A DNA stretch of 64,000 nucleotides. Source: Candidatus Hemicellulosilyticus sp. P3. Lineage in GTDB: Bacteria; Bacteroidota; Bacteroidia; Bacteroidales; P3. Of this stretch, positions 1-64,000 are shown piece by piece. A model generated the notes under the pieces. The model had not been told where the DNA came from. It searched no databases and saw only the letters and a list, made by a program, of their open reading frames with translations. The stretch's first letter is position 1; each line of letters begins with the position of its first letter. Where the stretch lies: contig LPNH01000001.1 of assembly GCA_001543385.1 (NCBI GenBank), forward strand, positions 62,001-126,000. Direction: 5' to 3'. The translations under genes and the position numbers were made by a program.

Positions 1-212
1 CGACAGCAGCTATCCTGTCCCGGAACTTTTGTGATGCCAATGTGGTCAAAGACCCGAACACCATAGCTGATATTTTTGCGGAGGGTGTTCGACATATCAG
101 GGAGAAAGAGATGGAAGTGGCCGGCTTTACTGCAAGGCAATATCAAGCCAATCATGAAATAGTTGTGGAAAAGGTTGGGCAGATTGTGTTGAATATTACA
201 AAAAAGCAATAA
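1..212 (+). CDS. C-terminal end of a probable glycosyltransferase (partial)
   Basis: The frame is open from the window edge (first full codon at base 3) to TAA at 210-212, giving about 69 residues. The end is helical and charged, with a piece reading SRNFCDANVVKDPNTIADIF, which resembles the C-terminal part of GT4-type glycosyltransferases where the donor pocket is followed by closing helices. Its stop overlaps the next gene's ATG by one base (TAATG), so the two are translationally coupled in the polysaccharide operon. The assignment rests on context and a short tail only; another polysaccharide enzyme is possible. Confidence 0.45.
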   Translation, partial: TAAILSRNFCDANVVKDPNTIADIFAEGVRHIREKEMEVAGFTARQYQANHEIVVEKVGQIVLNITKKQ

Positions 213-1048
213 TGGAATACGAAATCAGGCAACTTCAGTTCGAAGACGGCGACTCTTCTTTGCAAAAGGTGGTGGACCTTCAGAATTTAGTATATGAAGG
301 GAAACATACTTTTAGTGTTGATGGATTCAGGCAATGGTATCTGAATAATCCTATGGGCAAGGTCATATCGTTCAATGCATTTCATGGGGATGAACTGGTT
401 GCCCATTATGCTTGTATCCCATATAAAATGGAGATTGACGGGCGTGTAGTTACTGGGTTGTTGGATATGGCTACGGTGACCCATCCTGACCATCGGGGTA
501 AAGGTCTGTTCAAGAGGTTGGCTCAGACGACTTATGATTTTGCCAAGGAGCAGGGGTTCGAGTTTGTGCTGGGGGTGGCCAATGCCAACAGTTATCCCGG
601 TTACATGAAATATTTCCCATTTATTTTCGTTGGACGGTTGCAAGTCAAGATGGGGTTTGGGACAAAGATATCATGTGATGGGGAAAAAACTTTTAAGGTG
701 TATTGGGATACAGCCGCTTTTAACTGGAGATTGAATACTTGCAAAGCAAATTACAGTAGAACGGGGTGGTCTCTTATCGGACAATACAATGCGTGGGCGC
801 AAACGTATATGGGTTCATATTCTGAATCATTTTTGAATTCCACGGATGCCCAAGATAAGCATTGGGGAATTAAACCCAAGCTGTATGTAGGTATGGGGGC
901 GAAATTCAGCAGCCCGTATCTGACTGTGCCGAGATTCGTCAAACGTTCACCCTTCAATCTAATATTTCTTGACTTGACAGACGGGAAATTGCCGAAGATT
1001 GATAAAGACAATATTTTTTTCCAGCTATTCGATTTTGATGTTGCATGA
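212..1048 (+). CDS. GNAT-family N-acyltransferase of the polysaccharide locus
   Basis: 278 residues. The acetyl-CoA binding motif A of the GNAT fold is visible as VTHPDHRGKGLFKRL (about residues 90-104), preceded by a beta strand ending LLDMAT. The second half (after about residue 150) has no motif I know and is the part expected to choose the substrate, probably an amino sugar or sugar nucleotide. The start ATG overlaps the previous stop and the end overlaps the next start by four bases, so it lies inside one transcript. The exact acceptor cannot be read from the sequence. Confidence 0.8.
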   Translation: MEYEIRQLQFEDGDSSLQKVVDLQNLVYEGKHTFSVDGFRQWYLNNPMGKVISFNAFHGDELVAHYACIPYKMEIDGRVVTGLLDMATVTHPDHRGKGLFKRLAQTTYDFAKEQGFEFVLGVANANSYPGYMKYFPFIFVGRLQVKMGFGTKISCDGEKTFKVYWDTAAFNWRLNTCKANYSRTGWSLIGQYNAWAQTYMGSYSESFLNSTDAQDKHWGIKPKLYVGMGAKFSSPYLTVPRFVKRSPFNLIFLDLTDGKLPKIDKDNIFFQLFDFDVA

Positions 1049-1923
1049 ATATACTGACTTTTGACATAGAAGAATGGTATCTCGAAAAGGCTTATTTCGG
1101 GGCAAAAGAATCAAAGTATGCGGATTACGACCGTTTGCTTGATGAAATTCTGGTGAGGCTCTCGGATAAGGGCATAAAGGGGACTTTTTTCTGCGTGGGG
1201 AAGATGGCTTCTGAATTCCCGCATGTTGTCCGCAAGATTGCTGATGTCGGGCATGAGGTCGGTTGCCATTCAAATATCCACCAATGGCTGAACAAGATGT
1301 CCTATGCAGATGCTCTTGAGGATACCCGTGCGGCAGTGGACTCTCTGCAACAATGCATCGGGAAGAAAGTGGTTAGTTTCCGTGCCCCTGCATTCTCTAT
1401 CGGGAGCGGCAACAAATGGGCTTTCGAGGCGCTGGCAAACAATGGTATCACCTGCGATGCATCTGTTTTTCCGGCTTCCCGTGACTTCGGAGGGTTTCCT
1501 GGGTTTTCCAAGATGGAACCGACGATTGTCAGATATAATGGAATTGAGCTGCACGAGTTCCCGATAGTGACAACGAAAATCCTTGGCAAGGATTTCGCTT
1601 ACTCTGGCGGAGGTTATTTCCGCTTCTTTCCTTATGGGTTTATTGAAAGGGAAATGCAAAAGACAAAATATTCAATGACTTATTTCCATCTTGGAGATTT
1701 GCTTCCGGTTATTTCCGGGGTTATGCCAAAAGACGAATATGAACGCTATTTCAATGAACCAGGCACTGTAAAGGCACGCTACCTCCGCTACGTCAAGACA
1801 AATCTGGGAGTAAGAAGCAATAAAAAAAAGTTGTTCAGATTGATAGATGGTTTGGATTTCAATAATATTTCCGAGGCGGATCAACAGATAGACTGGTCTT
1901 TGGCCCCCGTACTTTCTTTATAA
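1045..1923 (+). CDS. Polysaccharide deacetylase (NodB-fold)
   Basis: 292 residues. The start reads MNILTFDIEEWYL, giving the acidic metal-binding strand of carbohydrate esterase family 4 enzymes. The strand KGTFFCVG follows, then the metal-ligand HSNIH segment (about residues 75-79) and SFRAPAFSIG (about 112-121), the arginine motif of the family. The length and the lack of a signal peptide fit the cytoplasmic DUF3473-like subgroup common in exopolysaccharide loci. It should remove an acetyl group from a lipid-linked or nucleotide-linked amino sugar. It overlaps the upstream gene by four bases. Confidence 0.85.
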   Translation: MNILTFDIEEWYLEKAYFGAKESKYADYDRLLDEILVRLSDKGIKGTFFCVGKMASEFPHVVRKIADVGHEVGCHSNIHQWLNKMSYADALEDTRAAVDSLQQCIGKKVVSFRAPAFSIGSGNKWAFEALANNGITCDASVFPASRDFGGFPGFSKMEPTIVRYNGIELHEFPIVTTKILGKDFAYSGGGYFRFFPYGFIEREMQKTKYSMTYFHLGDLLPVISGVMPKDEYERYFNEPGTVKARYLRYVKTNLGVRSNKKKLFRLIDGLDFNNISEADQQIDWSLAPVLSL

Positions 1924-1933
1924 TCAGTTTCCC

Positions 1934-2542
1934 ATGTATAAGCATTTTTTCAAGCGGCTGTTTGATTTCCTGATTTCGTTGGTGGCTTTGTTGCTTATTG
2001 GTTGGTTTCTCGCCGTCGTGTCCATTTTTTTGCATTTTGCAAATAAAGGCGCGGGTGCATTCTTCTTCCAGGAGCGTCCGGGTAAGGACGGAAAGATTTT
2101 CAAGGTCATCAAATTTAAGACTATGACCGATGAAAGGGATGAGAACGGAAATCTTTTGCCGGATGAAAAACGGTTGACTAAGGTTGGAAAGTTTGTGCGA
2201 AGCACCAGCATTGATGAGTTACCTCAACTTATCAATGTGCTGAAAGGTGATATGTCGTTGATCGGGCCGCGGCCGCTGTTGGTCCAGTACCTGCCGCTCT
2301 ATTCCGCCGAGCAGGCCAGACGTCACGAGGTCCGTCCTGGCATCACCGGCTGGGCGCAGTGCCACGGGCGCAATGCCATCAGTTGGACGGAGAAGTTTAA
2401 ACTGGATGTTTGGTATGTCGACCATTGCACGTTGTGGACAGATATAAGGGTGATTTGGATTACTGTCATGAAGGTGCTGCAACGCGACGGAATCTCGCAG
2501 GAAGGGCAGGCGACGACAACGGCGTTTAACGGAAATAATTAG
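1934..2542 (+). CDS. Initiating sugar-phosphate transferase (undecaprenyl-phosphate acceptor)
   Basis: 202 residues, the size of the minimal PglC-type monotopic phosphoglycosyl transferase. An N-terminal hydrophobic segment (about residues 10-34) precedes the catalytic core: QERPGKDGKIFKVIKFKTM, then STSIDELPQLINVLKGDMS and LIGPRPLL, the full signature of the bacterial sugar transferase family (PF02397). It should move a sugar-1-phosphate from a UDP-sugar onto undecaprenyl phosphate at the inner membrane and so start the repeat unit. It begins ten bases after the deacetylase stop. Confidence 0.92.
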   Translation: MYKHFFKRLFDFLISLVALLLIGWFLAVVSIFLHFANKGAGAFFFQERPGKDGKIFKVIKFKTMTDERDENGNLLPDEKRLTKVGKFVRSTSIDELPQLINVLKGDMSLIGPRPLLVQYLPLYSAEQARRHEVRPGITGWAQCHGRNAISWTEKFKLDVWYVDHCTLWTDIRVIWITVMKVLQRDGISQEGQATTTAFNGNN

Positions 2543-2555
2543 TTTTTTGTTTAAT

Positions 2556-2693
2556 ATGAATCGCATCATCTTTTTGACGGAGGATGTAGATGTGAAGCCA
2601 TTGGTTAGACAAATGTTGAGCAGTATGTGTAATACATATTTACATATACAAAAAGATAATAATTACAAAAAGATAATAATAGAGATAATATAA
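2556..2693 (+). pseudogene. Short ORF, probable remnant of a lost polysaccharide gene
   Basis: A 45-codon frame opens 13 bases after the sugar transferase with MNRIIFLTEDVD and keeps a protein-like look for about 25 codons. It then runs into an AT-rich stretch (LHIQKDNNYKKIIIEII) and stops. The composition change inside the frame suggests the 5' end of a longer gene whose remainder was deleted, but it could be a real small ORF or no gene. I cannot name the parent gene. Confidence 0.3.
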
Positions 2694-2700
2694 AAAAAAG

Positions 2701-2742
2701 CTGCATCGTGGAGGTGTTTCACATGAAAAAACTCGAATGCAG
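2701..2742 (+). promoter_or_regulatory. Hairpin with a strong ribosome-binding site in its loop
   Basis: CTGCATCG (2701-2708) can pair with CGAATGCAG (2734-2742), leaving one bulged A. The loop carries GGAGG at 2710-2714, eight bases before the ATG at 2723. Such a clear Shine-Dalgarno is unusual here, since most genes in the window lack one. The hairpin sits at the 5' side of the acyltransferase gene that starts at 2767. Confidence 0.4.
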
Positions 2743-2770
2743 TTGTGTAAATAAGAATTATATATTATGA
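2723..2770 (+). CDS. Candidate 15-residue leader ORF coupled to the NeuD-like gene
   Basis: ATG at 2723 opens a frame reading MKKLECSCVNKNYIL and ending in TGA at 2768-2770. The stop overlaps the ATG of the next gene (2767) as ATGA. The frame has the best ribosome-binding site in the region (GGAGG at 2710-2714, eight bases upstream). It may be a translated leader that delivers ribosomes to the acyltransferase, or the leftover start of a deleted gene. It is too short for any homology judgement. Confidence 0.35.
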   Translation: MKKLECSCVNKNYIL

Positions 2771-3405
2771 AAGATATTGCGATTTTTGGTGTCGGAGGCT
2801 TTGGTCGTGAGGTCTTAACTTTGATACAGGACATTAATCGTCAAGAGCCAATCTGGAATATTATTGGTTTCTTTGATGACGGACACCCTCAAGGAGAGGT
2901 TGTCAATGGCTATATGACATTGGGCGGAATGTCTGTACTAAATCAATGGCCCACGCAGTTGGATATAGTTGTTGCTATTGGAGACCCTTTGACAAAGAAA
3001 TCTATACTTGGTCGAATATGCAATCCTAATATTTCTTATCCATCATTGATTCATCCTACTGTATTGATTGGAGATAGAAATTACGTTGAGATTGGTCAAG
3101 GATGCATTATTTGTGCGGAGAATATAATAACCACTAATGTCAAGATTGGCGATTTCGTATTGTTTAATCTGGCATGCACAACAGGTCATGATACTGCAAT
3201 TCAGAACTTCTCCTCATTTATGCCTTCTGTCAATATATCAGGTGAAGTTAGTGTTGGAGAGGGGGTTTATATGGGTACAGGGGTGAAAATCATCAATCAA
3301 GTTTCGATTGGTGATTATGCTACTATTGGTGCCGGTGCAGTGGTCACTAAAAGTTTACCGGGCCATTGTACCGCGGTTGGTGTTCCGGCAAAGGTCATAA
3401 AATGA
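2767..3405 (+). CDS. NeuD/PglD-like sugar O/N-acyltransferase (left-handed beta-helix)
   Basis: 212 residues. The N-terminal half is a small Rossmann-like domain (IFGVGGFGREVLTLI, residues 5-19) as in NeuD and PglD, which bind the nucleotide-sugar amine. From about residue 95 come hexapeptide repeats of the acetyl-CoA binding beta-helix, ending IGAGAVVTKSLPGHCTAVGV and PAKVIK. It should acetylate an aminated UDP-sugar, consistent with the DegT-type aminotransferase at the end of the locus. Complete at both ends. The substrate is inferred from context. Confidence 0.85.
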   Translation: MKDIAIFGVGGFGREVLTLIQDINRQEPIWNIIGFFDDGHPQGEVVNGYMTLGGMSVLNQWPTQLDIVVAIGDPLTKKSILGRICNPNISYPSLIHPTVLIGDRNYVEIGQGCIICAENIITTNVKIGDFVLFNLACTTGHDTAIQNFSSFMPSVNISGEVSVGEGVYMGTGVKIINQVSIGDYATIGAGAVVTKSLPGHCTAVGVPAKVIK

Positions 3406-3546
3406 GAAGCGTCGCTAACATTCATTCATTGGCTACGTACCGGCAAATGGTGCGTGGCGGGGGCAGGAGCAGCATTTGTTGGCAACTGGGGCGATAATAT
3501 GAAGATAGCCGGGGTGCCGGCAGCCCCTGTCGGCAGGCGGCAGTGA
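3406..3546 (+). pseudogene. Decayed C-terminal end of a second hexapeptide acyltransferase
   Basis: Directly after the stop at 3403-3405, the same frame stays open and its last 30 codons read VAGAGAAFVGNWGDNMKIAG then VPAAPVGRRQ before TGA at 3544. That pattern (GAGA, then DN, then AGVPA, then P) is the closing turn of left-handed beta-helix acyltransferases and differs from the upstream gene's own ending, so it looks like the tail of a separate deleted gene. No start codon or catalytic part remains. Confidence 0.5.
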
Positions 3547-3549
3547 TGG

Positions 3550-6351
3550 GTGATGGAAGTGGATCTGTCAGGAATCGGAGGAATGAGGCAAAATCAAGAC
3601 TACCATAATATGCAAGCGGATCAGGATGCTGAGACGCTGATGGTTTTTGAGGAGACGGGTCTCTTTTTGAGTTTCGTCTCGTATCCGTTTTACAAGGACG
3701 GGATGGAGATATACACAAAAGTGTTTAGCCCTTTTTTCGAGGAGCATAAGATACAAATAGACCGCTTTGATCCAGCAAGCGACGATGGGTCTTTGCTCTA
3801 TCGTCCGGCGGGTTACCGTATGTTCGGCTCCCAAGGGCTGGCCATATTGTCGTTGGTCGACGATTTTTCGTTCCATAACCGTTTCTTTAACAAAAACCAT
3901 ATTCAGACGCTGCTTCAGAACAGCGATGTTGATTCGGATGGTATCGACCTGGACTTCAAAAGTGTCGTCATCTCAGGTGTGTCGGAACGGTGTTTGACGG
4001 ACCGGACGCTGGAACAGTCCGCCGTCGCCACGTTTCTACGCAAGGACGGCCGATACCCTTTTATCGGCATTATCCGGCTGAAGATTGACTATCAACTGTT
4101 GTCGGGATCGGGGCGTGGCATTCATACTACAAGATGTATCAAGAGGCATATATCCGGTCTGGCCGGGCGCTATGGGAAAGGGGAGCTTGATTATATTGCG
4201 GTCGACTGTTTCGACAATGATGAAATGACGGTGGTTGCCTTTGCGCACCAGCTTCTTTCACTTTACAATTTCCTTGGCGAAATCCGGAGTATAACCACCA
4301 CGGATTTAAACCGGCAGAATGCCGGTGCGGTGCGGGGTCACACGAATCCCCGGGAGGAGTGGCATGTGTTCCGGATGGCGTACCTCTGCTATGGATACGA
4401 TGTCGAACAGGGCTTACCCTGGGATATACTGGAACAGTATACCATCAGATGTCATGTTGAGACCAAAACAGGACACCGCGATGTTTTCCGCCGTTATCTT
4501 GCAGATTTGGATAAGGCGGACAGCGAGGAGCAGCGGCTGGGGTTGAGAAATATAGAGTGCAATATATCAGGTGGCTGCAACCTCAGTTTTACGATGCCGT
4601 TGAAGAACCTGCCGCGTCTTGAGTCGCTTTGCCGTGACCGAAGCCCTGAGTCGGTTTTTTGTCGCGACGTGCGAAAGGTGAAGGTGACGCTGAGCGACGT
4701 GGCGGATGAACGCCGGACCACCAGCGATATTGACGAAGACAGCCATCTCCACACCAGGGAAACGCGCCATGAGGGAATAGAGCGGGAGGTTTTTTCCTCG
4801 GCCAAGAGACTGCTGAAACAGGCGGGAGTTTCCAAAATGGTGCGAGAGCGGCTGCTGGCTTTGTTTGAGTTGTATAATCTGTCGTGCCAAAACTTGCTGC
4901 AACGTTTCTACCTGGAGGAGCTGAAGTCGGCCATCAACAGTTTTGTTGATAAAATAAAGGATATGTCCGAATCGCCCGAAGAGAATCTGAGGTCGATTGA
5001 GGCGATGTTGAACGAGGAGATCACCAATCTGGAGAATGCTTGCTACGACCGCCTCCACAATCAAAAAAGCGACCAGACCCCTTTGGAGTACAGCGGAGGT
5101 ATACAGCAGTACCTGACTTCGTTCGATTTTGCATACAAGCAAATTTACCAGGCTTTCTCGCCCAATGACTACAGCGCTTCGTTTCTGGCCGTCACCGGCG
5201 CGGAGCGGGCCTCATCCGAGCGTTCGCTCTTCAAACTGAACATTCATGACATTGTCTTCCCGGAACTTTTTGCCACCACCGTGTGGAAGGAGATTGCCAA
5301 TTTTGCATTGAAGACACAGCAGTGTTACACCGACGTTGACGCCGACGGGGAGGTTTTGTTTGTGATGAATACATGGAACGGCTTCACCAACAGCCCCAGG
5401 TCGTTACAGATTCTCAAGGACGCTATCAGCCAGTCCGCGTCGCTTTTGCACAGCGATGATGTCAGTGAGTGTATCAAAAGTCTGATATCGAACGAGCTGG
5501 TGGCGTATTTTATAAAGGATTTCATCGTATATCACTTCGCTTTCTGCGAGAAATACAACCTGCTGTGGCATTTCTATTTCAAGACCATGCTGCAGACAAC
5601 CGTCAGCTACAGTGACCTAAACCGGGTGGACAAGAAATATTTTATTCATACGCTGATGCGGTTGTTTATGGTCGGGATGCTTGCCGACGGGCGTGCCGCG
5701 GAGTCCCCGGCTACATTCATCCAACAGCAGTCGCGGGCACCTTTCGACAGTATTTTGGCATCCGCATGGATAGAATGCTATGATAAAGTCCGGATAGCTT
5801 GCGGAGAGATATATGAAGTGCTGAACCGGTACGGTTTCCGGGAAATGGTCGAATACAATGTCAGAAGCTGCGAAGCCAATATCTATTCGATGGAGCATCC
5901 CGGCGAGGAGATTGTCCCGTACAACAAGACAACGGTTCGGCAGGAGCGATGGCAGACGGTTGAAAAAATGCTGGGTTACTTCGAACAGGGAGTTCTTTTG
6001 GAAAACAGGACCGGCAGCAAAAGCGTTTGCACATTTGTGATTTGCCTTCTTAACGCCTACCTCGAGGCGGTGTATCATATCGATGGTTCCGGATCGAAGG
6101 ATCGCCCTGTCCGGTGCGTGCCGCGTAATGCCTCGGGCGAGGTTCACGATATCATGGCCTGCAAGAGCGATGCGGGGCTGCGGGAACGGATGACGCAGAT
6201 ATTGGTGGACACCACGGGCGGTTTCTTCGTACCGTCAGCCGAGGTGCGAAAGCAGTATTTCCAATTGCGGACCACGCTGTACCGTAGTTTGTGGCATCAT
6301 CGTTTCGTAAACCAGGCTGTTGAGTCAAACTCCCATAGCGTTGCACAATGA
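3550..6351 (+). CDS. Large protein of unknown function, partner of the phosphoesterase
   Basis: 933 residues counted from GTG at 3550; ATG at 3553 is an equally good start. I do not recognise a family. There is no signal peptide or membrane segment, so it is expected in the cytoplasm. Residues about 30-120 look like a mixed alpha/beta domain (FEETGLFLSFVSYPFY, then FGSQGLAILSLVDDFS). Residues about 415-515 are strongly helical and could form a coiled coil, and the C-terminal 400 residues are mostly helical. No Walker, nuclease or protease motif is obvious. Its TGA overlaps the ATG of the metallophosphoesterase (ATGA at 6348-6351), so the two are made together. It sits inside a polysaccharide locus next to decayed gene ends, which points to an inserted accessory cassette. 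Confidence 0.85.
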   Translation: MMEVDLSGIGGMRQNQDYHNMQADQDAETLMVFEETGLFLSFVSYPFYKDGMEIYTKVFSPFFEEHKIQIDRFDPASDDGSLLYRPAGYRMFGSQGLAILSLVDDFSFHNRFFNKNHIQTLLQNSDVDSDGIDLDFKSVVISGVSERCLTDRTLEQSAVATFLRKDGRYPFIGIIRLKIDYQLLSGSGRGIHTTRCIKRHISGLAGRYGKGELDYIAVDCFDNDEMTVVAFAHQLLSLYNFLGEIRSITTTDLNRQNAGAVRGHTNPREEWHVFRMAYLCYGYDVEQGLPWDILEQYTIRCHVETKTGHRDVFRRYLADLDKADSEEQRLGLRNIECNISGGCNLSFTMPLKNLPRLESLCRDRSPESVFCRDVRKVKVTLSDVADERRTTSDIDEDSHLHTRETRHEGIEREVFSSAKRLLKQAGVSKMVRERLLALFELYNLSCQNLLQRFYLEELKSAINSFVDKIKDMSESPEENLRSIEAMLNEEITNLENACYDRLHNQKSDQTPLEYSGGIQQYLTSFDFAYKQIYQAFSPNDYSASFLAVTGAERASSERSLFKLNIHDIVFPELFATTVWKEIANFALKTQQCYTDVDADGEVLFVMNTWNGFTNSPRSLQILKDAISQSASLLHSDDVSECIKSLISNELVAYFIKDFIVYHFAFCEKYNLLWHFYFKTMLQTTVSYSDLNRVDKKYFIHTLMRLFMVGMLADGRAAESPATFIQQQSRAPFDSILASAWIECYDKVRIACGEIYEVLNRYGFREMVEYNVRSCEANIYSMEHPGEEIVPYNKTTVRQERWQTVEKMLGYFEQGVLLENRTGSKSVCTFVICLLNAYLEAVYHIDGSGSKDRPVRCVPRNASGEVHDIMACKSDAGLRERMTQILVDTTGGFFVPSAEVRKQYFQLRTTLYRSLWHHRFVNQAVESNSHSVAQ

Positions 6352-7802
6352 AACGGCCCGTGTCCATATTGTTCCTGTCGGACATCCACTACAACAGTTC
6401 AGGCGACATGCATGCTGTTGACACCTTGTACCGTGATTTTGCCAAATACCTTGACCAGGATGTCTCAAGAAGAAGATGGCAGCCGGACTACGTGGCGGTT
6501 GTGGGCGACATATCCGACCATAACTGCGGCTATGACGGTGCTGCATCTTTGCTGAAGCGATTGATCGGACGGGATGTATTCAATATTCCTTCCGACCATG
6601 TGATTTTGGTTCCAGGCAACCACGACAAGACGGTGCCGGAGGACGATGCCGAACTGTCATCCGACAAAGCATTGTTCGAAAAGTTTTCAGGTCATCCGGA
6701 GAGGCATGCAGGCGAGTTCGCGAAGGTCTTCTCGCAGCGGTTCAAATCGTATATGGACTTCTGTGACCGTTTCCAGGGCAGCTATCGGAGTCCCCGCGAC
6801 GGGAAGGAGCGACTGCTCTCGGACGAGCGGATGCAGTGTCTTTCCGGTGTCAAGGCTTTTGAGGAAGATCACCTTTGTTTCCTGACGGTGAACAGCGAGT
6901 GGCTTTACGTCCCTCGGAAGCGGTTTGTGAAAAAGATGGAGGCACAGACGGGAGCGCAGGACAGCCATGTCGTCATCAACGAGCGGTGCACGCTGTGCGC
7001 CCCGTTGGTCAAGGAAGCCCGCGAGGTTGTCAGAAGATATTACGGCGGTTGGACGGTGGTCTCGTTGATGCATCGCGGCTTTGACCGGCTGTACGCTAAT
7101 AGCGGTCTCCAGGGCGAGTCATTGCATATTGATGCTGCGGACTCGTTGGTCAAGGTGTCGGATTTGATTGTCACAGGTCACGACCATACCCTTTCTCTCG
7201 AACCTCCCACTTTCATACAAAACCGTACCCAGCACATCCGTTTGGGTGCGGTCGGCCGTACCGAGCCCAAGGGCGAGGAGTTGTTCCGTTCAGCCGAGAT
7301 TGTCCATATCGATGCTGCACGGGCGACATTCGAGCAATTGTTTCTTTCGTATGAAAGCAGTGATGAGCATTGGCATTTCACCGAAAAAGGGGTCACCTAT
7401 CCGTTGCCATCCTATTACAGATCGGAGCAGCGGTATCCCGGTGAAAGGGAGCCGGTGAGGGGTCATAGAACGGTCCTACAGGCTGCCGGCTGTTCCGAGA
7501 CAGCTGTGCGGCGTACTGTAGAAACCTACTTCGGTGATATTGCCCCGTATCAATTGGTTTTGGTCAAAGCGGGTGACAATCTCTGCGAACGGTTGCGGCA
7601 GGTTGTTGAGAACAATGTAGGAAGCCTTTTTGTTGTTGTCTATTCGCTATATCCGGAGCATCATGCTGTGAGCGGCAATTTTTCGGCCGATACGAAACAG
7701 GCCATGGCCTGTTTTCGGGATGAAATGATGAAGGAACTGATGTCGGGACGCATGGTGCTGACCGAGGTGACCGTGGATTACCCCATAGACTATTCTGCAT
7801 GA
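6348..7802 (+). CDS. Calcineurin-like metallophosphoesterase
   Basis: 484 residues. All five metal-binding motifs are present in order: SDIH (residues 11-14), GD (53-54, in VVGDIS), GNHD (90-93), a histidine in SLMHRGF (about 242) and GHDH (about 277-280). The catalytic domain therefore looks intact and should hydrolyse a phosphodiester or phosphomonoester with two metal ions. Between GNHD and the later motifs lies an insert of about 100 residues, and about 150 residues after GHDH form an extra domain I do not recognise. No signal peptide. It is translationally coupled to the 933-residue protein. Substrates of this superfamily range from nucleic acids to cyclic nucleotides, so none can be named. 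Confidence 0.88.
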   Translation: MKRPVSILFLSDIHYNSSGDMHAVDTLYRDFAKYLDQDVSRRRWQPDYVAVVGDISDHNCGYDGAASLLKRLIGRDVFNIPSDHVILVPGNHDKTVPEDDAELSSDKALFEKFSGHPERHAGEFAKVFSQRFKSYMDFCDRFQGSYRSPRDGKERLLSDERMQCLSGVKAFEEDHLCFLTVNSEWLYVPRKRFVKKMEAQTGAQDSHVVINERCTLCAPLVKEAREVVRRYYGGWTVVSLMHRGFDRLYANSGLQGESLHIDAADSLVKVSDLIVTGHDHTLSLEPPTFIQNRTQHIRLGAVGRTEPKGEELFRSAEIVHIDAARATFEQLFLSYESSDEHWHFTEKGVTYPLPSYYRSEQRYPGEREPVRGHRTVLQAAGCSETAVRRTVETYFGDIAPYQLVLVKAGDNLCERLRQVVENNVGSLFVVVYSLYPEHHAVSGNFSADTKQAMACFRDEMMKELMSGRMVLTEVTVDYPIDYSA

Positions 7803-7820
7803 TATTTTGCAAAAAAGTTG

Positions 7821-7828
7821 TATATTTG
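7821..7828 (+). promoter_or_regulatory. TAnnTTTG promoter box
   Basis: TATATTTG matches the Bacteroidota -7 box TAnnTTTG and lies just after the phosphoesterase stop. No TTTG -33 element sits at the usual 19-21 base spacing. It would drive the small ORF at 7968 or the capE group. Confidence 0.45.
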
Positions 7829-7843
7829 CACAAGAGTTTAAAA

Positions 7844-7874
7844 TTTATAAAATATCAACGAGTTTGATATATAA
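7844..7874. repeat. AT-rich inverted repeat, possible operator
   Basis: The left arm TTATAAAATATCAA and right arm TTTGATATATAA are separated by CGAG and pair over most of their length. The site lies downstream of the TAnnTTTG box at 7821-7828, where a repressor would block transcription. The 15-mer TTTATAAAATATCAA (7844-7858) recurs exactly at 55909-55923 in front of the giant secreted protein. Confidence 0.4.
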
Positions 7875-7967
7875 TTCGTTATGTGGTGCTCCGCCGTTGC
7901 CGTACGGGCTGTTGGCGGGGTGGGTGTCTGTTCCCGATACATCGCATAGCAGGAATAATATTGAAGG

Positions 7968-8180
7968 ATGATACATCTGAAAACGTCGGAAGCAGCCGAC
8001 CGTTACATTAAATCACAGGGCAAACGGTGGCATTCTCAACCCGTTTCGTATAGTAATGAAACCATCGGCAAAGAGCTATCTCCGACTGAATTTAAAAAAT
8101 TCCTGGATGTTGTAAACAAACCGAGGCCGTATAGCTCTTTCGATTTCAAAAAACAGCATTTCATTCCGGATTTGGATTGA
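7968..8180 (+). CDS. Small hypothetical protein (70 aa)
   Basis: ATG at 7968 follows GAAGG closely. The product is hydrophilic and basic at first, with a segment SPTEFKKFLDVVNKPRPYSS, and has no signal peptide or membrane helix. Codon use looks coding, and it has its own upstream region with a promoter box and an inverted repeat. I do not recognise it. It may belong with the unknown pair upstream (a small regulator or antitoxin-like partner would be possible) or be unrelated. Confidence 0.55.
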   Translation: MIHLKTSEAADRYIKSQGKRWHSQPVSYSNETIGKELSPTEFKKFLDVVNKPRPYSSFDFKKQHFIPDLD

Positions 8181-8311
8181 CCCGGGCTGTGACGCAACCC
8201 GTCCCTGGATTCAATCATACATTTGTTTTTTTATTGGCCACCGTGCTGTCGGTATAGCAAGGTGGTGTTGTTTTGTTTTTTATTTTCATTTTCTTTATTT
8301 TCTGTTATTAT

Positions 8312-9361
8312 ATGTCCATTTTTAAAGACCGTACCCTCTTGATCACTGGAGGGACAGGAAGTTTTGGCAACGCGGTGCTGAACCGTTTCCTTCGCAGCGA
8401 CATCGGCGAAATCCGCATCTTTTCGCGCGACGAGAAGAAGCAGGACGACATGCGGCACGACTTTCAGACCAAGATGCCCGAGGTGGCTCACAAAATCAAG
8501 TTCTACATTGGCGACGTGCGTTCGCTGGAGAGTTGCCGTTCGGCGATGCCGGGCGTGGACTATATCTTCCATGCGGCGGCGCTGAAGCAGGTGCCGAGCT
8601 GCGAGTTCTTTCCCATGGAGGCGGTGCGTACCAATGTCATCGGCACCGACAACGTGCTGACGGCGGCTATCGAGGCGGGGGTGAAGAGTGTCATCTGCCT
8701 CTCGACCGACAAGGCGGCCTATCCCATCAACGCGATGGGCATCACCAAAGCCATCGAAGAGAAGATAGCGGTGGCCAAGAGCCGCTACAGCGGCACCACC
8801 AAAATCTGCTGCACGCGCTATGGCAACGTGATGTGTTCGCGCGGCAGCGTTATTCCGTTGTGGATAGATCAGATTCGCAAGGGTAACCCTATTACCCTTA
8901 CAGAACCTAAGATGACCCGTTTCATCATGAGCCTCGAAGAGGCGGTGGACTTGGTGCTCTTCGCCTTCGAGCATGGTCAGAATGGCGACATCCTGGTCCA
9001 GAAAGCGCCTGCCTGCACCATCCAGACCCAGGCCGAAGCGGTGTGCGAGCTCTTCGGCGGAGACAAAAGCCAGATTAAAGTTATCGGCATCCGGCACGGG
9101 GAGAAGATGTATGAGACCCTCTTGACCAAGGAAGAATGCGCCAAAGCCGAGGACATGGGCGACTTCTACCGGGTGCCCGCTGACAACCGCGACCTGAACT
9201 ACGACAAATTTTTTCGCGAAGGCAACGCCAAGCGGGCTGAAATCGAGGAGTTCAACTCTGACAATACACTGCGCCTCAACCTTGAGGGGACCAAAGCCAA
9301 AATCGCCTCGCTGGAATACATCCAGAACGAGTTGAACGGCATTCCTAATATTGTGAAATAA
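8312..9361 (+). CDS. capE: UDP-N-acetylglucosamine 4,6-dehydratase/5-epimerase (CapE/WbjB type)
   Basis: 349 residues from ATG at 8312. An upstream non-ATG extension would only add a Phe/Ile-rich stretch, so I rejected it. It is a short-chain dehydrogenase: TGGTGSFGNAVL near the N-terminus binds NADP, HAAALKQVPSCE is the family hallmark, and LSTDKAAYPINAMGITKAIE carries the dehydratase active-site region (the usual Tyr-x-x-x-Lys is replaced by Met-x-x-x-Lys, as in FlaA1/CapE enzymes). It should convert UDP-GlcNAc to the 4-keto-6-deoxy L-talo/L-arabino intermediate, the first step to UDP-L-FucNAc. capG and capF follow directly. Confidence 0.9.
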   Translation: MSIFKDRTLLITGGTGSFGNAVLNRFLRSDIGEIRIFSRDEKKQDDMRHDFQTKMPEVAHKIKFYIGDVRSLESCRSAMPGVDYIFHAAALKQVPSCEFFPMEAVRTNVIGTDNVLTAAIEAGVKSVICLSTDKAAYPINAMGITKAIEEKIAVAKSRYSGTTKICCTRYGNVMCSRGSVIPLWIDQIRKGNPITLTEPKMTRFIMSLEEAVDLVLFAFEHGQNGDILVQKAPACTIQTQAEAVCELFGGDKSQIKVIGIRHGEKMYETLLTKEECAKAEDMGDFYRVPADNRDLNYDKFFREGNAKRAEIEEFNSDNTLRLNLEGTKAKIASLEYIQNELNGIPNIVK

Positions 9362-9442
9362 TAAGAGATTATACTTAAGCATGGAGGTCTTCGTATATCG
9401 GAAATCAGTGGCTTGTCAGAAGAAACATTAAGTTTTATATAA

Positions 9443-10606
9443 ATGAAAAATTTCAAGAATAACGGGAGATTAAAGCTGTTAATCATCGTCGGTACGCGAC
9501 CCGAGATTATCCGCCTGGCGGCGGTCATCAACAAATGCCGCCAATACTTCGACTGTCTGTTGGCGCACACGGGCCAGAACTATGACTACAACCTCAACGG
9601 TGTCTTCTTCAAAGACCTGAAGTTGGAAGACCCGGACATATACATGGAGGCCGTGGGCGACGACTTGGGGGCCACGATGGGTAACATTATCGACAAAAGT
9701 TACAAGGTGATGGTGGCGACACGTCCGGATGCCGTGCTGGTGCTGGGCGACACCAACAGTTGCCTGTCCGTGATCGGTGCCAAGCGGCTCCACATCCCCA
9801 TCTTCCACATGGAGGCGGGCAACCGCTGCAAAGACGAGTGTCTTCCCGAAGAGACCAACCGCCGCATTGTCGACATCATCTCCGATGTCAACATGGCTTA
9901 CAGCGAGCACGCCCGCCGCTACCTGGCCGACTGCGGCCTGCCGAAAGAGCGCACCTATGTGACGGGTTCGCCGATGGCGGAGGTGCTGCATCAGAACCTC
10001 GATGCGATTAAGTCCTCAAACATCTTAAAAACCTTAAACCTTAAACCGCAGAATTATATCCTGCTTTCCGCACACCGCGAAGAGAATATCGACACCGAGC
10101 GCAATTTCAACAGTCTCTTCACCGCCATCAACCGCATGGCGGAGCAATACGACATGCCAGTTCTCTACAGTTGCCATCCGCGCAGCCGCAAGCGACTCGA
10201 GACAAGCGGTTTCCAACTCGACCGTCGCGTCATCCGCCATGATCCGCTGGGTTTCCACGACTACAACTGCCTTCAGATGAATGCCTACGCGGTGGTGAGC
10301 GACAGCGGCACTTTGCCGGAGGAGTCGAGCTTCTTCACCAGCGTGGGCCATCCCTTCCCGGCGGTGTGCATCCGCACCTCAACGGAGCGTCCTGAGGCGA
10401 TCGACAAAGGTGATTTTATCATCGCCGGCATCGATGAAAAGAGCCTGCTGCAGGCTGTCGACACCGCTGTGGAGCTTTGCAGGAACGGCCATCACGGCTT
10501 GCCCGTGCCCGACTATGTCGACGAGAATGTCAGCACCAAGGTGGTGAAAATCATCCAGAGCTACACGGGCATCGTCAACAAGATGGTTTGGAGGAAAGAG
10601 CAATAA
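9443..10606 (+). CDS. capG: UDP-N-acetyl-sugar 2-epimerase (CapG/WbjD type)
   Basis: 387 residues, the usual length for non-hydrolysing UDP-GlcNAc 2-epimerases. The N-terminus has VGTRPEIIRLAAVI, later LGDTNSCLS, the HMEAGNRC loop and LPEETNRRIVD, and the C-terminal nucleotide-binding lobe has SAHREENID and VVSDSGTLPEESSF. Between capE and capF this is expected to catalyse the last step, UDP-N-acetyl-L-pneumosamine to UDP-N-acetyl-L-fucosamine. The 81-base gap from capE is AT-rich and contains no convincing gene. Confidence 0.9.
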   Translation: MKNFKNNGRLKLLIIVGTRPEIIRLAAVINKCRQYFDCLLAHTGQNYDYNLNGVFFKDLKLEDPDIYMEAVGDDLGATMGNIIDKSYKVMVATRPDAVLVLGDTNSCLSVIGAKRLHIPIFHMEAGNRCKDECLPEETNRRIVDIISDVNMAYSEHARRYLADCGLPKERTYVTGSPMAEVLHQNLDAIKSSNILKTLNLKPQNYILLSAHREENIDTERNFNSLFTAINRMAEQYDMPVLYSCHPRSRKRLETSGFQLDRRVIRHDPLGFHDYNCLQMNAYAVVSDSGTLPEESSFFTSVGHPFPAVCIRTSTERPEAIDKGDFIIAGIDEKSLLQAVDTAVELCRNGHHGLPVPDYVDENVSTKVVKIIQSYTGIVNKMVWRKEQ

Positions 10607-10634
10607 AGGGTAAGGTTTTAAACTTTTTCATGAG

Positions 10635-11900
10635 ATGAGAATTTTGGTGACAGGAGCGAAGGGGTTCGTGGGCAAGAACCTTTGCGCCCAGTTAAATAAC
10701 ATAAAAGACGGCAAAGACAGGACGCATCCCGGCTTGACCATCGAAGCCGTGTATGAATATGATATCGACAGCAAGCCCGAAGAGTTGGATGCATGGTGCC
10801 GCGACTGCTCTTTCGTCTTCAACCTGGCCGGCGTCAACCGCCCGCAGACGCAGGAGGAGTTTATGCAGGGAAATTTCGGTTTCGCCTCCACGCTGCTTGA
10901 CACACTCAAGCGGCATCGCAACACCTGCCCTGTGATGCTCAGCAGCTCGCAGCAGGCCAGCCTTGCCGGCCGCTTCGGCAACAGCGAATACGGGCGCAGC
11001 AAGCGGGCAGGGGAGGATCTATTCTTGGAGTATGAGAAAGATTTTTTACAGGCCAACGCGCCCTCGATTGGTCCCTCATGTGGGGAATATGAGGGTTCTC
11101 GGCTCGTGCTCTCACCGAGGGTGCTCATATATCGCTTTCCTAATTTGTTCGGCAAGTGGTGTCGCCCCAACTACAACTCGGCGGTGGCCACCTTCTGCAA
11201 CAATATCGCCTGTGGACTGCCCATCCAGGTCAACGACCCGTCGGTGGAGCTGGAGCTGCTCTACATCGACGATTTGGTCGACGAGATGATGGCGTGCTTG
11301 GAAAACCGGGAGCACCGGTGTGAGTTCGACGGGCTGGAGGTGCTTCCGCGCGAAGGCGGTCGCTACTGCTACGCCCCCGTCACCCATCGGGTCACGCTGG
11401 GCCGCATCGTCGAGCTGCTGCATCAGTTCCGCGACCAGCCGCAGACGCTTAATATTCCTGCCATGCCGGCCGATTCGTTTGAAAAGAAACTTTACAGCAC
11501 CTATTTGAGCTACCTGCCGAAGGACAAGGTGTCGGTCCCGTTGAAGATGAACGTGGATGCCCGCGGCAGTTTCACCGAGCTGGTGCACCTGCATGACTGC
11601 GGCCAGGTGAGCATCAACATCAGCAAACCCGGCATCACCAAGGGTCAGCACTGGCACCACAGCAAGTGGGAGCAGTTCATCGTTGTCAAAGGACACGGAC
11701 TTATCCAGGAACGAAAAATAGGCTCCGACGAGGTGATCGAGTTCGAGGTAAGCGGCGACCGCATCGAAGCGGTCACCATGCTTCCCGGCTATACTCACAA
11801 TATCATCAATCTCAGCGAGACGGAGGATCTGGTCACGGTCATGTACTGCAACGAAGTGTTCAATCCGGACCGTCCCGACACCTTTTTTGAGGAAGTATAG
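10635..11900 (+). CDS. capF: CapF-like bifunctional reductase/epimerase with C-terminal cupin
   Basis: 421 residues. The N-terminal Rossmann domain starts MRILVTGAKGFVGKNL and includes NLAGVNRPQT and the SEYGRSKRAGE segment (Tyr-x-x-x-Lys); the C-terminal cupin (about residues 310-415) has GITKGQHWHHSKWEQF with the metal-binding histidines. CapF/WbjC enzymes perform the 3-epimerisation and 4-reduction between CapE and CapG in UDP-L-FucNAc synthesis. Oddity: between the Rossmann part and the conserved YRFPNLFGKWCRPNYNS there are roughly 24 residues (from about residue 142) that I do not remember in other CapF proteins. They are encoded by a DNA segment made of nested inverted repeats (11058-11124). 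The frame is kept. Confidence 0.9.
   Translation: MRILVTGAKGFVGKNLCAQLNNIKDGKDRTHPGLTIEAVYEYDIDSKPEELDAWCRDCSFVFNLAGVNRPQTQEEFMQGNFGFASTLLDTLKRHRNTCPVMLSSSQQASLAGRFGNSEYGRSKRAGEDLFLEYEKDFLQANAPSIGPSCGEYEGSRLVLSPRVLIYRFPNLFGKWCRPNYNSAVATFCNNIACGLPIQVNDPSVELELLYIDDLVDEMMACLENREHRCEFDGLEVLPREGGRYCYAPVTHRVTLGRIVELLHQFRDQPQTLNIPAMPADSFEKKLYSTYLSYLPKDKVSVPLKMNVDARGSFTELVHLHDCGQVSINISKPGITKGQHWHHSKWEQFIVVKGHGLIQERKIGSDEVIEFEVSGDRIEAVTMLPGYTHNIINLSETEDLVTVMYCNEVFNPDRPDTFFEEV
11058..11124. repeat. 67-bp nested inverted-repeat element inside capF
   Basis: The outer arms GCGCCCTCG (11058-11066) and CGAGGGTGC (11116-11124) pair with one G-U. Inside lie CCCTCAT (11073-11079) and ATGAGGG (11089-11095), a perfect seven-base stem. 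The segment falls exactly where capF carries extra residues, so it may be a small in-frame insertion element that the gene tolerates. Confidence 0.5.
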
Positions 11901-11959
11901 GTTCAAGGTTTATTCTTGATGTTAATAATATTATTCACATAAATAATTTTATATATAAT

Positions 11960-13240
11960 ATGGCTAATCGTGACAGAATTTATTTGTGTTTGGCACACAT
12001 GTCTGAAAGTGGCTTGGAACAGAAATACATAAAAGAAGCATTCGATACCCATTGGGTGGTGCCGCTGGGCCCCAATGTCAACGGTTTTGAGAAGGACCTC
12101 GAGGATTATGTGAACACGAATATCACGAATAACGCGAAGGAACTCTCCAAGAGAGTTGTTGCCCTGTCGGCGGGAACCGCTGCGGTGCATCTGTCGTTGC
12201 TCGACTGCGGGGTGGGGCAGGGCGATGAGGTGCTGGTGCAGAGTTTCACTTTCTGTGCCTCCAGCCACCCCGTCACCTACTTAGGTGCACAACCTGTCTT
12301 CGTCGACAGTGATCCGCAGAGCTGGAATATGGACCCCGCCCTGCTGGACGAGGCAATCCGTGACCGCATGGCCAAGACCGGCCGCAAGCCCAAAGCTGTC
12401 GTTCCGGTGGCGCTGTACGGCATGCCCTACGATATTGATGCCATCATGGAGGTGGCTGGCCGCTACGGCATTCCCGTTGTAGAAGATGCCGCTGAGGGAT
12501 TCGGCAGCCGCTGGAACGGGCAGGTGTTGGGTACCTTCGGCCGCTATGGTGTGCTCTCATTCAACGGAAACAAGATGATCACCACTTCCGGCGGCGGGGC
12601 GTTGATATGCCCTGACGACGAGTCTTGGAACCGCATTATGTGGTACGCCACGCAGGCACGCGAAGCCTACCCCTACTATCAACATGAGGCCATCGGCTAC
12701 AACTACCGCATGAGCAACATTTGCGCCGGCATCGGCCGTGGTCAGATGACCGTGGCCGATCAGCACATCGCACACCACAAGCACATTCAACGCCTGTACG
12801 AAGAGGCTTTCAAGGGCATTGATGGCATCAACGTCCATTGCAACCCCGACAGCCGTTATGACAGCAACTATTGGCTCTGCACCATTGTGTTGGACGAGCG
12901 GCTGCATGTGAAAGGTCAGGAACGGGCCTATGGCGAGGCTGTCAGTGGAGCTGTGGGTGGCGCAGGCGGCGTGGTGCACGGTGGTGGCGGCCTGCATACC
13001 GACTGCGAGCCCAACGCCAATGTAGAGGCGATGCGCGTCTACCTTGACCAGAAAGGTATCGAGGCGCGTCCGCTGTGGAAGCCGATGCACAAGCAGCCGG
13101 TGTACGCAGGTGCCCCGGCTTATGTCAACGGAGTGAGCGAGAGTTTTTTCCGCTGTGGCATGTGTCTGCCCAGCGGCCCGATGGTGAGCGACGACGACGT
13201 GGCCTATATCGTGGCCTGCATCCGCGAGGCCATCGCATAG
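11960..13240 (+). CDS. DegT/DnrJ/EryC1/StrS-family aminotransferase (PglE-like)
   Basis: 426 residues. The PLP-dependent sugar aminotransferase core is clear: VALSAGTAAVHLSLLDCGVG, FTFCASSHPVTYLGAQPVFV, the aspartate in VVEDAAEGFGS, and the PLP lysine in SFNGNKMITTSGGG (about residue 203). It should add an amino group to a UDP-4-keto-6-deoxy sugar or similar, feeding the NeuD-like acyltransferase upstream. Around residues 330-345 there is a Gly/Ala-rich stretch (GAVGGAGGVVHGGGG) that looks like an added loop. A strong terminator follows, so this is the last gene of the locus. Confidence 0.9.
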   Translation: MANRDRIYLCLAHMSESGLEQKYIKEAFDTHWVVPLGPNVNGFEKDLEDYVNTNITNNAKELSKRVVALSAGTAAVHLSLLDCGVGQGDEVLVQSFTFCASSHPVTYLGAQPVFVDSDPQSWNMDPALLDEAIRDRMAKTGRKPKAVVPVALYGMPYDIDAIMEVAGRYGIPVVEDAAEGFGSRWNGQVLGTFGRYGVLSFNGNKMITTSGGGALICPDDESWNRIMWYATQAREAYPYYQHEAIGYNYRMSNICAGIGRGQMTVADQHIAHHKHIQRLYEEAFKGIDGINVHCNPDSRYDSNYWLCTIVLDERLHVKGQERAYGEAVSGAVGGAGGVVHGGGGLHTDCEPNANVEAMRVYLDQKGIEARPLWKPMHKQPVYAGAPAYVNGVSESFFRCGMCLPSGPMVSDDDVAYIVACIREAIA

Positions 13241-13273
13241 CGGTTGCGATAGAAACAGATATCACACATTGCA

Positions 13274-13305
13274 GGGCATGAAATTTTGGTTTCATGCCCT
13301 TTTTG
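13274..13305 (+). terminator. Rho-independent terminator of the polysaccharide locus
   Basis: A perfect ten-base stem GGGCATGAAA / TTTCATGCCC with loop TTTTGG is followed by TTTTTG. It lies 34 bases after the aminotransferase stop. Confidence 0.9.
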
Positions 13306-13419
13306 TTTGAACGGTGAACCTCGTCTACAGGACTTGCAGCGGTGGCGGTGTTTCAGAACTTCCATCTTTGATATGCCGAGTGGATGTCGTTTTTGTACTG
13401 CTATGTCGTGGAAAATGTG

Positions 13420-13427
13420 TATTTTTG
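13420..13427 (+). promoter_or_regulatory. TAnnTTTG box just upstream of the nucleotidyltransferase start
   Basis: TATTTTTG matches the Bacteroidota -7 box. Only seven bases separate it from ATG 13435, so transcription is expected to begin at or next to the start codon, which would make the message leaderless or nearly so. Confidence 0.5.
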
Positions 13428-13434
13428 CGATAGA

Positions 13435-14526
13435 ATGGACGGTATGACCATACATCCGGACGAGCAGACGCTGATTGCCTTGCTGCGAATGGCGTGGGGT
13501 GGGGCGGAGCAACCCTTGCCCGGTGGTGAGGTGGATTGGCAGTCGGTATATGAACTCTCTTTGCGGCAGGGCGTGACGGCTGTCGCCTGCGAGGGCTTGT
13601 TGCGGCTTCCGTCGGTCGACGAGGGGGTGCGCTACAACTGGATGGCGCAGACGCTGTTGTGCGAGATGGATTGCGAACGGAAGATACAGGCCACACGGAA
13701 ACTATCGCAGATGTGGGCAGAGCAAGGGATTCATGGCGTGGTGCTCAAGGGGCTGGCCTTTGCACAGCACTATGCCAATCCGACACACCGGCCTTTCGGC
13801 GATCTCGACGTGTTTCTGTTCGACGGCTGGGAAGCGGGCAACCGTGTCGCGGAGGATGCCGGCGTGACGGTGCGCCGCGGCTACTATAAACATTCCACGT
13901 TGAGTTTCCAAGGGCTGACGGTCGAAAACCACCGGTTCTGTACGCCGATACGGGGCGGCAGACGGCGCAAACAATACGAGCGCTATCTGCAGCAATTGTT
14001 GCGCCAGGAACCGTTGACGCCTGTTGAAGGGGTCCCGTTGCTGTCGCCGCCACCCCTGTTCAACTTGATTTTCTTTTTGTCGCATGCCCGTAACCATTTT
14101 CTCAACGAGGGCGGTGTGACTTTGCGCTTTGTATGCGACTGGGCGGCATTGCTGCAGGCCTATGGTCCCGACGGGGATTGCCGCCAGCCGCAGGAGTTGT
14201 GGCATGAATTGCTGCGGCGTTGCCGCGATTACGATCTATCTTCATTTGCCATGTCCATGAGCCGTTTGGCGCAGCAGGTGTGCGGTGTGGCGGCGCCGTT
14301 CGGCTGCGGTGCCGACGATGCCGCCGACCGGTTGCTGCTGGCTGACATGCTGGCCTCCAACGTGGCGCCCGTCGAGTTCTCCCAAGGTTGGCGCACCCGA
14401 TGGCAGCTGATACGCTCTGTGCTGGGGTCACGGCGCAAATTCCATTATTTTTCGCGCCGCTCCATGCCGGTCTCGCTGTTAGAATCGGCATGGGCGTACT
14501 GCACCGACCGCCATCCGTCGTTGTAG
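13435..14526 (+). CDS. Nucleotidyltransferase-fold protein (NTP_transf_5 type)
   Basis: 363 residues from ATG 13435; ATG 13444 is also possible. An upstream in-frame ATG at 13384 would lie ahead of the promoter box and is rejected. The pattern VVLKGLAFAQHYANPTHRPF followed by GDLDVFL is typical of the uncharacterised nucleotidyltransferase family PF14907: a conserved Lys-Gly, then an Arg-x-x-x-Asp-x-Asp catalytic-type motif. In Bacteroidota these proteins often sit beside polysaccharide loci, as here. The transferred nucleotide and the acceptor are unknown. Confidence 0.7.
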   Translation: MDGMTIHPDEQTLIALLRMAWGGAEQPLPGGEVDWQSVYELSLRQGVTAVACEGLLRLPSVDEGVRYNWMAQTLLCEMDCERKIQATRKLSQMWAEQGIHGVVLKGLAFAQHYANPTHRPFGDLDVFLFDGWEAGNRVAEDAGVTVRRGYYKHSTLSFQGLTVENHRFCTPIRGGRRRKQYERYLQQLLRQEPLTPVEGVPLLSPPPLFNLIFFLSHARNHFLNEGGVTLRFVCDWAALLQAYGPDGDCRQPQELWHELLRRCRDYDLSSFAMSMSRLAQQVCGVAAPFGCGADDAADRLLLADMLASNVAPVEFSQGWRTRWQLIRSVLGSRRKFHYFSRRSMPVSLLESAWAYCTDRHPSL

Positions 14527-14577
14527 CCCCGCCCCTCAATTCGGCTTTGTGATTTCATAGGTTTCATATATTTATTG

Positions 14578-14585
14578 TATCTTTG
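14578..14585 (+). promoter_or_regulatory. TAnnTTTG promoter box of the ATPase gene
   Basis: TATCTTTG fits the -7 consensus. It lies 64 bases before the ATG at 14650, which leaves the polypurine repeats inside the untranslated leader. Confidence 0.6.
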
Positions 14586-14600
14586 TGGCAGAATGAAGAA

Positions 14601-14640
14601 TAAAGAAGAATAAAAGAAAATAAAGAAGAATAAAAGAAAA
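14601..14640 (+). repeat. Perfect 20-bp tandem duplication in an untranslated leader
   Basis: TAAAGAAGAATAAAAGAAAA occurs twice head to tail (14601-14620 and 14621-14640), followed by a partial third copy. The strand is purine-only apart from a few T bases. It lies between the promoter box and the ATPase start codon. Confidence 0.9.
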
Positions 14641-14649
14641 TAAACGAGA

Positions 14650-15768
14650 ATGAAGAAGGTAGATGAAGGGAATCGTTGTGTTGTTTTTCAGCCTACGTTT
14701 GGTAACCGTCCGGACCAGTATATCGGGCGTGACGGGGTGATAGAGCAATTCATGGCCGGGTTGAGGGAGCCTGTGGGGAGCCGCAATCGTTGCTCGCTGT
14801 TCCTCGGACAGCGGGGTATGGGGAAAACGGCTCTACTGCTTGAGTTGAGTGATCGTGCGGAGAAGGCTGGCTATGTGGTGGCTCGTGTGACGGCTCACGA
14901 AGGGATGCCGCAGGCTATCATTGAACAGTTTCAGATGAACGGATCGGTCTTCTTCAAGGATGACAGGCGCAAGCTGACGGGCGTGACTGCCGGTGCGCTT
15001 GGATTCACCTTTGGTCTTACATTCTCCGAGGCTGCGGAGCGGCAGTACGGGTTCCGCTCGAAAATGTCGCTGCTTTGCGACAGACTCGCCGAGAAGAACA
15101 AAGGTGCACTGATTCTGATTGACGAGGTGCGCACATCGGCGGCCATGCGAGAGGTGGCATCGGCCTACCAGGAGTTGGTGGGAGACAGGAAGAATGTGGC
15201 CATTGCGATGGCTGGCCTGCCCCATGCCGTCTCCGGTGTTTTGAATGACAAGGTGCTCACATTCCTGAATCGTGCTACCAGGGTGGAGCTGGGATTGATT
15301 TCCACTAATCTGATCAAGGCGTACTATGAACGGGCATACAGGGGGATGGGTATCCATATTTCAGATGAGTTTCTGGACAGGGCTGCGCTGGCTACTCGCG
15401 GTTTCCCGTATCTGATGCAGCTGATAGGATATTATGTGATTCAATATACGCCGGAAGGTGGAACTGTCGACTGTGCAATCATGGATAGGGCTGAGAAATC
15501 TGCCATGGGGGACATGGAGAACAATGTGTTCAAACCGATTCTGAGTCCGCTGTCGGAAAACGACAAGATATTCCTGAAGGCGATGGCCCGACAGGGAGAA
15601 ACCGTGAGCACGGCCAAGCTGCAGGCGGCTTTGGGTAAGATGGGCCCGGCGATGCAACCTTATCGGAAACGGTTGCTGGAGGCGGGGGTCATTGAGGCGC
15701 CTCGCAGGGGAGAATTGGTGTTTGCGATGCCTTATCTGGCAGATTATTTGCTGGACAATAAGTATTAG
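14650..15768 (+). CDS. P-loop ATPase of the archaeal-type/STAND group
   Basis: 372 residues. After a short lead-in containing PDQYIGRDGVIEQF (a typical entry to Orc/Cdc6-like ATPases) comes Walker A GQRGMGKTALL (about residues 53-63) and Walker B ALILIDEV. A helical lid domain follows, then a C-terminal region (about 300-372) ending in a probable winged helix (KLQAALGKMGPAMQPYRKRL). Proteins of this shape are standalone ATPases often thought to be regulatory or linked to mobile DNA and conflict systems. Nothing in the neighbourhood fixes the role. It has its own promoter box and is convergent with the receptor gene. Confidence 0.75.
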   Translation: MKKVDEGNRCVVFQPTFGNRPDQYIGRDGVIEQFMAGLREPVGSRNRCSLFLGQRGMGKTALLLELSDRAEKAGYVVARVTAHEGMPQAIIEQFQMNGSVFFKDDRRKLTGVTAGALGFTFGLTFSEAAERQYGFRSKMSLLCDRLAEKNKGALILIDEVRTSAAMREVASAYQELVGDRKNVAIAMAGLPHAVSGVLNDKVLTFLNRATRVELGLISTNLIKAYYERAYRGMGIHISDEFLDRAALATRGFPYLMQLIGYYVIQYTPEGGTVDCAIMDRAEKSAMGDMENNVFKPILSPLSENDKIFLKAMARQGETVSTAKLQAALGKMGPAMQPYRKRLLEAGVIEAPRRGELVFAMPYLADYLLDNKY

Positions 15769-15831
15769 GCTACGTTTATTTCAGGGGTGTCGCAGTCGGT
15801 GATGCGCGGTTTCTGTTTTTTCAGGTCGCCG

Positions 15832-17730
15832 TTATAGGCTGTAGGTGATTCCGCCGCGCAGTTGCAGGCCGGGTTGCTCAATGCCTCCGATGTCGTAGTG
15901 GCGGCGGTTGAGCAGGTTGAGCAGCGACAGCGACAGCCGCAGTTTCCGCCAAGGGTATTCCCATTTCAAATCGACCAGCACCACCGGCGTGTACTCTGCC
16001 AAATCTCCGTTTTTGTCTGTGTAGCTCCCGTTGCGTTTTTGCACCGATGCCCAACCGCTCACGGTACTGCGACCCAGCTGTTGCACCGCGCCCAGCGACA
16101 GCTTGTGCCGCAGATGGTCCAGCGCATATTTCGACACATAGTCGCCGGCGCTTTTGTCGATATGATACCATGTGTAGTCAAGACGCACCTCGCGCAGCGA
16201 CCCCCCAGGCCGGTAGGAGGCACTCATCTCCAGCCCGTTCAGATTCACGTGTGTCAGGTTGGCGCAGTGCCACAGCGATTCGTCGGGTTGGCGTATCCAG
16301 TCGATGATGTCGCGCCCGTTGCGGCGCAACAGGGTCAGCGACACATGCCAAGGGCCGTCGTGCCAGTCGGCCGACAGGGTGGCGATCCAGGCCTTTTCGG
16401 GTTGCAGCCGGTCGTTGCCCACCTGTACGGCATTGTGGTAATACAGGTCGGTGAAGGTGGGCATGCGCAGATAACGTCCGGCCGACGCATGGAGGTGCAG
16501 ATGGTCGTTGAGGTGATAGCTTCCGCGCAGGTCGGCCCCCCATGAGGTCTGGAACATTGTATTCAGGTTGAGCGCGCCGCCGCCGCACAACTCCCAGCGG
16601 TGTCTATGTATATGATGCTGGATGAAGCTATTGACATTCAGCCTGTTTTTGCCGAAGTCAAAGGTTTTCCCGCCAGATTCGTAGACTATGCGGACCGGAT
16701 GTTCCAGACTGTCCCCGAGCTGACTGCTGAGCACTGCCTCGTCGCGCAAATCTATGCCCAGCGTGGTGGTGGCGTGGCGATGAAAGATGGCCAGTGTGTG
16801 GTTGGTCGCCAGTGTGTTGCTCAGGTGATAGTTATGGCCGCTATACCAGTCCGGCGCCACGCTGTGTCCGTCGCGGAAGAGCTCGAAGCGGTCGGTGTGG
16901 GTGCGATTGGAGATATTCCATTCCCATCGGCCCCAGGCCCATTCGCGCCGATAGGAGGCCGAAGCAAATGCCATGCGCACCGATTCGTACTGGTCAGGGT
17001 AACTGAGCGAGTAGAAGGCATTGGCACCATAGTCTTTCAACTGGAAGCCACCCTGCAGGTTCCAGCTGTCGTCGTGCCGGCCCGGACGGTAGGCTTGGAG
17101 AAAGAGGTCGGCCTGCCGGTGGTCGGTGTTATGGATATATCCGTCCGAACGGCTGTAGGCGGCATGTTCGAGCAGATACCATCCGCCGCGGCGCTGGCGC
17201 AGGTTCAGCGCGGCTCCTGCCTCGCCGTGGCTGCCAGCATGCAGTGACAACGTAAGCGGTGGTGCCGTGGTGTCGGCAATTCGCGTGTACAGGGCGATGA
17301 TTCCGCTGAAAGCCGACAGCCCGAAGTGTGCCAGCGGCGAGTCGTCAAGTAGCTCCATACGTTGCAGGCAACGGGCGTCGACGGGCAGGTCGAGGGTGTA
17401 ATGGCCGGTGTGGGCGTCGTTCATATTGATGCCGTTGAGCAGCAGCATGGCTTGGTCGCTGCTGCCGCCACGCAGGCTGATGTCGCCCTGCTGGCCGCTG
17501 CGGTTGCGCACCTCCACGGCGGGCATGCGCTCCAGCAGGTTGTCTAAACTTTCTGACGGCGACGCGGCAATGGTGGCGCTGTCCACCTTGTTGGCGGCAC
17601 GATGCACCCGCTCGCTGCGTATCTCCACCGAAGGCAGCTGATGTCCGGTGTCGGGTGGTTGTTGCGCTTTGCCGGCAATGGTGCCAAGCAACATCATGGC
17701 GAACGGGAATTTTGACAATGCAGATTTCAT
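15832..17730 (-). CDS. BtuB-like TonB-dependent outer-membrane receptor
   Basis: 632 residues from ATG at 17730, chosen because it begins a signal peptide (MKSALSKFPFAMMLLGTIAG). A plug domain follows: LPSVEIRSERV, then ESLDNLLERMPAVEVRNRSG, GDISLRGGSSDQAMLLLNGI and VDARCLQRMELL. The rest is beta-barrel, ending GGITYSL. The size is that of vitamin B12 or small-siderophore receptors, and no SusC-type N-terminal domain is present. The frame stays open upstream of the start through a 129-codon leader (see 17731-18117). The substrate is unproven; cobalamin is the first guess from the length and plug. Confidence 0.85.
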   Translation of the reverse strand: MKSALSKFPFAMMLLGTIAGKAQQPPDTGHQLPSVEIRSERVHRAANKVDSATIAASPSESLDNLLERMPAVEVRNRSGQQGDISLRGGSSDQAMLLLNGINMNDAHTGHYTLDLPVDARCLQRMELLDDSPLAHFGLSAFSGIIALYTRIADTTAPPLTLSLHAGSHGEAGAALNLRQRRGGWYLLEHAAYSRSDGYIHNTDHRQADLFLQAYRPGRHDDSWNLQGGFQLKDYGANAFYSLSYPDQYESVRMAFASASYRREWAWGRWEWNISNRTHTDRFELFRDGHSVAPDWYSGHNYHLSNTLATNHTLAIFHRHATTTLGIDLRDEAVLSSQLGDSLEHPVRIVYESGGKTFDFGKNRLNVNSFIQHHIHRHRWELCGGGALNLNTMFQTSWGADLRGSYHLNDHLHLHASAGRYLRMPTFTDLYYHNAVQVGNDRLQPEKAWIATLSADWHDGPWHVSLTLLRRNGRDIIDWIRQPDESLWHCANLTHVNLNGLEMSASYRPGGSLREVRLDYTWYHIDKSAGDYVSKYALDHLRHKLSLGAVQQLGRSTVSGWASVQKRNGSYTDKNGDLAEYTPVVLVDLKWEYPWRKLRLSLSLLNLLNRRHYDIGGIEQPGLQLRGGITYSL

Positions 17731-18117
17731 GGTGATATTGGTTAGGATGAAAAATAACAGCCGCCTCAAATAAAGGTTGGGACGGCTGTTGCGGATAAAC
17801 AATATGGTTATGTCGGCGTAGCGGTGTGCTTCGTCGCAGGTGGTGTCGATGTGTGCCTGTACGGGCCGGCACAAAGACAATGGCGATTCTTCATGCCGTC
17901 CGATGCCGTCCCCGGAATTGCCGCCGTTGTCTTTGCGGCAATATTCGCGGTTGCTTTCGTCGACCGGGCGTCCGTTCTTGTGGAGCTGCAAGTCGGAGAT
18001 ATAAGCCGCCACACGGCCTATAGTCACCTGTCTGTGCATGGAACTGTAGGCGGCCCACTTCTGTCGGCTGAAACGGCGGAAACGGAAATGCGACGTTTTA
18101 TGTACGGGTTGCAGCAT
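17731..18117 (-). CDS. Candidate leader ORF in frame with the receptor
   Basis: This accounts for most of the 443-base stretch between aroE and the receptor. ATG at 18117 opens 129 codons that run without a stop into the receptor ATG. Residues 10-34 read HFRFRRFSRQKWAAYSS then MHRQVTIG, a strongly basic-aromatic pattern that looks selected. From memory, unverified, short proteins with a related RFRRFSRK-x-YA pattern precede BtuB-type receptors in other Bacteroidales. Later codons (about 60-100) look less protein-like. It could be a separate short protein whose stop was lost, an N-terminal extension of the receptor, or chance. Confidence 0.4.
17750..17790 (-). terminator. Terminator-like hairpin in the receptor leader (possible attenuator)
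   Basis: Read on the minus strand, AACAGCCG (17790-17783) pairs with CGGCTGTT (17763-17756), and ATTTTT follows. It sits about 20-60 bases before the receptor ATG, where an intrinsic terminator would act as an expression switch. I looked for the conserved core of a cobalamin riboswitch upstream and did not find it. Confidence 0.45.
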
Positions 18118-18173
18118 GGGCTGGAAAGTGTCACTATAAACGCAGGGTCCGGGAAAAAATTGTGTGGCGGCTG

Positions 18174-18911
18174 TTAAAAGCGGGGTCTCTCTGTCCACAG
18201 TCGGTGGCTCATGTCGGCCTGCCGGTGCAGCATGGACAGTCCGTTGCATACGGTGGCGCCTTGTAGTGCCGCCTCGTGCAGCCAACGGCTTTCCACGGGG
18301 TTGTAGATTAGGTCGTAACAAAGATGTCGGGGACCTATGCCGCAGGTGTCGGGCAGCGGTGTCTGTTCCACCTGAGGCCACATGCCTACGGGGGTGGCGT
18401 TGACAACCAGCAGATGGCTGTTTATTAGTGCAGCCACCTCGCCGTATCCGATGGTGCCGGCACCGCGTGGAGTGCGGCTCACCCGTGTGACACCGATGCC
18501 TAACTGTTGCAATGCGTGGCTCACCGCGCGTGCCGCGCCGCCGGTGCCCAGCACCAAGGCCTGCCGATGCCAAGGTTGCAGCAACGGTTGCAGCGTCTCG
18601 GCAAATGCGGGGCAGTCTGTATTATGGCCGGTCAGATGCATCAAGCCTCCCGATCGCCGCACACTGACGCAGTTCACGGCGCCGATGGCCGATGCGTCGT
18701 CGTCCACGGTGTCGAGGTGGGGCAGTATGGCTGTCTTGTAGGGCAGCGTGACGTTGAACCCGTCCAGCTGTTCCTGTTCGAGCAACAGTCTCAGATTGTC
18801 GAGCGAGGGCAGCTCATAGGCACAGTAGCGGCAATCCTTATGATGCCGTGCGAAATAATCTGCCGAACCGCTGTGCCCCAGTGGAATGCCGATAAGTCCC
18901 ACGTGTAACAT
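18174..18911 (-). CDS. aroE: Shikimate dehydrogenase
   Basis: 245 residues, compact but within range for Bacteroidota AroE. GLIGIPLGHSGSADYF gives the shikimate-binding loop, NVTLPYKTAIL the catalytic lysine, GHNTDCPAF the catalytic aspartate region, and LGTGGAARAV the NADPH-binding glycine loop. It reduces 3-dehydroshikimate to shikimate in aromatic amino-acid synthesis. No other aro gene is in the window. It is divergent from the exonuclease/phosphatase-family gene. Confidence 0.95.
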   Translation of the reverse strand: MLHVGLIGIPLGHSGSADYFARHHKDCRYCAYELPSLDNLRLLLEQEQLDGFNVTLPYKTAILPHLDTVDDDASAIGAVNCVSVRRSGGLMHLTGHNTDCPAFAETLQPLLQPWHRQALVLGTGGAARAVSHALQQLGIGVTRVSRTPRGAGTIGYGEVAALINSHLLVVNATPVGMWPQVEQTPLPDTCGIGPRHLCYDLIYNPVESRWLHEAALQGATVCNGLSMLHRQADMSHRLWTERPRF

Positions 18912-18916
18912 ACGGG

Positions 18917-18924
18917 CAAAAATA
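18917..18924 (-). promoter_or_regulatory. TAnnTTTG box immediately before aroE
   Basis: CAAAAATA on the plus strand is TATTTTTG on the minus strand. It ends five bases before the aroE start codon, so the transcript probably begins at the ATG itself. Confidence 0.5.
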
Positions 18925-19010
18925 CAAGTAATTATTTAATTATTGTGATAAGCTGAAATCACGCGGGTAGAAGTGCGTTGTTGAACCGCTCCAATTCAAT
19001 AATAAAAATG

Positions 19011-19018
19011 TATCTTTG
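19011..19018 (+). promoter_or_regulatory. TAnnTTTG box of the exonuclease/phosphatase-family gene
   Basis: TATCTTTG matches the consensus exactly. An apparent TTG start at 19016 lies inside this box, which argues for the downstream GTG at 19046. Confidence 0.6.
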
Positions 19019-19045
19019 CAGACAAAACTGTGTCATTGTAGAACG

Positions 19046-20098
19046 GTGAAGAAGGTTTTGCGTTTTCTGTTGCTGTCGCTCAATCTGGTCTGTGTGTTGC
19101 TGCTGTTGCTCTCCACGCTGACCGAGTGGGTGTCTCCGTCGCAGATGAGTCTGCCTTCGCTGCTCAGCTACGTATGCCCCTACTTGTTTGTCATCAATGC
19201 GCTGTGGGTCGTGTTTTGGCTTTGCTTTGTGCGTAAAGCGTTCCTTATTTCGTTGGCCGCCATTCTGTTGCGGATGGGTTTTATACCGCAATATGTACAG
19301 TTGGGAGGCTCCTCCGAGGTGGCTGTGGACGACGCTTCCGTGTTGCGTGTGATGACTTTCAATGTACACGGGTTCCGCGGCCCCGACGACACGCTTTCGG
19401 CCGACAGCGGAGCAGCCCGTTTTGTCGCATTGCTCCATCGCGAGCAGCCCGACGTGCTGTCGCTCGAGGAGTTCACTGTGCCACGGCGCTATGCCTTGCT
19501 CGACACGCTGCAGGCGATGGGTTATCGTTACCGTCATGGTGCGCGTGACCGCATGGCCGGTGTGGTGCTCTTTTCCAAATATCCTGTCACACCTGTCGCG
19601 GGAGGCGGGCCGGGCAAGGTGTATACCGACATCGAATGGCGGCAACACACGTTGCGCTTTGTCAGTGTGCATCTCAACTCGTACCGGTTTACATCCAACG
19701 AAACGCTCAACTTGTCGAGTTTCAACTACAACGACACCTCTGCACGCAGCATTTTCTACAAGATGCGCGAGACCATTGCCTGGCATGAGCGCGAATGGCG
19801 CGATGACCTGCAGCCGATGATTGTCTCCTCACCCTATCCGGTGGTGGTGGCGGGCGACTTCAACGACACACCGGCCTCCTACATCTATCAGCAGATGTCC
19901 AAACTGCTCAACGATGCTTTTGTCAAGCAGGGTAGGGGCTTCTGCACCACCTATCACGGCCAGGTCCCGTCATTCCGCATTGACCACATCTTCTGTAGCG
20001 ACAGTTTCTATGTTCAGGCCTATAGGTGTATCGCCAGTGATATCTCCGACCACTATCCGGTGATGGCTGTGCTGGCATGGAACACCGACAAGCCATGA
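19046..20098 (+). CDS. Membrane-anchored endonuclease/exonuclease/phosphatase-family protein
   Basis: 350 residues from GTG 19046, the first in-frame start after the promoter box. The N-terminal 90 residues carry about three hydrophobic helices (FLLLSLNLVCVLLLLLS, then VINALWVVFWLCF, then LISLAAILL). The EEP catalytic domain follows: MTFNVHGFRG, the glutamate in LSLEEF, GDFNDTPAS, RIDHIF and SDHYPVMA, so all metal-binding residues are present. It probably hydrolyses a phosphoester at the cell envelope; the family includes nucleases and sphingomyelinase-like enzymes. It heads a rightward series with nth and the BatA-like gene. Confidence 0.82.
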   Translation: MKKVLRFLLLSLNLVCVLLLLLSTLTEWVSPSQMSLPSLLSYVCPYLFVINALWVVFWLCFVRKAFLISLAAILLRMGFIPQYVQLGGSSEVAVDDASVLRVMTFNVHGFRGPDDTLSADSGAARFVALLHREQPDVLSLEEFTVPRRYALLDTLQAMGYRYRHGARDRMAGVVLFSKYPVTPVAGGGPGKVYTDIEWRQHTLRFVSVHLNSYRFTSNETLNLSSFNYNDTSARSIFYKMRETIAWHEREWRDDLQPMIVSSPYPVVVAGDFNDTPASYIYQQMSKLLNDAFVKQGRGFCTTYHGQVPSFRIDHIFCSDSFYVQAYRCIASDISDHYPVMAVLAWNTDKP

Positions 20099-20159
20099 CG
20101 CTGTTGTTGAAAAACCTTAATACGTCCGACCTATCAAACTCGCTGAGAAATACGAACGC

Positions 20160-20783
20160 ATGATAGCCCACTTCGAGGCCACCCGGCCCGACGCGGGGCC
20201 TGAATTGCACTATGCCGACGCTTATCAACTGCTGGTGGCGGTGATCCTTTCGGCGCAATGCACCGACCGGCGTGTCAATATGGTGACGGCGGCGCTCTTT
20301 GCCGCTTACCCTGACGCACGGGCATTGGCAACGGCTACGCCTGACGATATTCTGCACTATATCCATTCGGTGTCATACCCCAACAGCAAAAGCCGCCATT
20401 TGGCGGCCATGGCCCGCAAGCTGGTTGCCGACTTCGACGGCGAGGTGCCGTCCGACACCGACGCTTTGCAGCAGTTGCCGGGCGTGGGACGCAAGACGGC
20501 CAATGTTGTCGCGTCGGTCATTTTTCACCAGCCGGCGTTGGCGGTCGACACCCATGTCTTCCGGGTCTCCGAGCGCCTGGGGTTGACGCATAACAGCCCG
20601 TCGCCGCTCCATACCGAGCGGGCGCTCACACGTCATTTGCCACCGGACAAGATTCCCGTGGCCCATCATTGGCTCATCCTGCACGGACGCTACGTATGTC
20701 AGGCCCGCAAGCCGCGCTGCGCCGAGTGCGGCTTGACGGACATTTGTTCTTATTACTGTAAACATCACAGCACCTCTGACTGA
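20160..20783 (+). CDS. nth: Endonuclease III (DNA glycosylase/AP lyase)
   Basis: 207 residues from ATG 20160. The helix-hairpin-helix LPGVGRKTANVVASV with catalytic lysine, the catalytic aspartate in AVDTHVFRV, and the four cysteines of the [4Fe-4S] loop (C-x6-C-x2-C-x5-C in YVCQARKPRCAECGLTDIC) are all there. It removes oxidised pyrimidines from DNA. Oddity: the codons just before the ATG, back to an in-frame TAA, read KLAEKYER, which continues the family's usual N-terminus, yet no standard start codon exists among them. The stop overlaps the next start by one base. Confidence 0.95.
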   Translation: MIAHFEATRPDAGPELHYADAYQLLVAVILSAQCTDRRVNMVTAALFAAYPDARALATATPDDILHYIHSVSYPNSKSRHLAAMARKLVADFDGEVPSDTDALQQLPGVGRKTANVVASVIFHQPALAVDTHVFRVSERLGLTHNSPSPLHTERALTRHLPPDKIPVAHHWLILHGRYVCQARKPRCAECGLTDICSYYCKHHSTSD

Positions 20784-22861
20784 TGCTCTTTCTGGCACAT
20801 CCCTTGTTTCTGATTGGATTGGCGGCGGTGGCGGTGCCTGTGGTGGTGCACCTTTTCGACCTGCGGCGCTATCGCAAAGTCTATTTCAGCAATGTGGACA
20901 GGCTTGAGGCTTTGCAGCAGGCTTCACGTCACGAGTCGCAGTTGCGTCGTCGGCTGTTGTTGGCGTCGCGTATTGCAGTCGTTGTCTTTTTGGTGTTGGC
21001 ATTTGCCAACCCCTCGATAGATCGGGGTGGCGACACTTTGCAGCCGGGCACTACGGCAGTGAGCGTGTATATCGACAACTCGTTCAGCATGCTGCAACAA
21101 GCCACCGACGGCGATTTGTTGGAGTGTGCCAAGCGCAAGGCCGCCGAGGTGGCTTCCGCCTACAGTCCCGGCGACCGTTTCCAGTTGCTCACCAACCGTA
21201 TGGCCGGCGAGGAGTTCCATTGGCTCGACCGCGACGACTTTCTTGCCGCCGTCGACGAATTGACGGTGTCGCCCAACAGTGTGATGTTGAGTGAAGCCGT
21301 GCGTCGCCAGCAAGGATTTCTCCACGACGCGCAGGTGGCTAACCGGCGTGCCTATGTTGTCTCCGATTTTCAGCGGACTACATCGGATGTAGCATGTTTG
21401 CCCGACAGCGCTTTCTCCGACGCCCCCTGTACCTTCATCCCCCTGCGTGCCGCTACCGTTGACAATGTCTATCTCGACACGCTGGTTTTCGATGCTCCGT
21501 CGTTTCGCGTCGGCGACCGCGTCGTGGTGGAGGTGCGGTTGCGCAACGCCTCCGGACGGATGCTTGAGCAGGTGCCGTTATACCTTTATGCCGACGGTCG
21601 TCGCCGTGCGCAGTCTGCAGTCACCCTCGCGCCGCATGGCGAGACGGTGGTGCCCCTGCATTTTGTAGTGGACCACGGCGGTGCTGTGGAAGGCTGTGTC
21701 GTCACAAGCGACAGCCCTGTGACCTTCGACGACACCCTCTTTTTCGCCTTCAATGTGGCGCGCAGAATTTCGGTGTTGGAGATCTATGGCAATAGTCCCA
21801 ACCCCTGGCTGCACCGCCTTTTCGCTTCCGATACCACGTTGCTGTTTCGTGCAGTCTCTGCGGCCGACGGGGCGGCCTTGCTCTCCAGTGCGGCGGCAGG
21901 AAGCGGTTATGACTGTGTGATTCTCGACGAGGTGGAGCAGCTTTCGTCGCGGCTGGTGCAGACCTTGCACGACTATGCCGGGCGCGGCGGTTCGCTTGTG
22001 GTGGTGCCGCCGTCCAATGCCGACCGGCAGCAGTACGACGCCCTGTTGCAACCTTTGCACGCACCCTTGCTTGACGGTTGGTCTACGGGTGCGGTGCAGG
22101 TGTCGGGCATCGATTTCGACAACATGCTATACCGTTCCGTGTTTGAGTCACGCCCCGACAATTCCGAGACACCCCGTTTCAACGGGCGGCATAGGCTGAA
22201 GAATGTCGGCTCCACGGTGTCGCAACCGCTGTTGACACTGCCTGCGGGCGAGGCAGTGCTTTCCGTCTTCTATTCATCCTCACAGCGCCCATGCTATCTG
22301 TTCGCCGCGCCGTTGCGCGAGGAATACACCGACTTGGTCGCTCAGCCGTTATTTGTCCCAACGCTTTACAATATGGCGCTGTACAGCTGTCCGCCGCAAC
22401 AACCTTACCACCTTGTTTCGGACGATGGGCCGCCTGTCGACTTGCCGTATTCTGTGACATCTCCGGCGACGCTCAGCGGTATTTACGGCGCAGCCGACGG
22501 CGCACAGCAGGGGTCGTTTACGGGGATGCCCCGTATCACGGCGACAGGCGGTCGCAGCCGGCTTTCAGCGTCGAACCTTGTCTCGTCGGCAGGGTGCTAT
22601 CGGCTCTCGACACCGTCGTCCGAAACCTTGTCGTTGGCGTTTAACTATCAGCGGCGCGAATCGGTGATGGAGTTTCTGTCCGACGACGAACTGCCTGACT
22701 ACGCCGGCCGCACACTGACGCTTGCCGCAGAACGGCCGGTGGCGTTGCATGCGGGACATGCCAGTAGTTTGTCGCACCTGTGTCTGTGGACAGCGTTGGT
22801 CATGTTGCTGGCCGAGGTGCTGCTGGCACGTGGCAGACGTAACCGCCCGGCTAAAGAATAA
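20783..22861 (+). CDS. BatA-type membrane protein with von Willebrand-like domain
   Basis: 692 residues. The N-terminus MLFLAHPLFLIGLAAVAVPV then VVHLFDLRRYRKVYFSNVDR is the hallmark of the aerotolerance BatA N-terminal domain (PF07584). A second membrane helix follows (RIAVVVFLVLAFANPS, about residues 67-82), then SVYIDNSFSMLQQ (about 91-103), a degenerate metal-ion adhesion site. A long periplasmic beta-rich region leads to a C-terminal helix (about 665-682). In Bacteroidota such proteins accompany BatB/BatD or stand alone; the function in envelope stress is not firmly known. Confidence 0.85.
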   Translation: MLFLAHPLFLIGLAAVAVPVVVHLFDLRRYRKVYFSNVDRLEALQQASRHESQLRRRLLLASRIAVVVFLVLAFANPSIDRGGDTLQPGTTAVSVYIDNSFSMLQQATDGDLLECAKRKAAEVASAYSPGDRFQLLTNRMAGEEFHWLDRDDFLAAVDELTVSPNSVMLSEAVRRQQGFLHDAQVANRRAYVVSDFQRTTSDVACLPDSAFSDAPCTFIPLRAATVDNVYLDTLVFDAPSFRVGDRVVVEVRLRNASGRMLEQVPLYLYADGRRRAQSAVTLAPHGETVVPLHFVVDHGGAVEGCVVTSDSPVTFDDTLFFAFNVARRISVLEIYGNSPNPWLHRLFASDTTLLFRAVSAADGAALLSSAAAGSGYDCVILDEVEQLSSRLVQTLHDYAGRGGSLVVVPPSNADRQQYDALLQPLHAPLLDGWSTGAVQVSGIDFDNMLYRSVFESRPDNSETPRFNGRHRLKNVGSTVSQPLLTLPAGEAVLSVFYSSSQRPCYLFAAPLREEYTDLVAQPLFVPTLYNMALYSCPPQQPYHLVSDDGPPVDLPYSVTSPATLSGIYGAADGAQQGSFTGMPRITATGGRSRLSASNLVSSAGCYRLSTPSSETLSLAFNYQRRESVMEFLSDDELPDYAGRTLTLAAERPVALHAGHASSLSHLCLWTALVMLLAEVLLARGRRNRPAKE

Positions 22862-22905
22862 ACGTCGCTTTCCCTTGTAAAGAAACCCATATTCCACCAT
22901 TCGGT

Positions 22906-23643
22906 ATGTCGCTTCTCTCTATCCAACATGTCTCACACTGTTTCGGCCCGCACCGGGTGCTACACGACGTCTCCTTGCAACTTGAAAGCGGCGTTGTCGC
23001 AGGCTTGCTGGGCCTCAACGGGGCGGGCAAGACCACGCTCATCCGTATTGTCAACGGCATGTTGCGTCCCGACGGCGGCACAGTGCTGTGGGACGGCAGG
23101 CCGCTGCGCGACGACGACCGCCTCAACATGGGTTATCTTCCGGAGGAACGCGGTCTCTATCCGCGCATGCGTGTCGACGAGCAGCTCTGCCACTGGGGGC
23201 GTCTCAAGGGCTTGTCTGCCGCCGAGTCGCGTCGCCGTGCCGCCCGTTGGCTGGAGCGGCTTGGTGTTCCGGAGGTGTCGCGCCGCTTGCCGTTGCATCT
23301 CTCCAAGGGGACACAGCAGAAAGTGCAATTAGCCGCGGCGTTGCTGCACGACCCCGGCTTGGTGGTGCTTGACGAGCCTTTCAGCGGGCTCGACCCGCTC
23401 AACGCGCAGTTGTTGGCAGCAGTCGTCGCCGAACTGCGTGCACGTGGGGCGGCTGTGCTTATCTCGTCGCATAATATGGCCTTTGTCGAAAAGATGTGTG
23501 ATCGTCTGGCCGTTTTGCATGCGGGGCGCATCTGTTTCGACGGCACGCTTGACAGCCTGCGCCATGACTGGCCGCAGGCTTCGCTGAGCGATGTGTTTCT
23601 TCATCTGGTGGCTCCGGACGCCACTCAAGAGCCGATGTTATGA
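22906..23643 (+). CDS. ABC exporter ATP-binding subunit (NatA-like)
   Basis: 245 residues. Walker A GLNGAGKTTLI (about residues 35-45), the signature in the form LSKGTQQKVQLA, and Walker B LVVLDEPFSGLD are all present. The LSKG variant and the C-terminal tail are typical of ATPases that serve ABC-2 type exporters such as NatAB. Its stop overlaps the permease start (ATGA at 23640-23643), so the two form a pair. The cargo is not known. Confidence 0.92.
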   Translation: MSLLSIQHVSHCFGPHRVLHDVSLQLESGVVAGLLGLNGAGKTTLIRIVNGMLRPDGGTVLWDGRPLRDDDRLNMGYLPEERGLYPRMRVDEQLCHWGRLKGLSAAESRRRAARWLERLGVPEVSRRLPLHLSKGTQQKVQLAAALLHDPGLVVLDEPFSGLDPLNAQLLAAVVAELRARGAAVLISSHNMAFVEKMCDRLAVLHAGRICFDGTLDSLRHDWPQASLSDVFLHLVAPDATQEPML

Positions 23644-24914
23644 AAACAGTATGGATTATTGTCTGCCGTGAGTTTCGGTCACGGGTTCGCCGGCCGTCCT
23701 TTTGGTTGCTGTCATTTGTGATACCTTTGCTTGTAGCCGGGCTTTATCTGCTGCCACCGTTGCTGGCTTCACGCCCGGTCCGCCAGGTGCGGGTGGCCGT
23801 AGTCGACGAAAGCGGCATTTTCGCCACGCAGTTGCAGTCATCAGACGCGGCGGCATATCTCCCGGTGGGCAGTGTGACCTATGGCAGACGTATGGTGGAC
23901 GATGGCGATGCCGACGCATTGCTGCTCATCTTGGCCCGCGAGACCACCATCCCCACCGATGCAGTCCTCTACTATCATGCCCACAGCCCGTCGGCGCCGC
24001 TGCAGGCCGACATCGACCATCAGCTGCAGACCATCCTGCGCAACAGCATCTTGCTCGATGTGCACGGCATCACGGTTGAGGAGTATGCATTGATGGAACG
24101 TACCCGTATCCGTCTGCGTACACAAGATATGGCCACCGGCCGTGAGGCGTATGCACAAGTTAAAAGTGTGCTGGGTCTGGCGCTTGCGCTGCTGGCATTG
24201 CTGTCTGTAGTGCTGTTTGGCGGCCAGGTGACGCACGGCGTCATGGAAGAACGGCACAGCCGTGTTGTCGAGATGCTGCTCTCCTCGACCCGCCCCTTTC
24301 CGCTGCTTGCGGGCAAGGTGTTGGGCATCGGTATGGCCGGGCTGCTGCAATTCACCCTGTGGTTGGCGTTGTCGGCGGCCGCCATCGGCGGTATTCGCAC
24401 CGCTTATGCCGATATGTTTGCCCGTGTCGAGAGCCGTCAGTTGCAATCACTGGCCACCAAAGGCAGCGAGGCTACGGCCCAGTTTCAGGCTGCTTTGCAG
24501 CAGCAGCCGGTGTCGGAGCTGATGCAGGGTTTGGAATCCATCGACTGGGGCCCTGTTGTGCTCTGTTTCTTCCTCTTCGCCACGGCGGGTTACCTGCTCT
24601 ATGCCGGGCTGTTTGCCGCTTTGGGTGCCCGGCTTGACAAGGATGCCGACAGCTCGGCATTCACACTGTTGCTGTCGGCGCCGCTACTGACGGCATGTTG
24701 TTGCATTCCCGCTTTGCTGTCCGACCCGTCGGGGCCGTTGGCTGTCGTCCTGTCTCTGGTTCCTTTCACGTCGCCCGTCGCGTTGCTGTTCCGCCTGCCT
24801 TTCGGCGTACCCGTGTGGCAGGTGGTGCTGTCGCTTGCGCTCATCCTTCTCTTTGTTCCGCTCTGCACCGCTTGGGCCGCCGCTGTCTACCGCCGTCGCA
24901 TCTTGAAAGGTTGA
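23640..24914 (+). CDS. ABC-2 type exporter permease (NatB-like)
   Basis: 424 residues. The first helix (about residues 20-40) is followed by an extracytoplasmic domain of about 130 residues. A cluster of five helices follows from about residue 175 (LGLALALLALLSVVLFGGQV) to the C-terminus. The motif VTHGVMEERHSRVVEMLLSS is the conserved cytoplasmic loop of this family, where the ATPase docks. It may export sodium, a toxic compound or an envelope component; the sequence does not decide. Confidence 0.9.
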   Translation: MKTVWIIVCREFRSRVRRPSFWLLSFVIPLLVAGLYLLPPLLASRPVRQVRVAVVDESGIFATQLQSSDAAAYLPVGSVTYGRRMVDDGDADALLLILARETTIPTDAVLYYHAHSPSAPLQADIDHQLQTILRNSILLDVHGITVEEYALMERTRIRLRTQDMATGREAYAQVKSVLGLALALLALLSVVLFGGQVTHGVMEERHSRVVEMLLSSTRPFPLLAGKVLGIGMAGLLQFTLWLALSAAAIGGIRTAYADMFARVESRQLQSLATKGSEATAQFQAALQQQPVSELMQGLESIDWGPVVLCFFLFATAGYLLYAGLFAALGARLDKDADSSAFTLLLSAPLLTACCCIPALLSDPSGPLAVVLSLVPFTSPVALLFRLPFGVPVWQVVLSLALILLFVPLCTAWAAAVYRRRILKG

Positions 24915-24977
24915 GCCTTCTTTTTTCAGGTCCACCCCATTTGTTGAATCTACCCCGTGAATTTGCCAATGAGAAAA

Positions 24978-25009
24978 TTTGGCTGTTTGTGAAAAACTTT
25001 GTATCTTTG
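24978..25009 (+). promoter_or_regulatory. Complete Bacteroidota promoter for tRNA-Cys
   Basis: TTTG (24978-24981) and TATCTTTG (25002-25009) are separated by 20 bases, the textbook TTTG-N19-21-TAnnTTTG arrangement of the primary sigma factor in this phylum. Confidence 0.85.
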
Positions 25010-25054
25010 CAAACGCAATATGGAAAGCAACAGGGCTTTTCCTTTTGATGAGAA

Positions 25055-25125
25055 GGTCGTTTGGCCGAGAGGTTAGGCACAGGTCTGCAAAACCTGCTAC
25101 TCCGGTTCAAATCCGGAAGCGACCT
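25055..25125 (+). tRNA. tRNA-Cys (GCA)
   Basis: A cloverleaf can be folded by eye: acceptor GGTCGTT / AGCGACC with one G-U, D arm GCC / GGC, anticodon stem CAGGT / ACCTG with loop CTGCAAA (anticodon GCA), and T arm TCCGG-TTCAAAT-CCGGA. The discriminator is T (U73), as expected for Cys. CCA is not encoded. It stands alone with its own promoter and terminator. Confidence 0.96.
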
Positions 25126-25130
25126 CTGAA

Positions 25131-25168
25131 CTGCGGCGATGGGAATCTCCCGTCGCCGCAGTCTTTTG
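25131..25168 (+). terminator. Rho-independent terminator of tRNA-Cys
   Basis: CTGCGGCGA (25131-25139) pairs with TCGCCGCAG (25153-25161), and the inner GGGA/TCCC extends the stem to a three-base loop. TCTTTTG follows, six bases after the tRNA end. It may also stop the convergent antiporter transcript. Confidence 0.9.
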
Positions 25169-25175
25169 CTGCATC

Positions 25176-26774
25176 TTACTCTGCATCGTCGTCAAAAAGG
25201 AGTTTGAGCCATCCGGACAGTCTGCTCTTCAGTGTGGGGCGATTCCTTTCGGGGAAAGATGATGAGGGGTTTACTGCACCTCCCATGGGGTTGTTTCCGG
25301 GGTCGAGACGGTTCAGTGTGTTGCAGAGCTCATTCAAATTGTCGGTCAGCGCCATCAGTTTGTCCCCGGCATGAAGCAGGGTGGTGCCGGTAGGAACAAA
25401 ATAGTTGTCGCCCCGTTTGACCATGATGGCCAGTGTCTGGCGGGGCAGCCGCAGATCCATGAGTCTGGAGCCTCCACGCAGCATGACAGGGGTGATGGCT
25501 ATTTCATACGTTGCGGAATGTATCTCTTCCGGAAAGTCGATGTCAAAATTTTCGTTGTCCCGCCGGACTGTTCTTTCGGGTCTCTCCGACACGCCAAGCC
25601 AACGGGCTATCAGTGGAAGTGTAGTGCCTTGCAGCACAAGACTTGACAGTGTGCAGACAAATACGATATTGAACATCACTTCTCCATGGGGCACATTCGA
25701 TGCCCGGCACAGAATGGCGAAGATAACGGGAACGGCTCCCCTCAGCCCCACCCAAGAGAGAAACATCCTGTCATTGAGGGTGTATCGCGGAAATGGCAGC
25801 AGCGAAAGGAATACACTCAATGGACGGCTGATGAATATCATCACCATGCTGATTATTACACCGGGTACAAGCACGGTACGCAACTCGGACGGGTTGACCA
25901 AAAGCCCTAAAGTAAGGAATATGCCCAGTTGGGCGATCCATGAGACACCTTCGAAGAAGTTGCGCGTGGAACGTTTGTGTACAAAACGCCGGTTGCCCAC
26001 CACCAAGCCTGCAATATAAACGGCCAGATAGCTGTTGCCCTTTAAATAGTGTGTCGCGGCAAAAACGAAAAAGCATCCGGATAACATCAGTACAGGATGG
26101 AGCGCCGCATTGTCTATTCTTATCTTGTTGACAAACCAGACCATGGCCTCTCCCAAGACAAAGCCGGCCAAAACTCCCACTGTCAGCTGGACAAGCAACA
26201 GGCCGATGGCCTGGACATAATGCGCTTCCCCGCCCTGCAACATCAGGGAGATGAATGTCACAGTCAATACGTATGCCATAGGGTCGTTGGCGCCGCTTTC
26301 CAACTCGAGTGTAGGCCGCAGATTGTGTTTCAGCCGAAGACCCTTGCCGCGCAAAATGGAAAAGACAGATGCGGAGTCGGTGCTACTCATTGTGGAGGCA
26401 AGGAGCAGGCATCCTAACAGTCCGATGCCGATATGCCTGCCGAGAAGGAGATGGATGATCAAGGCAGTGACGATAGCTGTAACAACGACTCCCAGAGTGG
26501 CAAGTATGACTCCTGGGCCCAGGACAGGACGGATGTCTGCGATTTTGGTGTCGAGACCTCCTGAGAAAAGTATGGCGCAGAGTGCCGCGGTGCCTATTAT
26601 TTGTGCAATCTGGATGTTGTCGAAGTGAACCCCCAATCCGTCGCTCCCGAACAGCATTCCGACGGCTAGAAAAAGTAGCAGCGCGGGCACCCCCAGCCGG
26701 CTGCCGGCTTTGCTGGCTATGATGGCAGTAAAGAACAGGACGGAGAGAATCAGCATGGAGAATTCGATGTGCAT
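25176..26774 (-). CDS. K+/H+ (cation/proton) antiporter, CPA1/CvrA type
   Basis: 532 residues from ATG 26774; an ATG ten codons further upstream (26804) is possible, but MHIEFSMLILSVLFF is the family's usual beginning. About twelve membrane helices fill residues 1-390, with SSTDSASVF and LELESGANDPMAY giving the conserved ion-binding aspartates. A soluble C-terminal half from about residue 430 (YEIAITPVMLRGGSRLMDLR) is the TrkA-C domain seen in NhaP2/CvrA proteins. It should exchange K+ or Na+ for protons at the inner membrane. Confidence 0.9.
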   Translation of the reverse strand: MHIEFSMLILSVLFFTAIIASKAGSRLGVPALLLFLAVGMLFGSDGLGVHFDNIQIAQIIGTAALCAILFSGGLDTKIADIRPVLGPGVILATLGVVVTAIVTALIIHLLLGRHIGIGLLGCLLLASTMSSTDSASVFSILRGKGLRLKHNLRPTLELESGANDPMAYVLTVTFISLMLQGGEAHYVQAIGLLLVQLTVGVLAGFVLGEAMVWFVNKIRIDNAALHPVLMLSGCFFVFAATHYLKGNSYLAVYIAGLVVGNRRFVHKRSTRNFFEGVSWIAQLGIFLTLGLLVNPSELRTVLVPGVIISMVMIFISRPLSVFLSLLPFPRYTLNDRMFLSWVGLRGAVPVIFAILCRASNVPHGEVMFNIVFVCTLSSLVLQGTTLPLIARWLGVSERPERTVRRDNENFDIDFPEEIHSATYEIAITPVMLRGGSRLMDLRLPRQTLAIMVKRGDNYFVPTGTTLLHAGDKLMALTDNLNELCNTLNRLDPGNNPMGGAVNPSSSFPERNRPTLKSRLSGWLKLLFDDDAE

Positions 26775-27015
26775 ACAATTCAGTTTTATTAAGTCGATAT
26801 ACAAAAATCATCAGTTCTGTCAACGTTGCCGGTTGACAGAGCATGGTGAAAAACGGTATATTGCTATATCGTTGTGGTCGGATTCTGAGACAGATTGTCA
26901 GAGAATGGTATGCAGTGTGTTTAGGGGCAGGTTCCGCTGCGGTGAAGATAGGTGAGTCGCTGTACGGGTAGGGGGGCAGTCGGTTCTCTCCTATTGTAAC
27001 GGCGAAAAGCCGATG

Positions 27016-28011
27016 TTATTGTTGCAGCGCTGCTTGGATGGCCATCTCGTACAGTTGGGCGGTGCTGATGCCCATGGCACGGGCCTGCTTGGGCACGATG
27101 CTCTCCGCGCTTTGTCCGGGAATGGTGTTGACTTCAAGGAAGTAGAGCCGCTCGCGGTCGGTGTTGTAGATGTAGTCGAAACGCACAATGCCACGGCAGT
27201 CGAGCAGGTCGTAGAGTTTAGACGACACACTCTGGATCTCCTTGGCGATGGCGGGATCGACATCGGCGGGGGTCACCTCGTCGCTGAATCCGTCGTACTT
27301 GGCCTCATAGTCGAAGAACTCGTGACCGCCCTTGGGTATGATTTCTGTTATAGGGAACACCAGTTTTTCGCCGTCGGCCTTGCGGAACACGCCACAGTCA
27401 AACTCACGCCCATGGATACACTCTTCGATAAGCACGGCCTCGTCTTCGTTAAAAGCATCTTGGATGGCAGCGCTCAGCTCCTCGGCTGTCTTCACTTTGG
27501 TGGTGGCCACACTGCTTCCACCCGAGGCGGGTTTGACAAAAAGGGGTAACTTCAGACGGTCGATAACCGCCGTTTCGTCGATGTGCTGTCCTTTGTAGAA
27601 GAGGCGCGATTTGGCTACTTTGACTATGTGGAAGCTGCGTACCACAGGATTGCAATATCCCTTCTGGAAGGTGAGCGCCGAGGTGTAGAATCCGCAGGTG
27701 GTGTAGCGGATGCCAAGGGTGTCGAAGTAGCCCTGCAGCACACCGTTTTCGCCCGGGTTGCCGTGGATAATGATGAAGGCCAGGTCGAAGCGTATGCGCG
27801 TCCCGTCGGCTGTAGTGACACTGAAGTCGTTGCGGTCGACGGGTCGATGGCTGTTGTCGTCACACTGCCAGTACCAGCCGGCGCGTTCCACAACAATGCG
27901 GTAGACGTTATAGCGGCTTTTGTCGAGGGATTGGTATACTTGCTGGCCGCTGGCGATGGAGATGTCGTGTTCTCCAGAGTAGCCTCCCATGACCAAGGCG
28001 ATGTTTTTCAT
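27016..28011 (-). CDS. ddl: D-alanine--D-alanine ligase
   Basis: 331 residues. The N-terminus has MGGYSGEHDISIASG, the ATP-grasp part has LPLFVKPASGGSSVATTKV and EECIHGREFDCGVF, and metal binding is by RFDYIYN and FLEVNTIPGQSAES. It joins two D-alanines for peptidoglycan. It follows the GSCFA gene by about 90 bases that contain imperfect tandem repeats. Confidence 0.95.
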   Translation of the reverse strand: MKNIALVMGGYSGEHDISIASGQQVYQSLDKSRYNVYRIVVERAGWYWQCDDNSHRPVDRNDFSVTTADGTRIRFDLAFIIIHGNPGENGVLQGYFDTLGIRYTTCGFYTSALTFQKGYCNPVVRSFHIVKVAKSRLFYKGQHIDETAVIDRLKLPLFVKPASGGSSVATTKVKTAEELSAAIQDAFNEDEAVLIEECIHGREFDCGVFRKADGEKLVFPITEIIPKGGHEFFDYEAKYDGFSDEVTPADVDPAIAKEIQSVSSKLYDLLDCRGIVRFDYIYNTDRERLYFLEVNTIPGQSAESIVPKQARAMGISTAQLYEMAIQAALQQ

Positions 28012-28020
28012 GAATGGTTT

Positions 28021-28085
28021 CGGTTTTCGTGGGTTAATAGTTTAGTGGCTTGGTGGGTTAATGGTTTGGTGGGTTGATTGTTTGA
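28021..28085. repeat. Imperfect tandem repeat of GTGGGTTAATGGTTT type
   Basis: Three degenerate copies of about 20 bases (GTGGGTTAATAGTTTAGTGG, GTGGGTTAATGGTTTGGTGG and GTGGGTTGATTGTTTGAT) lie between ddl and the GSCFA gene. They have no coding look and may vary in copy number. Confidence 0.7.
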
Positions 28086-28099
28086 TATCGATGTTCCTT

Positions 28100-28996
28100 T
28101 TAGATTTTGCTGATGGGCCGATGCCGGTTTTGGCGTTGCCGTTGTTCGCTGCGGCGGCAGTGTTCGACGGCGGCAGCGGTCAGGTAGGTTTGCTGGAACC
28201 GTTGCCAGATGATGTCGACGGCCAGTTCGGAGGGGTGTACCATGTCTCGGTCGTAGAATCGGTAGTCACGCAGCTCGTCCATCATGATTTCATAGGCGGG
28301 AAAGTAACTGCAGTTGTCGGTTCGAGTCAACAGGGTGTCGAGGGCCAGATGCAGGGTGGCTTTGCTGAGCTGGTTGCCGTGGGCGCTGTCGGCAAGATGA
28401 CGGATGGGGCTGACGGTGAAGATGATCTGTGGTTGCCGTGGAAGTTGCATCAGGCGTTGCAGGAGCGGTTGCCACAAGGCGGTTATCTGCTCTACAGTGA
28501 GGCGCCGGCGGTCGAAATGGCGTGCCGACACCTTGTGGCAGTTGGCCACTGGCAGAGGGTCGGCGAGGGTTGTGTCGTCGGCGGGATGAGCTGTGAGGTA
28601 GTAGGCATAGGCGGTGCCCCAGGTGATAATGATGGTGTCGCAGCCTTGCAGGAATACATGGGCTGCCGCTATGCGGGCATTGCATTGCTGCAGGCAGATG
28701 TCGCGGTCGGGGTGGGAGAGCGTGGTGTGGTGCAGCCATGAATGCCATAACCCGTCGTGTTGCACCAGCATCTGTATGTCGATCGGTCGGTCGTCAAGGC
28801 AGTGTTCCAGACACGTGGCGACGGAGAGGGGGTTATAGACTACGCCGAACGGGTTACGCAGCGTGTCCAGCCCCCCTTGCTCCATGCAGGCGCCCACGGA
28901 GTCGGTGAAGCATGATCCTAATAACAGGATATGGCTGTCGGGCGTGACGGAGGGAAGGCGGGATGCTGTGACAGGGGTGAAGAGCGCGTGATTCAT
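28100..28996 (-). CDS. GSCFA domain protein
   Basis: 298 residues. LLLGSCFTDSVGACMEQGGL (about residues 24-43) is the name-giving GSCFA motif, followed by NPFGVVYNPLS and later TVSPIRHLAD and YFPAYEIMMDELRDYRFY. The fold is thought to be SGNH-hydrolase related, but no activity is established. It begins nine bases after the dnaE stop, so both are on one transcript. No signal peptide. Confidence 0.9.
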   Translation of the reverse strand: MNHALFTPVTASRLPSVTPDSHILLLGSCFTDSVGACMEQGGLDTLRNPFGVVYNPLSVATCLEHCLDDRPIDIQMLVQHDGLWHSWLHHTTLSHPDRDICLQQCNARIAAAHVFLQGCDTIIITWGTAYAYYLTAHPADDTTLADPLPVANCHKVSARHFDRRRLTVEQITALWQPLLQRLMQLPRQPQIIFTVSPIRHLADSAHGNQLSKATLHLALDTLLTRTDNCSYFPAYEIMMDELRDYRFYDRDMVHPSELAVDIIWQRFQQTYLTAAAVEHCRRSEQRQRQNRHRPISKI

Positions 28997-29005
28997 GGCG
29001 GAGCG

Positions 29006-32000
29006 TTAACGGGTCAGCGGGGTGATGTCCTTCACTTCGTTGAAGCTTTTGAGTTCGTGGATGAAGCTGCGCGGTGTGACCAAGAGCTGGTTCGACTGCA
29101 TCAGCAGGTCCAGATCGTTGTGTCTGTCGTGTATGCGGATCTGCAACGGTGTGGTGCCCTTGTGCCGGTTGGCCAGCTGCTCTATCCGCTGGCAGAATTC
29201 GTTGTTGACTTGGTCGAGGTCGACATGAAACAATATCGCTGTGGTGAACTGGTCCAACAAGTTGCCGAGTGTTCGAATCTCGCTGATGCGCAACCGGGGC
29301 GGCGAGGTCTGCATCTTGCCTTCTTTGTCACGGTGGCTCCACTGCTCCACGGTGCCGCGGCAGTAGAGGAACATGCCCTCTTCGATGTAGGCCTTGAACT
29401 TGGCCAGCTGGTCTTTGAAGAAGCGTAGCTCGTAGCTGCCGGTGTAGTCTTCGATGGTCATGAAGCCATAAGGGTCGCCGTTGCGCTGCGAGATGCCGGT
29501 GCGAGCACCGGTGACCAGGCCTGCAAAACGCAGGTCGTTGCCGACAAGGGGTCTCAGGTCTTTGAGGGCGGCGAGGTGTGTGTTGGTGAATGCCCGGATT
29601 TCGTATTTGAAGTCGTCGAGGGGGTGTCCGCTGATGTAGAGGCCCAGCACTTCGCGCTCATGACGGCATTGCTCAATGGAGGTCCACGGTTCGCTGTCGG
29701 GCTCGGCGGGGTGGTCCTCCTGCTTGATTTCTTCGCTAATATCAAAGATGGACATCTGGCTGCTGTTGGCCGACTCTTGTTTGCGTGCCGCCCAGCGCAT
29801 CAGTTTCTCCAGAAAGGTGGGGCTGTCATCATCAGGCCCGTCGTGGTGGAAGTATTGGGCGCGGTGCATGGTGCCCAGTCCGTCGAAAGCGCCGGCTTTG
29901 ACCAGCGATTCAATGTTTTTGCGGTTGACGGTGCGCAGGTCGATACGGCTAAGAAAATCGAATATGTCCTTGTAGGCGCCGCCGCGCTCGCGTTCGGCAA
30001 TGATGGCTTCGGCGGCAGCTTCACCCATGCCCAGGATGGCTTTGAGCCCGAAACGAATCTGGCGTTCGCCCGTCACGGAGAAGTTCATCAACGACTCGTT
30101 GACGGAGGGTGGCATGATGTCGAGACCCATACGCCGGCATTCCTCCATGAGCTCGGCGACCCGCTTGATGTCCGTCTGTCCGCTGGTGAGGGTGGCGGCC
30201 ATATAGTCCGCAGGGTAGTGGGCTTTCAGGTAGGCTGTCTGGTAGGCCACCCATGAGTAGCAGGTGGCGTGTGATTTGTTGAAGGCATAGGAGGCGAATT
30301 TCTTCCAGTCCTCCCATATCTTATGCAGCTTGTCGCGAGGGTGTCCGTTGCGTTCGCCGCCTTCGTAGAAGAGCACCTCCAGCTCGTTCATCTTGCTGAT
30401 TTGCTTCTTTCCCATGGCCTTGCGCAAGGTGTCGCTTTGGCCGCGGGTGAAGCCGGCCAGCAAGCGTGACAGGAGCATGACTTGCTCTTGGTAGACGGTG
30501 ATGCCGTAGGTCTCCTTGAGGTAGGTCTCCATGCAGGGAATGTCATACTCGATGGGTTTGCGGCCCTGCTTGCGGTCGATAAAGTCGGGTATATAGTCCA
30601 TGGGCCCCGGCCGGTAGAGCGCATTCATGGCGATGAGGTCCTCGAAAACAGTGGGCTGCAGCTCACGCAGGTGCTTCTGCATACCTGCCGATTCGAACTG
30701 GAAAGTGCCTATGGTGTCGCCGCGGCTGAAGAGTTGATAGGTCTCGACATCGTCGATGGGGATGTGGTCTATGTCGACTTTCTCGCCGCAACGGCGCTCG
30801 ATATTGCGCAGCGCGTCCTTGATGATGGTGAGGTTCTTCAATCCGAGGAAGTCCATCTTGATGAGACCCACGGTCTCAACGACGTGGCCGTCGTATTGGG
30901 TCACCAATTCGTCGTGCTTGGACTCTTTGTCGTAGATGGTGCACATCGGGGCGAACTTGGTCAGGTCGTCGGCGCCGATGATGACACCGCAGGCATGGAT
31001 GCCGATCTGGCGGTTGGTGTCCTCCAGCTCCTCGGCATAGGTGAGCATGGGCTGCAGCTGCCGGTCTTTATCGTCATGGCTCTGCATGATGCTCTTCAGC
31101 TCGGGCACATACTTGTAGCAGTTGGCCAGGTTCAGCTTGGGAGGCTTTTCAAAGGGTTTGCCGTGTTCGTCCTTCATGCCGTCGGGGAACGCACGTTCGG
31201 GGATGTAGCTCTTGATTTGGTTGACGGTGCTGAGGGGAATCTGCTCCACGCGGCCGACGTCGGCAATGGCCGACTTGGCGGCCATGGTGCCGTAGGTGAT
31301 GATATGGGCCACTTTCTCCCGGCCGTATTTGTCGGAAATCCATTCCAGCACTTTGCCGCGGCCGGCGTCGTCGAAATCGACATCAATATCGGGCAGCGAG
31401 ATGCGGTCCGGGTTGAGGAAACGTTCGAACAGCAGGTCGTACTTGAGCGGGTCGACATCGGTGATCCTCAGGCAGTAGGCCACTACGCTGCCGGCCGCCG
31501 AGCCACGGCCCGGCCCGACGCTGACATCCAACTCCTCGCGTGCGGCGCGGATATAGTCTTGCACAATAAGAAAATAACCGGGGAAGCCCATTGTCTTGAT
31601 GGTGTGCAGTTCAAAGTTGATGCGTTCCCTTATCTCGTCGTTCAGTTCGTCGCCATAGCGTCGCCGGGCTCCGTCCCAGGTGAGTTGTGCCAGATAGTCG
31701 GCCTCGAACTTGATGCGGTAGAGCTTGTCATATCCGCCCAGTTTGTGTATCTTTTCGTCGGCTTTCTCTTTGCTGAGCACCACCTCGCCTTTGTCGTTGC
31801 GGGTGAACTCGTCGAAGAGCTCCTCTTCGGTGATGCGGCTGCGGTATTCGGCCTCGCTGCCGAAGGTGTCGGGTATCGGGAACACCGGCATGATGGGGTC
31901 GCTGTTGATGCTGTACAGTTCCACTTTATCCGCCACCTTCTGCGTGTTTGCCAGCGCCTCAGGCAGGTCGGCGAAGAGTGACTCCATCTCGGCCGGGCTT

Positions 32001-32914
32001 TTCAGCCACTCCTGCTGTGTGTAGCGCATCCGGTTGGGGTCGTTGTAATCAGACTGGGTGCTGATGCAGATAAGGTGGTCGTGGGCCGTGCCGTGGCTCT
32101 CTTCGACAAAGTGTACGTCGTTGGTTGCCACGATTTTGATGCCGTGTTTGCGGGCCAGATCGATGATAACGGGGTTCACTTGCTGCTGGCGGCGGTAGAC
32201 GTCGGTCGCGGCACCGGGCTTGTCGGTGGGGTGACGCTGCAACTCAAGGTAGTAATCGTCGCCGAACACCTGTTTGAACCACAACACGCTGCGTTCGGCC
32301 CCGGCTATGTCGCCGCGTAGAATGAGCTGTGGTATCTCGCCGCCCAGGCAGGCCGAACAACAGATAATACCCTCGTGGTAGCGCTCCAGTACGTTATGGT
32401 CGATGCGCGGTCGGTCGTAGAAGCCGTCGATATAGGCGATGGAGCTCAGTTTGCACAGATTGCGGTAACCTTGCTTGTTTTTGGCCAGCAGGATGAGGTG
32501 GTAGCCGCTGCGGTCGGTGATGCGTTCGCGTCCGGTTTCGGGATTGGTCTCTTTGACAGTCTTGTCCTTGTCGTAGAGCGTGCGGCGGGCACAGTAGGCT
32601 TCGATGCCGATGATGGGCTTGAAGAGCTCGCCCCGCAAACGTTCAATCTGGTATTCGGCTTCCTGTTTGGCCCCGGGGTCGGCGCCGTCGTTGTTCAGAA
32701 TGGCCTGTTGCTCTTTGATGGCTTTTTTCACCTTGTCGTTTTCACCGTCGACGGTGTCCATCAGGTCTTTGATGCCAAACATGTTGCCGTGGTCTGTAAG
32801 CGCCATGGCATACATGCCGTCGCGTTTGCATTTGTGCACCAGATCCGGTATCTTTGACATGCCGTCAAGAATGGAATAGTGCGAATGGACATGGAGATGG
32901 GTGAATGCGGACAT
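29006..32914 (-). CDS. dnaE: DNA polymerase III alpha subunit
   Basis: 1302 residues, somewhat longer than the E. coli enzyme. The N-terminal PHP domain begins HLHVHSHYSILDGMSKI. The polymerase core has GPGRGSAAGSVVAY and the catalytic aspartates in LPDIDVDFDDAGRG (about residue 505). The helix-hairpin-helix region is around residues 960-1010, and an OB domain lies near LRFAGLVTGARTGISQRNGD (about residue 1130). It is the replicative polymerase in this phylum. A GSCFA gene follows in the same operon. Confidence 0.97.
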   Translation of the reverse strand: MSAFTHLHVHSHYSILDGMSKIPDLVHKCKRDGMYAMALTDHGNMFGIKDLMDTVDGENDKVKKAIKEQQAILNNDGADPGAKQEAEYQIERLRGELFKPIIGIEAYCARRTLYDKDKTVKETNPETGRERITDRSGYHLILLAKNKQGYRNLCKLSSIAYIDGFYDRPRIDHNVLERYHEGIICCSACLGGEIPQLILRGDIAGAERSVLWFKQVFGDDYYLELQRHPTDKPGAATDVYRRQQQVNPVIIDLARKHGIKIVATNDVHFVEESHGTAHDHLICISTQSDYNDPNRMRYTQQEWLKSPAEMESLFADLPEALANTQKVADKVELYSINSDPIMPVFPIPDTFGSEAEYRSRITEEELFDEFTRNDKGEVVLSKEKADEKIHKLGGYDKLYRIKFEADYLAQLTWDGARRRYGDELNDEIRERINFELHTIKTMGFPGYFLIVQDYIRAAREELDVSVGPGRGSAAGSVVAYCLRITDVDPLKYDLLFERFLNPDRISLPDIDVDFDDAGRGKVLEWISDKYGREKVAHIITYGTMAAKSAIADVGRVEQIPLSTVNQIKSYIPERAFPDGMKDEHGKPFEKPPKLNLANCYKYVPELKSIMQSHDDKDRQLQPMLTYAEELEDTNRQIGIHACGVIIGADDLTKFAPMCTIYDKESKHDELVTQYDGHVVETVGLIKMDFLGLKNLTIIKDALRNIERRCGEKVDIDHIPIDDVETYQLFSRGDTIGTFQFESAGMQKHLRELQPTVFEDLIAMNALYRPGPMDYIPDFIDRKQGRKPIEYDIPCMETYLKETYGITVYQEQVMLLSRLLAGFTRGQSDTLRKAMGKKQISKMNELEVLFYEGGERNGHPRDKLHKIWEDWKKFASYAFNKSHATCYSWVAYQTAYLKAHYPADYMAATLTSGQTDIKRVAELMEECRRMGLDIMPPSVNESLMNFSVTGERQIRFGLKAILGMGEAAAEAIIAERERGGAYKDIFDFLSRIDLRTVNRKNIESLVKAGAFDGLGTMHRAQYFHHDGPDDDSPTFLEKLMRWAARKQESANSSQMSIFDISEEIKQEDHPAEPDSEPWTSIEQCRHEREVLGLYISGHPLDDFKYEIRAFTNTHLAALKDLRPLVGNDLRFAGLVTGARTGISQRNGDPYGFMTIEDYTGSYELRFFKDQLAKFKAYIEEGMFLYCRGTVEQWSHRDKEGKMQTSPPRLRISEIRTLGNLLDQFTTAILFHVDLDQVNNEFCQRIEQLANRHKGTTPLQIRIHDRHNDLDLLMQSNQLLVTPRSFIHELKSFNEVKDITPLTR

Positions 32915-32987
32915 GATGGTTGAAATGAACTATGGGTTAATTCGGGGCGATGTTGTGTCGGGATGACGGTGATGGCGTGGCGGATGC

Positions 32988-33359
32988 TCAGGGGCGGATG
33001 GTGGTCCGGTCGATCAACCGTCCGTTGTCGTCGTAGCTGCGTTGAATGCGTCGTCGCAGCTGTCCGTTGCGTCGGTAGCGGTAGGTGTCGGAGAAGAGCA
33101 ATCGCTCGTCGGCGCTATAAATCTCCATGCGTTGCACACGGCCATGGCGGTCATAGCCCGTCAGCGTGCGGGTCTCCACAGCGCCGGTGCTGTCGTCGTA
33201 GGTATAGACGATTCGGACAGCCAGTCGGTTGCGACTGTCGTAGATGTCGTGTCGCGACTGCTGCAGCTTGCCGTCGGCGGAGTGGGTGAGCTGTGGCTCT
33301 TGCGCCCGGAGAAAGATGCAGGCCGATATATAAAAGCCGAGTATAAGCAGGTGTCGCAT
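32988..33359 (-). CDS. Small secreted protein with YD-like repeats
   Basis: 123 residues. An N-terminal hydrophobic stretch (LLILGFYISACIFLRAQ) looks like a signal peptide, cut near AQ-EP. The rest is short beta-hairpin-like units (IYDSRNRLAVRIVYTYDD, then GYDRHGRVQRMEIYSADE, then SYDDNGRLIDRT), reminiscent of YD/RHS-type repeats in antiparallel-sheet proteins. Located in the periplasm or at the surface. Function unknown. It lies between dnaE and ettA, all leftward. Confidence 0.75.
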   Translation of the reverse strand: MRHLLILGFYISACIFLRAQEPQLTHSADGKLQQSRHDIYDSRNRLAVRIVYTYDDSTGAVETRTLTGYDRHGRVQRMEIYSADERLLFSDTYRYRRNGQLRRRIQRSYDDNGRLIDRTTIRP

Positions 33360-33399
33360 AGGCGCAGTAGCGTGATTGTTGTCACGATTCGAATCGATG

Positions 33400-35067
<1,668 letters not shown>

Positions 35068-35140
35068 GGGTTAAGGATTATCTACTGCGGTCTAATGGTG
35101 GTGGGGATGGGACTGATGGGGGAGGATGGGTTCTGTATGT

Positions 35141-37003
35141 TTAGTTATCGTCGTCGAACCTGATGTCTTTGACGTTGAGTTGTATCTCGGTCTTGCCGTT
35201 CCAATAGTTCTCTTCAAGCTGGTAGCAGAGGTCGAAAGACTGTCCGCCCCGCATGGAGTCATAACAGTCTGCCATCTGAAACGCTATGGCGGGATAGGAG
35301 TGGGATCGGGCGTCCAATTGGATGGCGGCGAACTTGAGGTGACGGTTGCCTACAATGCGGGCGTGTCCGGTGTCGACCATGTGGCGTGAGAGAAACACAG
35401 GCACGTTGTTCTCAGGGCCGAAGGGTGCAAATTGCTTCAGGATGCGCAGAAACTTAGGCGTCAGGTTTTCGGAGAAACTGATCTCGGCATCCACTTCCAC
35501 TTCAGGAACCATGTCCTGTTCGTTGAGCGTCTGCGAGACCACTTCTTCAAAACGTTCGATGAACAGTTCGAGGTTTTCGGGCTTGAGCGATACGCCGGCG
35601 GCACAGCGGTGCCCGCCAAAGTGTTCGAGCAGCCCGGAGCACTGTTCCAACGCGGTATGCACATCAAACTCTTTGATGGAGCGGGCCGACCCGACAATCA
35701 TGTCGTCCGTGGAACGGGTAAAGATGATGGTGGGTTTGTAGTACGCCTCCACCAGACGCGAGGCCACGATACCCACCACACCCTTGTGCCAGTCTTCACC
35801 GAAAAGCACAATGCTTTTGCGCCGCCGCAATGTCTCGTCAGACTCGATACGTGTCTTGGCCTCTTCAGTGGCCGCCGTGTCGAGACCTTTCCGCTCCAGG
35901 TTGTAGTTGTTGATTTCTTCCGCCAATGTGGCGGCGGTTGTTTTGTTGTCGCACAAGAGCAGCCGCACCGAGTCGAATGCCGAGTGGATCCGGCCGGCGG
36001 CGTTGATTCGCGGGCCGACAAGAAACACCAAGTCGGCAATGGTCAGCTCTTTCTCGAAATAGCTGGCGTTGTTCGTGCCGTTGGGGGGTGGGGACGGCAG
36101 CTCGTTCCCGGCGTGGGTGTTGCGTCGCGGTACAATATGTCCGTAACGCAGGATGGCTTCGATACCGGGGCGCGGGTGGGTGTTGATGACCTTGAGTCCA
36201 TAGGTGGCGAGCACCCGGTTCTCGTCAGTGATGGGCACGATGTCCGACGCAATGCTGACAGCCACCAGGTCTAAATAGCTCAGCAAGGCAAGCATCAGCT
36301 TTTCCCGGGTGGCACGACGCTCATCGTCGAGTTGCTGCGGGTTGTCGCAGGCTCGCACCCCCAGCCGGTGTTCCATGTAAGCTTCGACAATCTTGAACCC
36401 GATTCCGCATCCGGACAACTCCTTGTAAGGATAGGGACAGTCGCTGCGCTTAGGGTCAAGCACCGCTATGGCGCGTGGCAACGTGTCGCCCGGCAGGTGG
36501 TGGTCGCCGATGATGAAGTCGATGCCCCGTTCGGCCGCATAGTCCACTTGTTCGACGGCTTTGATTCCGCAGTCAAGGGCAATGATGAGCCGCACCCCTG
36601 TCTCGTGGGCGTAGTCGATGCCGCGCAGCGAGATGCCGTACCCTTCGGCCTCGCGGTCGGGTATATAGAAGTCCAGATTGCTGCTCAGTGTCTGCAGAAA
36701 GGAATATAGCAACGCCACCGCCGAGGTGCCGTCAACGTCATAGTCGCCATACACCATGATACGCTCATGCTGTTGCAGCGCCTGTTCGATACGGGCGATG
36801 GCCTGATGCATGTCCCGCATCAGGAACGGATCGTGAAGTTGCTCCAGACTTGGTCGGAAGAAGCGGCGGGCCTCTTCGAATGTCGTCACGCCGCGCTCAA
36901 CAAGGAGCGTGGCGATAACAGGGTCGACATTCAGTTTTTCGGCAAGGTCTTCAACAACTTCTACATCATAATCATTTCTAATTAACCAACGTTTCTGTTT
37001 CAT
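35141..37003 (-). CDS. recJ: Single-stranded-DNA-specific exonuclease RecJ
   Basis: 620 residues. VYGDYDVDGTSAVALL (about residue 84) gives motif I, and IIGDHHLPGD (about residue 168) the DHH motif. RINAAGRI and the DHHA1 part with GGHRCAAGVSL follow, and a C-terminal OB-like domain ends RFDDDN. It degrades 5' single strands in recombination and repair. A promoter box lies just upstream at 37017-37024. Confidence 0.95.
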   Translation of the reverse strand: MKQKRWLIRNDYDVEVVEDLAEKLNVDPVIATLLVERGVTTFEEARRFFRPSLEQLHDPFLMRDMHQAIARIEQALQQHERIMVYGDYDVDGTSAVALLYSFLQTLSSNLDFYIPDREAEGYGISLRGIDYAHETGVRLIIALDCGIKAVEQVDYAAERGIDFIIGDHHLPGDTLPRAIAVLDPKRSDCPYPYKELSGCGIGFKIVEAYMEHRLGVRACDNPQQLDDERRATREKLMLALLSYLDLVAVSIASDIVPITDENRVLATYGLKVINTHPRPGIEAILRYGHIVPRRNTHAGNELPSPPPNGTNNASYFEKELTIADLVFLVGPRINAAGRIHSAFDSVRLLLCDNKTTAATLAEEINNYNLERKGLDTAATEEAKTRIESDETLRRRKSIVLFGEDWHKGVVGIVASRLVEAYYKPTIIFTRSTDDMIVGSARSIKEFDVHTALEQCSGLLEHFGGHRCAAGVSLKPENLELFIERFEEVVSQTLNEQDMVPEVEVDAEISFSENLTPKFLRILKQFAPFGPENNVPVFLSRHMVDTGHARIVGNRHLKFAAIQLDARSHSYPAIAFQMADCYDSMRGGQSFDLCYQLEENYWNGKTEIQLNVKDIRFDDDN

Positions 37004-37016
37004 CTTTTCCTAACTG

Positions 37017-37024
37017 CAAATATA
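37017..37024 (-). promoter_or_regulatory. TAnnTTTG box of recJ
   Basis: CAAATATA on the plus strand reads TATATTTG leftward and ends 13 bases before the recJ ATG. Confidence 0.6.
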
Positions 37025-37068
37025 CAACTTTTCTTGCAATGCGGAGGGATGAAACAGACGCTCTTTTT

Positions 37069-37533
37069 TTATCGTTGTTCGGGGTGTTCCGAGTCTTTTG
37101 TTTTGCTGCCTGCCGCCATTTTTTCCATCATATCCAGTGTGCGGCTGCGTTTGATGAGCAGGCTCACTTTCCACTCGCCTTCGCGTTTGACCAGCGTGAT
37201 GGAGTCGTTTTGGGTCTTGACGGGGGTCACCTTGCGGTAGTAGGCTCGTGCCAGTGTGTCGTTGAGAAGCCGGACACGCTTGACGGTGATTCGGGCCGGC
37301 ATATTCTTCTCGATACTTTTTTGGTCAACATAGGGCATGATGCTGTGCTCGATGTAGTCGAGTGTGGTGGTTTGCGTCTGCGGGGTGGCATAGGGACGGG
37401 CTTCGGCAATGCGGTAGTTGCCCATGGCGTCCAGATAGCCGTAGGCGGCCTCTTTGACCAGCGTCCTTTCGCCGCCGCAGGTGGCCGCGGTGAGGGAGAC
37501 GAACGTGATGATGACGAGTTGTATTCTTTTCAT
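37069..37533 (-). CDS. Small exported (lipo)protein, NTF2/DUF4878-like
   Basis: 154 residues. The start MKRIQLVIITFVSLTAATCG is a signal sequence with Cys at position 19, so it may be a lipoprotein, although the lipobox is weak. The remainder (YLDAMGNYRIAEARPYATP and later VKREGEWKVSLLIKRS) resembles the small cone-shaped fold of DUF4878-like Bacteroidota proteins, in which a helix pair is followed by a curved sheet ending in a Gly-x-Trp-Lys motif. No function known. Confidence 0.7.
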   Translation of the reverse strand: MKRIQLVIITFVSLTAATCGGERTLVKEAAYGYLDAMGNYRIAEARPYATPQTQTTTLDYIEHSIMPYVDQKSIEKNMPARITVKRVRLLNDTLARAYYRKVTPVKTQNDSITLVKREGEWKVSLLIKRSRTLDMMEKMAAGSKTKDSEHPEQR

Positions 37534-37549
37534 GCGTATTGGCTTTTCA

Positions 37550-37581
37550 AGAAAGAAAAAAGAGTGCCAAAGGGCACTCCT
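37550..37581 (-). terminator. Terminator after the Lys/Glu-rich lipoprotein gene
   Basis: GAGTGCC (37562-37568) pairs with GGCACTC (37573-37579) around a four-base loop. Read leftward it is followed by TTTTTTC. The rightward side also carries a T run, so it could work in both directions. Confidence 0.75.
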
Positions 37582-37604
37582 TTTTCTTAATGTGAGAAGA
37601 GTGA

Positions 37605-37961
37605 TTATCTTTTTCTTTTGGTCTTGGCTTTCAGTGCCTCTTTTTCGGCAGCGGTGGTGTTGGTGATAATCTGGGCTTCTTCTTTGACGGCCTCGGTGGC
37701 AACCTCTGTGGCGGTCTCGGTAGCTGCGGTGACAACCTTGTTGGCAGCCTTGGTGGCCTCTTTTTTCACGGTCTCTTTGACGGTCTCGGTCTCCTCGACA
37801 ATGGCTTCGGCCACCTCTTCTTCAGGAGCTTGCTCGACCATGGCTTCATCAACGCAAGGGAGGGTGTCGGCAACGGTCTCGGTGTTTTTGTTGTTGTTGC
37901 AGGCAACGACGGTGGCACAGGCCAGCACGGCGAGGGCCATCAGTTTAAAAGTCTTTTTCAT
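37605..37961 (-). CDS. Low-complexity lipoprotein (Lys/Glu/Ala/Thr-rich)
   Basis: 118 residues. The lipobox is in LAVLACATVVACNNN (Cys at position 21). The mature part is acidic first (EEEVAEAIVEETETVKET), then an alternating Ala/Thr/Glu/Lys helix of about 45 residues, and it closes with the basic KAKTKRKR. It is probably an extended helical rod anchored in a membrane. No family is recognised. A terminator follows. Confidence 0.75.
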   Translation of the reverse strand: MKKTFKLMALAVLACATVVACNNNKNTETVADTLPCVDEAMVEQAPEEEVAEAIVEETETVKETVKKEATKAANKVVTAATETATEVATEAVKEEAQIITNTTAAEKEALKAKTKRKR

Positions 37962-37994
37962 TGTATTGAAACTTTAAAATGTTTTTTGGGTTGA

Positions 37995-38552
37995 TTAGTT
38001 TTGGAAAGTACGGATTTTTTTTGCGGCTTTGGCTTGGTCCATCAGTTCAAGGGTGATGTTGGTGGCGGTGGCTGTCATGACTTTCTCGTCAATCTCTTCC
38101 ATCTCATTGACGTATGCATAGTAGTCGTACATGGTCATGGAGGCATAAGCGCTTTCGATAGAGAGTTTGGTGGCATCGAATCCACTCAGACTGAATTCTT
38201 TCGGGAGTTCTTCGTCGTATGCCCATTCGCACAGATTGTCCACTATACGATTTGCGTTCTCGCTGTAGTAGGCGTTGTGGATATTTTCTGCGGTGAACTG
38301 CATTTGTGCGTAGGGGAGCGTGAAGTTTTCAAGGCTGCCTTTGCTCATGTGGGCAGCGGCGGCTTCGATTTGGGCGTAGGTGCCGTCAAAAGTGGCATCG
38401 AACCAGCCCATCGGAATGACTTGGCCCCCGAAGGTTACCTGCAATGTTTCGCTCTTAACTACTTCATCATCATCATCGTCTTTCGAACATCCAGCGAAGG
38501 TCATGGCACCGGCCACGGCCAGCAGTGCGAAAAATCTGATTGTCTTTTTCAT
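37995..38552 (-). CDS. Lipoprotein of unknown function
   Basis: 185 residues. The signal peptide and lipobox FALLAVAGAMTFAGC (Cys at position 22) are followed by SKDDDDDE, the acidic start that marks surface-exposed lipoproteins in Bacteroidota. The body contains VTFGGQVIPMGWFDATFD, which looks like the opening of a small calycin-like or DUF-type domain. No catalytic motif seen. It has its own promoter and is followed at 37961 by the other lipoprotein gene. Confidence 0.78.
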   Translation of the reverse strand: MKKTIRFFALLAVAGAMTFAGCSKDDDDDEVVKSETLQVTFGGQVIPMGWFDATFDGTYAQIEAAAAHMSKGSLENFTLPYAQMQFTAENIHNAYYSENANRIVDNLCEWAYDEELPKEFSLSGFDATKLSIESAYASMTMYDYYAYVNEMEEIDEKVMTATATNITLELMDQAKAAKKIRTFQN

Positions 38553-38612
38553 GTTGTTGGTGTTTAAATTGGTTTGAAAAATAGATTGTGTTCTTGTTTG
38601 GGATTAACAGTG

Positions 38613-38644
38613 CAAAAGTACAAAAAAATATTATTATGGTACAA
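38613..38644 (-). promoter_or_regulatory. Promoter of the lipoprotein gene at 38552
   Basis: Leftward, TTG (38644-38642) is followed after 21 bases by TACTTTTG (38620-38613), a good match to the phylum's -33/-7 pair. Confidence 0.65.
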
Positions 38645-38671
38645 TTTGTTTTTAACATTTGCCCCCGATGG

Positions 38672-39808
38672 TCACCGTTTCACATCGACAGCATCGCGGA
38701 TGCCGGTGCCGAGGAGCATGAAGGCTAAGACGACAACCATGATGGCGGCTCCGGGCAGCAGGGCCAGGTAGGCGTTGTCGAGCAGCAGGTGGCCGGTGTT
38801 CTCTTTGACCATGGAGCCCCATGACACCATGGGCGGCTGCACGCCGATGCCGAGGAAGCTCAACCCGGCTTCGAGCAGGATGGCGGAGGCGAAGTTGGAG
38901 GCGGCGATGACGATGAGGGCCCCTACGGTGTTGGGCAGGATGTGGTGGAAGATGATGCGTCCGGAACGGAACCCCAACGCCCGGGCGGCTTCGACATATT
39001 CTTTTTCTTTGAGCGACATCACCTGGCCGCGCACCACGCGGGCGATGTCGACCCACATGGTGAGACCGACGGCCACAAAGACTTGCCAGAAACCTTTGCC
39101 CAGCGCGAAGGTGATGGCGATGACGAGCAACACCGTGGGAATGGACCATACGACATTGATGAACCACATGGTTGCGTTGTCGACCCAGCCGCCGAAGTAG
39201 CCGGCCAGCGAGCCCAGCGTGATGCCGATGAGCAAGGCGATGAGGATGGCGATGAAGCCTACCGACAGGCTGACCCGGCTGCCGATGAGCAGGAGGCTGA
39301 GCACGTCGCGGCCGTAGCTGTCGGTGCCTAAGATGAAGGTGCGTTGTGTCACCTCGATCACTTCGCTGCGGGCGAGGCGCAGTGTCTCGCCGTCGTTGGG
39401 GATGGAGCCGGTGTAGCTCTCGGCCACCAGGGTGTCGCCCTCGTAGTGCCAGCTGTAGACAGGCTGGGCGCGGTAGGGAAGCGGTTCCCCGTGGCACATG
39501 CGGTGCAACAGCCCGCGCCGTGTGGGGGAGCCTTCGGGCAATTTTGTGTGGACGAAGGTGGCACGGCTCATGGGTTTCAGGGCTGTCAACTCAAGATATT
39601 GCTGGTTGCAGTGGGGGGTGTGGTCGGGTGTGATCAGATAGCCCGCTATGGCTGTCAATGTCATCAACCCGATGAGAACCAGGCTGGAAAACGCCAGTTT
39701 GTTGCGGCGGAAACGACGCCACACCATACGGTTCAACGAGACACCGCTTGAAACGCTGTCGTCGACAAATTTGCGCCGTTTGGCTGACAGGGGGGCAAAC
39801 CGTCCCAT
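38672..39808 (-). CDS. Oligopeptide-type ABC transporter permease (OppC/DppC)
   Basis: 378 residues. After a first helix (about residues 38-60) there is an extracytoplasmic segment of roughly 100 residues. Then ILGTDSYGRDVLSLLLIGSR introduces the permease core with five more helices. The EAA loop that touches the ATPase is at EAARALGFRSGRIIFHHILPN. The end LGTGIRDAVD is typical of OppC/DppC. The partner OppB, the ATPases and a binding protein are not in the window, so it is either orphaned or works with distant subunits. It is the last gene of a leftward row with sufE and the DUF59 gene. Confidence 0.9.
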   Translation of the reverse strand: MGRFAPLSAKRRKFVDDSVSSGVSLNRMVWRRFRRNKLAFSSLVLIGLMTLTAIAGYLITPDHTPHCNQQYLELTALKPMSRATFVHTKLPEGSPTRRGLLHRMCHGEPLPYRAQPVYSWHYEGDTLVAESYTGSIPNDGETLRLARSEVIEVTQRTFILGTDSYGRDVLSLLLIGSRVSLSVGFIAILIALLIGITLGSLAGYFGGWVDNATMWFINVVWSIPTVLLVIAITFALGKGFWQVFVAVGLTMWVDIARVVRGQVMSLKEKEYVEAARALGFRSGRIIFHHILPNTVGALIVIAASNFASAILLEAGLSFLGIGVQPPMVSWGSMVKENTGHLLLDNAYLALLPGAAIMVVVLAFMLLGTGIRDAVDVKR

Positions 39809-39849
39809 GGGTGATGGACTTCGGGGTTGGGAGTTACGATGTTTCTCTT

Positions 39850-40167
39850 TTATAGCATACCCAGCTCCGCTTTGATGTCGTCACTCATCATGTCGAAGCT
39901 CCAGGGCGGGTCAAAGGTTAGTTCCACGTCGACGCTTTTCACCCCTTCAATATAGCCGACCATTTGGCGCACCTCCTGGAAGATGAATTCGGCCTCGGGG
40001 CAGTCGGGCGCACTTAGTGTCATCAGTATCTTGACGTTCAGTTCGTCGTCGACATCGATGTTGTAGATGAGGCCCAAGTCGTAGATGCTTTTGGGCATCT
40101 CTGGGTCATAGATGTTGCGCAACACGTTGACTGTGGCGTCTTTGACGGTTTCAGGCGTCGGGCTCAT
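39850..40167 (-). CDS. DUF59/MIP18-type Fe-S assembly protein (SufT-like)
   Basis: 105 residues from ATG 40167; a longer frame upstream only overlaps sufE and is rejected. NVLRNIYDPEMPKSIYDLGL and IYNI match the DUF59 core, followed by MTLSAPDCPEAEFI with the conserved cysteine and LTFDPPWSFDMMSDDIKAEL at the end. Such proteins help mature iron-sulphur enzymes. The neighbouring sufE, 11 bases away, supports this. Confidence 0.92.
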   Translation of the reverse strand: MSPTPETVKDATVNVLRNIYDPEMPKSIYDLGLIYNIDVDDELNVKILMTLSAPDCPEAEFIFQEVRQMVGYIEGVKSVDVELTFDPPWSFDMMSDDIKAELGML

Positions 40168-40178
40168 TGTGTCTTGGT

Positions 40179-40604
40179 TTATTTGTTTGTGGTCTGGCTG
40201 AAGGCCAGGGCATAGAGTTTCATCTGTTTCACCATGGAGGTGAGGCCGTTGGATCGGGAGGGGGAGAGGTGTTCCTTGAGTCCTATGCGGTCGATGAAGC
40301 CGAGGTCGGCGGCGAGGATGTCGGCAGGGCTTTGTCCGTCGAGTACGCGGATGAGCAGGGTGATGATGCCTTTGGTGATAACGGCATCGCTGTCGGCCCG
40401 GAACCGGAGCCGTCCCTCTTCGTTTCGACAGCTGAGCCATACACGCGATTGACACCCTTTGATGAGGTTCGACTCCACCTTGTCGGCTTCGTCGATGACG
40501 GGGCAGTCACGCCCCAGTTCAATGATATAGGCATATTTGTCAAGCCATTCGTCGAATTGGGCAAATTCGTCGATAATCTGTGATTCGATTTCCGGTATGG
40601 TCAT
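40179..40604 (-). CDS. sufE: Cysteine desulfurase activator SufE
   Basis: 141 residues, the normal length. LIKGCQSRVWL carries the sulphur-accepting cysteine (about residue 51), preceded by IIELGRDCPVID and followed by ADLGFIDRIGLKEHLSPSRS, all conserved in SufE. It takes sulphur from SufS and passes it on to cluster assembly. It sits between the LptF/G permease and the DUF59 gene. Confidence 0.95.
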   Translation of the reverse strand: MTIPEIESQIIDEFAQFDEWLDKYAYIIELGRDCPVIDEADKVESNLIKGCQSRVWLSCRNEEGRLRFRADSDAVITKGIITLLIRVLDGQSPADILAADLGFIDRIGLKEHLSPSRSNGLTSMVKQMKLYALAFSQTTNK

Positions 40605-40631
40605 GTGTGAGTTTTTTGCAGTTGAGGCGGT

Positions 40632-41738
40632 TTATTTGGGCGCTGTGCGCACGAGAAGGAATGCGATGGCGGCGTAGAGGGCCTGGGGCAGCAGCACGGA
40701 GAGGAATGGCGGCAGGTTCCCGTTGGTGGAGAAGACGACGCAGGCTCGCATGAATACAATGAATGAGAAGGCCAGGCTGATGCCGACGGCCAGATGCACG
40801 CCGATGCCGCCCCGGGTCTTGCGTGACGAGACGGCGACACCCATGTAGGTCATGATGATGATGGCCAGTGGGTTGAGGAGCCGTTGGTAGAGTTCGATCA
40901 GGGCGCCGATGATGGCGGTGCTTCCACGCATCTTCTCGCGCTGAATGTAGCGGTAGAGCTCGACGCTGTTCATCACTTCGATGTGTTCTTTGGCGTGGCT
41001 GAAGTCTTCTGGCTGAAGTCCGAGGTCGACCTGGCATACGGCTGCACGGTCAAGGCGTTCGTTGAGTCCGTCTAAGGTGCGGTGGTAGTAGTTGCGGCAT
41101 GTCCATGTGCCGTTGACGCTGTCATAGGTGGCCTGTTCGGCGGCATGGCGCTCGACAAGGATACCGCTGTCGTTGTAGATGTCCTTGTGTAGTTTGTGGG
41201 CCTGTAGTTGCTGCACATTATAGGATTCGGCGTAGATTTGGTGTCCTGGCTCCGATTGGAAGTGGATGTTGCTGAAGTAGTCGTCGCGGCGTGTGTGGAT
41301 GTAGGTGCTGCTGAATTCCAGCAGCGAGCGGTTGCTGACGGGTATGACAAAATTGCTGAAGACGAATACGGCCAATGCCACGATGACGGACCCATGCAGG
41401 AACGGACGCAGCATGCGCCGGTAGCTGATCCCGCTGCCTAAAATGGCGATGATCTCGGTGTTGCCCGCCATCTTCGATGTGAAGAAGATGACAGCGATAA
41501 AAATGAAAAGAGCGCTGTAGAGGCTGACGAAACCGGGGATGAAGTTGACGTAGTATTGGAAGACAATTTCCCGCAGCGGAGCGTGATGCTCCAGAAAATC
41601 GTCCAGTTTTTCCGATACGTCGAAGGTGATGACGATGACGATGATGAGTGCCATCGCTGTCAGGAACGTCTTGAGGTATTTGTTCAAGATGTACCTGTCA
41701 ATGATGCGGGGTTCGATGTGTGGCGTTCGGAGTCGCAT
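40632..41738 (-). CDS. LPS export permease of the LptF/LptG family
   Basis: 368 residues from ATG 41738 (MRLRTPHIEPRIIDRYILNK); an ATG at 41783 lies inside a hairpin-rich stretch and is less likely. The helices at about residues 22-42, 62-80 and 100-125 are followed by a periplasmic domain of about 150 residues. Three more helices come at the C-terminus, as in LptF/LptG. The motif GVAVSSRKTRGGIGVHLAVG fits. Together with a partner and LptB it would lift lipopolysaccharide from the inner membrane. Confidence 0.9.
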   Translation of the reverse strand: MRLRTPHIEPRIIDRYILNKYLKTFLTAMALIIVIVITFDVSEKLDDFLEHHAPLREIVFQYYVNFIPGFVSLYSALFIFIAVIFFTSKMAGNTEIIAILGSGISYRRMLRPFLHGSVIVALAVFVFSNFVIPVSNRSLLEFSSTYIHTRRDDYFSNIHFQSEPGHQIYAESYNVQQLQAHKLHKDIYNDSGILVERHAAEQATYDSVNGTWTCRNYYHRTLDGLNERLDRAAVCQVDLGLQPEDFSHAKEHIEVMNSVELYRYIQREKMRGSTAIIGALIELYQRLLNPLAIIIMTYMGVAVSSRKTRGGIGVHLAVGISLAFSFIVFMRACVVFSTNGNLPPFLSVLLPQALYAAIAFLLVRTAPK

Positions 41739-41749
41739 GGTTTTTACGA

Positions 41750-41802
41750 CAATCCCCGCGGAGTCGTTCCGCAGGGATTGCATGCTGAGTGCCGTCGGGC
41801 AA
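41750..41802. repeat. Two adjacent hairpins between mutA and the LptF/G gene
   Basis: CAATCCC (41750-41756) pairs with GGGATTG (41774-41780), with further pairing inside (CGCGGA/TCCGC). Beside it, GCCGTCGGGC and GCCCGCGGC form a second stem around AACA. No T run follows in either direction, so these are RNA structures rather than clear terminators. Confidence 0.5.
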
Positions 41803-41823
41803 CAGCCCGCGGCAACGCTGTGG

Positions 41824-43689
41824 TTACATGACGCCCATCAGTTTCTGGAAGGCGGTGAGGCACTCTAATGCGTTGGTCTTGACATGGATGAATTCGTCAA
41901 TACCGTAGCTGCGGTAGGTGTCGACCATCTCTTTTGGATAGCCTGCCAGCACGATGCTTTTCACTTTACCTTTAAGCCCTTTGCAGGCGGCCTCGGCAAT
42001 CTCGGCATATTCGTCGTCGCTGGAGCATAGCACCACTATGTCGGCATTGGCTTTTAGGGCGGCTTGCACGCCTTCTTCCGCGCTCTTGAATCCGGCATTG
42101 TCGATAATCTCGTAGCCGGCGACGCCAAAGAAGTTGGTGGCAAAACCTGAGCGGGCTTTGCGCATGGCCAGATTGCCGTAAGTGAGCAGGAAGACGCGCG
42201 GGCGGTGTCCGCATCGTTCGGTGGCTATCCGCAGGGCTTCGAAAGGCTCGGCACCGCGATAGGGGTGTAGTGTCTTTATATCGCCGTCCTGGCGGTCGCA
42301 GCAGCATCCGCAGGTCTCGGTGTGCATGATCTTGTCGCTCATCTGCTCGATGAGGTTGGGGTATTGGTTGGTGCCAAGAATGGTGGTCTTGCGTGTGGCG
42401 ATGTCATTGTCGCGCTGGCGGGCGATGCGTTCCACCTCGTCCTGTACGTAACCGGCACGGATGGCTTTGCAGAATCCACCCTTCCCCTCGACAGTGACAA
42501 ACAGATCCCAGGCATGGCAGGCGATGCTGTCGGTGAGGTGCTCGATGTAGTAACTGCCGGCAGCGGGGTCGACAATTTTGTCCATATAGCTCTCCTCTTT
42601 GAGAAGCAGCTGCTGGTTGCGGGCGATGCGGTAACCGAAATCGTCGGCCTCTTTATAGGCGCAGTCGAAAGGAATGGTGCTGATGGAGTCTGCACCGGCA
42701 ATGGCAGCCGACATGGTTTCGGTGGTGGTGCGCAACATGTTGACGTAGGGATCGAAGACCGATTTGTTCCACGTTGACGACACGCTGTTGATGAACAGTC
42801 GGTAGGCGCAGTCGCACGCAGGGTGGTATTGTTCCACAATTTTGCTCCAAAGCAGACGTGCGGCACGGATTTTGGCAATCTCCATGAAGTAGTTGCCTCC
42901 CGTTGCAAAGTTGACGGCAATGCTTGAGGCCACTTGATCCGCGCTGCATCCCAGGTCGGTGAGCCGCGCCACCATCTCGTTGGCTGCGGCCATGCTGAAC
43001 CCCAGCTCCTGGACAATGTTGCTTCCGGCGTTGTGAAGCATGCTGCCGCCTATGGTCAGCACACGGAAATGCGGCAGACGGCTCTTGGCAAATTCCACCA
43101 GGGCTTTGGCCGACAGCAGGTCCTCTTCTTCGCTGCGGTAGAACCGGCCGTGTTTAAGTGTGTAATGAAAAATGTCGAAATTGCAGGTGCCTTCCACTTT
43201 TTCAGGGTCGCGACCCTCTTTGTGCAACACTTCGATGAAGAGTTGCAGTGTGGTCATGTAGTCGCGTGAACAGTTGAAGTGGATTTTCACTTTTTCGGGG
43301 TTAATGCCGTCAAGCAGGGTCTGCATGGCATCGACGCTGGTGATGTCTTTGGCGCAGAGCCCCAAGGCGGTGGCGCCGCGTTGCACGGCATCGCGGGCAA
43401 TGGCGTTGGCCCGGGCGGCATCTCTGACATGGATGTCCTGACGGATATCCCAGATGTTGTTGTCGCTTTTTTTGCCGCGTGTGTAGGGCTGGCTGGCCGG
43501 ATTGCTGTCCAGGTATTCCAGATGCTCCAAATCTTCAGCGCGATAGTAGGGCTTTACATTGAACCCCTCGATGGTTTTCCATACCAGCTTTTTGTCGTAG
43601 TCGGCACCCTTGAGGTCTTTGTTGATGACTTCTTCCCATTTCTCGGTCGGCACGGGTGGGAATTCACCGAACAATTTATTGTCTTCCAT
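41824..43689 (-). CDS. mutA: Methylmalonyl-CoA mutase small (beta) subunit
   Basis: 621 residues. The N-terminal TIM-barrel part is recognisable (VNKDLKGADYDKKLVWKTIE, then VKPYYRAEDL). The C-terminal flavodoxin-like domain (LTYGNLAMRKARSGFATNFF) lacks the Asp-x-His-x-x-Gly cobalamin-binding motif, which marks the non-catalytic small subunit. It stabilises the large subunit in the succinyl-CoA/propionate route. mutB, normally the next gene, is absent: an unrelated permease follows. A promoter box lies at 43726-43733. Confidence 0.93.
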   Translation of the reverse strand: MEDNKLFGEFPPVPTEKWEEVINKDLKGADYDKKLVWKTIEGFNVKPYYRAEDLEHLEYLDSNPASQPYTRGKKSDNNIWDIRQDIHVRDAARANAIARDAVQRGATALGLCAKDITSVDAMQTLLDGINPEKVKIHFNCSRDYMTTLQLFIEVLHKEGRDPEKVEGTCNFDIFHYTLKHGRFYRSEEEDLLSAKALVEFAKSRLPHFRVLTIGGSMLHNAGSNIVQELGFSMAAANEMVARLTDLGCSADQVASSIAVNFATGGNYFMEIAKIRAARLLWSKIVEQYHPACDCAYRLFINSVSSTWNKSVFDPYVNMLRTTTETMSAAIAGADSISTIPFDCAYKEADDFGYRIARNQQLLLKEESYMDKIVDPAAGSYYIEHLTDSIACHAWDLFVTVEGKGGFCKAIRAGYVQDEVERIARQRDNDIATRKTTILGTNQYPNLIEQMSDKIMHTETCGCCCDRQDGDIKTLHPYRGAEPFEALRIATERCGHRPRVFLLTYGNLAMRKARSGFATNFFGVAGYEIIDNAGFKSAEEGVQAALKANADIVVLCSSDDEYAEIAEAACKGLKGKVKSIVLAGYPKEMVDTYRSYGIDEFIHVKTNALECLTAFQKLMGVM

Positions 43690-43725
43690 TTTGTTGTAGG
43701 TTCTATATGTATTTTTTAAGTTTTA

Positions 43726-43733
43726 CAAAGATA
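43726..43733 (-). promoter_or_regulatory. TAnnTTTG box of mutA
   Basis: CAAAGATA on the plus strand is TATCTTTG leftward, 36 bases before the mutA start codon. It forms a divergent pair with the box at 43783-43790. Confidence 0.6.
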
Positions 43734-43782
43734 CGTTTTTATTTTGAATTGGTGACTTGCCCCGCCATGTCGTAAAAATAAC

Positions 43783-43790
43783 TATCTTTG
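43783..43790 (+). promoter_or_regulatory. TAnnTTTG box of the AddA-like helicase gene
   Basis: TATCTTTG lies 23 bases before ATG 43814 and matches the consensus exactly. Confidence 0.6.
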
Positions 43791-43813
43791 CAACGGTAAA
43801 ATGACGGCGTTTT

Positions 43814-46800
43814 ATGCAGGATAAGGCTCAGTTTGTCATCTGCAAGGCTTCGGCCGGTTCCGGCAAGACTTATACGTTGGTGCGGGAGTATCTGCGTCTG
43901 GCTTTCGATGTGCCCGAAGCCGAATGGCCGCATCAATTCCGGCGCATTCTGGCCATCACTTTCACCAATAAGGCTGCCAATGAGATGAAGGAACGTGTGC
44001 TCACCTGTTTGGACGGCATGTCGCAGCACGGCACGGAGACAGCCATGGGCGCCGATTTGGCCCGGATGCTGGGGTGGACCGACAGTCGGATACGGATGGC
44101 GGCCGCAACAGTGCATGCCGCCATACTCCATGGCTACTCGGATTTTGCCGTCAGCACAATAGACCGCTTTATGAGCCGCATCGTTCACACCTTTGCCCGT
44201 GACCTCCATCTGCCGGTCGGGTTTGAGGTGGTGACTGACGGTTCGCAGCTGCTCGATGTCTCGGTTGACACGCTGCTTGACCTGGCTGGCCAACCCGGCG
44301 AGCAGGACCTCTCGGATATACTCTGTGACTTTATTGCCAACAAGATGGAGGATGGCAAAAGCAATTTATTTGAGAAGAAAGGTCTTGGCGGCAAGCACAG
44401 CATTGACGGCAGTATCAGGGAGCTGGCCAAAGCGCTTTTTCAGGAGGACGTGCCTGGTTATCTGAACCGTTTGTCGCACTTGGGCATGCATGATTTCCGG
44501 GAGTTGAACCGCACCTACCGTGCTGAAAATGCACGCCTCGAGCAGCGGGTGGCCGGCGAGGCTCGCGAGGTGTTGCGGCTTTGCGCCGAGCGGGGGCTGA
44601 CGGGCGAGATGTTTTATTATGGCAACAGCGGTGTTTATTCTTATTTCGCCCGTTGCGCCGCAGGCCAGCTGGTGTGGCCTGCCCCCGGCAGGGTGGTGGA
44701 TTTTTTCAGCGGCGGAAAACGTGCCGGGAGCAAATGCCCTGTTGACGCCGCGGCTGCTATCGACGATATTTACCCTCGTATGGAGTCCGCCTATCGTCAT
44801 ATCGACGCTTGGCTTGAGGTGGAACTGCCGCGCTACAACACCCGCAAGGAATTGCTCAGGCACCTCTTCCCGCTGGCGTTGCTGGGCCGTATCGCGCAGT
44901 TGGTGGAACAGCAATACGGCGAACAGGAGGTGATTCATATTTCGGAATTCAACAAGCAGATTTTTAATGTTGTACAGAATGAGCCCATGCCGTTTGTCTA
45001 CGAGCGTATCGGCAGTCGCTACCGGTATTATCTGATTGATGAGTTTCAAGACACCTCCCGGATGCAGTGGCAAAATTTGCTGCCTTTGGTGTCGAACAGT
45101 GTGTCGGCAGGTGGTTTTGCCTTGGTGGTGGGCGACGCCAAGCAGGCTATCTACCGTTTTCGTCAAGGCGATGTGGAGCAGTTTGTGGCGCTGCCGCATG
45201 TGGACAATGCTGTGCACGGCGCTTTGCTGGAACATCCGGGTGTGGCCGAGACAAGGCGTTTGGAGCGCAATTACCGCTCTGCCGCCACGGTGGTGAGATT
45301 CAACAATGATTTCTATCGTTGGCTTGCGGCTGAGCATCTGTGCGGCAATGAGATGCTGCACAGTATTTTTATCGGGGGCGACGCCGGGCATCCTGACCTG
45401 TGGCAGGAGCCTGTGCGTGACGGCGGGTTTGTGTCGATGGATTTCTGGAAGTCTGCGGGCCGTGACGGCGGCGAGGTGGACAAGATGTGGCGGCGTGTTT
45501 ATGACATTATCCGCCGGCAGGTTGACGAGATGGGTTACCGGCTGAGTGAAATCACTGTTTTGGCGCGTGACAAGAAAACGCTCAATGCCGTGGCCGCCTA
45601 TCTCTCCTCGTCGGCAGACGGCCGCACGCCGGTGCCCATGGTCTCGGAAGAGTCGTTTTTGCTCCGCAACAGCACTGCGGTGATGCTGTTGCGGGCGGCG
45701 TTGCTGTGGGTGGCAGACGAGCATGACCGGGTGGCGGCGTTGCAGGTGCTGGAGTACATGCACCGGCTGGGACTGTTGGAAGGTGACTATGCCGCGGCAG
45801 TGATTGAACGGGGGCTGGTCCATTTGTCCGACATTCTCTCGGCGGCAGGCTACGATATTCCGCGGGACATGCTTTGCGATCTGCCTCTCTATGAGTGTTG
45901 CGAGGCCTTGGTCCGGGCACTGCGTCTGCACGAGATCGAGACAGGCTATATCATTAGCATGCTGGGACGTGTGCAGGAGTATGGCCGTCGCCATCGCAAT
46001 CACATCGGTGAGTTTGTCGAGTGGTTCGACCGGCAGAATTTCTCACTCTCCACTCCCGACGTGCTGGACTCGGTGCATCTCTCCACCATCCATAAGGCCA
46101 AGGGTCTGGAGTCCCCCGTCATCATCTATGTCATCCCGCCTCATCGGGCCCCGCAGCAGAGTCTTTGGGTGGAGTTGGGGGAACATCTGGACGAGCTGTC
46201 GCTGCCGGTGAGCCCGGTGACTGTGGTGAAAGAGTCCACACCGTTGCTTTATGGAGCGCAGTTGCAGCAGGAGTCGTCGCGCCGTCAGATCGACGATGTC
46301 GACCTGCTCTATGTCGCCACCACACGACCGTGTGACAAACTTTATGTGTTGAGCGTCATGCGTGAAAGAAATGCCGGGGAGGGCTACGCCGAGTGGCTGT
46401 ATGCTTATGTCAGGCGGGAACCGCCTGCAGAGCCGTCGTTGGTGTGGCATCACGTGGACGACGGCGACGGCGAATGTTTCTCGTGCGGCGCCGACACTGC
46501 AGTGGAACGGCGTGACACCGCGGCCGGGGCGCTGCAGCGTCGGACGGTGCGCCCTACATTGCATTTCGTCCCTTGGGAGGAGAAGGTTGTTGTGGCTATG
46601 CCGCCTTCAGACGAAACGGGTCTCCGCGACGATCCGCGCCACTACGGTCTGGCTATGCATGAAATCCTGTCGCAGTTGATGGATGACAGTGATGTGGAGC
46701 AGGCTGTCGGGCTGTACTGCATGCGTCGACAGGCGCCCGAGGGCTGGCGTGACAGGTTGTGCCGGCAGATCCGCATGCTCTTTGAACGACCGGAGAGCGT

Positions 46801-47050
46801 CTGCTTTTTCGATCACCGCCACACGGTACGCAACGAGTGCGAGCTGATGTGTGACGGGCAGGTGTTGCGTCCCGACCGTGTTTTGTTCCTGCCACAGGAG
46901 GTGTGGATTGTCGATTTCAAAACCGGAGAGCCCGAGCATGGCCATTATGTCCAGGTGGAGGCTTACAAGCAGGCCTTGGCTGCAATGGGGTATGATTCCG
47001 TGCGCGGTTTTCTGCTGTACACTCAGACGGCTGATGTGACGGAGGTGTAG
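43814..47050 (+). CDS. UvrD-type helicase with C-terminal nuclease (AddA/RecB-like)
   Basis: 1078 residues. Helicase motifs occur in order: Walker A CKASAGSGKTYTLV (residues about 10-23), AITFTNKAANEMKER (Ia), YLIDEFQDTSRMQW (II), LVVGDAKQAIYRFRQGD (III), LERNYRSA (IV) and LSTIHKAKGLESPVII (V). A C-terminal PD-(D/E)xK nuclease is visible as VWIVDFKTGEP then YVQVEAYKQAL. This architecture processes double-strand ends for recombination. The expected AddB partner is not adjacent. Confidence 0.92.
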   Translation: MQDKAQFVICKASAGSGKTYTLVREYLRLAFDVPEAEWPHQFRRILAITFTNKAANEMKERVLTCLDGMSQHGTETAMGADLARMLGWTDSRIRMAAATVHAAILHGYSDFAVSTIDRFMSRIVHTFARDLHLPVGFEVVTDGSQLLDVSVDTLLDLAGQPGEQDLSDILCDFIANKMEDGKSNLFEKKGLGGKHSIDGSIRELAKALFQEDVPGYLNRLSHLGMHDFRELNRTYRAENARLEQRVAGEAREVLRLCAERGLTGEMFYYGNSGVYSYFARCAAGQLVWPAPGRVVDFFSGGKRAGSKCPVDAAAAIDDIYPRMESAYRHIDAWLEVELPRYNTRKELLRHLFPLALLGRIAQLVEQQYGEQEVIHISEFNKQIFNVVQNEPMPFVYERIGSRYRYYLIDEFQDTSRMQWQNLLPLVSNSVSAGGFALVVGDAKQAIYRFRQGDVEQFVALPHVDNAVHGALLEHPGVAETRRLERNYRSAATVVRFNNDFYRWLAAEHLCGNEMLHSIFIGGDAGHPDLWQEPVRDGGFVSMDFWKSAGRDGGEVDKMWRRVYDIIRRQVDEMGYRLSEITVLARDKKTLNAVAAYLSSSADGRTPVPMVSEESFLLRNSTAVMLLRAALLWVADEHDRVAALQVLEYMHRLGLLEGDYAAAVIERGLVHLSDILSAAGYDIPRDMLCDLPLYECCEALVRALRLHEIETGYIISMLGRVQEYGRRHRNHIGEFVEWFDRQNFSLSTPDVLDSVHLSTIHKAKGLESPVIIYVIPPHRAPQQSLWVELGEHLDELSLPVSPVTVVKESTPLLYGAQLQQESSRRQIDDVDLLYVATTRPCDKLYVLSVMRERNAGEGYAEWLYAYVRREPPAEPSLVWHHVDDGDGECFSCGADTAVERRDTAAGALQRRTVRPTLHFVPWEEKVVVAMPPSDETGLRDDPRHYGLAMHEILSQLMDDSDVEQAVGLYCMRRQAPEGWRDRLCRQIRMLFERPESVCFFDHRHTVRNECELMCDGQVLRPDRVLFLPQEVWIVDFKTGEPEHGHYVQVEAYKQALAAMGYDSVRGFLLYTQTADVTEV

Positions 47051-47109
47051 GCTTTCGCGGTCTCCGTCGTGGTTTGGCACGGCGCTGGCGGCCAACTTTT
47101 TTACATCAT

Positions 47110-47143
47110 TTTGTTCATAATTGAAAAAAAAGTGCTAATTTAG
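47110..47143 (+). promoter_or_regulatory. Probable promoter of the TonB gene
   Basis: TTTG (47110-47113) and TAATTTAG (47136-47143, one mismatch to TAnnTTTG) are 22 bases apart, 64 bases before the start codon. Confidence 0.4.
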
Positions 47144-47207
47144 CGCTCTGAAAGGGGATGCAAATATACATCTCATTGTTGCGATAATCAGTTAAAAACA
47201 AGACAAT

Positions 47208-47894
47208 ATGGAGCTAAAGAAGAGTCCGAAGGCCGACTTGGAACGCAAAAAGGGCATCTATCTGGAGATAGGTCTCGTGGTGGCGCTCATCATTACATTG
47301 GTGGCGTTCAATATCAAGTCCTACGACATTGAGGAGATCGAAATTTCGCAGCGTACCGCCGAGAATGTGGTGGACGAGGTGTTTTTTCAGACGGCGGAAG
47401 ACACACCTCCGCCTCCTGAACCGGAACAGCCCGAGGTGGCCACTGAACTGGTGGTTGTCGAGAACGATGCCGAAATCAAAAACGAGTTGGGTATTATCGA
47501 CGCGAGCGACGATGCCAACAAGGCCCAGGAGGAGTTTGTGCCTGTGGTGATTGAAGAGGAGGTTGTTGTCGAGGAGGAGGAGATTTTCCAGGTTGTGGAG
47601 GAAGACCCTGAGTTCCCCGGCGGCATGGAGGCTCTCTATAAGTATTTAGGTGAATCCATCAAATATCCCACGCTTGCCAAGGAAAACAATATTGAGGGCA
47701 AGGTGTATGTCACTTTTGTCGTCGAAAAGGACGGCAGCATCGCCAACCCGCGTATTTTGCGCGATATTGGCGGCGGTTGCGGTCAGGAGGCCATCCGTGT
47801 GGTGAAATCCATGCCCAAGTGGAAGGCCGGCAAACAGAGGGGCAAGAATGTGCGTGTGCAGTTCAACCTCCCCGTCTCCTTTAAACTGAACTAA
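47208..47894 (+). CDS. TonB-family energy transducer
   Basis: 228 residues. A short cytoplasmic start is followed by one membrane helix (IGLVVALIITLVAFNI, about residues 22-37). A periplasmic stretch rich in Pro and Glu follows (TPPPPEPEQPE, then EEEVVVEEEEIFQVVEED). The C-terminal TonB domain (about 140-228) has YPTLAKENNIEGKVYVTFVV and ends VRVQFNLPVSFKLN. It passes proton-motive energy to outer-membrane receptors such as the one at 15832. ExbB/ExbD are not nearby. Confidence 0.92.
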   Translation: MELKKSPKADLERKKGIYLEIGLVVALIITLVAFNIKSYDIEEIEISQRTAENVVDEVFFQTAEDTPPPPEPEQPEVATELVVVENDAEIKNELGIIDASDDANKAQEEFVPVVIEEEVVVEEEEIFQVVEEDPEFPGGMEALYKYLGESIKYPTLAKENNIEGKVYVTFVVEKDGSIANPRILRDIGGGCGQEAIRVVKSMPKWKAGKQRGKNVRVQFNLPVSFKLN

Positions 47895-47916
47895 GACAAA
47901 TTTATCAATACGGACG

Positions 47917-47949
47917 AGGCCGCCCCTTATCGGCGGCCTCTCTTTTTGT
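47917..47949 (+). terminator. Rho-independent terminator after the TonB gene
   Basis: A perfect nine-base stem GAGGCCGCC / GGCGGCCTC with loop CCTTATC is followed by TCTTTTTG. The next ATG follows 16 bases later. Confidence 0.9.
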
Positions 47950-47965
47950 CAGATATTACCGGGCT

Positions 47966-49924
47966 ATGATAGCTGTCAGCAACTTGTCGGTGCAATTCAC
48001 CGGACAGAATCTTTTCGACCATGTGACTTTCAATATCGCCGACCGGGACCGGATTGGCCTGGTGGGGCGTAACGGCGCAGGCAAGTCGACACTGCTCAAA
48101 ATTCTTTGCGGCCGGCAGTCGGCCGAGACAGGAAGTGTTGTGACGGCGTCGGGCCAGACCGTGGGCTACCTGCCGCAGGAGATGGTGCCTGACACGTCGG
48201 GCACCGTGGCTGACGAGGCGATGCGTGCATTTAGTCACATTGAAGAGTTAGAAGCTTTGCAGCAGCGGCTCACAGACGAGATTGCCGTCCGCACGGACTA
48301 TGAGTCGCCGGGTTACGAGCGACTGCTTAACCGCCACAATGAGGTGACGGAGCAGATTGTGTTGATGGGAGGCGACAGCCGCCGCGAACAGACGGAGAAG
48401 GTGCTGCTGGGCCTGGGTTTCAGCCATGCCGACTTCGGAAGGCCTGTGGCGGAGTTCAGCGGAGGGTGGCAGATGCGGGTCGAGTTGGCCAAACTGCTGT
48501 TGCAACGCCCCGACTTTCTGTTGCTCGACGAGCCGACCAACCACCTTGATATAGAGTCGATACAGTGGCTTGAGGATTTTTTGGGCGGTTATCCGGGTGC
48601 GGTTGTCCTGGTGTCGCATGACCGCACTTTTCTTGACCGTATCACCCAGCGTACCATTGAGATTACGGCCGGTCGCATTTATGACTACCGCTGTTCTTAT
48701 TCCGAGTATGTGCTCCAGATGCAGGAACGGCGGGCCAGCCAGATGGCACAACTGACCGCACAGCAACGGCAGGTGGCTCAGATCGAGGCGTTTATTGAAC
48801 GATTTCGCTATAAGGCGACAAAGTCCCGACAGGTGCAGTCTCGCATTAAGATGCTCGACAGGATGGAGACGGTGCGGGTTGACGAGGTGTCGACGGACAG
48901 CATTCATTTCCATTTCCAGCCGGCGCCGCATAGCGGCAAGATTGTTGTAGAGACTCAGCATCTGGGCAAGGCCTATGGCGGACATCAGGTGTTCGACAAT
49001 GTGGATATGCTTGTCGCCAGCGGCAGCAAGGTGGCTTTTGTGGGTCGCAATGGTGAGGGGAAGTCCACTTTGGCCAAGATTATTGTAGGCGAGTTGACCG
49101 ATTATAGCGGCATGTTTCGTCTCGGAGCACAGGTCAAGGTGGGCTATTACGCACAAAACCAAGCTGCCATGCTGGATGGAGAGAAGACGGTCTTCCAAAC
49201 AATCGATGACATTGCTGTCGGTGAAATCCGCCCCAAGATACGCAATATTTTGGGTAGTTTTCTTTTTGACGAGGATGACATTGAGAAGCGTGTCAAGGTT
49301 CTTAGCGGCGGCGAAAAGGCGCGTTTGGCCTTGGCCAAGCTGTTGTTGACGCCATTCAACCTGCTGGTGCTTGACGAGCCGACCAACCATCTGGACATGG
49401 ATTCGAAGGACATTCTCAAAAATGCGCTGTTACAATATAAGGGTACGCTGATTGTGGTGTCTCATGACCGCGATTTCCTGCAGGGACTTACAGAGTGCCT
49501 GTATGAGTTTCGGGATGGCGGTGTGCACGAATTCAAGGGCGATATATTTGAGTTTTTAGACAGTCGCCGGATGACGGATCTCAAATCCCTTGACGCGGCA
49601 CGGCGTCCTTCAGCGCCGACGGTCTCCGCTAACGGCGGACAAGTGCGCACTTCAAAGGAGAGTTATCTGCAGGCGAAGGAGAGGGAACGTAAGTTGCGGC
49701 AATTGCGTCAGGTTGTGCGGCAATGCGAAGACGAGATTGCCATTCTCGAGGAGCAGCTGGCTGTGAAGGAGTCGGTGCTGGCGACGGGTGAACTGCAGGA
49801 TGCCGATTTCTATGCCGGTTATGAAACACTGAAGAATCAGCTGGAGCGGCGTATGGCAGACTGGGAAGCTGCCGGACAGCGGCTGGCCGAGGCGGAAAGC
49901 GACACGGTGCATGCCCGTGGCTGA
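47966..49924 (+). CDS. ABC-F ATPase (Uup/YheS-like)
   Basis: 652 residues. There are two cassettes: Walker A GRNGAGKSTLL (about residue 35) with LLLDEPTNHLD, and GRNGEGKSTLA (about residue 355) with LVLDEPTNHLD; signatures read FSGGWQMRVELA and LSGGEKARLALA. The linker between them has FRYKATKSRQVQSRIKML, and a C-terminal coiled coil (about 560-650) is present, as in Uup. Such proteins act on the ribosome or on nucleic-acid structures. It is not an antibiotic-resistance type I can name. Confidence 0.93.
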   Translation: MIAVSNLSVQFTGQNLFDHVTFNIADRDRIGLVGRNGAGKSTLLKILCGRQSAETGSVVTASGQTVGYLPQEMVPDTSGTVADEAMRAFSHIEELEALQQRLTDEIAVRTDYESPGYERLLNRHNEVTEQIVLMGGDSRREQTEKVLLGLGFSHADFGRPVAEFSGGWQMRVELAKLLLQRPDFLLLDEPTNHLDIESIQWLEDFLGGYPGAVVLVSHDRTFLDRITQRTIEITAGRIYDYRCSYSEYVLQMQERRASQMAQLTAQQRQVAQIEAFIERFRYKATKSRQVQSRIKMLDRMETVRVDEVSTDSIHFHFQPAPHSGKIVVETQHLGKAYGGHQVFDNVDMLVASGSKVAFVGRNGEGKSTLAKIIVGELTDYSGMFRLGAQVKVGYYAQNQAAMLDGEKTVFQTIDDIAVGEIRPKIRNILGSFLFDEDDIEKRVKVLSGGEKARLALAKLLLTPFNLLVLDEPTNHLDMDSKDILKNALLQYKGTLIVVSHDRDFLQGLTECLYEFRDGGVHEFKGDIFEFLDSRRMTDLKSLDAARRPSAPTVSANGGQVRTSKESYLQAKERERKLRQLRQVVRQCEDEIAILEEQLAVKESVLATGELQDADFYAGYETLKNQLERRMADWEAAGQRLAEAESDTVHARG

Positions 49925-49938
49925 CCGACGGTGCCGGC

Positions 49939-51204
49939 TTATGTGCAGTGTGTGGCGGCGGCGTAGGCTGTGGAAAAGGCGATCTGCAGGTTGTAGCCGC
50001 CGGTGTCGGCGTCGAGGTCGAGTACTTCGCCTGTCCAATACAGCCCGTCGACAAGGCGTGATTCCATGGTTTGCGGGTTCACCTCTTTGAGGCTGACTCC
50101 GCCTTGGGTGACAATGGCTTCGTTGAACGACTGCGTGGCGGTGATATTCAATGTGCAGTCTTTTAGGAACCGAAGCAGCCGGTGCCGTTCTGCGGCGTTG
50201 ATTTGGTGCAGTCTTTTGTAGTATTCGATGTGCAGCCGTTTCAGGGCCAGTGGGACCAGTTCGGCGGGGAGCCACAGCCGCAGCGCGTCGTGAAACAGGC
50301 GTCGCCCGTTGCCGTCGAGGTCGCGTCTCAGTCTTTGGTCCAGCTCGTCGTCGTCAATGGCCGGCTTGAGGTTAATATGGGCGACGAGTTGTTCTCCGCT
50401 GTTCAGCCGCCGGCTGACAAGGCGGCTGGCGGAGAGGACAATGGGGCCGCCAATGCCGTCGGCATTGAAGTTCATCTCACCGAACAGCTCGCAAAGCTTG
50501 TGGCCGTTGGCTTGGGTGAGGGTGAGCCGTACATTACGCAGCACAAACCCTTCCAGGTCGGGAGGCAGTGTGTCGCTGCAGACAAGCGGCACGAGCGAAG
50601 GTACCGGCGGGACAACGGTGTGCCCGCATTCTTGCGCCCAGAGAAAACCGGCGCCTGTCGATCCGGTGGTGGGGTATGAGAGTCCGCCTGTGGCTACAAT
50701 GACGTTTCGCGCGGAAAGGCTTTCGCCGTTTTGGAGCCGCACGCCACGGATATGCGGTTTGTCACCGGCATGTAGCGGCTCCGCCATCAGCAGCGAGCGC
50801 ACCATGCTGTTTTTCCGAATGGTGACGTGGCTATTGCGCTCTAATTCGCCGACGAGGGCCAAAAAGATGTCAAGCGCCCGTCCGCTGGCGGGGAAGACAC
50901 GGCCGCCGCGTTCTTCAACCAGCGCCACACCCCGCTGTTCGAAGAATGACATTAATTCGCGGTTGAAGAAGCGTGAGTAGCAGTTGCGCAGGAAGCGGCT
51001 GTCAGAGCCTATATGCGGAAGGGTGTCCTTGATCGGGGCGGTGTTGGTCAGGTTGCAACGACCTTTGCCGGTGATACGCAGTTTGCGTCCCGGTTGGTCC
51101 ATCTTTTCCAGCAGCAACACGCGGGCTCCCCGTTCTGCTGCCACGACAGCGGCCATCAGTCCGGCGGCGCCGGCTCCCACAACAATGATGTCGTTATCGG
51201 GCAA
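49939..51204 (-). CDS. NAD(P)/FAD-dependent oxidoreductase, HI0933/BaiN family
   Basis: 421 residues. The dinucleotide-binding start IVVGAGAAGLMAAVVAAERG is followed by LEKMDQPGRKLRITGKGRCN, the family-specific segment. Later come VATGGLSYPTTGSTG and near the C-terminus WTGEVLDLDADTGGYNLQIA, which contacts FAD. The activity of this family is mostly unknown; one member reduces bile-acid intermediates. It overlaps the universal stress gene upstream by 11 bases, so both are made from one message. Confidence 0.92.
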   Translation of the reverse strand: MPDNDIIVVGAGAAGLMAAVVAAERGARVLLLEKMDQPGRKLRITGKGRCNLTNTAPIKDTLPHIGSDSRFLRNCYSRFFNRELMSFFEQRGVALVEERGGRVFPASGRALDIFLALVGELERNSHVTIRKNSMVRSLLMAEPLHAGDKPHIRGVRLQNGESLSARNVIVATGGLSYPTTGSTGAGFLWAQECGHTVVPPVPSLVPLVCSDTLPPDLEGFVLRNVRLTLTQANGHKLCELFGEMNFNADGIGGPIVLSASRLVSRRLNSGEQLVAHINLKPAIDDDELDQRLRRDLDGNGRRLFHDALRLWLPAELVPLALKRLHIEYYKRLHQINAAERHRLLRFLKDCTLNITATQSFNEAIVTQGGVSLKEVNPQTMESRLVDGLYWTGEVLDLDADTGGYNLQIAFSTAYAAATHCT

Positions 51205-52027
51205 AGTTGATATAATCTTCGGGGTGGAGGCTCAACACCGGAATTTGCGACTTATGCACAATCTGTTGTGCGTTGGTGCCAAGGAAGAGCTGTTTGACAA
51301 ATTTGTCCTGTTCCGTGTGGATGACCAGCAGGTCGGCATTGATTTCGTAGGCGTAGGAAAGGATGGTGTCGCAGGCGTTGGTCGACTTTCTGACCGTCAT
51401 GGTGTGCGGGATGTGCTCCGCTTCCAGATAGTCGGCCGATTGTTTCATATATGCGTGTAACGTTTGTTCTTCGGCCGGTATGTCCTGCAGGCCCAGAATA
51501 TGCACATGCGAACCAAATATGCGGGCCATCATGCTGGCCGGGCGTATCTTTTCGCGGGAACTGGTCGATACGCGGATGGGCACGACGATGTGTTCCAGGC
51601 TTTTGTGGAAGTTGAACCCCTGGCGGATGGAGAGGGTGGGGCAGGGGGCCTCCTGCACAATGCGCACGGCGGTGCTGCCCATCCAGTATTTCTCAAAGCC
51701 GCTGGCTCCGTTGGTGCCGATGACAATCATCTGGGCTTTCTCCTTGCGGGCTTGGTCGGCCAGCACGCTGGACACCCGTCCGTGCAGCACTTCGTAGTGT
51801 ATCGACATGGGTGCGATCTGTTCCCGGTGTTTCTCGCAGAGGTCTCTCATTTTTTCCTCTGAAAGCCGTTTCAGCGTTTCGCGTTCCTGTTCGCTTACGA
51901 GGATGCGCTCCTGTTGCACCCATACAAGCTTGATGTCCGCTTTGAGGGCACGGGCTATGTCAGTGGCCACTTCAAGCGCCACATACGAGCCTTCTGAAAA
52001 ATCAGTACCGACGATGATGGAATTCAT
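51194..52027 (-). CDS. Universal stress protein, two UspA domains
   Basis: 277 residues from ATG 52027 (MNSIIVGTDFSEGSYVALEV); the upstream ATG adds nine residues without conservation. The first domain (about 1-145) has the ATP-binding pattern VIGTNGASGFEKYWMGSTAV (Gly-x2-Gly-x9-Gly-Ser/Thr). The second domain (about 150-277) is more diverged and lacks the full pattern (GTNAQQIVHKSQIPVLSL). Such tandem proteins respond to stress or nucleotide level. It is co-transcribed with the flavoprotein. Confidence 0.9.
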   Translation of the reverse strand: MNSIIVGTDFSEGSYVALEVATDIARALKADIKLVWVQQERILVSEQERETLKRLSEEKMRDLCEKHREQIAPMSIHYEVLHGRVSSVLADQARKEKAQMIVIGTNGASGFEKYWMGSTAVRIVQEAPCPTLSIRQGFNFHKSLEHIVVPIRVSTSSREKIRPASMMARIFGSHVHILGLQDIPAEEQTLHAYMKQSADYLEAEHIPHTMTVRKSTNACDTILSYAYEINADLLVIHTEQDKFVKQLFLGTNAQQIVHKSQIPVLSLHPEDYINFAR

Positions 52028-52110
52028 AGTTGTTTTCAGTGTTTTATTTTTCAATAACGGAACAGTTTGCTTTTTAGTATGGGTGTGGATGCCATTTTCC
52101 CTCTTTTTTG

Positions 52111-52118
52111 TATCTTTG
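52111..52118 (+). promoter_or_regulatory. TAnnTTTG box of the ruvB operon
   Basis: TATCTTTG matches exactly and sits 44 bases before the ruvB ATG. A second similar CATCTTTG follows at 52120-52127. Confidence 0.6.
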
Positions 52119-52162
52119 CATCTTTGTTAGGATTAAGAAGATAATATAGCTCCGAAATTATT

Positions 52163-53191
52163 ATGAACGACAATCTGGATGCTACGGGACACGGCCAGTC
52201 CGCCCAGGAACGTGAGGCGGAACGGGCGCTGCGGCCTCAGGGGTTCGACAGTTTCGCCGGACAGCGGCAGGTGGTCGACAATCTGCGTGTCTTTGTGCGT
52301 GCAGCCCGTGAGCGCGGCGAACCTTTGGACCATGTGCTGCTCTATGGCCCTCCGGGTTTGGGTAAGACAACGCTTAGCAATATTATCGCCAACGAATTGT
52401 GTGTCGGTATCAAGACCACCAGCGGTCCTGTGCTGGACAAACCGGGCGATCTGGCCGGATTGCTCACGTCGTTGCAGCCCAACGATGTGCTTTTTATTGA
52501 CGAGATACACCGTCTGTCACCCGTTGTCGAAGAATATCTCTACTCCGCTATGGAGGATTTCCGTATCGATATCATGATCGAGAGCGGTCCGGCAGCCCGT
52601 TCGGTGCAGTTGAAGCTCAAACCGTTCACCCTCATCGGCGCCACTACACGCAGCGGAATGCTGACGGCGCCGCTACGCGCCCGTTTCGGCATCAACAGCC
52701 GTTTGGAGTATTACGATGCCGAGACGTTGACCAGCATCGTCAACCGTTCGGCACGTTTGCTGGATGTGAAGATAACCAGCGAGAGCGCCATCGAGATAGC
52801 GCGTCGCAGCCGTGGCACACCCCGTATTGCCAACCGACTGTTGCGCCGTGTGCGTGACTTTGCCCAGGTGAAGGGTGACGGCACCATCACACTCGACATC
52901 GCCCGTTATGCTCTCCAGGCTCTCAATGTCGACCGCAATGGTTTGGACGAGATGGACATTCGTATCCTGAACACTATCATAGACAAGTTCAAAGGCGGAC
53001 CGGTGGGTGTGGGCACCCTGGCCACTGCTGTCGGCGAGGATGCCGGTACGGTGGAGGAGGTCTACGAACCGTATCTCATCCAGGAAGGCTATCTCATGCG
53101 TACCCCCCGAGGGCGTGAGGTGACTCCCATGGCATACAGGCACTTGGGAAAAATCAAAGCCGGCGGCAGCCAGCAGGCCTTGGATTTATAA
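52163..53191 (+). CDS. ruvB: Holliday junction branch migration ATPase RuvB
   Basis: 342 residues. Walker [15 protein letters not shown] (residues 61-74), Walker [11 protein letters not shown] (111-120), sensor 1 [18 protein letters not shown] and the C-terminal winged helix with [16 protein letters not shown] are all in place. With RuvA it drives branch migration during recombination. It leads a rightward series: hutI starts 16 bases later. Confidence 0.97.
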
Positions 53192-53207
53192 TTTTATTAC
53201 ATTGTTT

Positions 53208-54443
53208 ATGCGAACACTGATTACGAATATCAAGGAGTTGGTCCAGGTGGAGTATTGCCCCAAGCTTCGAGCCGTGGGCAAGGAGATGGCCCGGATAGAG
53301 ACTGTAAAAGATGCATATCTTCTTGTGGAGGATGGTTTTATCAAGGATTTCGGTCCGATGGGCATGCTGGCGGAACAGACGGCGGACCGTGTTGTTGACG
53401 CCACCGGACGCATGGTGTTCCCGTCGTTTTGCGATTCCCACACTCATCTTGTCTATGCCGGCAGCCGGGAGATTGAGTACTGCGACAAAATACGCGGCCT
53501 TTCGTATGAGGAAATTGCCAAGCGGGGAGGCGGCATCTTGAACAGTGCCAAGCGTGTGCAGGAAGCGTCGGAGCAGCAACTCTATGACGATGCTTTCTTG
53601 CGTTTGGAGCAAATGATCGACTTTGGCAGCGGCGCCGTTGAGATCAAGAGCGGATATGGTATGACCGTCGAGGCCGAGATGAAGATGTTGCGCGTCATCC
53701 GCCGCCTGAAGGAGACTTCTCCGTTGACCATCAAGTCCACACTGCTGGGCGCACATGGTATACCGATGGAATATCGCGGCCGACAGGAAGCCTTTGTCGA
53801 CCTCGTTGTCCATGAGATGATACCGCACGCGGCGGAGGAAGGATTGGCCGACTATATCGACGTGTTCTGTGACCAGGGTTTCTTTACGGTCGTTGACACG
53901 GACCGTATGCTTGAGGCCGGTGCCAAGTACGGCCTGCGGGCCAAGATTCACGCCAATGAGCTGGCCTATAGCGGAGGCATTCAGTGTGCGGTGCGATGGA
54001 ATGCGCTCAGTTGCGACCATTTGGAATATACCGGCGACGAGGAGATTGAGGCGCTGAGAGGTAGTGAAACCATGCCCACAGTGTTGCCTGGCGCGGCGTT
54101 CTTTCTGGGTATGGTGCATGCCCCGGTGCGCAAGATGATGGATGCCGGCCTCGGGGTGGCTATGGCCAGCGACTGCAACCCCGGCTCATCTCCCAGCACC
54201 AATATGCAGCTTATCCTCAGTATGGCCTGCATCAACTACCGCATGTTGCCTGAGGAGGCCCTCAACGCAGTGACGCTCAACAGCGCCTATGCCATGGGGG
54301 TCAGTCGCGAACTGGGCACCATCGCTGTCGGCAAACGGGCTGACTTTTACATCACCAAGCCGATTCCCAGTTATGAATATATGCCCTACGCTTATGGTGA
54401 AAATAAGGTGGAGCGTGTTTTTCTCAACGGGCTTGAGGTATGA
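53208..54443 (+). CDS. hutI: Imidazolonepropionase
   Basis: 411 residues from ATG 53208; a TTG two codons earlier is less likely. It is an amidohydrolase with the metal motif [18 protein letters not shown] (His-Thr-His at about 78-80), [19 protein letters not shown] substrate loops, [11 protein letters not shown] and [18 protein letters not shown]. It opens imidazolone propionate in histidine breakdown. The other hut genes are not here. It lies between ruvB and lolD, overlapping lolD by four bases. Confidence 0.96.
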
Positions 54444-55126
54444 TTACGGCCACTCATATTAACAAGAGTTACGGGTCGTTGCAAGTGCTGCACGATGTAT
54501 CGCTGTCTGTCGGCAGGGGCGAAGTGGTGTCGATTGTGGGTGCTTCCGGCGCGGGCAAGACGACGTTGCTTCAGATTCTCGGTTCATTGGACCGTCCCGA
54601 TTCCGGGCAGGTCTTTTATTCACTGACATCCGGAAGCGAACCGCAGCGGGTGGACATCGTACAGCTGCCGGAACGTCAGTTGGCGGAGTTCCGCAACCGG
54701 CATATCGGATTTGTTTTTCAGTCGCATAACTTGCTGCCCGAGTTCACCGCTCTGGAAAACATCTGTATTCCGGCGCTCATTGCAGGCGTCTCTATGCGGG
54801 AGGCGCAGCGACGCGCCATGGAGTTGCTCGCTTTTCTCCGCCTTGAAGCGCGAGCCGGGCACAAGCCGGCGGCGCTGTCGGGCGGCGAGCAGCAGCGTGT
54901 GTCGGTGGCGCGGGCGCTTATCAACCGGCCCGACATCGTGCTGGCCGACGAGCCGTCGGGCAACCTTGACTCGGTGCACGCCCGTGAACTGCACAGGCTT
55001 TTCTTCACTTTGCGCGAACAGTATAACCAGTCATTTGTAATCGTAACCCACAACCCCGAGCTGGCTGAGATGGCCGACCGGAAAATTTGGATGAAGGATG
55101 GACAAAACATTTCGTCAGAAAACTGA
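54440..55126 (+). CDS. lolD: LolD-type ABC ATPase
   Basis: 228 residues. Walker [20 protein letters not shown], the Q-loop in [18 protein letters not shown] (a LolD/MacB marker), signature [12 protein letters not shown] and Walker [16 protein letters not shown] are all present. It should power release of lipoproteins from the inner membrane together with LolC/LolE, which are elsewhere. An ATGA overlap joins it to hutI, and its end overlaps rlmB by 29 bases. Confidence 0.9.
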
Positions 55127-55853
55127 AAATAACATTGTCTACGGCATACGTCCTGTCATGGAGGCCATTGAATCCGGTCAGCGTATTGACCGGGTGTTGT
55201 TGCGGTCCGGTTTGCAGGGCGAACTGTCGGCTGAGTTGAAGTCTCGTCTGCGCGATAGCGGGCTGCCGGTGCAGTATGTGCCCGTCGAAAAGCTCAACGC
55301 GCTTACACGCAACAACCATCAGGGGGTGGTGGCCATGATTTCGCCCATTGCCTATCATGGATTCGAGGCGTTGGTGCAGTCGTTGCTCGACCAAGGCCGT
55401 CAGCCGTTTGTCGTCCTTCTCGACCACATCACCGATGTGCGCAATGTGGGAGCAGTGGCACGCAGCGCCGAATGCGCCGGTGTCGACGCTTTGGTGGTGC
55501 CGGCGCATGGCAGTGCACAAATCGGCGCCGACGCTGTCAAAAGTTCGGCAGGCGCTTTGATGCGAATCCCCGTTTGCCGTGAGGATAATCTGAAAACGGT
55601 GGTCCATACGGCCAAAGCCATGGGACTGCAGGTTGTCGCCGCATCGGAGAAGGCTTCTGTCTCCTATCTCGAAGTGGACTACGCCCGGCCGACACTGCTT
55701 TTGATGGGTGCTGAGGACAAAGGGGTTTCGAATGACTTGTTGCGTCTGTCCGATTGCCGTGCACGTATTCCTATTGTCGGAGGAATACAGTCCCTTAATG
55801 TGTCGGTCGCCGCGGCGTTGTTCATGTATGAAGCCTTGCGCCAGCGGGGCTGA
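55098..55853 (+). CDS. rlmB: 23S rRNA (guanosine-2'-O-)-methyltransferase, RlmB type
   Basis: 251 residues. The N-terminal substrate-binding domain (about 10-90) has [20 protein letters not shown]. The SPOUT knot follows, with [39 protein letters not shown] and [20 protein letters not shown] as the three trefoil motifs. It methylates a ribose in 23S rRNA near the peptidyl-transferase centre. The start lies inside the lolD reading frame, which implies coupling. Other TrmH-family targets are possible. Confidence 0.92.
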
Positions 55854-55898
55854 GGCGTTCCCTTCCCCCTTTTCTTGTTTAGAAGCCTGTTCGGGGCG

Positions 55899-55926
55899 AT
55901 TTTGATATTTTATAAAATATCAAAAT
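55899..55926. repeat. Perfect 28-bp AT-rich palindrome
   Basis: ATTTTGATATTTTA is followed at once by its exact reverse complement, with no loop. It lies 23 bases upstream of the TATATTTG box (55949-55956) of the giant gene. The zero loop and missing T run argue against a terminator and for a protein-binding site. It contains the same 15-mer as 7844-7858. Confidence 0.7.
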
Positions 55927-55948
55927 GTCCCGAATAAGAAAAAAAATG

Positions 55949-55956
55949 TATATTTG
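55949..55956 (+). promoter_or_regulatory. TAnnTTTG box of the giant secreted-protein gene
   Basis: TATATTTG fits the consensus and gives an untranslated leader of about 80 bases. No -33 TTTG is seen at the usual distance, so an activator may be needed, possibly at the palindrome just upstream. Confidence 0.55.
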
Positions 55957-56045
55957 TAACTGATTCGGAGTGCTGTTTTTATGGCGCTGAGGAAGTTCAT
56001 TGTAAATACATTTTGTTAAAAAACAAGAAGATATAATAATTTCGC

Positions 56046-59000
56046 ATGAAAAAGCAGTCACTATTTTTGCTCTGTTTATTTGTCTGTATGGCTATGTCGG
56101 CTGTGTCCCAAATCACTACGGTGTACCGACAGGGATTTGAGGCAAGTGAAGCGACCACTTATACCGTTGTCCAAGGCAGTGCGTCGCCACAGACTGCGGT
56201 GGCGGTGGCGGGATCGCGTGCACTCAAGTTGGAACACAATACGACCGGCACCATGATCCTGTTTGACACCATCAATCTGAATAACGGCGCATGGCAGCAT
56301 TTCGCATTGGAGTTTTTCCATATCAACAATGTCGATCCCACCACTTGCGACCGGTCCTCTTTGGTGGGTGTGATAGAGGTGAAGCGTCCGGGTGTCGACA
56401 ACGATTGGACCAAGGTCACGAATAATTTCTATAATGTCGTGGAGGGTGCCTACAGCACCGATTTTTTTGACCGCGGTTCTTTCTGTTCGGCATCCTATGA
56501 AGGTTGGGATAACATGACGGTCTCTGACAATATGTGGAAACGCGAGCGTTTCGATTTTGACGTTTTCTTGTCCAATCAGTCCGCGGTGGGACGAAAGCTG
56601 TTGATTCGTATGACGCTGATGGCACGAAACTCCGCCACCGCCACCACCGCAGGCTGGTATATTGACGATGTGGTGCTGAAGGCCAGTCCCGATCCCATGA
56701 TCACTCCCATGTTGTCCATGGTGGACATGCCGGATGCCTATGCCTATCCGAGCAGCCGTGGCGCCCGTATTGCCGCTGATATCACCACCACGGTGTCGCA
56801 GGGCATGGATCCTGATTCTATATACGTGGCCTATAAGGTCGGCTCCGATCCCACGGAGTATCGGCTGCCGATGGCGGCGATGTCCGGCGTGGCCAACCGC
56901 TACGAAGCGCGCATCCCTTTCTACGGTTACGACACGGTGATGCAGTGGCGCCTTGTTGCACGCGACTTCACCTCCAACCGAAATACGGTCACCTATCCCT
57001 CCAGCAGTGCATCATGGTGCAGTTATGCCTGTGTGCGCGGCACGGCCAACAGCCGGAACTTGGTGTCAGACGTCAATGCGTTGGGAGGGTCGGTGGCTTA
57101 CCCATTCCCGCTTTACGGCGATAACCGCAGCGAGTTTATTGTCGACAGCATACGCCTTCACGATGCCGGTTACCGCGCAGGTGCCATCACCTCAATGACT
57201 TTCACCACACAACAGAACGTAACCGCCCAGCAGCTTCGGGAGCGGCTACAGGTGCGTATGGCCAATGTGCCCACCACCTATGCTGCATCAGAGAACGGCT
57301 ATTTTTACAACGGGTTCATGAAGGCGGTCTACGACGATGCTTTCATCATAGAGCCATCCACGACCGGTTCGCTTGTGACGGTTTTTTTCCAGGACACATT
57401 TTTCTATGCGGGTCAGGACATATTGGTCCGCATCACTTACGACAACAGCACCACTGATCCGGGTGCCACGTCCGTCCGTGTGATGCCGGTGACCGACGAA
57501 TACAAAAAGACAGTCTATGTCTTTGGCAATTACGCCAATTTGGGGTCCGACTTCTTCAACGAGGCTTCGTTCAACCCCGATAATATGTTCATCACTACGG
57601 GCACCACCGTGCCGCATGTATTGCTCGGGGCTCACGGGAACATGCCGATGATGTATGACTGCGGCGTGTCGGCACTTGCCTACCCCAATGAGGATATTGC
57701 ATCGCGTTCCAATGTTGACGATTCGGTGGTGGTGTGGCTCAAAAATTATGGGTCCAGCACTATAAATTCAGTTCCTGTCTACTATTCGTTGGATAACGGC
57801 GCACCGGTCTCCTACTTGTGGACAGGCACGTTGGCTGCCGGCGACAGCACGCGGGTCCGAGTCAGCACAACCCAGCGCTATACGGTTGGTTTTCACAGTA
57901 TCAAGGCTTGGGTGGGAGATACATTGACGGTTTCAGGTGTCTCCTGGCGCGACCATGAACCGTACAATGACACCGTTGACGTTGAATTTATCGCCTGTGC
58001 AGGTGCAATGAACGGTGTGCGTCGGGTGGGCGGTGACAATGCCGATTATGCCACGATGGAGCAATTCTTGTTTTCGTTGTCGCATTGCGGTGTCGACGGC
58101 CCGCTTACGGTGAAACTGACCCCAGGCCGCTACGATGCCGTGGTGTTGCCTGTGGTGCCCGGTTTATCGTCCTCGAGTCCTGTCACATTTGAACCGTTGT
58201 CCGACAGCGTGTGGTTCGAAGCCGATGTTTCCACAACGGCCCTTGTCGATTTGCAACGGGTGGCATATATCCGTTTCCGCAACATCGGCTTTGCACGTCC
58301 TGCGTCGGCCACGGCGACCCGGTGTCTGGTTCAGATGGCTTCCTCCAGTCCCGACTGCCGATTTGTGAATTGCTGGCTGGCCGACAGCGGCGCCACCCCG
58401 GTTGCGGCACTGATTGCCACAACGGGTGCCGACTCGTTGCTGGTGGATTCATGCTCGCTGCAGGGCGGAGCCATAGGTCTCGACCTGACAGGCCTTGCCA
58501 GCGACAACCATTCCCGTGGCAGCCGTGTCGCGCATTCCGATTTCAGGGCGCAGAATGTGACGGCAGTCAAGGCGGTATATCAGGACGATTTGACGGTGGA
58601 CAGCAACTGGATGAACAATGTCAAGACCAACGCCAGTTATGTGCTGTTGTTTCAGAGCTGTGGCGGTCAGATGCAGGTTACGGCCAACAAAATATACACC
58701 TCCAACGGTGCCAGCGCCATGGGTCTGGCTGATATCGCGGGTACAGCACAGCATCCGGCTGTTTTTGCAAATAACATGATTGTGAGCAACGACGATGGCC
58801 GGTCTGTGCAGTTGGCCACACCGCTGAACATTATCTCGGCGCGACATACGCTGATTGCTTACAATTCCGTCAAGTTAGTGGCCGGCAACCGGCGCAATGT
58901 GGCGACCGTCACGTTGGGAAGCGGGTCGGGTGTGCTGACCGACGTGCGTCTGGTCAACAATGTCATCGCCTGTATGGACGCTTCGAATCTGGCACTGAAC

Positions 59001-62000
59001 TATGACTCGCGTTCCGCCACCAATACGACGGTGGGCCATAATGTCTACTATTCAGCCGGCAGTGTTTTGAACAAATACATCAATACGGCATGCAGTTCGT
59101 TGGCTGCATGGCAGACGCTTTATCCTTCCGACAGCCTTTCGCGTGTGGTTGAACCGGCCTTCCTCGACGGCGGATTGGTTGATTTGCGTGCTTACAACCC
59201 GTCTATCAAGGGGTGTGGCATCCCGTTGACAGAGGTCGTCACCGACATGTTCGGCACGTCGCGCGACATGCATAATCCCTGTGCCGGCGCCCTCGAGTTT
59301 GAGGCCCTCTACTATGATTTCAGCATCGAGTCGGTCAGCTCGCCCGAGGCGGAATACTGTTCAGTGCCGGCTTCCATACCGTTGCATGTGGTGTTGCACA
59401 ATGCCGGTGTGCGTGACTACGACCCGTCAACCGCCGACCCGTTGACACTCTGCTATAGTTGCGGTTCACAGACGGGCAGTGTGGCTGTTACTTGCAGTGT
59501 CCCGGCAGGTGACACGGCTCATTTCTACAGTACGCAGAGCCTGCAGTTGTCAGGGGGCGGGCAAGATGATGTCACGCATGATATTTTGCTTTGGCTCACC
59601 TCATCGATTGACCCCAACACCTCCAACGACACTTTGCGTTACAGCACATTGATGCATTACAATCCGTCCGCTCCCGACGCGGTGTCCATGACCGTACCGT
59701 ATGCCACGGCCGCCACCGTGCCTGTCTCATCGGGTGTCGCCAGCTGGCCTATAGGAGTCTATAGCAGCGGCCGCACACAGAAATCACGTGTCTATTGGTA
59801 TGCCGACTCATTGACGTTCACTCCTTTCCATGAAGGCGATACGTTGGTGACGGGCTTGCTTTATGACGATACATCCTATTATGTGTCACAGCGTCGTGAC
59901 TTGGCTCTGATTAAAATCACCGAGGTGCAGGTGTCCCGCACTGCCGCCGGCGTCACGAGCCCCTATCCGGATTGGTTCGGCGGCAGCACCAAATTTGCTG
60001 TCGAACTGACCAATGTGGGTGATTATCCGGCGAACCTTTCTGGCGACACGATACAACTTATCAGCGGCACTTCAACATATAACAAGATTTTTGTGTTGCC
60101 CGATGTAGTCGTACTGCCAGGTGCGACATTGGTTCTTCAGTTCTATTCAGGTGTTTCGGCCGACTCGTCAAAGACCCTTTATTATCCTATCAGCAATTCC
60201 AATGCCTCTCCGGCGCCGACAACCGGCTTCGCCGTGCTTTACCGTGATGGCGGCGGCCTGGCTGACGTGGCTGCGTTCAACAGCATCACCACGCAGTCTG
60301 TTTGGACCAGCGCACAGATCCCCGGTTATTTATGGACCGGTACGGGTGTCGTTCTCAACAGCGGCACAGCAGGTGCCAAGCGAGTGTCCTGGCCTGCCGA
60401 TGCTTCCGCCACCCCTGACGATACAAAAAACCACTGGGCTTTGGCGTCGGTGTCCGACCCGATGACTTTGGGTGCTGTCGATTCAGCCTTGATTCTTTAT
60501 GAACCCAGTGTCTGTGACGGTGAACGTGCCAAGGTGAGCGTTACGGTCTCCGCTCGGCCTGCTGTGGACCTGGCGATTGAGGAACCTGTGGTGCCGGAGG
60601 GCTGTGGGCTTGCAATGGAGCCGCTAACGGTGGTGTTGCGCAATTACGGAACAGCCGCATCGCCGGCATTCACGGTCTATTATACCGACGGAACAACCTC
60701 GGGCAGCGATGTTATAAGCACCGGTATTGCGGCCGGCGGCTCGCTGAGTCACACCTTTACCCAGCCGCTCAATATGCATGCCATGTCCGACACCACGTAC
60801 CGAATCCGATTCTGGATCGACGCTTGTACCGGCGACGTGGTCCGCGCCAACGATACGGTGACGGCTGAAGCCGTTTCGTTGTACACACCGCTGCAACCGG
60901 CTATAGCCGCCACGCAGACTTGCGCCTATGGGCAGGCTTTGACTCTGACTCCGGCGCTTGAAGGCGGTGCCGCCCAGTCATTCCGCTGGTATGACAGTGG
61001 CATGAACGAGCTCGGTATTGCCCGCAGTTACACAACGCCGAACCTTTATCTGCCGGATACATTCTATGTCTCCGGTGTCGGACTCTCGGATTTCTACAGC
61101 CGTGTCGGGAGCGGCACGACGACGAATGTGGCTACCAGCACCACCCAACCTTCTCCTTACAACACGGTGCGGCGCTATGCCAAGGAACAGTACCTTTATA
61201 CGGCGGCTGAACTGACGGCGGCCGGTGTCCAGCCGGGCGAGATAACCTCATTGTCTTTTTATCTCGACACTTTGACGGGGACCTCGGCTTCGGTGCAGTT
61301 TACTGATTTTACGCTCTCGATAGGTGCTTCGACTCAGACTGAATTCACTGCGTCGGGTAACAATTGGGCTGCAACACAGGTTTACAGTTCTTCCGGTGAT
61401 TTTGCCATAAGAAAGGCCGACAGCAAAACTTGGATCACCCATACCCTTGATTCATCTTTCGTGTGGGACGGCGTCTCGAGCATCGTTGTGCAGATATGCC
61501 GTTCGCTGTCGTCTGTTTATTCATCCGGCTTGCGCACCACCTATACATCCAGTGCCAACCGTGCACTCTATACCAATGGCACGACGGCGGTTTGTTCGCA
61601 GACATCAGCCGGCACACGCAGCAGTTATCGTCCCAATATCCGTTTTGGCCAGCACCAGGTGCAGTGCGAGGGTGCAAGTCGGCGTGTGGTCATCGCCCTG
61701 ACAGGCGTCCCGGCCTATGAAGCGGCGCTGCAATGGCAGAATGGTATTGACACGGTGTCTTTTACTTCGTGCGCCGGAGCCCAAGTGTCGGCCAAGGTCA
61801 TGAATTTGGGCACCGAGCCGCTGGAGACTTATCAGCTACAGTACCGCATCGATGGCGGAGCATGGCATTCAGTGTCGTCCACCCCGGCTGTGGCGTCGGG
61901 CTCTTCGACGGTTGTGCCTGTCTCCCTGCCGGCATTGACGCCAGGCCGTCATCAACTGGAAATGGTGGTCGCTGTCAACGGCGATGTGGTGGCCTCCAAC

Positions 62001-64000
62001 GACACCATACGCCATTTGATGCGTGTGCGCTTCTGTGCCGGCGACTATACCGTTGGTGCGACCGGACTCTACGCCTCTGTCGGCGAGGCAGTCGACACCC
62101 TTCTTCAAGCCGGTGTTTGCGGCGCAGTGCGTTTCTTGGTCGAGACAGGTGTCTATAGCGGTCAGTTGAATATACCGGCGATAGACGGTGCATCCGCTGC
62201 CAACACTGTCACATTCCGTTCGGCTTCGGGCGTTGCTTCCGATGTTGTGGTCTCTGCGGCCCCTTCGTCGTCGGCAAATTATGTGGTCAATATCGCCGAC
62301 AACGCCGCCCATCTCCGCTTTGAACGGCTTACTTTCTATGCGGCAGGTACAAGCAATTACAACAATGTTGTCACGCTTGCCGCGGCATCCGACATTCAGT
62401 TCTCCGGTTCGACGCTCCGTGTCAAAGGTACGGTTAACAACACCAATGCCTCCTGTGTGGTGGTCGGTGCCGGTGTCAACAATCTCAGATTTTATGGATG
62501 TACGCTCGACAGCGGTTACTATTCGTTGAAAAGCAACGGTCTGTCTGCCGGCAACAGTGCGTCTCTGCATGTGGACAGCTGTGCGCTGACCAATTTCTGG
62601 TACCGGGGCCTCGATATAGATGGCTATCACGATGTGGTTGTTGCAAGCAACACCATTCGCTCCGGTGTGACGGTGGCGGGGCGTCCGCTCACGGGTGTCT
62701 ATGCCGCCAATGCCTACGGTCAGCTGTTGATTGAAAAGAATAATATTGTCCTGTTCGACAACTATAACGGTGGAAAAACCGGCATATCGGTCAAGTCCTG
62801 CCAGGGCGAAAGCTTGGCCGGCAACAAGGTGCAGATTTTCAATAATATGATTTCGCTTTCGTCGACGGGCAACAATACAGACGTCTCCTCGGGTATCACC
62901 CTCGACGGCACCGCTGCAGTCCCGTCGCGTTATGTCGAGGTTTATTACAACACGGTGCGTCTCTATACCGGTGACAACAAAAACACGACGACCGCTTTCA
63001 AGGCCACCTCGTCGGTGAGTGACGCCTATGTGATGAACAACATTTTCTCGAACTTCAGCACGGGCTATGCTTACTATGTGGCCGGCACAAACTCCATTGT
63101 TTCGTCCGATTATAACAACTACTTCTCCACGTCGGCCACACGTCTGGCATACTGGGGCGCCGAGATGCCTTCTTTGACAGCCTTGCGGACGGCCAGCGGC
63201 GCAGACGAGGGGTCTCTTAATGTCCGACCCTATTATGTTTCCGATGTCGATTTGCATCTGACAACCAGCAACTGTTCGAACCATGGGCTTTACAATGCCG
63301 ATATACCCGACGATATTGACGGCAGCATACGCCATCAGCTGCCACGTCCAACACTCGGAGCCCATGAATACACTATGCTCGCCCACGATATCTCGATTGC
63401 GGAAATTCTGCATCCAACGCTCTCTGATGCCACCGTCGAGGGTGACACGCTGATGGTGGTGGCCACCTTCTACAACAATGGCGCTTCCACCGAGACCAAT
63501 GTAACCTGGTATGCGGAAGTGTCGGGAGTTGCGGGCTTGCGTTCAAACACAGAGACCATACATTCTATTTCTTCTCAAGGAGTGGTGACGGATACAACCT
63601 ATATTGTTCTCTCGTTGGGACTGATTGACACCCAGACGGTGGTGGTCCGCCTTGATCTGGCTGGTGATCTTAACCTTGACAACAACGAAGCGACCTCGCG
63701 ATTCTTCCTCCAACCGGCCTATAATCTCAGCGCCACGGCCGTGTCTGTGTCGGCCGGCTCTCCTGTGGCAGGATGCAATCTGCAGAATGCCACGGTGTCG
63801 GTCTCCCTTAAAAATATAGGCAGAAAGGCCATTACCACCTCCATGCCGTTGACGATAGGCTATCAAGTGGTATTGAACACCGCCAATGTGACGGTTTCGA
63901 CACTGCCTATATGGCACGAGGAGACAGTGAATCTGTCTAACCTGTTGGCTGTCGGTGCTACGCAGATAGTCAGTTTTGCCACGCCCGCCAACCTGTATCC
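56046..64000 (+). CDS. Giant secreted beta-helix/Ig-like protein (partial, at least 2651 aa)
   Basis: ATG 56046 opens one frame with no stop to the window end; I followed it throughout. Residues 1-22 are a signal peptide (MKKQSLFLLCLFVCMAMSAVSQ). Residues about 25-220 look like a jelly-roll/MAM-like domain (WYIDDVVLKA). A parallel beta-helix module starts at about 655 (CAGAMNGVRRVGGDNADYAT) and closes near 1068. A lamin-tail-like domain lies at about 1285-1420 (IKITEVQV, VELTNVGDYPANLSG, VLPGATLVLQF). CARDB/Ig-like segments occur near 1505 and elsewhere. A second beta-helix module begins near 1997 (FCAGDYTVGATGLYASVGEA) and closes near 2422 with DIDGSIRHQLPRPTLGAHE. The C-terminus, where a type IX secretion signal would be, is outside the window. 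It is probably a cell-surface adhesin or glycan-binding protein; no enzyme motif is clear. Confidence 0.9.
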   Translation, partial: MKKQSLFLLCLFVCMAMSAVSQITTVYRQGFEASEATTYTVVQGSASPQTAVAVAGSRALKLEHNTTGTMILFDTINLNNGAWQHFALEFFHINNVDPTTCDRSSLVGVIEVKRPGVDNDWTKVTNNFYNVVEGAYSTDFFDRGSFCSASYEGWDNMTVSDNMWKRERFDFDVFLSNQSAVGRKLLIRMTLMARNSATATTAGWYIDDVVLKASPDPMITPMLSMVDMPDAYAYPSSRGARIAADITTTVSQGMDPDSIYVAYKVGSDPTEYRLPMAAMSGVANRYEARIPFYGYDTVMQWRLVARDFTSNRNTVTYPSSSASWCSYACVRGTANSRNLVSDVNALGGSVAYPFPLYGDNRSEFIVDSIRLHDAGYRAGAITSMTFTTQQNVTAQQLRERLQVRMANVPTTYAASENGYFYNGFMKAVYDDAFIIEPSTTGSLVTVFFQDTFFYAGQDILVRITYDNSTTDPGATSVRVMPVTDEYKKTVYVFGNYANLGSDFFNEASFNPDNMFITTGTTVPHVLLGAHGNMPMMYDCGVSALAYPNEDIASRSNVDDSVVVWLKNYGSSTINSVPVYYSLDNGAPVSYLWTGTLAAGDSTRVRVSTTQRYTVGFHSIKAWVGDTLTVSGVSWRDHEPYNDTVDVEFIACAGAMNGVRRVGGDNADYATMEQFLFSLSHCGVDGPLTVKLTPGRYDAVVLPVVPGLSSSSPVTFEPLSDSVWFEADVSTTALVDLQRVAYIRFRNIGFARPASATATRCLVQMASSSPDCRFVNCWLADSGATPVAALIATTGADSLLVDSCSLQGGAIGLDLTGLASDNHSRGSRVAHSDFRAQNVTAVKAVYQDDLTVDSNWMNNVKTNASYVLLFQSCGGQMQVTANKIYTSNGASAMGLADIAGTAQHPAVFANNMIVSNDDGRSVQLATPLNIISARHTLIAYNSVKLVAGNRRNVATVTLGSGSGVLTDVRLVNNVIACMDASNLALNYDSRSATNTTVGHNVYYSAGSVLNKYINTACSSLAAWQTLYPSDSLSRVVEPAFLDGGLVDLRAYNPSIKGCGIPLTEVVTDMFGTSRDMHNPCAGALEFEALYYDFSIESVSSPEAEYCSVPASIPLHVVLHNAGVRDYDPSTADPLTLCYSCGSQTGSVAVTCSVPAGDTAHFYSTQSLQLSGGGQDDVTHDILLWLTSSIDPNTSNDTLRYSTLMHYNPSAPDAVSMTVPYATAATVPVSSGVASWPIGVYSSGRTQKSRVYWYADSLTFTPFHEGDTLVTGLLYDDTSYYVSQRRDLALIKITEVQVSRTAAGVTSPYPDWFGGSTKFAVELTNVGDYPANLSGDTIQLISGTSTYNKIFVLPDVVVLPGATLVLQFYSGVSADSSKTLYYPISNSNASPAPTTGFAVLYRDGGGLADVAAFNSITTQSVWTSAQIPGYLWTGTGVVLNSGTAGAKRVSWPADASATPDDTKNHWALASVSDPMTLGAVDSALILYEPSVCDGERAKVSVTVSARPAVDLAIEEPVVPEGCGLAMEPLTVVLRNYGTAASPAFTVYYTDGTTSGSDVISTGIAAGGSLSHTFTQPLNMHAMSDTTYRIRFWIDACTGDVVRANDTVTAEAVSLYTPLQPAIAATQTCAYGQALTLTPALEGGAAQSFRWYDSGMNELGIARSYTTPNLYLPDTFYVSGVGLSDFYSRVGSGTTTNVATSTTQPSPYNTVRRYAKEQYLYTAAELTAAGVQPGEITSLSFYLDTLTGTSASVQFTDFTLSIGASTQTEFTASGNNWAATQVYSSSGDFAIRKADSKTWITHTLDSSFVWDGVSSIVVQICRSLSSVYSSGLRTTYTSSANRALYTNGTTAVCSQTSAGTRSSYRPNIRFGQHQVQCEGASRRVVIALTGVPAYEAALQWQNGIDTVSFTSCAGAQVSAKVMNLGTEPLETYQLQYRIDGGAWHSVSSTPAVASGSSTVVPVSLPALTPGRHQLEMVVAVNGDVVASNDTIRHLMRVRFCAGDYTVGATGLYASVGEAVDTLLQAGVCGAVRFLVETGVYSGQLNIPAIDGASAANTVTFRSASGVASDVVVSAAPSSSANYVVNIADNAAHLRFERLTFYAAGTSNYNNVVTLAAASDIQFSGSTLRVKGTVNNTNASCVVVGAGVNNLRFYGCTLDSGYYSLKSNGLSAGNSASLHVDSCALTNFWYRGLDIDGYHDVVVASNTIRSGVTVAGRPLTGVYAANAYGQLLIEKNNIVLFDNYNGGKTGISVKSCQGESLAGNKVQIFNNMISLSSTGNNTDVSSGITLDGTAAVPSRYVEVYYNTVRLYTGDNKNTTTAFKATSSVSDAYVMNNIFSNFSTGYAYYVAGTNSIVSSDYNNYFSTSATRLAYWGAEMPSLTALRTASGADEGSLNVRPYYVSDVDLHLTTSNCSNHGLYNADIPDDIDGSIRHQLPRPTLGAHEYTMLAHDISIAEILHPTLSDATVEGDTLMVVATFYNNGASTETNVTWYAEVSGVAGLRSNTETIHSISSQGVVTDTTYIVLSLGLIDTQTVVVRLDLAGDLNLDNNEATSRFFLQPAYNLSATAVSVSAGSPVAGCNLQNATVSVSLKNIGRKAITTSMPLTIGYQVVLNTANVTVSTLPIWHEETVNLSNLLAVGATQIVSFATPANLY

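What the first reader, a model, noticed from the sequence alone, without database searches (positions are those of the whole stretch)
3550..7802. Unknown 933-residue protein coupled to an intact metallophosphoesterase, inserted in a polysaccharide locus
Seen: two genes overlap as ATGA. The second has all five calcineurin-like motifs plus an unassigned C-terminal domain; the first has no motif I know and no membrane segment. The pair is unrelated to sugar chemistry, lies between acyltransferase and UDP-L-FucNAc genes, and is bordered upstream by a decayed gene end. Known: calcineurin-like phosphoesterases serve as effectors in several bacterial conflict systems, and capsule loci are insertion hot spots. 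Inference: a two-gene accessory module, possibly anti-phage or a nucleotide-signal device, with the large protein as sensor or scaffold.
Basis: partly seen in the sequence, partly recalled or inferred. Interest (0 to 1): 0.72.

Follow-up and report, generated by a model that had tools for sequence, protein, structure and literature searches.

The report
Likely new three-gene phage-defence operon

Summary
P1 (3550-6351; likely start 3610 or 3640) and P2 (6348-7802) overlap as ATGA. P2 is an intact metallophosphoesterase (MPE). P1 matches no known family. I add a third gene, P3 (7968-8180, 70 aa), with a conserved ~33-residue module ending in RPY...D[SF]xKQHFIPDL. A P1 homologue lies beside an MPE in 7 of 7 other loci, and P1 and P2 co-diverge (r 0.94-0.96). 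P3 is found in 4 of 8 loci. A same-genus relative shows the empty site. In 3 of 14 relatives read, the region upstream of the same dehydratase gene holds Gabija, PARIS-like or HEC-01 genes. Two further P1-P2 loci have a Mokosh-like gene or a NACHT/FRG/DUF2971 cluster downstream. The nearest tested defence proteins are DS-8 and DS-9A (DefensePredictor), far below their family cut-offs. P1 models as a HemQ-like ferredoxin barrel, a third such unit and a large helical domain with invariant polar residues. Best reading: an accessory anti-phage operon in which P2 is the catalytic effector, P1 the sensor/scaffold and P3 a small docking regulator. Phage defence is inferred from context; nothing was tested at the bench. 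The roles of P1 and P3 are inference.

The parts
2767..3405 (+). left flank: PglD/NeuD-type sugar O-acyltransferase gene (capsule locus); the insert begins at its 3' end
   Evidence: NCBIfam TIGR03570 190.7 bits, above cut-off 160.8; in G021 the matches to its end and to the right-flank gene are 13 nt apart
3406..3546 (+). remnant: tail of another hexapeptide-type acyltransferase (46 codons and a stop, no gene body), inside the insert
   Evidence: translation; family recognised by eye, not by a search
3610..6351 (+). P1, about 900 aa (ORF from GTG 3550; probable start 3610 or 3640). Predicted structure: residues 31-384 three ferredoxin-like units, the first two as a HemQ/chlorite-dismutase-like barrel; residues about 410-920 mostly helical with many invariant polar residues
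6348..7802 (+). P2, 484 aa calcineurin-like metallophosphoesterase with intact metal-site motifs and an unassigned C-terminal domain (about 376-478)
7821..7828 (+). TATATTTG, a Bacteroidales-type -7 promoter-like element in the P2-P3 gap; the motif TAnnTTTG occurs in the P2-P3 gap of all 4 loci that have P3
   Evidence: shuffles with the motif: 137, 308, 45, 251 of 1000 for the four gaps; a 25-58 base stretch around 7801-7859 has matches in 8 of 24 same-genus genomes, where only 12 candidates per genome were scored; the consensus is recalled
7968..8180 (+). P3, 70 aa small protein with conserved C-terminal module (FKKFLDVVNKPRPYSSFDFKKQHFIPDL)
   Evidence: same module downstream of P2 in L002, L003, L005; 26 proteins in the sequence database, one of them this protein; one strong match in each of those 4 genomes, at this locus
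8312..9361 (+). right flank: UDP-sugar dehydratase/epimerase (Polysacc_synt_2), capsule gene; the insert ends directly before it
   Evidence: PF02719 E 3.9e-105; empty-site alignment

Best explanation
An accessory anti-phage operon, carried as cargo in a capsule-locus insertion slot. P2 is the catalytic effector: a two-metal phosphodiesterase that cuts a nucleic acid or nucleotide during infection. P1 is its obligate partner, holding P2 inactive and sensing infection through its ferredoxin-like barrel and/or its helical domain. P3, made from its own promoter, is a small docking regulator: its conserved tail binds P1 or P2 and sets activity or place (some homologues carry a membrane-type tail). 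Shown here: the gene set, its linkage and co-divergence, the intact MPE motifs, the accessory nature, the defence neighbourhood at several places. Inferred: phage as the target, P2 as effector, P1 as sensor, P3 as docking regulator with its own promoter.
For: Linkage: MPE beside P1 in 7 of 7 other loci; 16 of 40 P2 hits share an exact longest-contig length with a P1 hit (indirect); P1 and P2 distance matrices correlate at r 0.958 (23 pairs) and 0.938 (20 pairs), 0 of 2000 permutations as high in either. Accessory: empty site in G021; P1 in 1 of 393 genomes of the order and 1 of 395 of the phylum, in each case only the window's own genome. Defence context: upstream of the same dehydratase in 3 of 14 relatives read lie Gabija (GajA 1.1e-112, GajB 4.5e-49), PARIS-like AriA 8.6e-26 with AriB 2.1e-26, and HEC-01A 1.9e-71 with HEC-01B 4.2e-13. 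L005's broken pair is followed by a MkoC match (1.9e-174) and L002's, after a deacetylase gene, by DUF2971/PDC-S31 (4.4e-42), FRG/PDC-S15 and NACHT genes. L006 has a phage-type integrase upstream. Precedent: the best NCBIfam matches of P2 are the DS9_1 and DS8 antiphage proteins (5.5e-9, 7.9e-8), whose MPE residues are needed for defence (passages of PMC13092281). P3.
Against: No phage assay exists. The DS-9 and DS-8 scores (35.4 and 30.5 bits) are far below their cut-offs (420, 790), and the L006 MPE matches neither. No background rate was computed for defence genes near capsule dehydratases, and in 11 of the 14 relatives read (one of them the empty site) I recognised no defence gene. Beside L003, L004, L007 and L050 I recognised none either, by eye. 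P3 was not found by profile in L004, L006, L007 or L050. P1 is better conserved than P2, which is unusual for a sensor next to an effector enzyme.
Confidence: 0.62

Rival explanations
1. Capsule-linked function: the enzyme removes a phosphate-containing substituent or intermediate of the polysaccharide, and P1 is its partner.
For: The window and L002 both lie in polysaccharide-synthesis loci, with GNAT and deacetylase genes (window; L002 by eye) nearby; L004 lies beside a SusC/SusD-like pair by eye.
Against: The other 6 loci are not polysaccharide-synthesis loci as far as I could read them by eye; a close relative has the same gene order without the insert.
Confidence: 0.08
2. Peptide (RiPP-like) system: P3 is a precursor peptide, P1 and P2 process it or give immunity to it.
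For: P3 is small with a conserved module and variable tails; L006 has a radical SAM/SPASM gene upstream of the MPE; the best structural match of P2 is YydB, which from memory lies near the YydF peptide operon of Bacillus subtilis.
Against: I recognised no maturase by eye beside the pair in the other loci; 12 of 26 P3 homologues end at or within 4 residues of the module, leaving no core peptide; the P3 proteins of the window, L002 and L003 match no NCBIfam family and that of L005 only ClpS weakly (E 0.018).
Confidence: 0.1
3. Toxin-antitoxin-like maintenance module: P2 (or P1) is a toxin and P3 its labile antitoxin; phage defence is incidental.
For: P3 is small and probably separately promoted; the set is patchy and inserted.
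Against: About 1400 residues of P1 and P2 are much larger than usual TA toxins (general knowledge); no plasmid or phage record matched P1, and viral contigs gave none for P1 or P2.
Confidence: 0.12
4. Nucleotide-signal turnover or DNA repair device of the host (Mre11/SbcD- or phosphodiesterase-like) with no role in conflict.
Against: No SbcC-type ATPase partner; very patchy occurrence.
Confidence: 0.08

Closest known systems
DS-9 (DefensePredictor; NCBIfam NF053862)
   Same: two-gene anti-phage system with a metallophosphoesterase; catalytic residues needed for defence (passages of PMC13092281); P2 matches its model at 5.5e-9
   Different: 35.4 bits against a cut-off of 420; the partner gene is a HAD phosphatase there, while P1 has no HAD or other known domain; no P3-like gene is mentioned in the passages read
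DS-8 (NCBIfam NF053861)
   Different: one protein with a NACHT domain; 30.5 bits against a cut-off of 790
YydB in the YYDD-YYDB model (9a6c; organism Bacillus subtilis recalled)
   Different: YydD was not compared with P1 here; the library gave no paper on its function (listings only)
HemQ / chlorite dismutase superfamily (dimeric alpha+beta barrel)
   Different: 9-16% identity in the HemQ-type top rows, no heme role tested, fused to a third unit and a ~500-residue helical part
SbcD/Mre11 nucleases
   Same: MPE fold and motifs
   Different: the partner shows no SMC/ABC ATPase family

Membership tests
calcineurin-like metallophosphoesterase (PF00149) | Pfam score above the gathering cut-off | tested here: met
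   44.1 bits against 21.5
calcineurin-like metallophosphoesterase (PF00149) | five metal-binding motifs DxH, GD, GNH(D), H, GHxH (motifs recalled) | tested here: met
   D12/H14 in 41 of 44 (3 rows without residues there), D54, N91/H92, H242, H278/H280 in 44 of 44
DS-9 anti-phage system | DS-9A equivalog score | tested here: not met
   35.4 bits, cut-off 420
DS-9 anti-phage system | HAD phosphatase partner | tested here: not met
   P1 has no HAD match
DS-8 anti-phage system | MPE and NACHT in one protein | tested here: not met
   484 aa, PF00149 only; 30.5 bits, cut-off 790
SbcCD/Mre11-Rad50 | SbcC/Rad50-type ABC ATPase partner | tested here: not met
   no ATPase family in P1; AAA_21 in 1 of 44 aligned members at E 0.013
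HemQ/chlorite dismutase | alpha+beta barrel of two ferredoxin-like units | tested here: met
HemQ/chlorite dismutase | match to the sequence family | tested here: not met
   no such Pfam or NCBIfam match of P1; not among the families listed for the 44 members (25 of 38 families shown)
HemQ/chlorite dismutase | heme or coproheme binding | not testable with these tools
   needs protein
CBASS | CD-NTase next to the effector | tested here: not met
   no CD-NTase among the neighbours scanned (Pfam; PADLOC of 13384-14526 and 14650-15768 only); 9443-10606 was not scanned. PADLOC 'Effector, Endonuclease' matched P2 residues 9-94 (5.2e-9)
anti-phage defence system in general | protects cells from phage | not testable with these tools
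   context only
toxin-antitoxin module | toxic protein neutralised by its neighbour | not testable with these tools
   needs expression tests

The most novel reading that the evidence does not exclude
A new immune architecture: a conserved P1-MPE core that is steered by an exchangeable small partner. The partner carries a ~33-residue docking tail (RPY...FIPDL) that is found alone, with a hydrophobic membrane-type tail, or with another fixed tail, so that one enzyme core is placed or triggered in different ways; P1 is a new sensor family with a ligand-binding ferredoxin barrel.
Probability: 0.25. Interest if true: 0.8.

Novelty: new variant of a known kind. Interest (0 to 1): 0.62.

Why it matters
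Metallophosphoesterases have only recently been shown to be needed in phage-defence systems, and what they cut there is unknown (PMC13092281, passages). This would be a further, separate architecture, with a large partner family without any known sequence domain and a small tagged partner, so trigger and substrate become directly testable. It also points to the 5' side of a UDP-sugar dehydratase gene in capsule loci of this genus as a place where defence genes settle.

Tried and rejected
Rejected: a core capsule role (6 of 8 loci read as lying elsewhere; empty site). Not supported: phage or plasmid cargo in the named collections (no match for P1 in 72,556 plasmid and 50,697 phage records; none in viral contigs for P1, P2 or P3). 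Considered from motif positions and dropped: P1 as a GGDEF/Cas10-like cyclase. The hairpin residues of unit 2 (N223-D224-E225) are not kept in the distant members, where D224 reads F, S or C, and the third unit's hairpin is SGGC, without acidic residues.

Led nowhere: P1 against Pfam, NCBIfam and PADLOC; P1 profile against PDB sequences (0 matches up to E 1); P1 against viral structures (none at E 0.001); paper searches on YydB/YydD, on metallophosphoesterase with phage defense and Bacteroides, and on chlorite dismutase with anti-phage. In these listings and I saw no paper whose title or abstract start describes this operon; only passages of PMC13092281 were read, nothing of the other papers beyond the listing. 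The helical part of P1 and the C-terminal domain of P2 were not folded alone, so their folds remain untested; a table of structure matches that lacks a family does not exclude it.

Dropped or limited: three genus genomes with only 64-65% identical dehydratases (G449, G512, G035) were not read. ORFs upstream of the dehydratase were picked by eye for PADLOC, so defence genes may have been missed. A1 holds 43 of the 101 P1 hits, A2 37 of the 40 P2 hits. One search scored only the 7997 candidates sharing most words. The genome-contig scan is pattern-based and not exhaustive. The P3 search could see only proteins of about 38-122 aa.
Full report
What is there. The window holds two overlapping genes at 3550-6351 and 6348-7802 (ATGA at 6348-6351). 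P2 is a calcineurin-like phosphoesterase (PF00149, E 4e-11) with its motif residues kept: D54, N91, H92, H242, H278 and H280 in 44 of 44 aligned proteins, D12 and H14 in 41 of 44, the other three having no residues there. P1 is about 900 residues and matches no Pfam, NCBIfam or PADLOC family above cut-off and no PDB sequence. It has 101 homologues at E 0.001 among the 7997 candidates scored from a database of 5.8 billion proteins, none with a precomputed Pfam domain. P2 has 40. The stated GTG start at 3550 is doubtful: the nearest homologue starts at 3610 and 17 of 43 aligned rows at 3640.

The pair is a unit. A pattern-based scan of 84,980 species genomes found six further loci, and a search of 173 genomes of one family found a seventh, distant one (G539 = L050, E 7e-19). 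In 7 of 7 an MPE gene lies beside P1: downstream in six, with gaps of 5-22 nt or a 4-base overlap, and upstream in L006 with a small ORF between. In L005 both genes are broken. In the protein database 16 of 40 P2 hits share the exact longest-contig length with a P1 hit, which is indirect evidence.

A third gene. ORFs of 50, 64 and 62 codons behind P2 in L002, L003 and L005 end in the same module. A profile of the four found 26 proteins of 49-112 aa, one of them the window's own and two nearly identical to those of L003 and L005. The common part is about 33 residues, consensus PTKESFxEICRILNEPRPYRSSDSxKQHFIPDL, with R53, Y55, D59 and F65 of the window protein invariant over 29 rows. The N-terminal part varies freely. 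After the module, 12 of 26 end within 4 residues, 8 of 26 continue with a hydrophobic stretch (best 19-residue mean 1.58-2.06) and 6 of 26 with a 21-23 residue tail of their own kind. In the genomes of the window, L002, L003 and L005 the module has one strong match each, at this locus. In L004, L006, L007 and L050 the profile finds nothing. Those have other genes in the place: a 159-aa protein with two hydrophobic segments in L004, a 147-aa protein in L007 with a weak PADLOC PDC-S53 match (8e-5), a 158-aa protein in L050, and in L006 a 72-aa ORF that resembles P3 only by eye. The P2-P3 gap holds TAnnTTTG, the Bacteroidales -7 element (recalled), in 4 of 4 loci; dinucleotide shuffles have it in 137, 308, 45 and 251 of 1000, about 5 in 10,000 jointly if independent. 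I chose the motif after looking at the gaps, so this is suggestive. P3 probably has its own promoter.

It is an insert. In G021, of the same genus, the matches to the end of pglD (window 2767-3405) and to the start of the dehydratase (8312) are 13 nt apart, in the same gene order. Everything from about 3402 to 8311 is absent there: the acyltransferase remnant, P1, P2 and P3. P1 was found in none of 60 other genomes (36 of the same genus), and in the order (393 genomes) and phylum (395) samples only in the window's own genome.

The slot takes defence genes. In G008 the interval between the same two genes holds a Gabija pair (GajA 1.1e-112, GajB 4.5e-49) and a 564-aa unknown protein, besides a glycosyltransferase and an NTP_transf_5 gene. 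Of 18 genus genomes with the dehydratase at E 1e-90 (119 searched) I read 15 including the window. Besides G008, G490 has PARIS-like AriA/AriB (8.6e-26, 2.1e-26) upstream of the dehydratase with one small ORF between, and G461 has HEC-01A/B (1.9e-71, 4.2e-13) one gene further up. So 3 of 14 relatives carry known or candidate defence genes there, one (G021) is empty, and in the other 10 I recognised none. I have no background rate. Elsewhere, L005's broken pair is followed by a Mokosh MkoC match (1.9e-174, itself split over two ORFs), L002's pair, after a deacetylase gene, by DUF2971, FRG and NACHT genes, and L006 has a phage-type integrase upstream. Beside L003, L004, L007 and L050 I recognised no defence gene by eye; L004 lies beside a SusC/SusD-like pair.

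How it may work. I take P2 as the effector, a phosphodiesterase of nucleotides or nucleic acids; P1 as the partner that restrains it and senses infection; P3 as a docking regulator. The first step rests on DS-8 and DS-9, in which MPE residues are needed for defence (passages of PMC13092281) and which are the best NCBIfam matches of P2, though far below the cut-offs. That P1 and P2 bind each other is inferred from linkage and co-divergence. The P3 role is the weakest step: inhibitor, trigger and membrane tether are all open.

Membership. P2 is an MPE. The system is not DS-9 (no HAD partner, score not met), not DS-8 (no NACHT), not SbcCD (no ATPase partner), and P1 is not a HemQ by sequence. It would be a new variant of MPE-based defence, if defence it is. 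No operon of this kind appeared in my paper listings, which cover a limited library.

Noticed in passing
L032 (G008:C37) 1660-9477; L041; L042: The 5' side of the UDP-sugar dehydratase gene in capsule loci of this genus holds Gabija, PARIS-like or HEC-01 genes in 3 of 14 relatives read; looks like a defence slot.
   Followed up: partly
L032 5145-6839: A 564-aa protein without any Pfam or PADLOC match sits directly upstream of the Gabija pair.
   Followed up: partly
window 13384-14526; L032 3424-4518; L047 868-2028: An uncharacterised nucleotidyltransferase (NTP_transf_5, PF14907, in the window and L032; L047 by eye only) recurs in these capsule loci.
   Followed up: partly
L006 4307-7738: Phage-type integrase and a radical SAM/SPASM gene upstream of the L006 MPE-P1 pair; the radical SAM protein also has a prokaryotic viperin match in PADLOC (1.2e-16).
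   Followed up: partly
L004 4389-4868: A 159-aa protein with two strongly hydrophobic segments starts 1 nt after the MPE gene, in the place of P3.
   Followed up: partly
L005 2629-7101 and 7683-10723: A decayed P1-P2 pair with a P3 ORF (7340-7528) that looks intact, beside a Mokosh MkoC-like gene split over two ORFs.
   Followed up: partly
window 56046-64000: Open frame of 2651 codons running off the window end; not examined.
   Followed up: no
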